NCBI RefSeq assembly: GCF_041381155.1
Contig: NC_091137.1
Coordinates: 14,503,765 to 14,567,764, forward strand
From: Argopecten irradians
Taxonomy: Eukaryota > Mollusca > Bivalvia > Pectinida > Pectinidae
Direction of reading: 5' to 3'
DNA: 64,000 nucleotides
Position numbers and translations under genes: made by a program. Of the stretch, positions 1 to 64,000 are shown in pieces. The notes under the pieces are model-generated. The model ran no database searches, was not told the DNA's origin, and saw only the letters and a program-made list of their open reading frames with translations. The stretch's first letter is position 1. Each line of letters starts with the position of its first letter.

Positions 1-192
1 ATGATGGTTTCTCAAGCTTTCTTTCATTCTTCCCAAATGTCTGATCAAATGCATGTATAACATGTATTTAAGTATTTAAACACATTTTTGTAGAATTTTT
101 TTAAATATTACATTCATGTGTTATTTTGCTGTTAGTTATATGTCAGCTAGAAAGAGAAGAAAATGTTAATTTCATATGTAAATATTTGACAG

Positions 193-773
193 TTGTGATG
201 AGTGCAAGCTGAGCTACCACTTTGGATGTTTGGATCCACCAGCTAAAAAATCACCCAAACAGCGTGGATACTCCTGGCATTGTGAGGCCTGTGACCCTAC
301 AGATAACTCGGTACATCTAACGCTTCTATCAAACCATTATAATACTTAGTTCGAATATACATTTGGAGATGGATTCAAAGATATGTGCACCAATACGTTG
401 TTATAAGGGGAGATAATTTTTGTTAAGCTCCCAATATGAAATTGGCGTGGATGGTTTGCTCTGTTGTGTCAATAACTTTCTTTCTTAATTTGGACAACAT
501 TATTTTTGTTTTAAGGGGATAATACTTTCTTTATCGCTTGTGTGGATATGCCATTAATGAGGGAAATAACTTACTACAATTTTAATTTGCTTTCATTTTG
601 ATATATAAAGATGGTCTAGTAATAAGGGGAGGTAACTTGCTTTCTTGATTAATGTAGATATTTTCATTATAAAATATCTATTAAATAATGTGTATGATAT
701 ATTTTAGGATGAAGAGGAACAGGATATGGAGGAGGATTCTGGCAGCAAGAATGATGAAAATGTGGGAAAATAA
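193..773 (+). CDS. PHF14: PHF14-like PHD-finger protein, last two exons (3' partial)
   Basis: Two exons are visible. Exon 193-310 follows a TTTGACAG acceptor and ends at a TCG|GTACAT donor; exon 708-773 follows ATTTTAG and ends in TAA. The first encodes half a PHD zinc finger: CDEC, then YHFGCLDPP, KKSPKQ and a final W-x-C-x-x-C (residues HCEAC). From memory, the YHFGCLDPP...KKSPKQ...GY-W run is characteristic of the last PHD finger of PHF14, a nuclear histone H3-tail reader. The second exon encodes a short acidic tail of 21 residues (DEEEQDMEED, then SGSKNDENVGK), as expected for the PHF14 C-terminus. All earlier exons lie outside the window to the left. The exon begins with one nucleotide completing a split codon. 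The reading frame is open across the junction. Confidence 0.85.
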
Positions 774-1675
774 AATGTGTCATTATGAACCGATGTAACC
801 AGTTTACATACAACAGTATAGTCCCAATTTTTCATTTCTAGAATCTCATGCATGCCCATGAGAAGAAAAACAAAAATCTACTTTCGTTTTACCTGTAGAC
901 AATTACTCCAACAACAAATGGTAATTGAGGTGATATAAAGAAATATCAACATGAATGCTTGCCAAATCAGAACAGTGTTTTATATACTATTGTTTTGTAC
1001 CTGTCTTCCTATCAAATATAGATATCTATGTGTCTATCAAAACAAATATCCCATATCTTTTTATAGGCTTGATAATTATGTACCATATCTGTGGTACCTT
1101 GGTAGTTGTGCATAGACCACATTGGGACCAAAATGGTGGTAAGCAGCTGTCTTGGATTATACAATTGATAGTATTATAGTGCTGACTTTCCGGAGAGAAC
1201 GGACTAGTAATACTTTATTCATACATTGGTGACATGTTATAACATACTATTGGAATTCATTCCAATTCTTAGGAGAACAATAATGCATGAACCAAAACAA
1301 ACATCTTCCACAAGTGTTAGAATGTATAATAAAACATGTTATTTAATCCTGGTCAACGAAATGGAGAATTTTATCTCCCTAAATCTTAAAAAAAAAAAAA
1401 AAACATGAAAAGAAAAGGGGATATATATTTGTGAAGAAACATCGACATTTCATCATTTCTTATTGTTAATAGTGCTTACTTAGACTGATGTACATTTTAG
1501 GGTCTGTTCGGTTCATCACTAGATAGATAAGAATGAATTATTGTTAGCTTATGGGTGCTATGATAACACTTAATCATGTCAAGTGGAGAAAGTATTGTTT
1601 TCATTTTGTTACATACACACTTGTACATACTGACTGTATATATTAAAGTGCAATAAATGTGATGATATCATTAAA
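774..1675 (+). other. Probable PHF14 3' UTR
   Basis: AT-rich sequence directly after the PHF14 stop codon. A canonical AATAAA polyadenylation signal lies at 1652-1657. Two short open frames here (near 955 and 1226) have no recognisable content and look like chance. The 3' end is inferred from the signal only. Confidence 0.4.
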
Positions 1676-4517
1676 ATTTTGTTTCATCTAATTATTACAA
1701 GAACATGGAATTCTTAAAATTCTCAAGTTGAAGGATCATATAGAATGAAAGAATTTTGTTAATGGTTATCACTAATACAAACTTAAGAAAATATTCTAAT
1801 ATTGTAATTACAATACTTCATGTCTATTTTTCAAGACACTAGAACAAGGTAGTAATTATAATGGATAAATAAATTCTATCAATGACAACCAAAACTTGAC
1901 ACTTTATCTTAAATCTTTTCTTTATTGTTTGTTACATAACAATTTTACATAAAATACATATGGTAAATCAATGAAAAAACTATGTACAAAATCTACACAA
2001 AGGGAGATAATTCAAACAAGACAATCTATTTCCTAGGATTACGATGCATAGTTGTCGGAGTATATAGATATACATGTATATATTCTTCTTCACATCTATA
2101 ATGTACTTCAGCAGTTAACTAAATGCCTGTATGGCAGAATCAGCAAGTATTAGTAGAATTTGTACATTATTTTCAATTCTAAGATAAAGAATAACTGATT
2201 GGCTGCTAAAACTTTTCTTTCATGAAAAAAAAACCAATGATATAATAATTATTTAATTTGTTATGGTAAATTATCTGCGGTAATAATATTACAAAACTTT
2301 TGAAAAGTTATTTTTAAACGTACCTTCAATTATCAAACATTTTCACTAAAAAAAATAAAATCAGTTAACCATGAACAAGTTGAATTTACAGTATTAAAAT
2401 CACACCACTTTGATTAAAGTGAATAGACCTAAGGCTCATGATCTGCACGTGTCTATTTTGTATGGAAAAGAAGAAGTTCGAAGATAAAAACCTGTAATAT
2501 CATTTGGTCAACAATATCATACAATGATATTGATAGGAACAACCAATGCCCTTATGTACTTATGTCAAAAACTTAGTACTGAAAGAGATATCACTAAGGA
2601 TTCTGGTATTAAAAGTTATCTGTACACTTGTAATAAAAGCTGATTTTAATCACATGGAGAATGAATAAATCAAATTGTTACGAACAAAAAATCTTAGTAA
2701 CAAGGTGATTTATTATTGAAAGGTATGAAACAAAACTACAACCTCCTGCATCTTTGATCCTCGAGTCCATTTCTAATTACCAACATTTTAATACATCTAG
2801 ATTACATTTCCTTTTCATTATAATGCATGTTACAAATAGCAACTGTAGTTTAAAGTATCTCTTTGCTGCTGGTGTATAATATTAATAATAGACTTATGAT
2901 ATTGATAATGAAATGTACAAATGAAATCTGCAGAATCGCTTTTCTTCGTTATTAATATTGTATATTTTTAATAAGAAATTGAATAGCCAGCTTAATTTTA
3001 GTACCATAATATACCTGTTATTTTTTCTCAAGAAAATTAGCAAACTTAAATAAATTATCACATATTCTTTTTTATTTAACGTTGGGAAGTTAATAATTAT
3101 CTATTCCACTGTGGAAACAATGATTCATCTCCATCAGTCTAATTTAAAACGTAATTTTTTTATCTTTGTATATTTTTAAATTATACAATACTGGCAACAG
3201 AAAAAGAAAATAAAATATAAAAGTTTTGATGAATTGGTAAATCTAAGTAATGAAAAATTTTGTTTCAGTACAAAAATAAATTCTGTTGTGAATATATTGA
3301 TATATATACAAATTGAATGTTAATTATATATGTACACTATACACAATCATGAATAAAACTTATGATTCACAATCTTATTATCAAAATTACAAAAAATAAT
3401 TGCAATAGAATTAATTAACAAAGATGATGGGTAATTATAATTCAAATGATGAGATATTTTTCCCTCTGATAGTAATTTGAAAATCTACACAATAGGATGA
3501 TCAAGATTAATGAAGGTTTGATACAAGTAGTGTATGGCAAGGTCCTTTTTCTGAATAATTGAGAAAATATATTAATCAAAATAGATACGGTAGATAACAA
3601 TGAGATTTGAACATGTGATCTTTGGAGAGAAATAAAAAAAAAATAATAAAGGATGAAATAATGTTTTGAATGCTATTGTTTAATCATTTCATTCAATGAA
3701 TTCTTTAAAGACAATATTGATATCTGATACATTTATATAATTCCTTAGAAAACGTCATGGATAAAGAAATGATATTTAAATGGATCAATGCCAGTCAAAT
3801 TAAAAATGAAAGACATAATGAATTATTCAGATTGATAAAAAATTATTGACACTTTTTTGTAGAACAACACAGCCAATCAAAAGTATGCACCAAAAATTAA
3901 TGATCCAAATTTTTATCTACACAAAATATTTGGATGCTTTAGGTCAATCGTCTGCAAAGATATAGTATGCTGTCTAAAAAAATCAGCATTTTTTAAATTT
4001 TCAATACAGATGGTAATTGGCTTAACTTTCTCTCAATGCTAGTTGGTTATAATGGTTTGAAGAAAAATATGCAATACCAGAAAAGATTTCTTTTTTTGGA
4101 TGACCTTTGACTAGAAAATATGTAAGTGTTGACATAAAGAATTGTGTCTATATCTAAGAAGTAGTGATGGGAAATGTCAATATAATACTTGAAAAGGTTA
4201 TCTTTTTCCATGTATGAAACTTGATTACCGGGGGGTATGTATATTGAATCAAATGTACTTTGGAGAAAAACATGTTATTGTTGTAAGGTTCCATCCGAGC
4301 AAGCTAAGGGGTATGGTGACTGTAACCCCTGGCTGTTGTGAGTTTATATATTAAGCACTCAAAATAATCATTAAAAAGGTTTTTGAAATTATCTACACAA
4401 ATATGTTTTTCATGTCTGGATTTTATTTATGCAAAAAAAACTTTGATATATATTTAACAGATTTTTTGGTCTCTTTTTCCCCTATCATCTTTTCTCCAAA
4501 ACACACTAGCTAGTAGT
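1676..4517. other. AT-rich intergenic stretch, no gene seen
   Basis: About 2.8 kb of AT-rich sequence between two convergent genes. I see no open frame of interest, RNA gene or clear repeat. The right end probably includes the 3' UTR of the minus-strand claudin-like gene: an AATAAA on the minus strand (TTTATT at 4422-4427) lies 160 bp past its stop codon. Confidence 0.5.
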
Positions 4518-4605
4518 AGTTCTACAAATATTAAATTATCTAATCATTCCTCTCTCCTCCAAGTTCTACAAATATTAAATTATCTAATCGTTCCTCTCCC
4601 CTCCA
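4518..4605. repeat. 44-bp tandem duplication across the claudin-like stop codon
   Basis: Copies at 4518-4561 and 4562-4605 differ at only a few positions. The gene-proximal copy holds the last codons and the TAG stop of the minus-strand claudin-like gene. The second copy lies in its 3' UTR. The duplication therefore copies a coding/UTR boundary without disturbing the protein. Confidence 0.9.
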
Positions 4606-6372
4606 ATGATGAAGATAACAGCAACGACAAAGTCAAGGATGCCAGCCAATAATGCCAGTACAAAACTCCAGGACAGTTTGACGTACGAGTTAGGCATGGT
4701 TCTCGCTTTCTGGACGTCTTTCAGTGATCCAAACACAATACATGTTGTCACAATAAAGATTCCTGTCAAGTGAAGGACAAATCATTAGATACCAAATACT
4801 AACAAAATTATATCTAACATAGATGGTTGATAGATAAGCACATAAAAATATGCCAAATTTATTCTATTGTTGAGACCAGATTACCCAGTGGAAAACCACA
4901 GACCTACAATCAGTGTTACTGTTAAGTAACTACCTTGTCTGAGATTTTAATAGCCAATAGATGGACTACCTTGGTAGTTTTGAATGTCAAGTCGGACATT
5001 GATTTTGTTTAAGTTAATGCTTTAGCAATACAATCTTGATAGACCTCCAACATACTATTGTCCCAATACTGAGCTGTACTTAGTATAAACTCTTTGACCC
5101 CTTTATTATGAACTAAGGTCAAGGTCATTGACTTAAACAATTTTTATAGATATTCACCCAACATGCTGTATCATAATCTCCTTGCTTCCTTTTTTAATAT
5201 TGAGAATCAAATTTGTAAAACAATTAAGAGTATTTAACCTTCTTAGGTTCAGTATAACTTCTTTAGTTGATGATGAAAACCAAAATGACATTAAAATAGT
5301 CTTGATAGAGGTGACTTATTGTTTAAATATTGCCTGAGTATGACCCAAAATGAGATTTACCCTGTACAGTTTGTAAAATTCGGTATAGCCCACTAAGATG
5401 TTATATTAGAGCCCACCAGATATAGTGCTGTTTATCTGTACGCTTTTTAACTCACCTGCCAGGAAGAGGAGGAAGATGGAGATGTATCGGAGTGTGGAAT
5501 ACCCTCTCAGGTCAGGTACAAACATGTACATAGCAGCAAGTGCAGCAACCACAAGCATTCCGATAAAACTCATTGACTGCATCGTTTGTATGGTCCGGAA
5601 CCAGTCTGTGTAAAAAATAAAGTAGAGGTTCATAATCTCTTTTTTTTTTTCCACTTCAGTACAGAATTTGTAAATTAATAAAATTCTGCATGTCATCAAA
5701 TGGATGAGTAAACATGTTTTAAATTTAATAGTTGTTTAATTCAATACCAAAAAAATCCAGGTTAGTTCTATTTCTTGCCTAAAATTTACTCTCCTGTGAC
5801 ATTAACACTAAAAAGGATTTGAAAAGAACAAGGATTGAATGTATTAAAAAGGCATTATTTTTTATTCAATATGTAAAATGTGCAATGTGAAATTTTAGAA
5901 ATTAAAACTAGCCCGGTACTTATTAGTACTGTTTCTCAAACTAGCGATACAGATAGGGCAGGCCTAATGTTACTTTTCATTATTTTGCATAAGCATATAT
6001 AGGAATTGTTATTGTTTAGTACTTCTGATATGCTTTAGTTATTTTTAGACAACATATAAAGGTTTAACAATATCAGCCGAGGCCAATATACCCTTGTATA
6101 CTTTTGAATTGAGACTTACGAGAGACCTGGACATCTTCCCAGACGAATCCTTGGCATTGGAAGTCGGCCTCATCTCCTCCCAGATTCAAATCTGCACATT
6201 TCTCCCAGAGTCCAGCAAACTCCACTGTGCCGTACTCATCTGTGGCGGTCAGGGCCCAATGGGCACTTCCGAGTCCAATCACATGGAAAAGGCAGGACAC
6301 AAGTAATAGAATGAAGCCCACTCGGAAAATCCACGGAATTTCATCCAAGGAATCAACACCTTTCAGACTCAT
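4584..6372 (-). CDS. Claudin/PMP22-superfamily four-helix membrane protein
   Basis: A complete three-exon gene of 193 residues. Exon 1 is 6120-6372 (ATG at 6372, donor GTAAGT), exon 2 is 5456-5605 (donor GTGAG), exon 3 is 4584-4762 (TAG). The 582 nt join in frame with split codons at both junctions. Helix 1 is about residues 14-33; the first extracellular loop carries the superfamily signature GLWEKC followed by a second cysteine (FQC). Helices 2-4 lie near 95-114, 123-147 and 165-187. The short tail GGERND lacks an obvious PDZ-binding end. The family includes claudins, EMP/PMP22 and stargazin-like proteins of cell junctions and plasma membrane. I can place it in the superfamily but not name an orthologue. 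It converges with PHF14. Confidence 0.85.
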
Positions 6373-6879
6373 GGTGACAATGTCTCCTGTTTTGAATCGA
6401 TTGTTTACTTCCTACTTTTTAGACTCAGGTGGATAACGATGTTTTTGTGTACAGGTAAGTAAACGATTTGCAAATAACTTACCCTCTTTGGCATTAAATA
6501 TACTTGTTTGTTATATATATTCGTTTCTATAGCCGTAATCAGGTGAAAATTATCCAAAGTAGGTCATCTTCAAAACTACCAGGTGCGCCATTACAGTACA
6601 GGTAAAAACGCTACACCTTGACCGAGTCTCATAAACGCTTGTCTTAGGTAACTGTACACATGGGAATCTTGGTCCGCTGTAAGCTTGATTCGTCATGCTT
6701 CAGTAATTCCACACAGGTACAAGATGAGTAATACTGGATAGGAATTTGTGACGTCACAAGGAATTTGAACTGCTTTAAATACAATTCTTGATTAAAGCGT
6801 TGCAATTTTCTCATTTATTTTTGTGCCGTTTGATATAATTTCCTTATTGTAAATATATTTATATATTTAATTAAGAACT
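6373..6879. other. Upstream region of claudin-like gene
   Basis: About 500 bp between the claudin-like start codon and the LINE insertion. It should hold the 5' UTR and promoter of the minus-strand gene, but I see no definite core promoter motif. A very AT-rich run (about 6838-6880) abuts the 5' end of the LINE. Confidence 0.4.
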
Positions 6880-9812
6880 TGACAAATTTCTAGAAAAAGC
6901 TGGGGAGTGCATACCAACTAAAACCATTACTATTCGGCCTAATGACAAGCCGTGGTTAGACGAGATTTAAGAAAACGAGACAAACTTTTAAAGATTTTGA
7001 AACGACATCGAACAACATTAACTCTTGCTAACTTTCGGAAACAACGTAATCATGTAAACAATTATAAAAAGCAGATCAAAGAAAATTTTTATTCGGATAT
7101 TAATGGCATTTTTGATCGTCACTCGGATTCGAACCCTAGAAACTACTGGAAAATTATTCGGAGACTATTAAAAACCTCGGACTCTACCAACTCTATTCCT
7201 CCTCTATTAAACGATGCAGGGCAACCTGATATGACGGATGTAGGTAAAGCCAATTTATTAAATGATTACTTTGTTTCCATATCAACTATTGACGATTCAC
7301 AAATTGACGTTCCAGAGGTAGAGATTAGGACTGACGCTAATATAACTGACATACAATTTCAACCCACCGACGTTATAGACATTCTTAAATCCTTACCTAT
7401 CAATAAAGTAGTAGGACACGACGGAATCAGCCATAATATGCTAAAACACACAGCATCTTCTATTGCATTACCCTTATTTCTAATATTCAGACCTTCCTTG
7501 GATATTAGTATCTTCCCAAAACAGTGGAAATCAGCTTTAGTCATGCCATCCTTTAAAAAAGGAGATAAGCATAATTCTACTAACTATAGACCTACATCTC
7601 TCTGAAGTACAATAGGAAAAGTTTTTGAAAGATTGGTAGTCAAATATCTAAACAACTACTTACTTGATAATTCGCTCATATATAAATGATAGTCAGGTTT
7701 TCAACTAGGACATTCTTCATCTCACCAATTTATTGAAATCTACCATTCCTTATGTGAAAATATTGAAAAAAAATGCACTCAACATGCTTAGTTTTCTGTG
7801 ATATTTCGAAAGCATTCGATCGTGTGTGGCACAAGGGACTGAATGCTAAACTAGCAAATTATGGTATAGGCGGAAAATTGCTAAATTGTTTAAAAATTAC
7901 ATCAGTAATCGGAAACAGCAAGTTTTTGTAGGAAATACTAAATCTCCCGTCAAATCTACAAATTCTGGAGTCCTCCAAGGCTCAGTATTAGGTCCGTTCC
8001 TTTTTATATTGTATATTAACGATATTTCTGACAACCTCGAAAGTCTGTCTAAATTATTTGCTGATGATACTTCTTTGCTATGCTCTGAGCCATCAATTTT
8101 AGAAATAGAAACTAACATTAGCGAAGACCTTATGAAAATTCAAAATTGGGCAAATAAATAGTTAGTAACTTTTAACCCCCAAAAGACGAAGCTTTACTTA
8201 TTTCTAATACGGAACATGATCACCTAATCGATATCAAATTCAATAATGTAAGTGTAGATTTTGTAGATAACCATAAGCACTTAGGAGTAACTTTGGAAGC
8301 TAATTGTAAATGGAATATCCACATTGATAATATATGTAAACAGGTATCAAAACAGGTAAGTGTTCTTCGAAAACTTAAATAACCTCTTAATAAACAGACT
8401 TTAATAAAAAAAAATAATATAAAAAGTCACATATTCGCCACTGTTTGAATACTGTTGTGAGGTTTGGGTGGCGAGTGCTCTATAGTGAACGCAAAAAATT
8501 AGAAAAAAAGTCACTTTATAAAAAATAATATAGTCACATATTCGGCCACTGTTTGAATACTGTTGTGAGGTTTGGGATGGGACAGGTGTTCTCTTAGTGA
8601 CGCAGAAAAATTAGAAAAACTTCAGCTTGAATCTTCTAGAATAATTACTGGTCTACCGTCTTATGCTAGCACAAATTCACTGTATTTGGAAAGCGGTCTA
8701 GAACCACTTACTTCCCGTCGTTCCCGTAGAAAACTACAACTATTTCACAAAATAAATAACAAAATTACACCCAACTACCTCTATACATTATTACCCCCAT
8801 TAGTCTAAGAAAATTCTTCCTATAATCTTCGAAATGCTAACAACTTTAATTTACCTTATTTCCGTCTCCGGCTTTCAAACGTATCGTATTTTCCATCCAC
8901 TATCCGACTTTGGAACCAGCTAGATATAAATATTAGAAATAGTGTTTCATATAGCATTTTAAAAAAGTCTCCAAATAATCTTACGAAAGTACCTATTTAT
9001 TATTCTATTGGAAATAGAACCGCAAATATATTGCATGCCAGATTAAGAAATAGATGCAGTACCCTAAAAATGATTTATTCCGCTCTAATTTAATAGATTA
9101 CCAGCAATGCCAATGTGGGCTTCCCATTGAAGATGCCCATCACTTCTTCTGTAATAATTACGCTGACCAGAGAATTCAATTATTGCGAACATTAAACAAC
9201 TTCATTCCTTGCGAGACCAACTGTGGTGTATTATCAGTACTGTGAAAGATATAGATTTTGTTTTTTATCTCAATTCAATGTCAAAATATCATCTACTGCA
9301 TGTTCTTCTTGGTGGACTATTTAACTACCATTTATCTCAAAATGAACTGGAAGACTTTAGACTAAATTCAATTATTATTGTTAACAAAATGTTCGTACAA
9401 AGTGGTATTCATAACTGACCTTTTTTCTTTTCTTTTTTTAGGCAAATATTTGATTGTATTAACTTCAACTGAAGTTATATGTATGCTAAATCTTGTGAAC
9501 TCCAGAGTATTTGTATTATGTATGTTTTTGTGCTAGCCTTATATATAGACTCTTGATACGTATATATCTGTTATTACAAACAGTATGTATCATTTGTGAT
9601 GTCTCGTCTACATATGTTTGTAGCTAATTATTATAAGCATTCTCCGCTATTAGATAATGGCAAATGTAGTCGAATATCTAATAGTATTTTCTTGTATTGA
9701 TAGATATGTATATATGTGTGTAACGTGTGTATGTTAGAATGTTTCTTTCTTTATTTATGTATTGTTTTCTGTAAACTCTTCAATATTGGAGGAAATAAAG
9801 GAAATAATAATA
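6880..9812 (+). mobile_element. Non-LTR retrotransposon (LINE), 5'-truncated and decayed
   Basis: Translation shows the second half of a LINE ORF2. A linker (KPWLDE near 6950) leads into a reverse transcriptase with NKVVGHDGISHNMLK, FKKGDKHN..NYRP, the LLS-like continuation STIGKVFERLV, GSVLGPFLFILYIND, and the catalytic FADD (LFADDTSLLC, about 8057). A C-terminal C-x-C-G...EDAHHFF...C segment at about 9110 is typical of several LINE clades. The frame is broken: TGA at 7603-7605, adjacent stops near 7687-7692, a shift at the A-run near 7770, a stop at 8159-8161, and others later. The apurinic endonuclease is missing, so it is 5' truncated. The 3' end is probably the AAT-rich tail near 9790-9812. 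Clade assignment (Jockey/CR1-like) is uncertain. It is not active. Confidence 0.85.
8411..8620 (+). repeat. 107-bp tandem duplication inside the LINE
   Basis: A segment beginning near GTCACATATTCG at 8426 recurs at 8533, with the same following text through the W/D-containing coding stretch. The two copies differ by several small indels and substitutions. It disrupts the LINE coding region and postdates or accompanies its decay. Confidence 0.8.
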
Positions 9813-10115
9813 ACTGACTGTAATAGGTTTTAACCCCCTCCCTCCTCCTCTTACGTTTCCTATTTATAATATGAACTACATGTAATAAAATATGTTTCTT
9901 AATATCCTTCCGATGCTGGCTAACGAAGAGAAACGTAATTAAGAAAGCAACAGATTGACAGGAGAAAGATACCAAGGCACGGGATGTGATGAACTCTAAG
10001 TAAAGCAGCGAGACAAGAACAGCGATCAGTACAACTTCAGTCGTCAGCATCGGGAGTGATTACAAATACATACACTTCAATAAATTAAGTAATTATTTAC
10101 ATTTATTAAAATAAA

Positions 10116-10176
<61 letters not shown>

Positions 10177-11092
10177 AAATCTTGTAAATCTGTATATTTT
10201 TGCCATTTTTGTATTCTCAGTTATATAATTCTGTAGGGAGAGGGCTTCATATAAGTTGGAAAACTTATGTCCAATCCCATTGTATATAAAATTACACAAT
10301 GAAATATGTTTAAATCAAAAATAAAGAATTTATAAGTGAGAAGGATTCGTGACTGTCCCTTTACATTACTATGCACCATGCGAGACGCCTATGAACCGGG
10401 AATAAAAACCATTTTTCTTAACAAATATTTGTCTTATCGAGTCAAACGAAACACCAATGTAAAGTTTATTAAATTTCACAACTTTCATTACTGCTTTAAG
10501 TACGGAATATTTAGCGGATATGTCTTAAATTTGCGTTAAAAAATACGACAGCTCATGAAATGACGGCCCGCTTCAGAAAGTAAGACGGTAACCCTCGCAC
10601 CCGCAAGCTACATCAAAGGCTGCGCCGGCGGATATCAAAGAAAATCAGTCGTCGCACAAACAAAAGCCCCTGCCTTGTACTTCCCCAAAACCCAGTATTA
10701 CTTATCCTTCTCGTATACGTCCTTGATATAATGTATCATTTCCAGTTACCGTATGTTGTGAAACAACTGAGCTATTACCTATTTGCCCACATAGAAAATA
10801 GTCGCATGAAAAGAAGAATCGTTATTCATACCAAGCTTGATCAGAGTAAACAACGGGTCATTATCCACGTGGATTATTATCGTTACTATAACTAAGAAAA
10901 TAAATCCGAGAATACTTAATGAAAACATATGAAAATGCATGCATATGACAGTAACGAATTCTAATATGTCCCTTTACATCCCTTCTCTCCACTCACTTGT
11001 CAATCTGGATCACATCAGTTTAATTCTCTATCAATCCAACAAAGAGACTCACAGTTGTAGATTAATTTCAATAATATCCACTATTAATTAAA
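9813..11092. other. Intergenic stretch, no gene seen (microsatellite inside)
   Basis: Holds a CT microsatellite (listed separately) and a slightly GC-richer patch at about 10560-10690 that resembles dispersed repeat sequence. I could not assign it to a family. No coding region is supported. Confidence 0.4.
10116..10175. repeat. (CT)n microsatellite
   Basis: About 30 nearly uninterrupted CT dinucleotides with one CTTT interruption. Confidence 0.95.
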
Positions 11093-11291
11093 TGCCTGAC
11101 CGGGTGGGGTGTGTTGCTTGGTGTCTGCGGCGGCATGCTTCAGTGATATAGCACTATAAAAAGGGCAACAGTTTCACTATACAAGACTAGACACAACATG
11201 AATATACACGCATTTTACTGCATACATGGGAGGCCGTCCTTACATGACCATAGCTGTTAATAGGACGTTGATTAATCAAACAAACAAACAA
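11093..11291 (+). mobile_element. Bivalve-type SINE
   Basis: A compact element of about 200 bp with a GC-richer head, a body containing GCATGCTTCAGTGATATAGC, a tail domain with GGGAGGCCGTCCTTAC then GCTGTTAATAGGACG, and a final AATCAAACAAACAAACAA tail. From memory this tail module is widespread in bivalve and gastropod SINEs; I cannot confirm the family here. The same tail domain recurs on the opposite strand inside the large intron 7 element (near 24300 and 28815). A possible short direct repeat AATGC flanks it, too short to be convincing. Confidence 0.7.
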
Positions 11292-11792
11292 TGCACCAGA
11301 AAAATGATAAAAACCAAGAGATTGGACTTCATGTTGGAGAAAAATCAAAATTAATTGATCGATACGTAAATAAATAAATTTATCAAAACAAATTGAAGAG
11401 AGAGAAAAAGAAATCCAAAGTCACAAGACAAAGTAATTGGCAGGTTGGTGGAATCACACATATTTCACAGCACAACAAAAATTAACAAATTAATGTTTGT
11501 TTTTTTCTTTTATTTATGTGCACTTGTAATTTATATTTTCATTATAAATAGAGCAGAAAAAATAGACTTCATTTGAAATACCTGGCCAGGATTTATCACG
11601 ACTATGTAAACACCAAAGTCACAACATCAGTCACGTGATCTGGGTATATCTACTTATCTTAATAACGCATCGATAAAATTTGCGGCTATTTTTATATGAT
11701 ATCAACTCCTGTACCTACATGTATACGTATATCTCTATTGTGTCAGATAAAATACAATGGCGACAACGTCACGACAACCATAACATTTAACA
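11292..11792 (+). promoter_or_regulatory. Upstream region of the hemicentin/VWA7-like gene
   Basis: About 500 bp before the start codon. A TATAAATA box-like sequence lies at 11543-11550, 243 bp before the ATG, and could set transcription start. This is inference only; no initiator or upstream exon is clear. Confidence 0.25.
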
Positions 11793-14700
11793 ATGACAAT
11801 TGTAAAATGTCTTGCTCGTTTTGTGTTTCTCCTCCTTCTTCATCCGTATGTCTGTTCGTCCGTGGTGTTAACATCAGAGAATGGACTCATATCGATTACG
11901 TCAGCTGATGTTTTGGCGGCGGCAGACGAGTCCACAGTGTTGACGTCGCCGGGCGACTCTACATCATTAACGTCGGAGGAACATACCTTATTAGACGGTA
12001 AGACTCAGTTGAGAATTAGTTGTCTATAGCAATTCTGTTAAATACGTATTAGCATTTATTCAATTTTCAATAAGAGTGTGTAAAACATGTCCTTCATTAT
12101 TTAATTAGTCAATAAGAGAGGTCTAAAATTTATCTACATTTTTAATATTTTATTTTATAATTTATGTACCGAATCAGTGTCTGTTCCAGATACCTTTCCT
12201 CGCAAATCAAATGAGATGGGCAGGACGTTTCAAAAGCCTTCTTACTCTGAAGACGAGGACAGAAAGAGAAACAACATTGACGACATCGTCGCTGGAGTCA
12301 TTAAAGAAGCAGAACTGGTGAGACTTCAATACACAATTATACAGTTTTTACTATGTGATGGCAGTGTGAAAGCTTTGGTAAGGCCTAGTGGTGGGGGTTA
12401 TATTTTAAACATCTTGAAATATTTTTTTTATGATTTGTATGTAAAGCAGAAAAAACAACAGGTTAGACTAGTTTTGATGACAGGCGATAGTAATTCCCAA
12501 TTCTTTTTCGACGAAAACCCTTAGAGATTTTTCAAATTAAGATACCGTACTAAAGCAAGACTCGGATATCAGGTAATGCTACTTATGTATCTAGACGGTT
12601 CAGCATTGTCCCTTACCACCAAGTACTACCATTACATTGTCTAATAGCCACTTTCACTTGTTCTAATGATATTGACGATTTTTCTCTTTTCACCAAGTAC
12701 TTCAAGAGTGTTCATTGTCCCTTTTCACTTTCACATGTAAAAAATATACAAACGAATTTTCACTTCAGTTTACTTTTTTATTGGTTGACATTTCCATTCT
12801 TTCTATCCCACACAGAACAACCCAGTGGTATTAAGGTCATGGCGAGTCAATCCTCCACCGACTGACCGACGGACAGTGTCCGTGGACAGCACAGTGGTCA
12901 CTTTGTTGGTGGAGGTTCACAGTAAAGGGGTCAGCCCTCGATTCCAGGTTCACGACCCTACAGGTAGGTAAGAGGTCACATAAAAACAGCCCTTCAGAAG
13001 TTAGACCTCCATTCAAGGTTTGGCAGTTTACGCTTCCTTGAATTATTGACCTTTTAAGTTTAGAGTGAAGTTCGTTCCAGAATCATAGTGTTATCATACT
13101 GAATCAGAGATCCCCCCAGTAAAACTTAGATGTTTGGACTGTATTTATGTTGGTTGCAGGTGCTGTTGTAAACCCTACGGACGATAGAAACGTGACGATG
13201 GAAGTGGACAGTAACCGTCTGAAGATAATGAAGATTAAACACCCAATGCAAGGTATTACAACACTTACCTGTATATACTACCGATCAGAAACACTATGAA
13301 ATGTGGTCTCTACTAACAACTAGTAAACAGACATCAATCTTCATTTCATTATCTGAAATATATTTTTACAAGGTTCGCCATTATTTCCATGAAATATTCC
13401 CACAGTTTCGAGAACCATTACAACATAACTCAATTTAAAGCGTCATCATAAACACATATCCTAAGTTTCGATGTTATGGTTCTATTGAAGGAGAATGGGT
13501 GATACTGTTTCTATCGAAACAACACGAATACAACGTCACCATCAGAGGTAGTTCAATGATCCAGTTTAAATATAGGTTTATGGATGGATGGGGGATTCCT
13601 CTGTCCGGCCGACCAGTTGTCGGTAAGTTTTCTTACTTATGTTCATACTTAACAATTTTCTTCTCAAAAATATGCCGAATTACTCTACGGAGTGCTGCAA
13701 CTAAGACGATAGCGCCCCTGTTTCAACAAATATAGATGTCCTCAATCGAGCTTTGGAATCTGGCGATGGCCCATTAGTATTTGCTTTTGCTTTTGGTTCA
13801 AAAACATTTTGTCTGCAATTCCGACAGTCATCTAACAAAGAAAGTGATGTTGAACCATGACTTATCTACCTTTATACGGCTTACGTCTAGGTTCTAACGT
13901 CACTCTCCGGATACAACTACTAGGAGAAAAGGATGTACAGACCTTAACGGAAGTGTCGTTGATGACGGTGGCGGGAACGACCATTTTGTCGAGACAACTT
14001 GGGGAGGCCAAGGGTCGTCGTCACATGACATACATTGCCCATAATATAAGGATTCCAGGGGAGGTAATATGGAAAAAATATGTATTCAATAACATTTTGA
14101 AACAATGCCAGATTTTCGTCGTGAACACTTACCTAATACAAAATTATATTTTATTCCATTGCTTACAGGTCTAATATGTATCCTCTTTTACTTTTCATAG
14201 GACTTTCGAGTCGGTATCCGTGGAGTTGATATGCGGTCCAACGTCATCGAACGGACACTAATTAACCCTATTTTGCCAGACGGCATCAAGTTATCACTGA
14301 AGTCTCTAACGCCAGGTAGGGTTTGTTTTACTAAACACCATATTACTGAAGGCTCTAGCGCCAGGTAGGGTTTGTTTTACTACTCACCATATCACTGAAG
14401 GCTCTAACGCCAGGTAGGGTTTGTTTTACTACACACCATATCACTGAAGTCTCTAACGCCAGGTAGGGTTTGTTTTACTACACACCATATCACTGAAGTC
14501 TCTAACGCCAGGTAGGGTTTGTTTTACTACACACCATATCACTGAAGTCTCTAACGCCAGGTAGGGTTTGTTTTACTACACACCATATCACTGAAGGCTC
14601 TAACGCCAGGTAGGGTTTGTTTTACTACTCACCATATTACTGAAGGCTCTAACGCCAGGTAGGGTTTGTTTTACTAAACACCATATCACTGAAGACTCTA

Positions 14701-17700
14701 ACGCCAGGTAGGGTTTGTTTAACTACACACCATATCACTGAAGGCTCTAACGCCAGGTAGGGTTTGTTTTACAACACACCATATCACTGAAGGCTCTAAC
14801 GCCAGGTAGGGTTTGTTTTACTACACACCATATCACTGAAGTCTCTAACGCCAGGTAGGGTTTGTTTTACTAAACACCATATCACTGAAGACTCTAACGC
14901 CAGGTAGGGTTTGTTTTTACTAACACACCATATCACTGAAGGCTCTAACGCCAGGTAGGGTTTGTTTTACTACACACCATATCACTGAAGGCTCTAACGC
15001 CAGGTAGGGTTTGTTTTACTACACACCATATCACTGAAGGCTCTAACGCCAGGTAGGGTTTGTTTTACTAAACACCATATCACTGAAGTCTCTAACGCCA
15101 GGTAGGGTTTGTTTTTACTACACACCATATCACTGAAGTCTCTAACGCCAGGTAGGGTTTGTTTTACTACACACCATATCACTGAAGGCTCTAACGCCAG
15201 GTAGGGTTTGTTTTACTAAACACCATATCACTGAAGTCTCTAACGCCAGGTAGGGTTTGTTTTACTACACACCATATCACTGAAAGCTCTAACGCCAGGT
15301 AGGGTTTGTTTTACTACACACCATATCACTGAAGGCTCTAACGCCAGGTAGGGTTTGTTTTACAACACACCATATCACTGAAGTCTCTAACGCCAGGTAG
15401 GGGTTGTTTTACTACACACCATATCACTGAAGTCTCTAACGCCAGGTAGGGTTTGTTTTACTACACACCATATCACTGAAGTCTCTAACGCCAGGTAGGG
15501 TTTGTTTTACTAAACACCATATCACTGAAGGCTCTAACGCCAGGTAGGGTTTGTTTTACAACACACCATATCACTGAAGGCTCTAACGCCAAGTAGGGTT
15601 TGTTTTACTACACACCATATCACTGAAGGCTCTAACGCCAAGTAGGGTTTGGTTTACTACACACCATATCACTGAAGGCTCTAACGCCAGGTAGGGTTTA
15701 TTTTACTACACACCATATCACTGAAGGCTCTAACGCCAGGTAGGGTTTGTTTTACTACACACCATATCACTGAAGGCTCTAACGCCAGGTAGGGTTTGTT
15801 TTACTACACACCATATCACTGAAGGCTCTAACGCCAGGTAGGGTTTGTTTTACTAAACACCATATCACTGAAGTCTCTAACGCCAGGTAGGGTTTGTTTT
15901 ACTACTCACCATATCACTGAAGGCTCTAACGCCAGGTAGGGTTTGTTTTACTACACACCATATCACTGAAGTCTCTAACACCAGGTAGGTTTTTTTTTTT
16001 ACTACACACCATATCACTGAAGGCTCTAACGCCAAGTAAGGTTTGTTTTACTACTCACCATATCACTGAAGGCTCTAACACCAGGTAGGGTTTGTTTTAC
16101 TACACACCATATCACTGAAGGCTCTAACGCCAGGTAGGGTTTGTTTTACTACTCACCATATCACTGAAGTCTCTAACACCAGGTAGGGTTTGTTTTACTA
16201 CACACCATATTACTGAAGTCTCTAACGCCAGGTAGGGTTTGTTTTACTACACACCATATCACTGAAGGCTCTAACACCAGGTAGGGTTTGTTTTACTACA
16301 CACCATATCACTGAAGGCTCTAACGCCAGGTAGGATTTGTTTTACTACACACCATATCACTGAAGTCTCTAACACCAGGTAGGGTTTGTTTTACTACACA
16401 CCATATCACTGAAGGCTCTAACGCCAGGTAGGGTTTCTTTTACTACACACCATATCACTGAAGGCTCTAACGCCAGGTAGGGGTTTGTTTTACTACACAC
16501 CATATCACTGAAGGCTCTAACGCCAGGTAGGGTTTGTTTTACTACTCCCCATATCACTGAAGTCTCTAACACCAGGTAGGGTTTATTTTACTACACACCA
16601 TATCACTGAAGTCTCTAACACCAGGTAGGGTTTGTTTTACTACACACCATATCACTGAAGGCTCTAACGCCAGGTAGTGTTTGTTTTACTTAACACCATA
16701 TCACTGAAGGCTCTAACGCCAGGTAGGGTTTGTTTTACTTAACACCATATCACTGAAGTCTCTAACGCCAGGTAGGGTTTGTTTTACTACTCACCATATC
16801 ACTGAAGGCTCTAACGCCAGGTAGGGTTTGTTTTACTACTCACCATATCACTGAAGTCTCTAACACCAGGTAGGGTTTATTTTACTACACACCATATCAC
16901 TGAAGTCTCTAACGCCAGGTAGGGTTTGTTTTACTACACACCATATCACTGAAGGCTCTAACGCCAGGTAGGGTTTGTTTTACTACACACCATATCACTG
17001 AAGGCTCTAACGCCAGGTAGGGTTTGTTTTACTACTCACCATATCACTGAAGTCTCTAACACCAGGTAGGGTTTATTTTACTACACACCATATCACTGAA
17101 GTCTCTAACACCAGGTAGGGTTTGTTTTACTACACACCATATCACTGAAGGCTCTAACGCCAGGTAGGGTTTGTTTTACTACACACCATATCACTGAAGG
17201 CTCTAACGCCAGGTAGGGTTTGTTTTACTTAACACCATATCACTGAAGTCTCTAACGCCAGGTAGGGTTTGTTTTACTACTCACCATATCACTGAAGGCT
17301 CTAACGCCAGGTAGGGTTTGTTTTACTACTCACCATATCACTGAAGTCTCTAACACCAGGTAGGGTTTATCTTACTACACACCATATCACTGAAGACTCT
17401 AACGCCAGGTAGGGTTTGTTTTACTACTCACCATATTACTGAAGGCTCTAACGCCAGGTAGGGTTTGTTTTACTAAACACCATATCACTGAAGACTCTAA
17501 CGCCAGGTAGGGTTTGTTTAACTACACACCATATCACTGAAAGCTCTAACGCCAGGTAGGGTTTGTTTTACTACACACCATATCACTGAAGGCTCTAACG
17601 CCAGGTAGGGTTTGTTTTACAACACACCATATCACTGAAGGCTCTAACGCCAGGTAGGGGTTGTTTTACTACACACCATATCACTGAAGTCTCTAACGCC

Positions 17701-20700
17701 AGGTAGGGTTTGTTTTACTAAACACCATATCACTGAAGACTCTAACGCCAGGTAGGGGTTGTTTTACTACACACCATATCACTGAAGGCTCTAACGCCAG
17801 GTAGGGTTTGTTTTACTTAACACCATATCACTGAAGTCTCTAACGCCAAGTAGGGTTTGTTTTACTACACACCATATCACTGAAGGCTCTAACGCCAAGT
17901 AGGGTTTGTTTTACTACACACCATATCACTGAAGTCTCTAACGCCAGGTAGGGTTTGTTTTACTACACACCATATCACTGAAGTCTCTAACGCCAGGTAG
18001 GGTTTGTTTTACTACTCACCATATCACTGAAGGCTCTAACGCCAGGTAGGGTTTGTTTTACTACTCACCATATCACTGAAGTCTCTAACACCAGGTAGGG
18101 TTTATTTTACTACACACCATATCACTGAAGGCTCTAACGCCAGGTAGGGTTTGTTTTACTACACACCATATCACTGAAGGCTCTAACGCCAGGTAGGGTT
18201 TGTTTTACTACACACCATATCACTGAAGGCTCTAACGCCAGGTAGGGTTTGTTTTACTACTCACCATATCACTGAAGTCTCTAACACCAGGTAGGGTTTA
18301 TTTTACTACACACCATATCACTGAAGTCTCTAACACCAGGTAGGGTTTGTTTTACTACACACCATATCACTGAAGGCTCTAACGCCAGGTAGGGTTTGTT
18401 TTACTACACACCATATCACTGAAGGCTCTAACGCCAGGTAGGGTTTGTTTTACTTAACACCATATCACTAAAGTCTCTAACGCCAGGTAGGGTTTGTTTT
18501 ACTACTCACCATATCACTGAAGGCTCTAACGCCAGGTAGGGTTTGTTTTACTACTCACCATATCACTGAAGTCTCTAACACCAGGTAGGGTTTGTTTTAC
18601 TAAACACCATATCACTGAAGACTCTAACGCCAGGTAGGGTTTGTTTTACTAAACACCATATCACTGAAGGCTCTAACGCCAGGTAGGGTTTGTTTTACAA
18701 CACACCATATCACTGAAGGCTCTAACGCCAAGTAGGGTTTGTTTTACTACACACCATATCACTGAAGGCTCTAACGCCAGGTAGGGTTTGTTTTACTTAA
18801 CACCATATCACTAAAGTCTCTAACGCCAGGTAGGGTTTGTTTTAATACTCACCATATCACTGAAGGCTCTAACGCCAGGTAGGGTTTGTTTTACTACTCA
18901 CCATATCACTGAAGTCTCTAACACCAGGTAGGGTTTATCTTACTACACACCATATCACTGAAGGCTCTAACGCCAGGTAGGGTTTGTTTTACTACTCACC
19001 ATATTACTGAAGGCTCTAACGCCAGGTAGGGTTTGTTTTACTAAACACCATATCACTGAAGACTCTAACGCCAGGTAGGGTTTGTTTAACTACACACCAT
19101 ATCACTGAAAGCTCTAACGCCAGGTAGGGTTTGTTTTACTACACACCATATCACTGAAGGCTCTAACGCCAGGTAGGGTTTGTTTTACAACACACCATAT
19201 CACTGAAGGCTCTAACGCCAGGTAGGGGTTGTTTTACTACACACCATATCACTGAAGTCTCTAACGCCAGGTAGGGTTTGTTTTACTAAACACCATATCA
19301 CTGAAGACTCTAACGCCAGGTAGGGTTTGTTTTACTAAACACCATATCACTGAAGGCTCTAACGCCAGGTAGGGTTTGTTTTACAACACACCATATCACT
19401 GAAGGCTCTAACGCCAAGTAGGGTTTGTTTTACTACACACCATATCACTGAAGGCTCTAACGCCAAGTAGGGTTTGGTTTACTACACACCATATCACTGA
19501 AGTCTCTAACGCCAGGTAGGGTTTGTTTTACTACACACCATATCACTGAAGGCTCTAACGCCAGGTAGGGTTTGTTTTACTACACACCATATCACTGAAG
19601 GCTCTAACGCCAGGTAGTGTTTGTTTTACTTAACACCATATCACTGAAGTCTCTAACGCCAGGTAGGGTTTGTTTTACTACACACCATATCACTGAAGGC
19701 TCTAACGCCAGGTAGGGTTTGTTTTACTACTCACCATATCACTGAAGTCTCTAACACCAGGTAGGGTTTATTTTACTACTCACCATATTACTGAAGGCTC
19801 TAACGCCAGGTAGGGTTTGTTTTACTAAACACCATATCACTGAAGACTCTAACGCCAGGTAGGGTTTGTTTAACTACACACCATATCACTGAAAGCTCTA
19901 ACGCCAGGTAGGGTTTGTTTTACTACACACCATATCACTGAAGGCTCTAACGCCAGGTAGGGTTTGTTTTACAACACACCATATCACTGAAGTCTCTAAC
20001 GCCAGGTAGGGGTTGTTTTACTACACACCATATCACTGAAGTCTCTAACGCCAGGTAGGGTTTGTTTTACTACTCACCATATCACTGAAGGCTCTAACGC
20101 CAGGTAGGGTTTGTTTTACTACTCACCATATCACTGAAGTCTCTAACACCAGGTAGGGTTTATCTTACTACACACCATATCACTGAAGGCTCTAACGCCA
20201 GGTAGGGTTTGTTTTACTACTCACCATATTACTGAAGGCTCTAACGCCAGGTAGGGTTTGTTTTACTAAACACCATATCACTGAAGACTCTAACGCCAGG
20301 TAGGGTTTGTTTAACTACACACCATATCACTGAAAGCTCTAACGCCAGGTAGGGTTTGTTTTACTACACACCATATCACTGAAGGCTCTAACGCCAGGTA
20401 GGGTTTGTTTTACAACACACCATATCACTGAAGGCTCTAACGCCAGGTAGGGGTTGTTTTACTACACACCATATCACTGAAGTCTCTAACGCCAGGTAGG
20501 GTTTGTTTTACTAAACACCATATCACTGAAGACTCTAACGCCAGGTAGGGTTTGTTTTACTAAACACCATATCACTGAAGGCTCTAACGCCAGGTAGGGT
20601 TTGTTTTACAACACACCATATCACTGAAGGCTCTAACGCCAAGTAGGGTTTGTTTTACTACACACCATATCACCGAAGGCTCTAACGCCAAGTAGGGTTT

Positions 20701-23700
20701 GGTTTACTACACACCATATCACTGAAGTCTCTAACGCCAGGTAGGGTTTGTTTTACTACACACCATATCACTGAAGGCTCTAACGCCAGGTAGGGTTTGT
20801 TTTACTACACACCATATCACTGAAGGCTCTAACGCCAGGTAGTGTTTGTTTTACTTAACACCATATCACTGAAGTCTCTAACGCCAGGTAGGGTTTGTTT
20901 TACTACTCACCATATCACTGAAGGCTCTAACGCCAGGTAGGGTTTGTTTTACTACTCACCATATCACTGAAGTCTCTAACACCAGGTAGGGTTTATTTTA
21001 CTACTCACCATATTACTGAAGGCTCTAACGCCAGGTAGGGTTTGTTTTACTAAAACACCATATCACTGAAGACTCTAACGCCAGGTAGGGTTTGTTTAAC
21101 TACACACCATATCACTGAAAGCTCTAACGCCAGGTAGGGTTTGTTTTACTACACACCATATCACTGAAGGCTCTAACGCCAGGTAGGGTTTGTTTTACAA
21201 CACACCATATCACTGAAGTCTCTAACGCCAGGTAGGGGTTGTTTTACTACACACCATATCACTGAAGTCTCTAACGCCAGGTAGGGTTTGTTTTACTAAA
21301 CACCATATCACTGAAGGCTCTAACGCCAGGTAGGGTTTGTTTTACAACACACCATATCACTGAAGGCTCTAACGCCAAGTAGGGTTTGTTTTACTACACA
21401 CCATATCACTGAAGGCTCTAACGCCAAGTAGGGTTTGGTTTACTACACACCATATCACTGAAGGCTCTAACGCCAGGTAGGGTTTATTTTACTAAACACC
21501 ATATCACTGAAGTCTCTAACGCCAGGTAGGGTTTGTTTTACTACACACCATATCACTGAAGGCTCTAACGCCAGGTAGGGTTTGTTTTACTAAACACCAT
21601 ATCACTGAAGTCTCTAACGCCAGGTAGGGTTTGTTTTACTACTCACCATATCACTGAAGGCTCTAACGCCAGGTAGGGTTTGTTTTACTACACACCATAT
21701 CACTGAAGGCTCTAACGCCAGGTAGGGTTTGTTTTACTATACACCATATCACTGAAAGCTCTAAAGCCAGGTAGGTTTTTTTTTACTACACACCATATCA
21801 CTGAAGGCTCTAACGCCAAGTAAGGTTTGTTTTACTACTCACCATATCACTGAAGTCTCTAACGCCAGGTAGGGTTTATTTTACTAAACACCATATCACT
21901 GAAGTCTCTAACGCCAGGTAGGGTTTGTTTTACTACACACCATATCACTGAAGGCTCTAACGCCAGGTAGGGGTTGTTTTACTACACACCATATCACTGA
22001 AGTCTCTAACACCAGGTAGGGTTTGTTTTACTACACACCATATCACTGAAGTCTCTAACGCCAGGTAGGGTTTGTTTTACTACACACCATATCACTGAAA
22101 GCTCTAATGCCAGGTAGGGTTTGTTTTACTACACACCATATCACTGAAGGCTCTAACGCCAGGTAGGGTTTGTTTTACAACACACCATATCACTGAAGTC
22201 TCTAACGCCAGGTAGGGGTTGTTTTACTACACACCATATCACTGAAGTCTCTAACGCCAGGTAGGGTTTGTTTTACTAAACACCATATCACTGAAGGCTC
22301 TAACGCCAGGTAGGGTTTGTTTTACAACACACCATATCACTGAAGGCTCTAACGCCAGTAGGGTTTGTTTTACTACACACCATATCACTGAAGGCTCTAA
22401 CGCCAAGTAGGGTTTGGTTTACTACACACCATATCACTGAAGGCTCTAACGCCAGGTAGGGTTTTTTTACTAAACACCATATCACTGAAGTCTCTAACGC
22501 CAGGTAGGGTTTGTTTTACTACACACCATATCACTGAAGGCTCTAACGCCAGGTAGGGTTTGTTTTACTAAACACCATATCACTGAAGTCTCTAACGCCA
22601 GGTAGGGTTTGTTTTACTACTCACCATATCACTGAAGGCTCTAACGCCAGGTAGGGTTTGTTTTACTACACACCATATCACTGAAGGCTCTAACGCCAGG
22701 TAGGGTTTGTTTTACTATACACCATATCACTGAAAGCTCTAAAGCCAGGTAGGTTTTTTTTTACTACACACCATATCACTGAAGGCTCTAACGCCAAGTA
22801 AGGTTTGTTTTACTACTCACCATATCACTGAAGTCTCTAACGCCAGGTAGGGTTTATTTTACTAAACACCATATCACTGAAGTCTCTAACGCCAGGTAGG
22901 GTTTGTTTTACTACACACCATATCACTGAAGGCTCTAACGCCAGGTAGGGGTTGTTTTACTACACACCATATCACTGAAGTCTCTAACACCAGGTAGGGT
23001 TTGTTTTACTACACACCATATCACTGAAGTCTCTAACGCCAGGTAGGGTTTGTTTTACTACACACCATATCACTGAAGGCTCTAATGCCAGGTAGGGTTT
23101 GTTTTACTACACACCATATCACGGTTTTACTACACACCATATCACTGTTTTACTACACACCATATCACTGTTTTACTACACACCATATCACTGTTTTACT
23201 ACACACCATATCACTGTTTTACTACACACCATATCAACCTCTGCTGTCATTATAGGATGGGCTAGATATGGGAGATGAACCTGTTATTTTGTTGTATGTA
23301 TTTCAAGTGAAGCTACATTATTACATTTGTATTTTTGTTATTCCCATTGCAACAACATGTCACCATTAGAAACCTTATAATGCAATCTCACTGAAACATC
23401 TCGCTCCACCAAAGGTAAAGCACGCGTTATGCTCTACAAAAGATAATCATGGTATGACTTTTTGATATTTCTGTATTCCTATGACTAACATCATTCGTTT
23501 CAAATGAATTTGGTGCGAAGCAGATTAGATCATACAACATCCGTCTTCTATAGATGATCCAGGTTGTTGAAGTCGATAAAATAATATTCACTCTTTCTCA
23601 TTACTATTTTATTTTCTTTGTCGATAATGAATTAAGTCCACTTTTTATTACTGTAAATATCACCATACGCCAAATGAAGCCACTGGACTCATAAGAAACT

Positions 23701-26700
23701 GATGGGAAACTGTGTTGCAGTTCGAGTCCTTGACATTCGTGTATAAATATGCTAGTTTGGTCTTTTGACGTACATCACCTGAACGACATGGCAGCCATTG
23801 GTGTAATTCGCTTGTGTCCATTGTTTACATTTGTTGTCTCCAAACCAAACACCAATATTAACTAGATTTGATCGCGATCAAAACACGGGATTTCCACCTA
23901 TGTAATGATATAAGTAATGTTAGCGAACAGACGATTGCTTGAACGAACGAACGATCTCACTCAATATTAATCAGAAAGCGTTTCTTACGAAAGTAGTCTG
24001 GTCCAACCGAAAAACAGATTTAGGGGAATCCCCTTTTGGACACTAGAGTCATAGAGAGGTGAATATATCGGAACCTGCTGATTGGATATATTCAGGGTAC
24101 ATCATTGTAAAGAATTTTGATGTGAATTTGTTTGGTTCTGTGGTTTCAAAACTCCCGGGTATTTTCCCCAACATAGCACCGGTTTTGCTTAAACATTCGG
24201 TGTCACAGGTGACAGCTCTGCCACAAACATAAAAGGTTTTGAACCTGTCAGTTATTGGGTTTGTGCATTACCTTTCTTTGATTAAATGTACGTCCTATCA
24301 ATAGCTAGGTTCACGTAAGGACGGTTTCCCATACATGAGGTGTAGCTACGCATGTAATTTTACGTGTATTAACGCAAACATGGCGATTGTGTACATTGTT
24401 CATGTAGAACTTAAAACATCTCGAAATTAAAGTATTCAAGTTGGGTATAGGTAACAACCAGCCAAATGAAAAACAAAAGACCTTCGAAACGGCCCGTGTG
24501 TAACGAAGGTTGAGCCCAGGACAGAATTTTAACCCGGCCGCTGATTGGCTGGCTAATCTTGAATTTCAAAAGTAAAAATGTTTTCTGACAGGTAATTATT
24601 CCTTGATAACCATATGAATTTGGAAATTCAGATTGAGATTTAGGTTCAAAATATCAATTTTGTTAATGAATAGGTGAAAACATTAGAATTTCAGGTTTTT
24701 TAAAAGTGCAAAAATTCTCCTTTTCTTATGAAGATCTTGGACCAATGCGGAATAACACGTACGATTAGAGTTTTAGTATTAGATATGGATTATCTCCCTT
24801 TGGCCACATGCCACATCATGTAATCACAACTCAAAATCGCTGAAAGTTCTATACCTCCGCCATTTTGAATCATATGACATTGAAATTGGTCATTTTATGT
24901 GTCTGAAAGCATGATCTTTCACATCCAATTCAAAACATTTCACCTTTGAATTTTCATGAATTACGCTAAAATTTACGTTAAAAAATGAACGAAACGCCAT
25001 ATTCGGAGGGGTGTATTTCCACCATTTTCAAATTCCTGATTTTGAAATTATAACTCTGTACAGACAATATATCAATGTCTACATTTACATAAAATCAACA
25101 CCCTAAATTAAATCATAAAGGCCCTACGAGCTCACAAATTACGGAAAAAAAAAGAAAACATACAGGTTTAGAGGCGCTGAAACGCGCAAGGACAAATATA
25201 AACTAAAATTTCGATTTTCGATGTCCTATATCTCCGCCATTTTGAATCTTATGACCTTGAAGCATGATCTTTCACATCCAATTCAAAACATTTCACCTTT
25301 GAATTTTCATGAATTACGCTAAAATTTACGTTAAAAAATGAACGAAACGCCATATTCGGAGGTCTATATTTCCGCCATTTTCAAATTCATGTCTTTGAAA
25401 TTAAAAACCAGAACAGACAATAGGCTAAAGCTTACAATTACAAAAATTCAACACTCTACATGAGATGATAAAGGCCCTACGTAACGGAAAAAAAATAAGA
25501 AAATAAAACAAACAGCCATATTTGGAGAGCTATATTTCCGCCATTTTTCTATATAACCCCTTAAAAATAAATAAATTTTGAAGACAAAAGTTCATACAAC
25601 ACAGGTATGAAAAATCAACACTGTACATACAGGTTTAAAGGCGCTGAAACGTCTCGTGCAAGGACAAATATAAACTAAAATTTCGATTTTTGATGTCCTA
25701 TATCTCCGCCATTTTGAATCTTATGACCTTGAACTTGGTCATTTTATGTGTCTGAAAGCATGATCTTTCACATCCAATTCAAAACATTTCACCTTTGAAT
25801 TTTCATGAATTACGCTAAAATCTACGTTAAAAATGAACGAAACGCCATATTCGGAGGTCTATATTTCCGCCATTTTCAAATTCATGTCTTTGAAATTAAA
25901 AACCTGTACAGACAATAGGCTAAAGCTTACAATTACAAAAATTCAACACTCTACATGAGATGATAAAGGCCCTACGTAACGGAAAAAAATAAGAAAATAA
26001 AACAAACAGCCATATTTGGAGAGCTATATTTCCGCCATTTTTCTATATAACCCCTTAAAAATAAATAACTTTTGAAGACAAAAGTTCATACAACACAGGT
26101 ATGAAAAATCAACACTGTACATACAGGTTTAAAGGCGCTGAAACGTCTCGTGCAAGGACAAATATAAACTAAAATTTCGATTTTTGATGTCCTATATCTC
26201 CGCCATTTTGAATCTTATGACCTTGAACTTGGTCATTTTATGTGTCTGAAAGCATGATCTTTCACATCCAATTCAAAACATTTCACCTTTGAATTTTCAT
26301 GAATTACACTAAAATCTACGTTAAAAATGAACGAAACGCCATATTCAGAGGTCTATATTTCCGCCATTTTCAAATTCATGTCTTTGAAATTAAAAACCAG
26401 TACAGACAATAGGCTAAAGCTAACATTTACAAAAATTCAACACTCTACATGAGATGATAAAGGCCCTACGAGCTCACAAATAACGGAAAAAAAAAATAAG
26501 AAAATGAAACAAATTGCCATATTTGGAGAGCTATGTTTCCGCCATTTTTTCTATATAACCCCTTAAAAAATAAATAACTTTTGAAGACAAAAGTTCATAC
26601 AACACAGGTATGAAAAATCAACACTGTACATACAGGTTTAAAGGCGCTGAAACGTCTCGTGCAAGGACAAATATAAACTAAAATTTCGATTTTTGATGTC

Positions 26701-29700
26701 CTATATCTCCGCCATTTTGAATCTTATGACCTTGAACTTGGTCATTTTATGTGTCTGAAAGCATGATCTTTCACATCCAATTCAAAACATTTCACCTTTG
26801 AATTTTCATGAATTACGCTAAAATCTACGTTAAAAATGAACGAAACGCCATATTCGGAGGTCTATATTTCCGCCATTTTCAAATTCATGTCTTTGAAATT
26901 AAAAACCAGTACAGACAATAGGCTAAAGCTAACATTTACAAAAATTCAACACTCTACATGAGATGATAAAGGCCCTACGAGCTCACAAATAACGGAAAAA
27001 AAATAAGAAAAATGAAACAAATTGCCATATTTGGAGAGCTATATTTCCGCCATTTTTCTATATAACCCCTTAAAAATAAATAACTTTTGAAGACAAAAGT
27101 TCATACAACATAGGTATGAAAAATCAACACTGTACAACAGGTTTAAAGGCGCTGAAACGTCTCGGGCAAGGACAAATATAAACTAAAAATTTGATTTTTG
27201 ATGTCCTATATCTCCGCCATTTTTTGATCATATGACCTTGAAATTAGTCATTTTATGTACCTGAGAACATGCTCTTTCATATGCGCACTTCGAAACATTT
27301 CTATGGTAAAGTTCATTTTTGACCTTTGTTTGGACCTCATTTGACCCCCTAGTGAACTCGTGACCTTGACATAATTTCTGATAACAAGTAATGAGAAAAA
27401 AAACGTGAATTATCGTGATCTACATGGAGAATGAAACGCACATGTTGTGTAGCGTACGGTTATGAAATTATGAGCGTTTAAAGTTCGTTCGAAAAAAGCA
27501 GTTTTTTTACGTCTGTGACCTTGACCTTGAACGTTATCCTCCAAAGTCGAGCGCACATTTCAAGCACTCATGTACGTACATAACGTGTCCAAATTTCAGC
27601 GCTCTACACCTTTTATTTATAAAGAAGAAGTCGTTTAAAGATTTAAAGCTTTTTGAATCCTGTGACCTTGAATGAATGTCAAGGTCAATAAAAGGAATAA
27701 GTTCTGTAGACATTCGTCCATGCTATATCTATACAAAAATTCAAGCATGTATGTTAAGTATTAAAGGCGCTGAAACCTTTAAAATTTTTGGCGGGAAAAC
27801 GCCAAAATAGCCGTTTTTTTCAAAGGCCTATATCTCCGCCATTTTGGATCTCATGACCTTAAAACTTGTCATTATATATAATCTGAGGGCATGACCTTTC
27901 ATATTCAACTTTCAAAATTTTTCTGTGGTAAATTTCGTTTTTGACCTTTGTTTGACCCCGTAGCGAACTCTTGACCTTGACATAATCTCTGATAACATGC
28001 ATGGGAAAAGCACGCGCAATGTCACGATCTGTCTGAATAACAAAACGTGAACGATGTACAGCGTACAGTAATGAAGTTATGAGCGTTTAAACTTCGTTCC
28101 AAAAAATTGTTTTTTACGTCTGTGACCTTGACCTTGAACATTTTTGTAAAAAAATCGAACGTACATTTCCAGATCTTATGTACATTCATAACATGTCCAA
28201 AGTTTGAGCGTCGTACCTTATTCCGTCCTGAGATATCCTGCTAACAAGATTTGTGGAAATAAGAAAAAAAAAGAAAAATAAGAATAAGAAGAAACTAGAT
28301 TTGATCGCGATCAAAACACGGGATTTCCACCTATGTAATGATATAAGTAATGTTAGCGAACAGACGATTGCTTGAACGAACGGGCGATCTCACTCAATAT
28401 TAATCAGAAAGCGTTTCTTACGAAAGTAGTCTGGTTCAACCGAAAAAAAACAGATTTAGGGGGAATCCCCCTTTGGGCACAAGATTTCATAGAGAGGTGA
28501 ATATATAGGAGCCTGCTGATTGGATATATTCAGGGTACACCAGTTAATGGTTTATGTGTGGGTCGGACAAATACATGTAGATGTAAAATTTATAAAGAAT
28601 TTTGATAACTTCATTTAACCTGAATAGTAGCAAACGTTAACACTGGTCCTCTATAGGTTCTGTGATCTCAAAACGGCCGGGTAGTTTCTCAAATTGAACC
28701 GGTTGTGTTATTTGAACATCCGGTGTCACAGGTGACAGCTCTGCCACACACATAAAAGGTTTTTTAAACCTGTCAGTTATTGGGTTTGTGCCATTACTTT
28801 TGTTGTTTGTTTGTTCAAATGTACGTCCTATTAACAGCTAGGGTCCACGTAAGGACGGCCTCCCATGGTATGCGGTGTAGCTACACATGTACGTGTTATT
28901 TTACGCAAACATGTGTACATTGTTCATATATACGTGTACAATGTAGAACTTAAAACATCTCGAAAAGTATTCAAAACTAAATGAAGAAAGACCTTCGAAA
29001 CGGCCCGTGTGTATGAGCCCAGGACAGAATTTTAACCCGGCCGCTGATTGGCTGGCTTACTATGAATTTCAAAATTAAAAATGTTTTCTGACAGGTAATT
29101 ATTCCTTGATAACCGTGATATAAATTTGGAAATTCAGATTGAGATTTAGGTTCAAAATATCAATTTTGATAATGAATAGGTAAACACATTAGAATTTGAG
29201 GTTTTTTAAAAGTGCAAAAATTCTCCTTTTCTGATGAAGATCTTGGACCAATGCGCAATAAACACGTACGATTAGAGTTTTAGTATTAGATACCGATTAT
29301 CTCCCTTTGGCCACATCATCATGTAATCACAACTCAAAATCGCTGAAAGTTCTATACCTCCGCCATTTTGAATCATATGACATTGAAATTGGTCATTTTA
29401 AGTGTCTGAAAGCATGATCTTTCACATCCAATTCAAAACATTTCACCTTTGAATTTTCATGAATTACCCTAAAATTTACGTTAAAAAATGAACGAAACGC
29501 CATGATTCGGAGGTCTATATTTCCGCCATTTTCAAATTCATGTCTTTGAAATTAAAAACCTGTACAGACAATAGGCTAAAGCTTTACATTTACAAAAATT
29601 CAACACTCAACATGAGATGATAAAGGCCCTACGAGCTCACAAATAACGAAAAAATAAGAAAATTTGAAACAAATGTGCCATATTTGGAGAGCTATATTTC

Positions 29701-32700
29701 CGCCATTTTTTTCTATATAACCCCTTAAAAATAAATAACTTTTGAAGACAAAAGTTCATACAACACAGGTATGAAAAATCAACACTGTACATACAGGTTT
29801 AAAGGCGCTGAAACGTCTCGTGCAAGGACAAATAAAAACTAAAATTTCGATTTTCGATGTCCTATATCTCCGCCATTTTGAATCTTATGACCTTTGAACT
29901 TGGTCATTTTATGTGTCTGAAAGCATGATCTTTCACATCCAATTCAAAACATTTCACCTTTGAATTTTCATGAATTACCCTAAAATTTACGTTAAAAAAT
30001 GAACGAAACGCCATATTCGGAGGTCTGTATTTTCCGCCATTTTCAAATTCATGTCTTTGAAATTAAAAACCTGTACAGACAATAGGCTAAAGCTAACATT
30101 TACAAAAAATCAACACCCTATATGAGACGATAAAGGCCCTACGAGCTCACAAATAACGGACAAAATAAGAAAATGAAACAAATTGCCATATTTGGAGAGC
30201 TATATATTCGCCATTTTTCTATATAACCCCTTAAAAATAAATAACTTTTGAAGACAAAAGTTCATACAACACAGGTATGAAAAATCAACACTGTACATAC
30301 AGGTTTAAAGGCGCTGAAACGTCTCGTGCAAGGACAAATAAAAACTAAAAATTCGATTTTCGATGTCCTATATCTCCGCCAATTTGAATCTTATGACCTT
30401 GAACTTGGTCATTTTATGTGTCTGAAAGCATGATCTTTCACATCCGATTCAAAAACATTTCACCTTTGAATTTTCATGAATTACCCTAAAATTTACGTTA
30501 AAAAATGAACGAAACGCCATATTCGGAGGTCTATATTTTCCGCCATTTTCAAATTCACATGTCTTTGAAATTAAAAACCTGTACAGACAATAGGCTAAAG
30601 CTTACATTTACAAAAAATCAACACTCTAAATGAGATGATAAAGGGCCCTACGAGCTCACTTTATCTCCAAACCAAACACCAATATTAATAAAAAAAAAAA
30701 AAAAAAGGAAGGGAAAACCATAACAATAAAAGAAAAATCAATCGAATATATTTCCAAAGATGATTGATACTCTTAGTTATTGGCCTTTTGTATGCGTGTC
30801 TTTGATTCGCTCGGTGTCGGTGCGAAACACCTCAGCGCAGTAATAGTGTGGATTTTATATCCGTATCTGGATGCAGACAAATACCAATGCTAATGCTGCC
30901 CTCGAATGATAACATATATAGCTGTAATTGACTTATTCTAGAGGTACAGGTATAGAGAGCGACAGGGAACTTAACGAACAGGACTGGCCACCGGTCTATA
31001 GAATATTGAAAAGATAATTAATATTTGGTTTGATTATTTTTGTCTCTACTATTTGTCTAATTCTAGAAAGTTTCAAACTAGGGGGGGATCTAGTGAAGAA
31101 CTGAGGATATCTGATCAACAACTTAGGATCTGTTGGTCAGTCTAGACAACGACGGATATCACCACAAACCTGTACAGATAAATTCCAACCCTCTGTGGGA
31201 CAACACTCCGAAACAAATGAATGTAGTGCTTCTTCTTTCTGTTGCACAATACCCTCTCATGGTGTAGGCGATCACCTGGAGTTATTCAGCGAGTAGACAA
31301 AACGTTTCCCTTTTGCTTACTTTAGCAATTATATATAACGTTATAAATATTGTTTAATGCGACTTTGTTCCTGCTATAAGGTTCGGTTATCGCCTCCGAA
31401 TATGCTAATTTGACATAGTTGTTTGACAGTACTTTACCTAAATTTGTGTGGCTGGTGTCGTCAACGAAGTAGATGATTACACTCCCGGAACATATGGTTC
31501 TTTCCTCATTATACACATGCAAGATATTCTATAAAAATCGACGCGTATGTCTGCCTGTTCGATCTACATTGTAGTTTATATATCAAAGTCGCGACTGTAT
31601 CTTTGTTCGACCACTGTTTTCTATATATACCACAGGTACCGTGCAGACGGGCGGGTGGTATCTCCTCCAGTACAGAATTACTAACGATGGCACAGGAGGA
31701 GGTAACTTCACAGTAACAGCAGTCTCCGACACACCCGTAAGAACTTCAAACAATATTAATAATTTCAATTATTTACTAGTGTTGTTATTTTAGTGTGAAA
31801 GCATCTGCTGTTGTTCAGATGAAAAGTTTCGCCTCATAGTATTGTTAACCGCTGGGATATTTCTCCGCTAACTTATCTATTGTAGATGTTATAACGTATT
31901 TGCTCTGCGTCCTTCATCTTTATTCAGTTGGTCGTTTTATACATTGCAGAAATATATCCCGTGTTCATAATCGGTTCAATTAATGGCACAAGAATATAAC
32001 TTACAACAAAATATTTGAACTTCAAATGATAAAGGTTAGAATCTATGAACTTTTCAAAGGCCAAGTTAGTAACTAGTAACTGGTTGAAGTTGAAATTTGT
32101 AATACAGAAATTCACTTTAAAATTATTTATATTTAAAACTGGACTTTTATTTGACGATGTTCAATTCCTTTCAGTACCTTACGTTTACCGTCATACCAGA
32201 TTGTGTATACGTCAGAGCTGGACAACACACATATGGTAACGTCACTGTTGACGTCTCAGAATACGCTGTTCCTGGTACAAAAAGGTAAAACTATACTCAA
32301 TGTATATGTATAATCAATGAACCTTAAACTAGATCTAAGATAACCGACTAAACAATAGCAGTAGATGAAATAGTCTTATCGATAAACCAGATATTCAAAT
32401 ACAAATAAAACACTTCAATCCATATCAAATATCTGAATAAAAATATATTTTCATATTGATCAATTTTAAAGATGCTCCACCGCTGACAAATGGTAATCTT
32501 TCACTATCAAAAACAGGAGCAGACGATTTAGTATTTTTCTACAGTTACAAAAGTTACTTACTTTACACAATTACCACCATTGAAAAGTTTGAGCTTCTAA
32601 TTTTACTTCAAGTTAAAAATATGAAAAAGAATTAATTGCATCCCGAAAAAAATCAGTGGTACTATATCTTATATGGAATGAAGTGATTATTGCGCATGCA

Positions 32701-35700
32701 CCAAAGGCTAAATAAATTATTTAATGTTATTTTTTGTGTTAATTAGGCATATATATACACGATTAAACACCAATTATTGTTCAAATGATGAATATCATAT
32801 ATGCTCTGTCGGCGGTGGAGCATCTTTAGGAATATTTTAACTTTTTTTTGCAATGAATTCTAACACTCACTTAAACCTAGTGTTTTCATGACCTCTTGAA
32901 CTCTGATTATGGTATTATTACGCCAGAGCCTAACTGAAAATGTTTATATTGGAAAATAACACACATTGGGCCTAGTAGCAACATATGGATACTGTGCAGT
33001 GGCAATGTAAATATTCATAAATAGCATTTGCATTTTACTGTTGTCCTCACTATATATAAAACGGATGCACTGTGTCGACATGATGACTATGATGCTATTC
33101 AAAATGTTCATTATACATATTATTTGTTAACAGTGATGTCATCGTTCGAGCAACAAATACATCCGGGGACTTCCAGTTCTCCAGCCGAGAACTCTCTATT
33201 GTTGAACCTCCTACTGGTGCCGATACGCATGCGCCTGATTTTTCCACTACAAATATTATTGATAACTGCGACTCCGCTCAGGTATTTAGAAATATTGGAG
33301 TACACTATGAAATACGAAAATTCCCCTTTCAAAATAAAAATAATTTATTTTGGAATTTATTTTAAATTCGTTTCATTTCCATATACATAAGGATGGATAT
33401 TCTTATTTCTACCCTACCGCACAGAGATACCTGCACTTCCGGATAAGATTTCTGTGTCTTAATTAACCAAGGCTAGACAGCCTGCACACGTAGAACATAT
33501 TCGCGTGATAAACAGGAAGTTGTAAAACGTCATATGCAAATAAACATTAATTTGTGCAGTCCAATTGGACAATTCATATCACCTTTGACCCCAAGCTCGT
33601 GCTTTGCGCACCGTGCTGAACTTTGATCTAATGATCATCACAATCGGAAGTCCGTTTGCCTTCACATATTTCGTTGATGTTTACGCGGTGATATAAAATA
33701 AATATATATGTTTATAATTCTTTGACTTTGAATAATTCAACGTGGTATATATTCTTGTATGTTACAATGCAACGAGTTTGACAAAGTTTGTGCCAAAGTA
33801 AAATAATAGAATTAGTAAATAAATACTGTGTTCGCTTTTTGAAATTAAGTAGACTATTACTAGTTTTAAACATTTTCCCTTTGGAAATTATAAGGGCAGA
33901 ATAAGGCTCATTCCCTACCTAGAGAGAAAGACAGGGAAACCATTGGATGAGATTCACGACAGTTTAACCCTAGGCAAACCTCGAGTTGGACAGTCATGGA
34001 TCTCCTACTCGGGTTGAAATTTATCTGTCCTACCCTCAAGGTAGGGAACGATCATATTAACCTTGACAATTCAAATGAAATGAAAATGATGCCAAGGGAC
34101 ATGTTTAAGTTGATCGTAATAACAGGTGATCTGGTGCATGTGTTTTCTTACACTGAACTTTTACAGTCCAGTACTTGGGAGGTGATATTTCAAGTCCAGG
34201 ATGACGAATCCGGTATCCGCAAGGTTGATGTTGATGACCACACAGTTTCCACCATCACCATGGAAACGTTTGATGATGGCCAAGCCAACAAGCCAGTCAA
34301 CGGACACTTAAGGTATAGATTTTAAGAAATTTCCTAACAAATAGATTAACATCATATCATTTTAAAAATAGAAATAGCCTGATGTTCTGCTTTGAACATT
34401 GATGACATCCACAAAACAACGCTAGGTCACCATACGAGGATTGGATAGTTACAACAGAATCTCTTAACAACAAGAATAGCTTTAAATATCAGAACAGATC
34501 AACTTCCATCTTTTATATGTCAAAAGTGGTCCAAATATTATAGGAAATAAAAAATGATATCTGTGTACTTTACCCAATCACGCGGATTTCTTGCTTTCAC
34601 TTTAAGATTCGTCATTTAAACAAGAGTAATTTTGATTAATAAATTATTAGTTGGTGTATAACTTGTTCTCCAAAAGCATTTATTTAATGAAACTTTTCTA
34701 TATAATAAAGTGTAAATACCCTGTTTCTGTGTCTCAGTATACAGTGCTCCAGACAGCAGGTGACGGTGATTGTGGATGACGTGGAGGGCAATGAGGGACG
34801 CTATCTAGTCACACACGTCCGTCATCAGGTGATATTTCTACCTTACCTGGTCATTCTTTTATCATATCTTTTTAGAATTTTATTCGGGTAAAGTAATAAC
34901 AAAACTTTGGTAAGGATCAATTAAAAATGTTTGCATCGTCACAAGGATATCACCTCTGATGGATTATTAGCCTATCTATCCTTGGTGTTTATGTCTGTGT
35001 TATTTCCATATCTAATATCACTATATTATAACTTGCATATGTACTTAGAGCTACATTAGAAATGTTAATTTAAATAGATACGAATCTTACGAACCACGTT
35101 CCACCTCATCACAATAACAATGGTTACATAATCACATGATCATATAACTAATCAAAGTACATATACTTGCACAATACCTTTCTCCAAACATTCACTGATT
35201 TGTCACCGGTTTTAGCCGTGGGAGATTTCTCTGTCAACCCCAGGGTATCACAGATTGCGCGCGCTAACCTTTTGAACCTGAAGACAATTATGTGAAGTCA
35301 TGGCTTCATGCGATGTGACCGTGGTGTGCATTGTCGATGACGTCATCAATATTGACTTGCTGACAATGGAACCATGTTCATGTCGCGATGAAAATGCTTC
35401 TTTTTAGTCTATTTTCTATTCTTTTTCTTTTGTAAATGGGAGAAAAAGAATCATTCCCTACCTATGAGAGTGTGACAACAAAATCACAACCCTCTGAGGA
35501 ATTCCTGAATGTCCAATCCTCGGCAAGCATCGGGTTGGACGTTCGTGAATTACCCCTCGGGTTGTGATTTTGTTGTCACACCCTCTAGGTAGGGAAAGAT
35601 TCTATTAGTCTTTCCACCAACCTGCCAAAAATACAACTCGCAATAGTGGCCCCGTCCAAGTATATATTTTCTATTAGTCGTATATTGACGTTATTTACTT

Positions 35701-35937
35701 GTATTGTTGTAGATGACTCCGTCGTCGAGCGCCACTGGGATAGGGGCATCACATGGGGCACACATTACGGCCATCTTTACAGGAATTTTAGCGGCTTTTC
35801 TGTTGGTGGTGATTTTTGTGACTGTTACCATACAGTGTAAAATGAGATTCTCGCAAAAACGGATTGCTGTGTCTCGTGACACTAGTAACAAAGACAACAA
35901 AACGACGTCACGGAGAATGGTCATGGAAACGTTTTGA
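11793..35937 (+). CDS. Type I membrane protein, hemicentin/VWA7-like without a VWA domain (13 exons)
   Basis: Exons: 11793-11997, 12178-12317, 12816-12963, 13160-13252, 13491-13622, 13891-14063, 14201-14315, 31636-31736, 32175-32284, 33134-33281, 34167-34312, 34738-34828, 35713-35937. All have GT/AG borders, and the 1827 nt give one open frame of 608 residues. A signal peptide (CLARFVFLLLLHPYVCSS) is followed by a Ser/Thr-rich stretch to residue 68 and an acidic-basic linker (69-115). Exons 3-5 encode a beta-rich segment with SVDSTVVTLLVEV, FQVHDPTG, LKIMKIKHP and GEWVILF, which resembles the domain after the VWA in hemicentin and VWA7 proteins. Further beta-sandwich-like segments follow, one with DDESGIRKVDVDD. 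A helix at about 552-574 and a 34-residue basic tail end the protein. Role: probably cell-surface adhesion or matrix, by family only. Homology is by eye; the exon model is stronger than the name. Confidence 0.75.
14292..23100 (+). repeat. 49-bp minisatellite built from the exon 7 / intron 7 junction (about 180 copies)
   Basis: The unit is 24 nt identical to the 3' end of exon 7 (14292-14315) plus the first 25 nt of intron 7 (14316-14340). Almost every copy therefore contains CGCCAG|GTAGGG, the authentic splice donor with its exonic context. Copies differ at a few fixed positions (tacTcacc, taAacacc, cTtaacacc, cAacacacc, AAGTAGGG, GTAGTGTT). Marker variants recur at exact multiples of 49: CAGGTAGTGT at 16671, 19611 and 20836 (60 and 25 units apart), and GGTTTATCTT at about 17366, 18934 and 20159 (32 and 25 units). 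Short minus-strand open frames in here are by-products of the period and not genes. Confidence 0.97.
23101..23236 (+). repeat. Terminal 23-bp subarray lacking the splice donor
   Basis: Six units starting at 23101, 23124, 23147, 23170, 23193 and 23216, each GTTTTACTAC plus ACACCATATCAC and a final T or G. Each equals a 49-bp unit minus 26 bp, the missing part being the exon-derived sequence and the GTAGGG donor. It forms the right edge of the minisatellite. Confidence 0.95.
23237..23861. other. Intron 7 spacer, nothing recognised
   Basis: About 625 bp of non-repetitive intron between the minisatellite and the large repetitive element. No coding signal. Its last 25 bp (23837-23861) are repeated exactly at 30664-30688. 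Confidence 0.6.
23837..23861. repeat. 25-bp direct repeat, left flank of the intron 7 element
   Basis: Identical to 30664-30688 (starts TCTCCAAACC, ends AATATTAA). The two copies bracket the head-to-tail element pair, which suggests a long target-site duplication or a recombination footprint. Confidence 0.85.
23862..28294 (+). mobile_element. Large repetitive element, copy A (family unknown)
   Basis: Begins CTAGATTTGATCGCGATC, including the 16-bp palindrome TTTGATCGCGATCAAA, and ends in an A-rich tail (about 28253-28294). The centre is a tandem array of roughly 470-510-bp units: the landmark ATGTCCTATATCTCC lies at 25221, 25693, 26187, 26696 and 27201. The right part holds a second, older-looking repeat of about 630 bp (TTTTTGACCTTTGTTTG near 27315 and 27940). 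TGACCTTGA motifs are frequent. No open frame of significance, so it is non-autonomous. The A-rich tail suits a retroposed element, but the inner minisatellite is also known from molluscan non-autonomous elements; class is not resolved. Confidence 0.7.
24270..24420 (-). mobile_element. SINE remnant inside copy A
   Basis: TACGTCCTATCAATAGCTAGG followed by CGTAAGGACGGTTTCCCAT is the reverse complement of the tail domain of the SINE at 11093-11291, diverged by several substitutions. The equivalent piece is present in copy B, so it inserted before the copies separated. Confidence 0.6.
28295..30663 (+). mobile_element. Large repetitive element, copy B (3' truncated)
   Basis: Starts exactly where the A-rich tail of copy A ends, with the same CTAGATTTGATCGCGATC head, giving a head-to-tail arrangement. 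It has fewer of the roughly 500-bp tandem units (landmarks at 29857 and 30362). It stops within a unit after GAGCTCAC, lacks the right part and tail seen in copy A, and is followed at once by the 25-bp flanking repeat. Copies A and B are similar but differ by many small indels, so the duplication is not recent. Confidence 0.7.
28790..28940 (-). mobile_element. SINE remnant inside copy B
   Basis: TTGTTTGTTTGTTCAAATG, then ACGTCCTATTAACAGCTAGG and AAGGACGGCCTCCCATG, the reverse complement of a SINE tail including its CAAACAAACAA end. It is better preserved than its counterpart in copy A. Confidence 0.65.
30664..30688. repeat. 25-bp direct repeat, right flank of the intron 7 element
   Basis: Exact match to 23837-23861. 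It is followed by a run of about 17 A residues (30690-30706). Confidence 0.85.
30707..31635 (+). other. 3' end of intron 7
   Basis: Single-copy-looking intron sequence leading to the acceptor TATACCACAG before exon 8 at 31636. No other feature seen. Confidence 0.6.
33909..34052. mobile_element. MITE-like foldback element, copy 1 (intron 10)
   Basis: About 144 bp with inverted ends: left ATTCCCTACCTAGAG and right AGGTAGGGAACGAT. It shares its terminal repeat with the element at 35447-35603 in the same gene. No coding capacity. Confidence 0.65.
35447..35603. mobile_element. MITE-like foldback element, copy 2 (intron 12)
   Basis: About 157 bp. The left end AGAATCATTCCCTACCT pairs with the right end AGGTAGGGAAAGATTCT, and further in GTGTGACAACAAAATCAC pairs with GTGATTTTGTTGTCACAC. 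Near-perfect stems imply a relatively young copy. It lies about 110 bp upstream of the last exon of the membrane-protein gene. Confidence 0.75.
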
Positions 35938-37373
35938 TGTAATACAGGCCTATTATAGACAAATGTAAAACTCTTCTCAAATATATTAAATATGTAAAGC
36001 AAGATGATACTTCTAAGCGAACACTAAAATTCAATGAATTATTTATATGGAAACTTTCTGGCATGTTTATTAAGTCATGCATCTACCATTAATCGCAGAT
36101 TATTTCCGGCACAGGTAGTTACATATATGTATTAATGGGAAATGTTTATTCTACATATTCTATACTATTAGCTGTATGAGTTGTTAAGCACGACCATTCT
36201 ACAGTTTCTGGTTAAGACGTATTAAGATTGTTTCGACTGATTGGCGAGAACGTTCATAAAATGTACCTGGGCCAAGTGTCTATTACCTTAACTTTAAGGA
36301 ATCCCTTAGCTTAAAATACTCCATAGGTAAGCACTACACAGGTTAAGGGAAAATCTTACGATAAGGAGCTTTTCTTAACATTTGTTGTGCATTCCTATGG
36401 AGAACTTTAAGTCAGAGAATTCCAAAAAGTTACGGAATATTGATGCAACTGTGCTTTGACATATGAATATATTAAATGGAGTATGGAATGATGTTTCACG
36501 CCTTGTCCAGAGACATCGCTAAAATATCCATTTCTTTACATTAGCAACATAGTTTTGTAAGTTTCGTTCTACAAGCTTTGGTCAGGACCAATTTTTAAAA
36601 CATAAGTTGAAGTATTCAACGACACGGAAATGGTATATTATTCATAACAGGCAGATAAAGGGTATCAAATGGTTGAAATGTAGGTTAGAGAAGCAATTTG
36701 TGGCGACTTACGTAGTCTAATACTAATACTCTGTACCTATATATAGAAGTATAATTATAAAGATATACATAGACAGGGATCATACAACCTTATTGTAATG
36801 GCTACACTAGCCAATTGACTGAGAGGCAGTATGAATGAAGATAACGTGCCATCAGCACATATATGTGGACGACTGGCAAGGCACTCTCTAACATATAATT
36901 TAAACACAATTTTATATACAACAAAGAATGTATTGATTTAAGAACATTTTACATATGCATAATAACATTAAGTGGAATTTTCAATCAAATCGATTATCTA
37001 TTCTTCATACAGTTCGGCCATCAACTACCGAATAACAAGTGTAAACGTAACGATAACATCACGGAAGCCTTCCGAAGTCCAATATCGTCTACAGATGTAT
37101 GTCCAGGAAAGTCAAATATAATAATTCAACTTCGCCTGTGAATCAAAGTCAATGGTAGTCGATGGGTGTCCAATGTGGTCAATGAGAATCGAATATAGTT
37201 CAAGAAACCAATGACTGTATTACATATTTTGCTACCATGCATCCCATATCATATGATAATAAATTTAATTAATTGCTGCTTAAAAGTGTTTGCATACACA
37301 ATAATCCCGTTGAATGAATGTTCGAATTCGTATTTCCATTTCCGTTCGTCCCATGGGAATGTTACTAATGTTA
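35938..37373. other. 3' flank of the hemicentin/VWA7-like gene; one hairpin
   Basis: Presumed 3' UTR followed by intergenic sequence. Apart from the hairpin at 36298-36423 I see no gene or RNA. Polyadenylation site not identified. Confidence 0.45.
36298..36423. repeat. Imperfect foldback of about 125 bp
   Basis: The left arm contains CTTAAAATACTCCATAGG and the right arm CCTATGGAGAACTTTAAG; outer GGAAT and ATTCC also pair. It could be a small MITE or a structured RNA; nothing decides between them. Confidence 0.55.
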
Positions 37374-38048
37374 CTATGTAATATCTGCCCTCCGTTCTTC
37401 TGTCACCATCAGACTATTGCCTACACCTCCGACGACGGAGTTAGATACGTTAACAGTAACAGGACAGCACACGCAGTAAATTTCAAAGCAAACATTGCAT
37501 CTTTTTCGTGACTGAAGTAACGAAAAGCACTTCATAAACCACTCGTATAACAGAGACATTTGGTGAGCATTCTGTAAACGTTTGACTGTGTCTATGAAGG
37601 ACCTGTAATTCCTCCTGTAAGCGCTAAAGCACAACGACAACACGGGGCTTAGAAACAGTGTCCTGTATAATCCTAACGCAATCAAAAGTCGGATAAACAA
37701 AAACACCAGGACAGCAACAAACAAGAAACGTGCACGTCTGCTACAAGGCAGGCATATCGAGCATATTTTTGTGGCTTTAAACGCCACCCGGTTATTTTCG
37801 GACAGTTCCATAAACAAAGTACTGATCCGTGATGAAGAGGAAATTTCACTGCCCAAATCTATCACATTTTCAAAGCGCTGTAGTTTTCTCTTCACCTTCT
37901 TAAAAATAAGGAACATCAGGCATGGATCGAACAGAAGTATCATCAGAAGTGATATAGAATTGGCCATTATGATGATACTGTAGACGAAAGTGCCCAACGA
38001 CGCCCAAACAACATTCAACGTTACCTCTAAAACGAAACAAGTCGCCAT
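37374..38048 (-). CDS. Unrecognised small polytopic membrane protein, intact paralogue
   Basis: Single-exon frame of 224 residues. I start at the second of two adjacent ATGs (38048) because MATCF aligns with MASYN of the broken paralogue at 40529; the ATG at 38051 would add one residue. Two hydrophobic segments near the N-terminus end in the basic loop KKVKRK. Then come a polar loop with LFMELSE, a third hydrophobic segment near 107-130 ending GLYRTLF, and a Cys-rich region CNVCFEIYCVCC before a polar tail. I do not recognise the family. Conservation of KKVKRK, EISS, LFMELSE, GLYRTLF and CN-x-C...CxCC in the neighbour argues that it is a real protein. TAG stop at 37374-37376. Confidence 0.6.
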   Translation of the reverse strand: MATCFVLEVTLNVVWASLGTFVYSIIIMANSISLLMILLFDPCLMFLIFKKVKRKLQRFENVIDLGSEISSSSRISTLFMELSENNRVAFKATKICSICLPCSRRARFLFVAVLVFLFIRLLIALGLYRTLFLSPVLSLCFSAYRRNYRSFIDTVKRLQNAHQMSLLYEWFMKCFSLLQSRKRCNVCFEIYCVCCPVTVNVSNSVVGGVGNSLMVTEERRADIT

Positions 38049-38244
38049 CATTTTAGTATTAACCAAAAAACGGAACTTCCTACTTTGCTTTATTTAGATA
38101 TATGAACATTTGAATCAATGCCAAGAATGGTCTAAAGTTCTACTGTAATTATGATAGTTTTTAACGTGTGTACATGTGTACTCAAAGGTATGCAAATGGT
38201 ATCTTTCGGTCTATAAATTAACAATATATCGTGCAAAAAAGTTA

Positions 38245-38715
38245 CTATTATTCTGCACACAAATACAGTTGAAATATATAAAAGAATGAATAAATAAAGT
38301 CAACCTCGAAGAGTATGAAAATGTTTATTCATTAAGCTTCAATAATTTTAATGATTTACTTTAAGGATGCCTTCAGGTAAAGACACATCAGTGTCGAGCA
38401 ATTTTATACTTTAATGTGTAGTATTTAGCCATTGACAACATGATTTAAGCTTTTTATGTTGGGCTTATTTTTAAATCCTAATATATAAAATTTCAAATAA
38501 ATGAAAATAACTACATTCTAGATTTAACTACACAAAACTATAAAAGTTTGAACTGCGAACAACACTTGAATATGTTACGGCCACTTTGACTACGTGTACT
38601 TTGAAGGGAGTTAATATCATTCTGCACACAAATACAGTTGAAATATATAAACGAATAACTAAATAATGTCAACCTCGAAGAGTATGAAAATATTTATTCA
38701 TTAAGCTTCAATAGC
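38245..38715. repeat. Upstream repeats of the intact paralogue
   Basis: A segment of about 100 bp at 38245-38345 (CTGCACACAAATACAGTTGA...) is repeated at 38618-38715. Between them, 38350-38613 (GGATGCCTTCAGGTAAAGAC...) is repeated at 40947-41216, upstream of the broken paralogue. The shared block shows that the gene pair arose by a segmental tandem duplication including 5' flank. Confidence 0.85.
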
Positions 38716-39877
38716 ATTTTAAATACTACTTTTAGATGAATTTTTAGAATTGATGTTAAAGTCGTACTTTTTCTAAATTTGATTTTATTGTAAGCTGATC
38801 AAGTTCTTGCTATCGTATTTATCAACCATTACGTATATTGGACCAATTTTTAGATATTTGTCATCTTTGTCACCTGTCAAATGGTTTTAAAAGCAAGACA
38901 GACGATACAAAAAATCTGAAATAAAAACAAAATTCTGAAGTCTTTGATCTTCTACCCCGAAGTTAAAGTTACCAAAACATAGATCAAATATAACAAAGAC
39001 TTTTAATCAATGCATCATTGTTAATCGCCAATCAATAAAAGCCATTGTCTATTATTGGTTGTGAAATACAAAAGGTTGGTATACATAATTCTAGTGACGT
39101 AATCATGTATAAATAAAACACCTGAAATATAACAGCTGATGACCTACATATGTATCTATATCACTACGTAACTAATGTCCTTGTATTGGTCATCGCGGCA
39201 CTATAATCTAGTTATATTTTACAGTCAATGATGTCATATATAGATATGTTTATATCTTAAACGAATGTTCATTTCGTGTGAGATTTGTTTTGCAAAGCTT
39301 CCATAAAATCTCACATGAAATTATCACAAATTTAAGATACATTTCATCACATATCCATAACAACATGATTTTTAAAAAATACCAACGCCAAAATGTGCAG
39401 CAAAAATCCAGCAGTGGCAGCCATTTTGTTCCGACGTCCTCGAAATCCTCATGCCACGTCACAGTATTGTTTCTGTCGTGACATCACAGTGGATTTCCTG
39501 CACGGTACAGGCAAAATAATTCAATCCAGGTTATGTTATACAAGTCATAATTATGCAAAGATATTACACGTGAGAAATTTCTGGATACCAGGCAGATATC
39601 ATGAGATAGGCTGATATCGCAGAAAATTTTAAAAGAGTTCCTTTCATCCAGTTTGCTATTGAGTAGTTGTGGGGGCCAGTAGCTGTTTCTTTTCAACACA
39701 TTTTCCTATGCGTTTTATAGTACACAACCTTCAATAATCTGAAGTTTTAATGTGATCGCGGTAAACATCTGTCAAAGTCAGTTCCTATCGTTCTTTGGAC
39801 TGTCTTTGGAGTGCATTGACGTTACAATACTAGTTTTCCCTCCTTTTTGGAGTTTGGACATGAAATATGTCAACTGT
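38716..39877. other. Spacer between the paralogues, nothing supported
   Basis: AT-rich sequence. Short frames on both strands around 39250-39700 overlap each other and have no recognisable features. Confidence 0.4.
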
Positions 39878-40529
39878 TTACTGGGTTAAATGTACAGCAT
39901 TCGATGATAACGTTTCCTGTCCAACAATCACATTATCACGGCCTATAGCGGCGTTACATACTGTGACGATGGGTGAACAACAGATACAGGAACAATTAAC
40001 ACATATATTGCATTGTTCTTCAGTCTGAATCTCCACGCACACCAGCCACGTCTCATCTGAGGTTGACTTCCTGAATATTTCTGCGGAGGAATACTTCCTT
40101 CTGAACAAGCTCAAACACAATGACACCAAACTCCAAAATAATGTTCTGTAAAGTCCCAGCATTATTAGAAACGTGGTGCATATGCACGCTAGTCAGCTCA
40201 CAACGAAGAGTTTTAAATTAATTGTGACAAGGTAGACGGATCATATATGTTGTCATGGCTTCGAAGGCATTTCGAAAAATTTCAGAAAGCTCCATAAACA
40301 GAAGTCCGACCCTGGTCCTCGACGAAATTTCATGGCCAAAATAGATAACTGTTTCACAACCTTGGGGTTTTCTTTTCACTTTCTTCAGAAGAAGAAATAA
40401 CAAGGATAGATCGAACAACAGTATGATAAAAAGTGAAACTGAGGTTCCTATGACGACTAAATCGTAACCAGAAATAACAAAGGACGCCAACAACATATTA
40501 AGTGTGAACTTAATATTATAGCTCGCCAT
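39878..40529 (-). pseudogene. Broken paralogue of the 37374-38048 membrane protein
   Basis: The start MASYNIKFTLNMLL, KKVKRK, EISS and LFMELSE match the intact copy in one frame until the stop at about 40218. The homologous continuation (LFVV..., GLYRTLF) is in another frame, with an in-frame TGA at 40193-40195 before it. From 40162 it is open to the Cys-rich CNICVNCSCICC and the end at 39878. So there is one frameshift and at least one stop within about 60 bp. It is most simply a recent pseudogene, although an intron across this gap cannot be excluded since no clear donor/acceptor pair is evident. Confidence 0.6.
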
Positions 40530-40946
40530 TATTGATTTCCATTACAAACCGAACCTTGGACTTACAGACTAGGTATTGAAGAAATGCCAGCCTGTTATTA
40601 TTAAGGACGTATGCCCTACATATAACAACCAGGTCATTATGTCAAATGTTTATAAATCTTAAAACAATGACATTGTTTGAAACGGTGCCAAGTTGGCCTA
40701 ATTGTACTTAGTTCTTAAAAGGAACATAAACTGTTCGGACTGTAGCCTTTATGTTATACCAAAGCATATCTTGATAATCGGAGGCTACTGAAGCATCGAG
40801 ATGTTATTATTTATCTACAATGAAAGTACATTTTGATATTAGAAACAAATATGAATGTATAACCAATTGTTTCATGTCTCGTTTTACTTATTTTTACCAA
40901 TACTACATTCCAATATACGAGTAGATTTTAAAATTGATTATTAGTT

Positions 40947-41216
40947 TTAATGATTTACTTTAAGGATGTCTTCAGGTAAAGACACATCAGTGTCGAGCAA
41001 TTTTATACTTTAATTTAATGCTATTGACAACATGATTTAAGTTTTATTTTATTTTTTAATTTTTGGTTTATTTTTAAATCCTAATAAATAAAATTTCAAA
41101 TAAATGAAAATAACTACATTCTAGATTGAACTACACAAAACTATAAAAGTTTGAACTGCGAACAACACTTGAATATGTTACGGCCACTTTGACTACGTGT
41201 ACTTTGAAGGGAGTTA
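40947..41216. repeat. Second copy of the paralogue 5' flank
   Basis: Matches 38350-38613 over about 265 bp with few changes (shared CACATCAGTGTCGAGCAA and ATGTTACGGCCACTTTGACT). It lies about 420 bp upstream of the broken paralogue. Confidence 0.9.
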
Positions 41217-42770
41217 TTGATGGAAGTAGATTTAATAAAATTTTATTTACGATGAGATCTGTGGAAAAGTCAAAACGGTTCATTATATACCTCGCTAGTA
41301 AATTATAAAACTTTGTTATTTTTCCTTATCGTTGTCTGGTATCATAGACGTAATGATTGTAACTACTATATATAATATTTAGTAGGGTAGGGTTGTCTAA
41401 ATAACAGTTTTACGGTACGATTTATTTCCCTTGAGCTATTCAAATCTTTATTCAATTTTTATTACATTTGAAATCAAAATCTGTCAATTTGTGGAAGTAC
41501 TACTTCAACACTTAAATACAACAGTAAACAACAAACAAACAGAAACTAAAGACACATTGTAATATCATTGGCACATTGTTTTGCTGTTGTACATTTCAGA
41601 ACCATATTTTTGCTGAGAAAATGTCTCCAGTTAGTTAACTGTGATCCAATTTTTCTTTCGCGCCTGCTAAAGCTGTTTTCAATTTCCATTTTGAAACAAG
41701 TTCGCGAAAGTTACAACTTGCGGATTTAAAATTAAAATGGTTTAGATATCAATTTAAGCTTCCGAAATGCTTAGATATGAAATTCCGGAGATAAGCTTTC
41801 ACGAATATGCTTGGATTGTGAAATTCGCAAAATTAAATTGAACGCTATAAAAGTTGGATTTACAGTAGATCTTCCAATCTTAATCCTGAATTCATGGTTG
41901 TTAAGGTCTATTAGTTATGCAATTGAATAATAGGATAGGTCTGTTTTCTCTCAGCAAGACATGAAGAAATTGTTTCTATATGGTTTTCCAAAATATCCAT
42001 AACGTAAGTTTTTCAGCCAACGTAATCATTCCGTGGTCATTTCAAGATTCTTATAATATAATCTTTATTCATTTTACATCTATTGTGAAACAAGTTATAT
42101 AAATTTATATCAATTTCTTGCGATGATCCGGATGTAAGAGCTCGAGAGGTCTCTAGTGGCAGAAAACCGGTTTGCCATTAAGTTTACCTACGTGTGTTAC
42201 AAGAGGTCATACGTTTAGAGTACAATGTATTTCCTTCTTTACTTTCTTGTCAATTTAAGAGGATACACAATCAAGAGGTTTTTCAACAAATGAAAAATGA
42301 AACCTAACTAGTCAAATATTTCAGCTAATCACCTTTTGAACAACCAAGTCTTCTGATCTTTACCAAGTAGTTCCTTGGGATAATGCCAGTATTTGCTGGA
42401 CTAGCGTTTGATTACGTACTACTTCGAAATATCTAGATCATCCTGACTTTCATAATTAGATAGCATCATCCATTTCAGAGTTGAACAGTATGGAATAGAA
42501 ATTTAAAAAATGACATAACAGCTTTCTAGCATTGTTTTGTACTGAAATGAAGACAGGTTCGACAAGTAAGGCTTCTTTTGTACCGACTGATTATCAAACC
42601 TATGGTGGCCTTTAACATAATTCGCTGTCACTTCTTTTAAATGATGACCGAAATCACATGACACTTTTGAAAATAGTTTAAAAAAATTATTTACCTAAAC
42701 ACTAAAGAAAATGCGTTGTCACTTTCATGCACATGAAATCTATATCCTAACAGGAACAAGTAAAACATTT
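41217..42770. other. Intergenic, probable old dispersed repeat inside
   Basis: No gene seen. About 41637-41880 has alternating TTTCGCG/CGCGAAAG and GAAATTCCG/GAAATTCGC words, suggesting an internally palindromic dispersed repeat, but the ends cannot be set. Confidence 0.3.
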
Positions 42771-42864
42771 AAAATGCGCACGATACGACGCAGAACCAGA
42801 CACTTACATTAAAATGCGCACGATACGACGCAGAACCAAACACTTACATTAAAATGCGCACGAT
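42771..42864. repeat. 40-bp tandem repeat, 2.3 copies
   Basis: AAAATGCGCACGATACGACG starts at 42771 and 42811; a third, partial copy starts at 42851. Confidence 0.95.
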
Positions 42865-43571
42865 CAAGCAGTATGTAAACATATGCCACAACAATATATG
42901 TTCCACATATCTTCAGTCTACTATTTTTATCCTCACAAAACTGGTATGGTAAGTCTATGGTATTTTAATGTCACCATCCAATGAAAAACCAACCATGCGT
43001 CACTTTAATTCCTTTATTTTTAAATAGCTATATGCATATCAAAACATATAACATCATTGTTGAAATGATTGTGCCGTCGCTTTAGCGATCCTCCACTGAT
43101 ATAGATACCGTACACTAGTTAGACCTACACGAATGAAATGAAAGGTAAGATACATTGTAATATGACACTTTTGTATTGAATAAGACCAGGTTTGAACTTG
43201 CAGAACATGTTGCATTGAAGGCATGGTGTTATATTTTACCACACGTGTTGTTTACATAGAGAAACCATAACAGGAGTAAAACGTAAAGTGTTCGTGTTAC
43301 GTGGTGACAGTCTTTACCAACGCCTGCACAGACGATCACCCATTGACACAACTGTAGTCTATTTACTTTGATAAGTATTTCTAATAACTACATATCACCT
43401 TACTGTTGGGAATTTGTGACACAAAAAGAGATCTAATTTAAATGTCCAAAGTTTGAATTTTTTTCTCTCGATTATTTACCATGGTCGAAGTATTCCATTA
43501 CATTTAAAGGTTGAATTGAAACAGATTTTATGTTATGGAGATGTAACACAAAACATCAACGTAAAATTTAC

Positions 43572-43714
43572 ATGTCACTGTTGTTTAACATATTTATCAA
43601 GTTCAAGTTAGTTAATTTTCAAATTTTGAAAAGACACGAGCTTTAGCGATTGTCTTTTAAATATTTGAAAATTAACTAACGAGGGTTTAGATAAACATGA
43701 TAAACAACAGTCAC
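43572..43714. repeat. Long imperfect hairpin
   Basis: GTTAGTTAATTTTCAAAT pairs perfectly with ATTTGAAAATTAACTAAC. Outer arms CACTGTTGTTTA and TAAACAACAGT extend the foldback to about 140 bp. MITE-like. Confidence 0.75.
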
Positions 43715-44130
43715 GCGTTGGGGAACTTATTTATCCCATAACTTTAGCCCTATAGTAATACCGTGGTGACCATTTTCTCGCCTTCACTCAGGGAAACTTA
43801 CCACCATACAATGTGTAGTGATATCTTTCCGCCAAAAATATAGTTCATAAATAGAGAGTCATTATTCTTTTGTTTGATACTTTAAATAAGCAACTACCTG
43901 TTGAACAGTAAATACAATGCTATTTAAAAGAAAAAGCGCTATGAAAAGTAGCCTGAAGTTAAGAGCCAATCGTCATCAAGAAATCTTGGAATTGACCAAT
44001 CAGAGGCACCAATTTACACACTGGAGTGTGTAAACATAAACAATAACCAACTAAAAATGGAAATTATCACATTTTCCCCCATAGTTATGGGATAAATAAA
44101 CTTCCAAGTAGTTTATGATCAACGCGTATC
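43715..44130. mobile_element. MITE-like element with terminal inverted repeats
   Basis: Left end CGCGTTGGGGAACTTATTTA then TCCCATAACT; right end AGTTATGGGATAAATAAA then CTTCC and, after an 11-bp insertion, CAACGCG. The interior has no coding frame. It directly abuts the hairpin at 43572-43714. Confidence 0.6.
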
Positions 44131-47100
44131 ATGATAACATAAAAATACATACCATGACATGCTTATAATTCAAAAGGAGTCCTTTCTTGATCTACTAGAA
44201 ATTTTCCTTTTTATTAGGCTCTCTCCATGCAGTTCTGGTGTAGGTAGGACGAGAGAGGGAATGAGTTAAGAGGGGTGGATTGAGGTCTCCGAAAAGTTTA
44301 GACAGCTTAAACAGACATTGGAATCATGAAAAATGTTTTTTTTTTGTCATTGACGGAACATTTCAGAAAACGCCAGAAATTTTTAAATACTTTTGTTCTC
44401 TTTTCTACGTTTCTTTTGGCTACAATAGGTTGTTTTATGTACACGTATTTTTAATCGCTATCCGTTCTCTGGCATTGGGTTTGAAAAGCAAACCACAAAT
44501 TAACAAATATAGTTCGAAAGAATTAGGATCTTCGAGCTACATGATTCAGTGTTAACGAAGAGCAATTGTATAAAATGGCACACGTGTTCGTTAGTGATAT
44601 TCGCGGAATTGTAAATTTAAACATATCTTTGTACAAAGTTTTCTATTGTTAGCTTCCCATTTTAAAACACGGCTAGAGGTTGCATAGAATACAACCAAGA
44701 AAAAAAGGAAATCAAACGAGTTTTGTTATAATTATGATACAAAACAATCCATAAAAACAAACAAACAAAAAACTCGTGACAGAATTTTCGGTTTTTGACC
44801 CCATGGGCACTGAAAAACTAAATGTTACCCTCATCAATCCGAATTAAGTAGGACAAGATGTGTTGACACTTTGTGTTGAAGTGTAAGTAAAATATACTGG
44901 TATAATGGACTGTTTAATCAGTAGTTAGGACGTTATCTATATATAGATTTTTTATAAGTACAGTAAACAGTATATACCTTCTGACATACACCCGTTCTGA
45001 ATAATTAAGTTTGGTTAGCTTTATGTTGTAAAATGATTTGAAAATAAACAGTGCTTACCCATAGTAAAGATACCTTGGCATGTGAAGCATAACTCAGTTA
45101 AGTCTGTAGTGGCAAGCAAACGTAATTAAAGGCCGAAAAACATTTAATAGTAGTCATACCATTATCTTTAATACGAATTAAAAACACCACATACGTACAT
45201 GATATAAGAAACGTCATTGGATCATTCACCGATCATCTTACTCTCTCCTGTCCTCACAAGACCTTTGTTGTTATGGGGATGAAATAGTCAAACACTTCAT
45301 TTCTAAATATGTTACCGATACGAGACCAGACATGGCAGTACAATAGCCGTGCATGACTCTCGTTATATGTCGGTATAATTAACAATTCTGTTGATATACC
45401 AGCTTGAACCCACCCGATGAACTCCAATTAATGCCCCACTTTATTGTCCATTTATATCGACAGAAGAGTTGTCTCAGTAAATGTTTTACTTGTAAACAAA
45501 TTTTATACACTCTATAACCATATTAATCTCTTATACCAAGAAATTCAAGATGGACCTAGCTGATTTTTTTCTGTACATGAACTTATAATACTCGTAATTT
45601 TATTGCTTAATCATTCTCTCTAGACGAGTAATGTTCTGCAAGATACCCTGAGATAGTTCTCTTTCATGACCCCACATTTGATGAAATCCTTATAGTAGAA
45701 AGTGCGTCATATATGGTATGAATGTCAACCAAATATGGTAACAGGTCAATCATAGCAGGGATGTCCTTCCATTATGATATTTCAGTGGGCCAGCGCTGTA
45801 ATGAATCTCTGTTGACGTCCATGTCTGGGCTTAACTGGTCATACTGTGCTAATATATATTGCGACACAGAGAATAATATCGAATGTTCATAAGAAAATAC
45901 AAGGCCATTTCATAGTGTTGTTGAATAATGAAAATATTTGCAAAGTGATGAGCTTTGGTTAAGTCAGGACAAAATATATATTACCACGATTAGTTACAGA
46001 CGACTGCCTAAAATATGCACCATGTAATTGATAATTTACAATTAAAAGGTATATCTTACATTTTGTGGCCATTTGTTATCTCAGCAGGTCCCCGACGTGT
46101 TCATTCCTAGTTCGATAATAGTGTATTACAGTGTATAACACAACGTCTCAAAGAGACATTTAAATATCATATAAAAAACCTGTAAAGCTCCACACTGAAC
46201 ACACCCCACTTACCCATTCAAATTGAATAAAGATGAATAAATCCCACTGCTATATGATAGACAACGCAAAAATATGTGGTGAAATATAGAGCCACATCGA
46301 TATAAGATACCTCGATATTGTTATGAATAAATGGATAATAAAAAAACATTATTATAATTCAGGCAAGTCAAAATAGTGTGTAAAGATCTAGATGTGCTCG
46401 TAACTGTGTAAATGTTTGTTATGAAAATAAAACAAAAAAATGGTGAATAGACCATTACTCAAATATACACGTTTTATATATCAACTTTCATTTTCAAAAA
46501 TATCACTGCATATATAAAATACGCGTTTTATATTTACACAAAGGTCACGTATCTCATTAAACGTAGGGCAATGTACGGCGACTTCCTTATAAACGCATAT
46601 AAACTCAACAACACTTTAATATTGACTTTAGGGCAAAAAGCACTGAGTGTAACATGGACCACATGTCTGGGTTTTATAAGGTAGGTTAGAATACATACAT
46701 ATAATTTAAATCACAGTAGAAAATAAAATTATCATAGTAAAGTTGCATTGCGTAAACGAATAGCCTGATAGGTGGGTAAAAATCTTTTCTCAATGATGTG
46801 TGTTTTTACCATCCATGTCTAGGTTTGCTTTGCTCAATGTAACATGCTTTATAAATATTATCAATTAACTTTTTTGCTCAATGAAAATGCGATTCATTAA
46901 TTGTCGTCCATAATATGTTGTTCACCTCTAAGATGTAATGCGGGTGGGTTTTTATTGTTACGTCATGTGTTTGCGAGCTTAACGTCCCGTACTCTGCATA
47001 GAAAACGATCATAGAATGATGACATCACAATGCAAGAGATGTAACTACTTAATATGCAAGGACGGAATAAACGAAAGTCAATGTAGAACAAAGCGTTCAG
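44131..47100. other. AT-rich intergenic stretch, nothing supported
   Basis: About 3 kb without a recognisable gene, RNA or repeat. A 91-codon frame at 44280-44555 looks like chance. Confidence 0.45.
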
Positions 47101-47709
47101 CTTTGATACGTGTTTTGGGCAGTGAAATAACAGTCATTATAATGTATCAGGTTTGACACGTGTTTTGGGCAGTGAAATAACAGTCATTATAATGTATCAG
47201 GTTTGACACGTGTTTTGGGCAGTGAAATAACAGTCATTATAATGTATCAGGTTTGACACGTGTTTTGGGCAGTGAAATAACAGTCATTATAATGTATCAG
47301 GTTTGACACGTGTTTTGGGCAGTGGAATAACAGTCATTTTATAATGTATCAGGTTTGACACGTGTTTTGGGCAGTGGAATAACAGTCATTATAATGTATC
47401 AGGTTTGACACGTGTTTTGGGCAGTGAAATAACAGTCATTATAATGTATCAGGTTTGACACGTGTTTTGGGCAGTGAAATAACAGTCATTATAATGTATC
47501 AGGTTTGACACGTGTTTTGGGCAGTGGAATAACAGTCATTATAATGTATCAGGTTTGACACGTGTTTTGGGCAGTGAAATAACAGTCATTATAATGTATC
47601 AGGTTTGACACGTGTTTTGGGCAGTGAAATAACAGTCATTATAATGTATCAGGTTTGACACGTGTTTAGGGCAGTGGAATAACAGTCATTATAATGTATC
47701 AGGTTTGAT
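47101..47709. repeat. 50-bp minisatellite with E-boxes, 12 copies
   Basis: Unit starts at 47101, 47151, 47201, 47251, 47301, 47353, 47403, 47453, 47503, 47553, 47603 and 47653, then a short remnant. Each of units 2-12 contains GACACGTGTTTT, so CACGTG occurs 11 times; unit 1 has TACGTG instead. Units are nearly identical (GAAATAA/GGAATAA variants, one extra TT). It lies 0.5-1.1 kb before the candidate first exon of the three-module membrane gene. Confidence 0.95.
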
Positions 47710-48180
47710 GGATAGAAGGTAAGGTATTGATGGTCAGTTGTGCTATGTTTATTAATACATGGGTTGCATTACAACAATCCTCTCCATCTGCTCGAATATC
47801 ATTTTGTCAGTCTATCGAGATATGAAAATATATTAAGCAAGTTTTCGTTTCCTTTTTTCCCATTTAATTCATTCACTAAATAGTCTACGCGGATCTGGAT
47901 AGCTTGAGAGGCTGGTAGGCAATATGCGGTATGCTAAATTCTTAACCTCCGTTATCAATTTTGTATGCAGTCATCGACAATGAACAGCATAAATATACAC
48001 ATACGATTGGCAGGCAAAACCGTCCGGTAGTCATGACGAATTGTTAAATTTCATACACAGACAGATTGATTTTGATCTAGGACGTTCTGTTTACTCGCGG
48101 TAGTCATATGATGATAACCCAACAGTGGTACCCTGAAGCAAGCTCTAACATGTGTATTGTGTTAATTTATAGACGCGCAC
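47710..48180. other. Putative promoter-proximal region
   Basis: About 470 bp between the E-box minisatellite and the candidate first exon. I see no definite TATA box. Its role is inferred from position only. Confidence 0.2.
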
Positions 48181-48239
48181 TAAGGAATCGCGATTAAAGC
48201 CGACAAGACATGTCTTCAATCCACATCTACTATCAGCAG
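48181..48239 (+). other. Candidate first exon of the three-module membrane gene
   Basis: Ends at a strong donor CAGCAG|GTAAGG. It contains ATG at 48210 opening MSSIHIYYQQ. Spliced to the acceptor TTTTTCAG at 51577, this runs in phase into LIMAPDTN, so it could supply an alternative N-terminus or just 5' UTR. The start of the exon is not determined and the link is inference. Confidence 0.3.
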
Positions 48240-51200
48240 GTAAGGAACACTAGTATACATTATCACTGATTGATTGGTTATCAATTTTGATAATAGATCA
48301 CCGCCATACAGATACTATTTACTCTCAGTTTGATTTCTTTAGAGATATAACTTAAAATTCAATATTTTAAGAAAATCAATATTCACTCAATGTACTTCTA
48401 TTGTGGAGACTAAATGTCACGTGCGCAGTCAGGTATGAAGCCGATACCATAATATATTGTTCTGTTCTTATTATTAGCCGCAAGTTATATATTTCTGAAT
48501 ACCTTTGTTTGATAACTTTATTTATACTCTAAACCCTATTTTTGGTATATAAACTGATATGTACGTGTTAATATTAACAAACAGTGTTAGCCGGTAGACG
48601 GTATTGATCTATCCAGCTAAAGTGATATTCCGAGGATTTAGTATATTTGATTGTTCACTCGGATCATGTAGGAACAGTTCGGTTAGCTCGCGATTCTCTT
48701 GTCTATCTGTACTCTAGATTTATCGATCATAATGTCTTAATGATTTATCTATCATAATGTCTTAGTCTGGTATCCGGGTGAGAGTATCTCGGGCTACAGT
48801 TCGTTTTGTCGAATAAATATTTTTTGTCGAAAAGATTTGCGATGAAAATTGTAATCAATATAAATAATCGTCAATTTTTACTAAGTTTAATCTTATATTG
48901 TTTTATCGTCCTAACAACGTCTAATGTCATTTAAGTGTGTTTTGGGAGCCAGTGGCATGTTCGTGTTGTATCCGCTGAGGATTGAATGATCTCGGTTTAT
49001 AGTGCTACCTCACTGAAGCATACAGCCAAACGTACCTAAACATTGTACACATTATACTGATATAGAACTATGGACACTCCTCACTGTGTTATACCACACG
49101 ACTACTGTACTGCAGTATATCACTAATATATAAATACATGAATACCAGGTATATAATTCAACAAGGCGATTGATAGGTTAATGGCATGTGTAACATCTAT
49201 ACCATTGATATACAATGTAAATGTTCAGAACAAAAAATATATAATATCCGCTAGAAGATATTCTCAATAGTTAAATTAACATTCGAAGGCATAAAAAATC
49301 ATTTGATCCTTTTAAAATCCCTATCCATTTACCAATAAGTAGATTGTGAGTGCGGGAGTACCGAAGTCAAGGCTGACACGTTACTAGGGAGTCCGTCTAT
49401 GTTATATCAACAGTGGAATTCACAATCTAATATTTTCATAAGCCTCGCGTTTCTCGTCCGAAATCGATTTAACGTAACCCACTAAACGTATTGCGAAATG
49501 CGAATTGTACTTGGTAGTATCAAAAGGGTTGTACAATGTGTGCATGTAAGGTAATCCATCAATCCCTTTCTATGAATGCAAACAGTTTTCAAAATGCATT
49601 AATAGATTATAGATTGATTGAGACACGAGGTATATTTAAGGGGCCGCATTTACACTCACCTTATTGAGAAATAAAAACACTTGCTCACCTTTGGTTAGCG
49701 ATTCAGAAACAGTAACTAAAGTTAACTCGTTGTTTAGACAATTGATAGTTTATTAAACTTATTGTACAACAATGGGCACAGGCAAAAAGATCCCTATACC
49801 CACTTTAGTCACGTATCCTTACCTTAAATATTGCAGTTGCTGATTTTCTAAAATTGTTTGATGAGATTTCGTGGCTGTAGTTTAATTCTGTGCATAAATG
49901 TTGGCATATATGTTTAAAATATGACAGATTATTTGATACTCTAGTAACTTTACTATACTATACTTTAATAAAACTTTATATGTAGATAGCACTTATGTTA
50001 ACAAGTTATTACACTAACTATTTACTTAATTTACTTTATTTAAGTTATTAAATAATTACCGACATTTTTGGCATTTTAATTCATAGCCAGAATGGAAACA
50101 CCTACCTAACCATATCTCCGGTATTATTGAAGTCAGTTGAAATTTCAATCTGCAAAGATTTAGTCATGACGTATGCATGTTTTCTTTTTTTAAATCTTGA
50201 ACAGAAAAATGAAAAGACAAACATTTATATTTCGCAATGAATGATCAAATTTTTCTAGCGTTTAATGTCATTATCCATGTCCCTTTGGTTTTTATCACCT
50301 TTAAATGTTTGAATTGTGAATGCTCATTTCTATACTCTAGTAATGCATATAAATGCATATGTCTGAAAAGAAATTTCAGTTGGATTATTTTAATTTATTT
50401 ATATTTTCAGGTATCAAGTGATACCGTGAGATCGTCACTTTCTCGTCGCTTGATGAAGTGCTGAAACTAGAAATGAATTGGTTACCATTTGAAATATATT
50501 GAAAGTATTCGAGACATCCACAAAATACTGATTGACGCTGAGTTACCTCCAAACATTTTGGAAAATGGTCTTCAGATAAGAGTTTGACAAACTGTGGCCC
50601 TTGAGACGCTGTCTGTCTACAGCAGACGTAGTCACCCAGTGGTCCCGAGATCGGTAAGGAATGATTTTTGAAGATCACGACGTGTCAATGTTGGTGCACG
50701 ACTTACTTAAAATCGATGTCAATGTCACGTGCAATGGCTGCTTTGACTTTCTGGTTCTACATAGCGTCCCAGTGCTTGAAAGCTCACAAAACAGAGTCCA
50801 TATTTAATCAAATGCTTGTGGTGACGAGATAGACAGGATAGCGTCCACGTTCCATATAACATCTTATCCCTCGAATCACAACAAACATATTGTGTTAACA
50901 TTCTAAAAACAGAAACCAGGGGTTGGCTCACACGGTATTGATTGTAGATATGGATCTGTTCATGATAGCCATGTTAAAAGGCTGAATTTATGCTTTTTAT
51001 CGTTTGTGGTGAAAGAAAAAATGAAAATAATAAACTATAAAATATTAACAATACTCTATTAAACAATTTTATCAACGAACCTTGTAAAACATAATTTCAA
51101 ACTTCCTGCTCTCCTTTGTATTGTTTAATTGTGGTAATTACGGTAATTCATTTACTTTCATATTCAATGTTAGCTATGGATACAATTGATTATACAATAA

Positions 51201-51577
51201 TAAACGTGACTTTATTGTTTTATATATCTGTAGGTGATTTTACATAAATTTCCTATTTTTGTGCGGAACCTAAAACGTTGGTCGAGGCATTGACTATAAA
51301 CACATGATACACATATTGATCGTTAGAATTAAAGTTAATCAATAGAGCAATGTTGCAAAATTGGGTTTAGGATTTACAGTTTTACGTCACAAGGTATGAC
51401 TAGACAATTCCAATCTTGTTTGTTTTAGAGTGTTCTAGTACGTTATTTGTGCGTCAATACTGTATTACAAACTAACTTTGGTTTCAAAAGCCGTGTTGGG
51501 CAAATACATGTTTTGTGACTAATTTTTATGATTTTTTCAGTGAATACCATAAAATTGATTTTATCCTTCTTTTTCAG
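48240..51577 (+). other. Presumed intron or upstream region, nothing else supported
   Basis: 3.3 kb of AT-rich sequence. Minus-strand frames at 50385-50678 and 50725-50931 have no recognisable motif and I do not call them. A short duplication (ATCATAATGTCTTA) lies near 48725-48765. Confidence 0.35.
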
Positions 51578-51583
51578 CTGATT

Positions 51584-53071
51584 ATGGCACCAGACACAAA
51601 CATTCATCCGACGGAAACAAAGGAAAACGGCCACGTGAAACGAAAATGGAAAGGAATTATAGAAATCATTGTGATGTGGTCTTTAGCCAATGCTGCGTTT
51701 TACTCTGGAATTTACGACGACACTTTTATCTTGATGCACTATGTGTTTTTCTTGTTTATGTCGGTGTATTCACACAGGGAATCGTTCCCTGGGTCGTCGT
51801 TTGGGGTAGCTGCTTACTGCTGGATGTCCCTGAAGACAGTCTGTCTCAGGTTGGTGTTTACTAAGACCTGGTACAATTGGCACTACACACTGATGGCCTT
51901 GACCTTCATAGAACTACTCCAGCTCACCATATATGATGGAATTCGTACAAATAAGAATACACGTGAAATACATGTGGATTATCAGTTCGAAAAAGCTTCG
52001 CTACCTCGGACTCGAACAATACAAAATACCCATACAGCTACAGCAAGTTGTGGGATTATAGGAAATTTTCTTAAACGAGACGCAATACAGATCAAGTTTG
52101 TTTTTATTTTTCTAGTTTTATTGTATATATTTGCCCCATATAAATTGTATTTTTTACTTGCAAATATCCCATGCATCATATTTGTCACCATGATATTTTT
52201 TTCCAATTTTGTATTATTTATTGAAAAACCGTGTATTGATTTTATACTCTATTGTACTGTAATGTTAAAATTTGCATTTTATCTAAGATACATTCTCACC
52301 TTACAGTTAGAACTGTATTACGTTCTGGTTTTCATTTCCATAATCGAGTATTTTCAGATGCATGTAAGCCACAGGGTACAGGAATGGATGTGTGATAGGA
52401 AAATAGCAAAATGTCGGCAGTGTTCTGGGAAAAATGTTTGGGTTCATCTAAGTCCAAACAAAGGACGAATACAATCAGATTTATCATTTATTGAAGAAAT
52501 ATTTTTCTTTTGTTTAATCGTGGTTTTAACACTCTATTTCGAACTCTCGATTAGATTTGTTATCACGATACGAGATATCTTTATATGCTCCATACCTTTA
52601 TTAGTCATTACATATTCTGTGCGTTTTATGGTGGCAAACAGAGGCTTGTTATCACTTAATAATACCCACGTGGTTTGTGTTAATTTGTTTAAATTTGTTC
52701 TATTTATATATTTATTGAACTGGCATTTACTGCATAAATCTTTGATATTACTTGCAGTTATTGAACTATGTCAGATAAGGGTTCTAGGTTACCATATAGC
52801 CGAGAGGAAGGTCGTGTCGGCTCCCAGTCTATGTGAATGTGGACGGTTAGATAAATGTATGATCTGTCTCGTTTGGTCTTTCATGCCTTATACTTTCTCT
52901 TTGGATGTCTGGCGAGTTATGTCATATGTTACGTCATGCATTACGTCATATATGACATTTGTAGATGTCTCGCGATTGAGGCCCTGTACATATATTTTCG
53001 ATTTTCGATACAAACTTAAAGTGTATAGATATAGCCGATCCCAAGTTCAAAATGATCAAGAGATAGTTTAG
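51584..53071 (+). CDS. Polytopic membrane protein with three internal repeats, function unknown
   Basis: A single exon encodes 495 residues. The acceptor TTTTTCAG ends at 51577 and the first ATG is at 51584. Three modules of 3-4 hydrophobic segments lie near residues 24-122, 170-266 and 305-408. Each ends with the pattern K-x(24-26)-E-x-x-Q: K84...IELLQ (110-113), K229...IEYFQ (255-258), K370...IELCQ (394-397), followed by a basic stretch. The linkers are polar and carry Cys pairs (CRQC at 277-280; CECGRLDKCMIC at 417-428). A further hydrophobic stretch near 428-460 precedes a basic tail. I do not recognise a family; the topology suggests a transporter- or channel-like integral membrane protein, but that is a guess. 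Long open frame and module conservation make it a real gene. Confidence 0.8.
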   Translation: MAPDTNIHPTETKENGHVKRKWKGIIEIIVMWSLANAAFYSGIYDDTFILMHYVFFLFMSVYSHRESFPGSSFGVAAYCWMSLKTVCLRLVFTKTWYNWHYTLMALTFIELLQLTIYDGIRTNKNTREIHVDYQFEKASLPRTRTIQNTHTATASCGIIGNFLKRDAIQIKFVFIFLVLLYIFAPYKLYFLLANIPCIIFVTMIFFSNFVLFIEKPCIDFILYCTVMLKFAFYLRYILTLQLELYYVLVFISIIEYFQMHVSHRVQEWMCDRKIAKCRQCSGKNVWVHLSPNKGRIQSDLSFIEEIFFFCLIVVLTLYFELSIRFVITIRDIFICSIPLLVITYSVRFMVANRGLLSLNNTHVVCVNLFKFVLFIYLLNWHLLHKSLILLAVIELCQIRVLGYHIAERKVVSAPSLCECGRLDKCMICLVWSFMPYTFSLDVWRVMSYVTSCITSYMTFVDVSRLRPCTYIFDFRYKLKVYRYSRSQVQNDQEIV

Positions 53072-56000
53072 ACAATTTAAAACCTCATTTTGGTGTGATA
53101 ATTTGATCCATTGGTACGAAAACTGGGACAGAGCGCAATGACCTTGGCCGGATATATTATGAAGGTCAGTGAAAATGGCGTTGATTTATTGTTATTGAAT
53201 CAGCTTAAGAAAAACACATAACCATGATATTCCACCAGTATTCTTTGTATTTACATTGGTGTTAAATCTTGATGATATCTGACCTTGAACAACATGATAC
53301 AGTTGACAGAAATCCCAGAATCGTGATAAATAGCCAAATGTGGGTGATATCTGTGAAACAAAAAGAGACTCCCTATAAATGATTAGATCTGGAGTTTTAT
53401 TAAAGTGCCACTGTCTTGCCGACAAAACCTATGTAATGCAGTATCATTAAGAAATATACTATACACATGCATAACATTCTCATATGCATTGAAATCATAC
53501 AGTTCTATTCCGCATACACACGTAAACTAGCTGGAAAATCATATATGTAATCAAAGAATATCCAAAGTGAAGAAACTTTGCAATTGAATTTCAAATATAT
53601 CATTCAAATGACGTTTACATGCTCTACACTACACTATGGTTGTTTTTAAAAGATCATTACAATACGCCCTACAGTGACACACACTCGCTAACATAATGAT
53701 CAGGTGCTGGAATGATATACCTCTATCTATCAAAGCAAGTTCATTGCAATGGTATGGTCAATGGGAAACAACTATACGAATGTAATGATTAATATACGTG
53801 AATGAAAAACTGAAATCGAAACGCCAAGGGAAATCGTTCCTTAATCCATATTTTTGCATTGGACTACTTATAAAAAGAAGACTAAATTAAGTACTCTGAC
53901 ATTCATGCTTTTGCAGGGACTCGCTTGGGTTTCGGGAGGATCAGAATGTTACAACACCTGGCTGATAAAATACCTTTTACCTGTATACATCCCAACTCAG
54001 CTTATATCATTTACCTGTATACATCCCAAGTCAGCATTATATCTCTTACCTGTATAATCCAAATTCAAAATGCTGGTTAAGTGAAATGACAAAAACGAGG
54101 ATTATTTATGTTTTAGTGTAGATTTCGCTATGTTCAGTGAAAAGGGAAAGAAACTGATTAGAGATACGATTGTCAAACTGTTTAATATACATTCAATGTT
54201 GCTTGATCGGAGAACTACTGCGACCCAAGTGTGACTCGGGTAAGTGTACGTATGGAACAATATGTGATTAGATAATACAAAGCTCATTCTTGTGTCCCAG
54301 AAAATAAACCCATAGTTTATCCATATGTGTCATATATTTGTATGAGCTCTGATGTTTTTCTTTAATTTCCCTTTCTTTTTCCTTCCTTTTTTCCTGTTCT
54401 AAGTATCATAGATATATGTTCGATATATTCTGGGCTTCACCAATAACAGATTTCATGAATGTAATATTGATTTGTTCCATGCATGTTTCATTTTTTAATA
54501 ATATGTTATCTATTTTTAAGTATGTTTAGTATGTACGTGACATGTATGTATTTGGGGCAAGGAATTGAATATAATGTAATTTTTTTTTATATATGCAATT
54601 ATACAACATCTGGCAAGAGGATCACCTCACTTATGATATATTTTTTTTTACATTTTTCGCAGTGAAATATAAGGTTTTATAGTGAAAATATATGAGATAA
54701 TTTCAATCCTTTTTGAAAAGTTTTGACCAATCATAATGCAGCCTTGACAGTGAACATATCATTTTGTTTGTAACGTCATTAGTTTGTGCACAAAAAATAT
54801 CAAAGTTTCCACCTCACTCGATGAAATAATACTGGTATGCATCAAGAAACAAGGAATATCCTCAATGAATCTACCGTAGGAATGAATGATTCTTCACTGT
54901 ATTGCGTTTATTTATCATAATGATACACGATTTTTTATTGAATATTTATCAACATATCAACCTATCAATATATTTATATTAGGACAGTTGTTCCATATAT
55001 TCATTGCCACTGATATTAACTGATGACTTGGCAAGCCTCCAATTATGTACATTGCATACCGTTTCCAATGGCATGATAATCAATCTAAATGAATATGGTT
55101 GCACCACTTACACTTTTATCAAGACATAACTAGTATTCATTGTAATGCTTATTTATCTAAATAGGGCAAGCAATTATTATCTTAAAATACATGTACATGT
55201 AAATAACAGGTGTCTTAACAATTTCCACTGAAATATTAATTTCTTTAGTGGCATTATCAGTCAAACGCAAAAAATATTGAATATTGTAATTATCATATTC
55301 TGCCAGATTAAATGTCTTCGGGGAAGAAATTAAATAAGCTTCCAACAACGCCCTATTTAAGTCAATGACAATGGAATAAAGCGTTTAAAACTTGTAATGC
55401 TGTTTGTTCTTTATTTAGCTAGTGGATTCGTGTTTGCTACCAGTTTGACAAGCACGTTTATTCTGCAATAGTCCGCTGAATCTGCCTATAATATTGGTTT
55501 CAACCAGTAGACAACCATTTACGTCTAAAAATCTGTATTTAAATAATGATTTTAGTGATAAGTTTATTATCCTGATAACGAATCTAAGCTGTTCGGCACA
55601 GGAACGTAAACATTTATTATCTTTGATAAACGAATTATTGAACGTTGTAATATAATAATCGTGAATTCCGCATGACATATAGTAAAAATGTGTTTTGTTA
55701 CCCCTGGTGATTAAAGGGGGGCAACTGTAAAGTTTTTTTGTAGGACCTGATAATTTCAATCAATTCAGCATGATATATTAATGTACTTTCAACATTGATT
55801 TTATGAGAATATTTCGCTCTTCAGAAAATAATGGCACATAAAAATAATGATTTAATCTGAATAGCGGGGTTGAAGACAAATCACGAATTCATATTTTTTA
55901 TCTCCACTACCCCTCTAATTAAAAATACATGTCGTGCCTTTATTTGTCCAATGTCTTTAATTATAACTTTGAAAATAGACCTCCGAAATCCGAACCATAT

Positions 56001-59000
56001 GCTCGAAGTCGTATAAAATTGAGCCACCAATTGGAAGTTAATGCCATTCAGAATAGTTCCATATGCATAACATGAATTGACATTTCTGTCTTGACATTGA
56101 TGACCGACGCGTGAACAATTGTAAGACATCAGACGTGCTCATGTGATGATATTACAAAGCAATTCGTCGTTTAAACTGTTATCTGTTCGGAGTCTTCGAC
56201 AAATCTTGCAAATCACACCTAATCCAGGCAAAAATTCCTACTGTTAATCTTTTTATTAGAAAGATGGAAGGTTATGGTCGTTGTGTTCAAGGGTCAATGT
56301 ATATTTCTACTTCAACAAGCTGATTTAATGTGTGTTATATCTATACCGACTTTAAGTTTTCATCTTGACTATTGTTTTCAAGTGAAAAATAATTCAAAAT
56401 TCAAATTCCAATATAGGACGCCAACATGCACACTATTTTTGGAGACTTTTGTTTATTTGGAGACAGAGATAAAAATAGTGTCCTATAAACTGATTACATG
56501 TTTTGGAAGGCTGATATGTAATTTGTTGGTATATTCGTATCTGTTTCTTTTATGTAATGTTATGAATTTGTTACATCTCTAATCGTATTACAGCCGTCCA
56601 GGTAAACTTTTGTATGAAAAAAATACAATGAGACATACTTTCTTATAAATAGTTTAATCTATAAATTAGTCTACATTTCTTGAAATGACAATAAATATGT
56701 ATACATTATACAAGAAAAACAGTTTAAATATGTCTTTTTGTTGTATTATAGTAGTTTCCCAATTTCCACTACCACTTCAGTGGAGTAAATAACATTCTCA
56801 CGAAATGGGAAAGATTGTACTTTCATTGTTTTGTAAACGACTTTGTGTCATATGTACAAGTTTTGGGTTTACGGGTTCTCTGAATATTTTCAATTAAATT
56901 AGCAAATTCAAAAGAAAAATAACAGTCTCTTTACAAAACATGATATATACCATAAAACAAATAAAAACTTTGAAATGAAAAAAAATGGATATAAAATAAA
57001 ATTAAAATTTGAAAGAAAAATGATAGATTTCTTTTAAAAAGCCAAATTAAAATCTTAAGACAGTAATTTATTTAGATAATGTAAATAGGAATTTGATCAA
57101 TATCTTTAACGAAATCATTTGACTTTATCAATACAAGTGTGTCAATAATATATTTCTCATCTTGTATTTATGTAATTGTTACACTATGCACATAATTCTT
57201 TCATACAAGTATTGCAATGTCTCAAACAAAATAATTTACTACCCAAGTTTATCTAAATACACCAGAATATTTCCTTTCATACGAATCATACATACATATG
57301 AAATCATAACAAACATATTATTTAAGTAAATAACAATTCATTCATATTAAATGCATTCGTGTTTGCGTATTTGTTTTATTTTTTCTTACAGAGAATATTA
57401 ATCAAATAATTGAAACATAAATTGGGTAAAGTGAGATAAGTAAGATTAGGTAATTACGATGTTTAGACTTTTGATATATATTTCATGACATCTCAAATGA
57501 AATCACCAACGCTTTTAGATATCAATAGTGTCAAGCATAAAATAAAAATAATTTTATTAGTGTGAAAATATATTGTATTAGTTCTTAACATTTTCAGAAA
57601 AATAAATATATTTGTAAGATAAGCATACCTTAATCGTTTAAAAGTTACACAAAATATTTGACAGTTGCTATGCATGGTAATAAAATTATGAACAGCTATA
57701 ATGCATTTTCATTAACATCATATATTATTCTTATAAAGGAACGCAATATAACGTATGTCACTTTAGATCGTGGAGGAGTTGCCTCGCTTTGGTCAAACGT
57801 TTAGAAGCCAACACGAGCGATATTAGTATCCAGTTTTGAAATGAAGTCAATGATACCATGAAATCATGATCACTCATTTTTCACTTTTGTTGATATTCCC
57901 ATATATGTGAAATATTATTTGATTAAACATGATTCAAATAATAATTTTAAATTTGCCACGATGCTATAGTCTTTTCACAGATATGTATCAAGAAAAAAAA
58001 AGTTTGATTTTTATCATAAAAAATTCATGTGTGAAAACGGTCTGTTAACGGTACTGAATCTGAAACTAAATTTCTTAAAATCGATTACATTTTGGAGAAT
58101 AAGAATATTTTTTTGCGAATACAACTTTCAGGAAAGCACTTCTTTTTTAATTTGACATATGTAAACAACATCATTTAATCTTAAAACAAAGAAAGAACAG
58201 GGTTCCTGAACAGGTGTGTAAAACGTACGTCACTCATTGAAAACATAATGCGTTGATAGGTTGTAATAACTTGTGCTTAATCTTTTGTTATTTGTTATTT
58301 CAACAATTTATATGGTTTAATCAGAAATCAAATCACCTAAGTGCCATCAACTGTAAAATGCAATCAACCGTGGAGGACAGTGTGAACTGTTACCTTGAGA
58401 GTCATATGACATAACAAGTTACGTAAGCAATGACTGGTTCTCAAACAACGGTACCCGAACAACATAAGCCAAATCTAAATTTGATATTTCAATTAAAACT
58501 TAAGCCTATTTGGAAATTTCGAAATTCAGAACATAATGGATATTTCCAAACTGGATTTGCAATGGGTTCACGAGACGCATGGATGGTTTTTAAAATAAGC
58601 TATATCAAGTAGTCTAATATATGGACCAATATTAAAGTATTACATTTCTATTTATCAATGCCAAGAACATTGTATTTTTTCTGACAGAAATGCCTCACTA
58701 GCGTTATAACCGAATGATAGCTTTCTCGTTGAATATTTTAAAAGCTGCATTTTAATAGTTCATGCGAAGTTTTTAATAATGAATACGAAGTAAAGTATGT
58801 GTGAGATTTTTTTTGCTTAGTCACAAGATGGACAAAGAAGTACACAACCTGTTCTAAAATAAATAAATATCTATATACAGTACAAATTAATATCAACAGA
58901 ATAATTTATGATATATCCATTTATCGTCATCAATTCATCATTAAATATATGGCGTTGTAAATTTACAAAACAAAGATTTTTTCATTGACATATTTATATG

Positions 59001-60058
59001 TAACTTGTAAATGATGCCTTAGAATACTACAGATTTACTCATCACACACCTGTAGAAGTTACGTTAATGGATGGCATATTAATGGATTATACCCCGATAC
59101 AATTTACACAATTATTACTTATAGTTCCCTGACATACACGGGCATTTTTTGGGTCAGTAATCCTTTGAATGAAATGAAATAATCAAAGCAGGACATAAAA
59201 TGCAAAAGGGCCTCACATACAAAGACGACCTTCGAGCAAAGATTAAAATATAATATTCACACGATTTACGGTATTTTATAGTAAAATTTTGTATTAGTGA
59301 TGCGGAATGATGAATTTGTGTTTTTTTTTTCTTCAGGTATTACTGTATTAAAGATATTAACAGAATGTTATGGTGAAATGATCTTTTACCGTAACCTATT
59401 TGGAATGAAAAGTTCTACAATAAGACTTGATTTAATTGTGTATGGTAACTGTATCACGGATCCGACCAAGACATATATATAAATCACGTGATCGTTACTA
59501 TGGCAATCTTAATAACAAAGCAACATGCTATATTACAGTAATACCTATGGCAACACTCTTATGGATATAATTTCCTTGGCTATTTCAATTTTAAAAATCA
59601 TACATATTCAATCAGGTTTTTTCATTAAGTGAAAACTTTGTCGTTTTAATTAATTAATGGAACTGTTTGCCCTCCATTTGCCGTAATGAATTAAAACAGT
59701 AATTAATTGAATAATGAATGAGAATTAAAATATACAATCAGAAAAAATTAAAACAAAACAATCAACGCTTTCTGAATACAGATTCCTAAGTAGAAAATAA
59801 ATGCAATTAGTATATTAACTAAAAGCACTAAAATATACGTTATGGCACAAAACTTTTCATCACCATATGGCTGGCGTAACAAGTCGCTTGGTTTTATGAA
59901 AAAATATTTCTTGATTTTGGATATCATAATGACGATTGAGTCCCGCTCAAATTGCTTACAAATGAAATATTCAAGTTTACATCAGAATATACTATACACC
60001 TATATACAGATTTAATATACTTTATGATACAAAATTGTCGATAGTGACAAGAATGGGT
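53072..60058. other. Long AT-rich region with no supported gene
   Basis: About 7 kb. The left end is the 3' flank of the three-module gene; the right end should include the 3' UTR of the minus-strand ETS gene. 56600-58100 is extremely AT-rich. Minus-strand frames at 55415-55759 and 55881-56129 show no motif, and no RNA gene was seen. Confidence 0.45.
53977..54060. repeat. 34-bp tandem repeat, about 2.4 copies
   Basis: TTACCTGTATACATCCCAA begins at 53977 and 54011, with a diverged third copy at 54046. Confidence 0.9.
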
Positions 60059-61136
60059 TTAATAGACACAATTATCCATGTACGGCCCAGAACTGTACAT
60101 GCGTTGCATTTCCTGTAGGAATCTGTGTTGCTCTGGCGATTGAACACTCGGAGAGTGTCCTGTAGGGGATACCATTGTCAAACTATGTGCCGGGGTCATG
60201 TGACCCGACGAAAAGTGTCCAGGGTTCATGTGACTAGGTGTCATATTGGTCATGTGACTTGTTGGTCCGTTTGAGGCAGCGATCGCCAAGGGCTGTCCAT
60301 CTAGCGGCTGGTTTCCAGGGTCACGGAAAAACTCTTCTCGTGAGCAGTCTGTTTTAAGTATTGGGCGATGGTTGTCGGGAAACGCCATTGAAAACAGGGC
60401 TTCTGGGTCACACACAAACTTGTAGACGTACCTCTCCCCCGCTACTTTCTGCATGATGCCTTTCTCGTAGTAGTAACGCAGTGACCGACTCAGCTTGTCG
60501 TAGTTCATGGCAGGTCGATTCTTTTGCAATCCCCAACGCCTAGCAACCTGTCAAAATATTTAACAATAGAGTACGTCTGTTAATTCGTTTTAGGATTTAT
60601 AAATGTCTTTTTGATTCTTATAAAACATTCTTATGTTAATTATGGAATTAGTGTGAAACATACAGTTGTCCTGTACTGGACACTCTTTTGTCGATATTTT
60701 AAGCCATGGATATATAGATGTGCTTTACTGTTGTTTTTTTCCATTATTGTTTTTTTTTATCAAAAAGAACATAGACGTCCAATGAACAGCAAGCTAACAA
60801 AATGACAAACTTACTTTGAATCTAACCGGGCATTAGTATACATTCAAACGATATAAAATTACGTATGAATATTATCTGATATCATTATAAATTTATTGAA
60901 AATGTTCATACATGTAAAAGATCAGACACAATTTACCTCTTCTGGGTCAATTAATTTGAATTCTAAGCCCCGCCCAGTCCAAGAGATGAAAGTGGAGTTA
61001 GACGGATCGTCCAATAGAACAACAAGAAACTGCCAGAGTTGGAGGGATCCTCTTCGTTGATAGGTCGGATGGGGACCGTCTCTATGGTAACGGTCAAGAT
61101 AAAAATCTCGATAGAATTCTGCTTTCATTTCCATTC
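60059..61136 (-). CDS. PEA3-subfamily ETS transcription factor (ETV1/4/5-like), last two exons
   Basis: Exon 60937-61136 (acceptor TTTCAG, donor GAAGAG|GTAAAT) and exon 60059-60547 (acceptor GACAG, stop TAA) join in frame at E|VARRWG. Together they encode a full ETS domain: [37 protein letters not shown], then [34 protein letters not shown] and [10 protein letters not shown]. The recognition helix [13 protein letters not shown] is intact. The following [21 protein letters not shown] is the PEA3-subfamily hallmark. The C-terminal 90 residues are rich in His, Met, Ser, Thr and Pro with repeated S/G-H-M-T/N-P words. The protein is a nuclear, GGAA-binding activator downstream of FGF/MAPK in known animals. 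The N-terminal acidic domain exons lie to the right, outside the window, so the last visible intron exceeds 2.8 kb. Confidence 0.92.
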
Positions 61137-61949
61137 CTGAAATACATACATAAAATAGTCAAGCCAGGCTCATTCTGGAATATTTATCAGAACTAGTTCA
61201 AACTGTTTTCCCCTCTTAGACATCAAAATATCTCAATGTTTGATGAATGTGATGTCTCCGTGATGAGTAGATGTTACGAAGAAAATCAAATTATTTAGGT
61301 CATCAAAATAAGTTCAAATTCCTTTAATTTGAAATTTTAATACTTTTCATGTCATCCTTGATATTTTAATGGATATTTAACAGGTGTATTAAATAAGATG
61401 AAATACCAGTAGTTTTTACTACTGATGAGAGAACAAATACCGTCATACCAGCTTAAAAAAAAATCTTTATTGATTTTTCAAAAACACAACACAAAAAATG
61501 AGACATTTTTTTTCACTTGTTTTTTGGACAAAATTACAAAATTCTATACAATTTTTATAGTTTCTTATTAATTGTTAGCCACTGTTTTTTTCTGATGTGG
61601 ATTTAATTTATGGTTTGGAGGAATTATTTTCTAACACAGAAAAATAAAAGTTGCCTTTATAGATACCAATACAAACGATAAACCAACAATAAGCATGCTT
61701 GATGATTAGTTCAGTTTAAAATAAATGTGTCATCGGGCAAAATGATGCCTGAACCTGTTTATCATTTTTCACATACAAAACAATGTTAAAAGTAGAAATC
61801 TATCTGCTATTCCTATCCTAAACAATAAGCTTAAGCAATGTATTTTTTTCTTTTTAGTTGAATCTGCGATAGTTGGTGCCAAATCATGATATTTAGTCGT
61901 TGTTATTCTAGATGATTATAAAATTCTGACATATTTCCCCTCTAACATT
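61137..61949 (-). other. ETS gene intron, AT-rich part
   Basis: Intron sequence upstream of the ETS-domain exon; nothing else recognised. Confidence 0.5.
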
Positions 61950-62420
61950 ACCAATTCCAGCGATACAGGTAGGTACTCGGGATACAAACAAGGTATAATC
62001 ATTACGGGCCATCACGATGATAGGCTCGATTTTTTATCACCGAACAAAGCCTACTAAAATGAGTGTAAGCGACACCGTCCTATTGCGGTGGTCCTTATAA
62101 AGCTGTGTTAATGTTAGGGGCTACAGTTACAAAGGTAAGTGGGCCTGTATTCGAATGTCGCCGATGATTAGCGGTAATGTTGACTGGCTACAAATTAACC
62201 TTGCCAATTAATAGCGTTATCTGCCGGCATCACCTGATACATTTAATCAATGACAGCACTTGATCTTTCGACACTGGCCTATAGTAAAGGCACCAGTACT
62301 TGGTTAATCTCCATCAATATTGATGTAACACTGATGTAAGGACAACGTGAAGGGTCCGCCTCAGAAAACAAACGATCGGGGCTATTAATATAGACTATAT
62401 TGCTGTGATTCGAAATTAAA
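61950..62420. promoter_or_regulatory. Candidate cis-regulatory block in the ETS gene intron
   Basis: A stretch of about 470 bp with higher GC and complexity than its surroundings, no open frame, and clustered homeodomain-type cores (GATGATTAGCGGTAAT, CCAATTAATAGC, TTTAATCAATGACAG). The location in an intron of a developmental transcription factor makes an enhancer plausible. This is inference from composition and motifs only. Confidence 0.25.
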
Positions 62421-64000
62421 TGATCAAATTAAGGTATTCTTTCACCTTATTCCTATTTGAGAGCATGATAAAAATCCAAACAAAATAAAATGGAAAAAAA
62501 AATGTTCAGAAAAAGGTATTGATTGTGTTTTGTGATATGAGAATATTAAGATTTAGATGTTTAGATATGTAGGGAGGTGTGGTTGAATGAGTAATGATTA
62601 ATGAATAATGATATGCATTTTTGCCACATATAGACATATCAAGAGTTCACCTAGGTAAATGAAATATATGGAACATAAAAAACAAATAGGACACAAATGA
62701 TGAACAGATTGTGCGCTTGTGAAGTCGAGTATCATCAATCGTGATGAACTGTCCAACATCGCTACTGATATCATATCAATTGATCACATGACATCAGAAG
62801 TGATAACTGGATCTCCAGTACGACCACCTAATTTGCAAGTTTCTAAGGCTTCATTTGATTGGCCCACTGGTCAACAACACAGGAGACGTACCAGCACTAG
62901 ACAGCGCTATACTTAAGAAGCCAACATAATTCCTGCCGCGTGTTGACTATCCAGTCCTCTTCGTTTTTATTCTCTCGACATCGATGCCGATCATATGCAA
63001 CAACAAAAGATGGCCATAAATAAACTTTCATTAATAGATGCCTTACGTTAATGTTGATGGGACAAAATTGAAACTGTCTCGGGAAAAAACTCCCACTGAA
63101 GACGAAGAGTGTGCTAATAAAATATTTCCTTGAGCTTCCACAGTGTGTTTTCTATTACAAAACAGGTATCATATTATTTTTACAATAGCGTGTTGTCTTT
63201 GACTCTTGAAGTTACAATAGCATAAATGGAATCATACTTTGCATTTTAAGATAAAATTAAACTTGTTGCAACGGCTGACCGAAAACCTTCAGTCAGACCG
63301 AAAAAATGGCAGACAAAATTCAATAAATCTTGAGTATAACAACAACGTTGCTCCTTTATGTGAATCCCTAGGCTCCCCTCAGCTGGTAAGATTGGACCTT
63401 AATTGGTGAAAAAGGGCCCAAACAGATGCTAGCCCCTGTATTAACAATGCGTGGCGAGGATTCCTCTCCATACTTTGATACATGGCCTCTAGGGTATTTC
63501 TACAATTTTTATGTCAATTCTTTTGCATTAGTTTCGCATTATTTACAGCCGAATTTTACGAAAACATCACTCCCTATAATATTTCATCCTTACGAATATT
63601 GATAAACAACATTAAATCAGAAAATAAAAACGACGTATATACAATTTTGATGCATGCTTGCTTCGCGCCGCTTCATAAACGTCTATATCTGCTGAGACAG
63701 TCAATGCTAAATAAAAGCAATAAAAAATAGAATACATTTGATCTTCTCTACATTATATAACCGTTTAAACCATAAATTACGGAGTGTACAAGCACAATCA
63801 TTCAGATTTATATTCGAGATGATTGTTCCTTGCGTTATAGATATATTATATGATTATGAAATGTTCATGTAAAATTCATTTGAAATTTGATTTAAAAAGA
63901 AAATTATATTTAAAGGTACATTATGAAACATTCATCGCAGGGCAATCACACGAAACATCTATATTACACATGTACGAGGCCATTCTGATTGTTCCCTATT
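62421..64000. other. ETS gene intron continuing to window end
   Basis: No further ETS-gene exon is recognisable. Frames at 62719-62916 and 63482-63730 have no motif I know and are not called. Confidence 0.4.

Follow-up and report, generated by a model that had tools for sequence, protein, structure and literature searches.

It has long been asked how the spliceosome selects one donor from several equal ones. The human 6-16 gene (IFI6/G1P3) contains a minisatellite, reportedly described by Turri, Cuin and Porter in 1995, and Zhuo is said to have traced introns to tandem arrays in 2007. According to the consulted part of PMC4526556, downstream repeat units of IFI6 give extra mRNA species. Internal tandem repeats at the exon–intron boundaries of human paralogs are able to alter splicing, in the portion of PMC2812944 available to us, and intron gain through tandem genomic duplication of AGGT is described in PMC3443670, likewise seen in part.

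We analysed a window of 64,000 nt from Argopecten irradians (GCF_041381155.1, NC_091137.1, 14,503,765–14,567,764 of the forward strand), in which the end of a predicted coding exon sits within a minisatellite and shares its turnover. The repeats in the window are the following.

14292–23122, + strand: minisatellite of 49-bp units, 180 of them complete and one a 6-base partial copy, all donors on the sense strand
23100–23236, + strand: six 23-bp repeats without a donor, into which the array runs

Tandem Repeats Finder gave a period of 49, 180.1 copies, 94% matches and 0% indels, and our own cyclic alignment split the array into the 180 complete copies and a 6-base partial copy. The initial annotation had the number of copies right, but had ended the array at 23100. 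The units lie head to tail, with a length within the roughly 10–100 bp of a minisatellite: 49 nt in 173/180 copies, 50 nt in three, 51 nt in two and 48 nt in two. Mean identity to the consensus was 0.968 (96.8%) and mean pairwise identity 0.947, with 46 distinct unit sequences when insertions were left uncounted. The 18-mer AACGCCAGGTAGGGTTTG, searched with up to three mismatches, had 179 matches in the 64-kb window (0.01 expected), all of them in the array on the + strand and none outside it. Copy 1 (14292–14340) consists of the final 24 nt of exon 7 (14292–14315) and the initial 25 nt of intron 7, as had been claimed, so that on the gene model the unit contains the gene's own donor at an exon–intron boundary, in the manner of 6-16/IFI6. 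The same 49 bp recur in seven other copies, scattered along the array.

As in 6-16/IFI6, to the extent that the consulted text describes that gene, a minisatellite supplies one gene with several splice donors (predicted here). The 6-16/IFI6 unit is 12 bp long and present in some 26 copies, whereas the unit here is 49 bp, half exon and half intron, in 180 copies, and every alternative donor truncates the predicted protein. The boundary repeats of human paralogs form novel introns, in the part of PMC2812944 seen, whereas the acceptor at this locus is not part of the array but sits ~8.4 kb past its end. As in AGGT intron gain, the duplicated segment holds AG|GT (164/180 copies), and its copies could be donor or acceptor; unlike in that system, as far as the consulted part of PMC3443670 goes, what was duplicated here contains a donor that the gene model already uses. 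An intron gained by AGGT duplication was rejected, as the acceptor at 31635 is outside the array and not among the 179 matches to the 18-mer. Thus, the kind of locus is already known from smaller cases (6-16/IFI6 and the exon–intron boundary repeats), while its scale and frame geometry appear new, judged against the open-access literature.

The array lies in a gene model with 13 exons, a 604-residue open frame and GT..AG at 12/12 introns:

11793–11997, + strand: exon 1, start codon, donor ACG|GTAAGA
12190–12317, + strand: exon 2, GT..AG, frame kept
12816–12963, + strand: exon 3, GT..AG, frame kept
13160–13252, + strand: exon 4, GT..AG, frame kept
13491–13622, + strand: exon 5, GT..AG, frame kept
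13891–14063, + strand: exon 6, GT..AG, frame kept
14201–14315, + strand: exon 7, whose 24 terminal nt form the exon part of copy 1 of the array
14316–31635, + strand: intron 7, 17,320 bp
31636–31736, + strand: exon 8, acceptor CCACAG|GTACCG, restoring ...LTP-G-TVQTGG...
32175–32284, + strand: exon 9
33134–33281, + strand: exon 10
34167–34312, + strand: exon 11
34738–34828, + strand: exon 12
35713–35937, + strand: exon 13, with a hydrophobic stretch judged by eye to be a transmembrane segment

Exon 1 encodes a hydrophobic leader, judged by eye to be a signal peptide. Judged from the sequence, exon 2 could alternatively begin 12 nt further upstream, in frame. Exon 7, whose acceptor tract is 88% pyrimidine, has 115 nt, which is not a multiple of three, so that skipping it would shift the frame. 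As a prediction from sequence, the gene model supports an exon 7 end at 14315.

The predicted protein matched GBD_Hemicentin at residues 118–213 (46.9 bits, cut-off 27, E 2.7e-12); the Pfam match to GBD_IRG7_N (22 bits, cut-off 27) overlaps it and was set aside. Ig_VWA7 scored 24.7 bits in the whole 604-aa protein, under the cut-off of 27, and 28.1 bits in a 153-aa fragment that reaches from the 3′ end of exon 6 into exon 10, in which residues 46–144 align to profile positions 4–102 and the exon 7/8 join requires no net gap. The fragment score fell to 26.0 and 26.1 with the eight array-shared residues deleted or masked, respectively, and was 26.5 for a fragment beginning at exon 8 alone. These differences of about 2 bits give weak support to a native exon tail. 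No N-terminal VWA domain was matched at E up to 1 in the 604-aa model beginning at 11793. Solved structures gave no meaningful match (five rows, E 0.74 or worse), and Rfam gave no RNA family at the gathering score. Viral and prokaryote contigs scanned for exact 30-mers returned 0 matches and a protein scan of viral contigs returned 52 pattern stretches, none confirmed as a relative, in collections that are poorly suited to an animal gene.

GT is kept in 180/180 copies of the unit and CAGGTAGGG in 157/180. The near-identical CGCCAG|GTAGGG donors of the initial annotation are therefore found in most copies, but not in all: CAA|GT occurs in 15/180, and the G is lost in one copy. The donor positions vary like the rest of the unit, and selection for the donor copies is not seen: 4/9 columns are variable in the donor core and 19/40 elsewhere (Fisher p = 1.0). 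Of the exon-derived columns 9/24 are variable, and of the intron-derived ones 14/25 (p = 0.26). Both p-values are rough, as columns were treated as independent.

Donor strength was measured as U1 duplex energy. The donor of copy 1 had −11.2 kcal/mol, against −5.4 for the second-best GT in 14201–14330, and ranked 2 of the gene's 12 donors by its U1 match. Throughout the array, the energy was −11.2 kcal/mol in 157 donors, −11.8 in three and −10.7 in one. Sites at −11.2 or better occurred on the + strand at 18.1 per kb in the array vs 0.15 per kb outside; the minus strand of the array had 0. The copy 1 donor (−3 to +6) had a predicted mean unpaired probability of 0.12, which was the lowest of the 180 copies (range 0.12–0.42, mean 0.27) and also the lowest among the gene's 12 donors; 300 GT sites drawn at random from the sequence around the array averaged 0.42. 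A copy 1 donor hidden in this way, as predicted, would count against its dominance.

The consequences for the protein differ sharply between the first donor and the others:

14316–14317, + strand: donor of copy 1, CAG|GTAGGG, sole donor of 180 yielding the full-length predicted protein
14365–14366, + strand: donor of copy 2, exon 7 extended to 164 nt, frame +1

Use of copy 2 is predicted to give a product that stops after 363 residues, inside exon 8, and use of any of copies 3–180 one that stops after 348 residues. The alternative exon 7 ends that had been suggested earlier are thus possible, but 179/180 of them bring a premature stop and would make nonproductive isoforms. The locus amounts to a natural ladder of 180 donors, ~49 nt apart, in nearly equal exon and intron context, on which exon 7 length alone would reveal the copy used and every wrong choice would be nonsense.

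The history of the array may be partly recorded in the order of its units and at its far edge:

18855–20667, + strand: identical 12-unit block in two copies, 25 units apart
21502–23067, + strand: second identical 12-unit block in two copies, 20 units apart
23232–23236, + strand: TATCA at the far edge, the same five bases as at 14292–14296

In the first pair, copies 94–105 (18855–19442) are identical to copies 119–130 (20080–20667); in the second, copies 148–159 (21502–22089) are identical to copies 168–179 (22480–23067). When the unit order was shuffled, the longest identical run in 200 trials was four units. The 12-unit duplications suggest, on sequence grounds, that array length may differ between individuals. 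Compared by eye, the 23-bp repeat is the 49-mer minus 26 nt carrying the donor, and the missing piece has TG at each of its edges within the 49-mer. The initial duplication may have started from the TATCA pair as a direct repeat, or the far TATCA may simply be what is left of a copy.

The reading that we prefer, with a probability of about 0.68, is a boundary-spanning duplication that grew by unequal exchange and is tolerated, the first donor being mostly used, with leakage into nonsense isoforms. A 49-bp piece across the junction of exon 7 and intron 7 in a VWA7/hemicentin-like gene would have been duplicated in tandem, at first probably via short direct repeats (TATCA) that slipped or were end-joined, and growth to 180 copies would have followed through multi-unit unequal exchange. 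Because the junction lies inside the unit, every copy would have inherited a sense-strand donor. Exon definition would presumably pair the strong acceptor of exon 7 with the donors closest to it, and copy 1 would therefore dominate, while part of the splicing would leak to the first few copies and give short-lived nonsense mRNAs. The remaining ladder would be carried along as a tolerated passenger, with possible local binding of U1. Counting for this reading are the composition of the unit from exon tail and intron head, the lack of strong U1 sites on the minus strand, the open 13-exon gene model with its GBD_Hemicentin match, the gapless passage of the fragment's Ig_VWA7 alignment over the exon 7/8 join, the identical blocks at lags of 20 and 25 units, the recurrence of the copy 1 sequence in seven other copies, and the retention of the full protein by copy 1 alone. 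Against it, the exon tail is weakly supported as native, and SRSF1 can favour the intron-proximal donor of two (PMC5585400, in the part consulted), which would predict use of downstream copies.

Alternatively, the array might have a regulatory role, with the balance between productive and nonsense-decayed mRNA set by how many near donors there are and how good they are, and array length acting as a heritable dial of expression. We consider this rather unlikely, even though the premature stops from the 179 alternative donors lie with at least five exon junctions downstream, where decay would be expected, the array donors pair well with U1, and the array appears unstable in length. Copies 2–6, moreover, are predicted to be more accessible (0.25–0.27) than copy 1, and IFI6 has three mRNA species because two of its downstream repeat units act as donors (PMC4526556, as far as consulted). 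However, a donor core as variable as the rest of the unit is not what regulation would predict, and few copies would compete if exon definition holds, since exon 7 already reaches 507 nt by donor 9. A combined form, in which the near copies of each allele, by their number and quality, determine how frequently exon 7 extends into the array, array length is a heritable splicing dial acting via nonsense-mediated decay and the donor ladder also loads U1 on the nascent intron, is unlikely.

It is quite unlikely that the array came first, as a satellite already in intron 7 into which exon 7 was extended by a donor shift. The exon-tail part of the unit is identical in 40/180 copies, copy 1 counted, and indistinguishable from array sequence, and the weakness of the Ig_VWA7 test would also allow this order of events. 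However, every GT of exon 7 upstream of 14316 has a U1 duplex energy of −4.4 kcal/mol or weaker, the Ig_VWA7 profile match includes the exon tail, and the 18-mer is confined to the array within the window.

A U1 snRNP sink, as put forward in the initial annotation, is implausible on numbers if taken to act in trans. A nucleus holds roughly a million U1 particles, against which the ~180 sites carried by a small number of nascent transcripts would be negligible. A local effect in cis is possible; the specific proposal of a U1-binding platform, where many U1 would suppress intronic polyadenylation or keep unspliced RNA on chromatin, is very doubtful. The density of strong sites favours such a platform, with 161/180 donors at −10.7 kcal/mol or better, but they are predicted to be partly hidden by local pairing (0.27 vs 0.42 for random GT). 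The array lacks AATAAA and ATTAAA, of which the remainder of intron 7 has 15 and 12, but this follows from the sequence of the unit. Folded as one piece, the first six copies are less stable than every one of 200 shuffles (z +2.53); a reading of open donors from this was dropped, because the direct accessibility calculation pointed the opposite way where the donors were concerned.

Assembly of long arrays is difficult, and copy number could be inflated or the gene untranscribed; with distinct units arranged in an ordered pattern and a frame open across 13 exons, we give either little credence. Recursive splicing, in which each AG|GT would be acceptor and donor and stepwise, lossless removal between the 164 intact junctions would always rebuild the same donor, is extremely improbable, because each 49-nt intron would be very short and the good pyrimidine tract of a ratchet splice site is wanting, the pyrimidine fraction at −20 to −4 being 0.41–0.53 at the 179 junctions of copies 2–180, including the few without AG, vs 0.59–0.88 at the gene's 12 acceptors.

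A tandem array with a 49-bp period occupies positions 14292-23122 of the window and consists, by cyclic alignment, of 180 complete copies, numbered here from the exon 7 side, plus six extra bases. The length is 49 nt in 173 of the 180 copies and 48, 50 or 51 nt in the remainder, and mean identity is 0.968 to the consensus and 0.947 between pairs of copies. A diagnostic 18-mer, allowing up to three mismatches, gave 179 matches compared to a chance expectation of 0.01, all on the plus strand and all within the array. There is no doubt that the repeat is real. The initial annotation had described the unit as the 3'-terminal 24 nt of exon 7 followed by the 5'-terminal 25 nt of intron 7, which copy 1 matches exactly. 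Seven further copies (12, 25, 70, 102, 127, 143 and 163) have the same sequence as copy 1, and the 24-nt exon tail is unchanged in 40 of the 180 copies, copy 1 included. Thus, nothing distinguishes the coding end of exon 7 from the array. A further minisatellite is found at 47097-47708 (50-bp unit, 12.2 copies, 97% matches) and a short array at 42769-42864 (40-bp unit, 2.4 copies, 98% matches).

The exons of the gene were put together by hand from open frames and splice sites and then checked by script. The resulting 13 exons (11793-35937) yield a single open frame of 604 residues, and all 12 introns have GT..AG ends. The exon 7 and exon 8 coordinates proposed initially agree with those predicted by this model:

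Exons flanking the array-bearing intron
14201-14315, plus strand, exon 7 of the gene model
31636-31736, plus strand, exon 8 of the gene model

Residues 118-213 of the 604-residue protein scored 46.9 bits with GBD_Hemicentin, over the cut-off of 27; Ig_VWA7 (residues 326-423, 24.7 bits, cut-off 27) and GBD_IRG7_N were under their own cut-offs, and the profile search found no VWA domain in the model. When a fragment of 153 residues spanning the exon 7/8 join was searched by itself, Ig_VWA7 rose over its cut-off of 27, to 28.1 bits. Residues 46-144 of the fragment align with profile positions 4-102, and there is therefore no net gap across the join. The exon tail shared with the array adds ≈2 bits to this score, and a fragment beginning at exon 8 alone scored 26.5 bits.

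Each array donor was joined to exon 8 in turn and the product translated. Donor 1 gives the 604-residue protein. Donor 2 shifts the frame, with a stop after 363 residues, within exon 8, while donors 3-180 all lead to a stop after 348 residues, within the array itself, so that 179 of the 180 donor choices are nonsense. Five or more exon junctions lie downstream of the premature stops, and the mRNAs from donors 2-180 would presumably be subject to decay. This frame penalty is new relative to the initial annotation. Exon 7 grows from 115 nt with donor 1 to 164 nt with donor 2 and 507 nt with donor 9; under exon definition, only the first few copies are therefore realistic competitors.

The GT is conserved in 180/180 copies, AG|GT in 164/180 and CAGGTAGGG in 157/180. 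Donor strength was calculated as the RNA duplex energy with the 5' end of U1. The exon 7 donor reached −11.2 kcal/mol, exceeded among the gene's 12 donors only by that of exon 3 (−13.4 kcal/mol). The latter, at 12964, reads CAG|GTAGGTAA and has CAG|GTAGG in common with the array donor. Across the array, 157 donors were at −11.2 kcal/mol, three at −11.8, one at −10.7, three at −9.4 and 16 at −5.0 or −4.7. Sites equalling the array donor made up 8 of 3007 plus-strand GTs outside the array and 0 of 393 in intron 7 from 23240 onward; none occurred on the minus strand of the array, and no other GT in exon 7 exceeded −4.4 kcal/mol. Accessibility was predicted as the mean unpaired probability of donor positions −3 to +6 in local 140-nt windows, leaving out proteins and co-transcriptional folding. 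It averaged 0.27 (range 0.12-0.42) for the 180 array donors, compared to 0.42 for 300 GTs picked at random from outside the array. The copy 1 donor, at 0.12, was the lowest both in the array and among the gene's 12 donors. This prediction counts against main use of copy 1 and would favor the next copies.

Because its U1-pairing sites are so dense, the array may possibly act as a local U1 platform, although these sites are predicted to be partly hidden in local pairing. Six copies together gave a weaker fold than every one of 200 shuffles. Owing to the unit sequence, AATAAA and ATTAAA are absent from the array; the rest of intron 7 contains 15 and 12, respectively. Most array junctions are AG|GT, and splicing one such junction to another would therefore lose nothing. 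Recursive splicing through the array is nonetheless unlikely: the pyrimidine fraction at −20 to −4 (17 nt) is 0.41-0.53 in copies 2-180, compared to 0.59-0.88 at the gene's 12 acceptors. The U1 sink suggested initially is numerically untenable on a cell-wide scale, given the abundance of U1.

Selection on the array donors left no sign in column-variability tests across the 180 copies: 4 of 9 donor positions were variable compared to 19 of 40 others (Fisher p = 1.0), and 9 of 24 exon-derived columns compared to 14 of 25 intron-derived ones (p = 0.26). The donor copies appear to have been carried along passively as the array grew. In the order of unit variants, copies 94-105 equal copies 119-130 and copies 148-159 equal copies 168-179, whereas the longest identical run in 200 unit-order shuffles was 4. 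This ordered recurrence is consistent with unequal exchange of several units at a time. The far end of the repeat region (23100-23236) consists of six 23-bp repeats, corresponding to the 49-mer minus a 26-nt donor-bearing piece. Unique intron sequence is immediately preceded by TATCA, the pentamer with which the unit begins inside exon 7. An ancestral slip between two TATCA copies could have produced the first duplication; the far TATCA may also be a mere repeat leftover.

Three published accounts describe related arrangements: two downstream repeat units in human 6-16/IFI6 act as donors, giving three mRNA species (PMC4526556); tandem repeats at exon-intron boundaries of human paralogs can change splicing via novel introns (PMC2812944); and tandem AGGT duplication is reviewed as a route to intron gain (PMC3443670). 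The present array differs from these in its scale, its approximately equal exon and intron halves and its strict frame penalty. No case of comparable size was found in searches of open-access literature. Where donors compete, SRSF1 is said to favor the intron-proximal site, whereas the intron-distal one is favored by hnRNP A1 (PMC5585400). The 180 near-equal donors constitute a natural test of first-come versus nearest-to-acceptor donor choice.

Elsewhere in intron 7, 23860-24101 matches 28293-28539 (94.3%), 24134-25158 matches 28656-29662 (85.5%), and 494-bp tandem units at 25260-27301 (4.1 copies) recur at 29349-30659 (≈94%); the stretch 23860-30660 could represent a mobile element that has been duplicated and that contains an array of its own. 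A region of several broken frames at 6946-9245, with an RVT_1 match at 7850-8158, is a probable remnant of a reverse-transcriptase element; the sole match of its frame 6946-7602 was a weak one to DUF3627 (21.5 bits, cut-off 20.9). Minus-strand frames at 37374-38093 and 40218-40541, similar by eye and near a ≈275-bp direct repeat (38343-38613 and 40942-41216, 90% identity), had no Pfam match at E ≤ 0.01, nor did a 531-codon plus-strand frame at 51476-53071 that is hydrophobic-rich by eye. The second half of an Ets domain (60059-60550, minus strand, 68.1 bits, profile 36-81 of 81) probably marks the final coding exon of a gene for an ETS transcription factor, and a PHD-finger match at 182-346 (31.0 bits, cut-off 24) probably belongs to a gene entering the window from its left edge.
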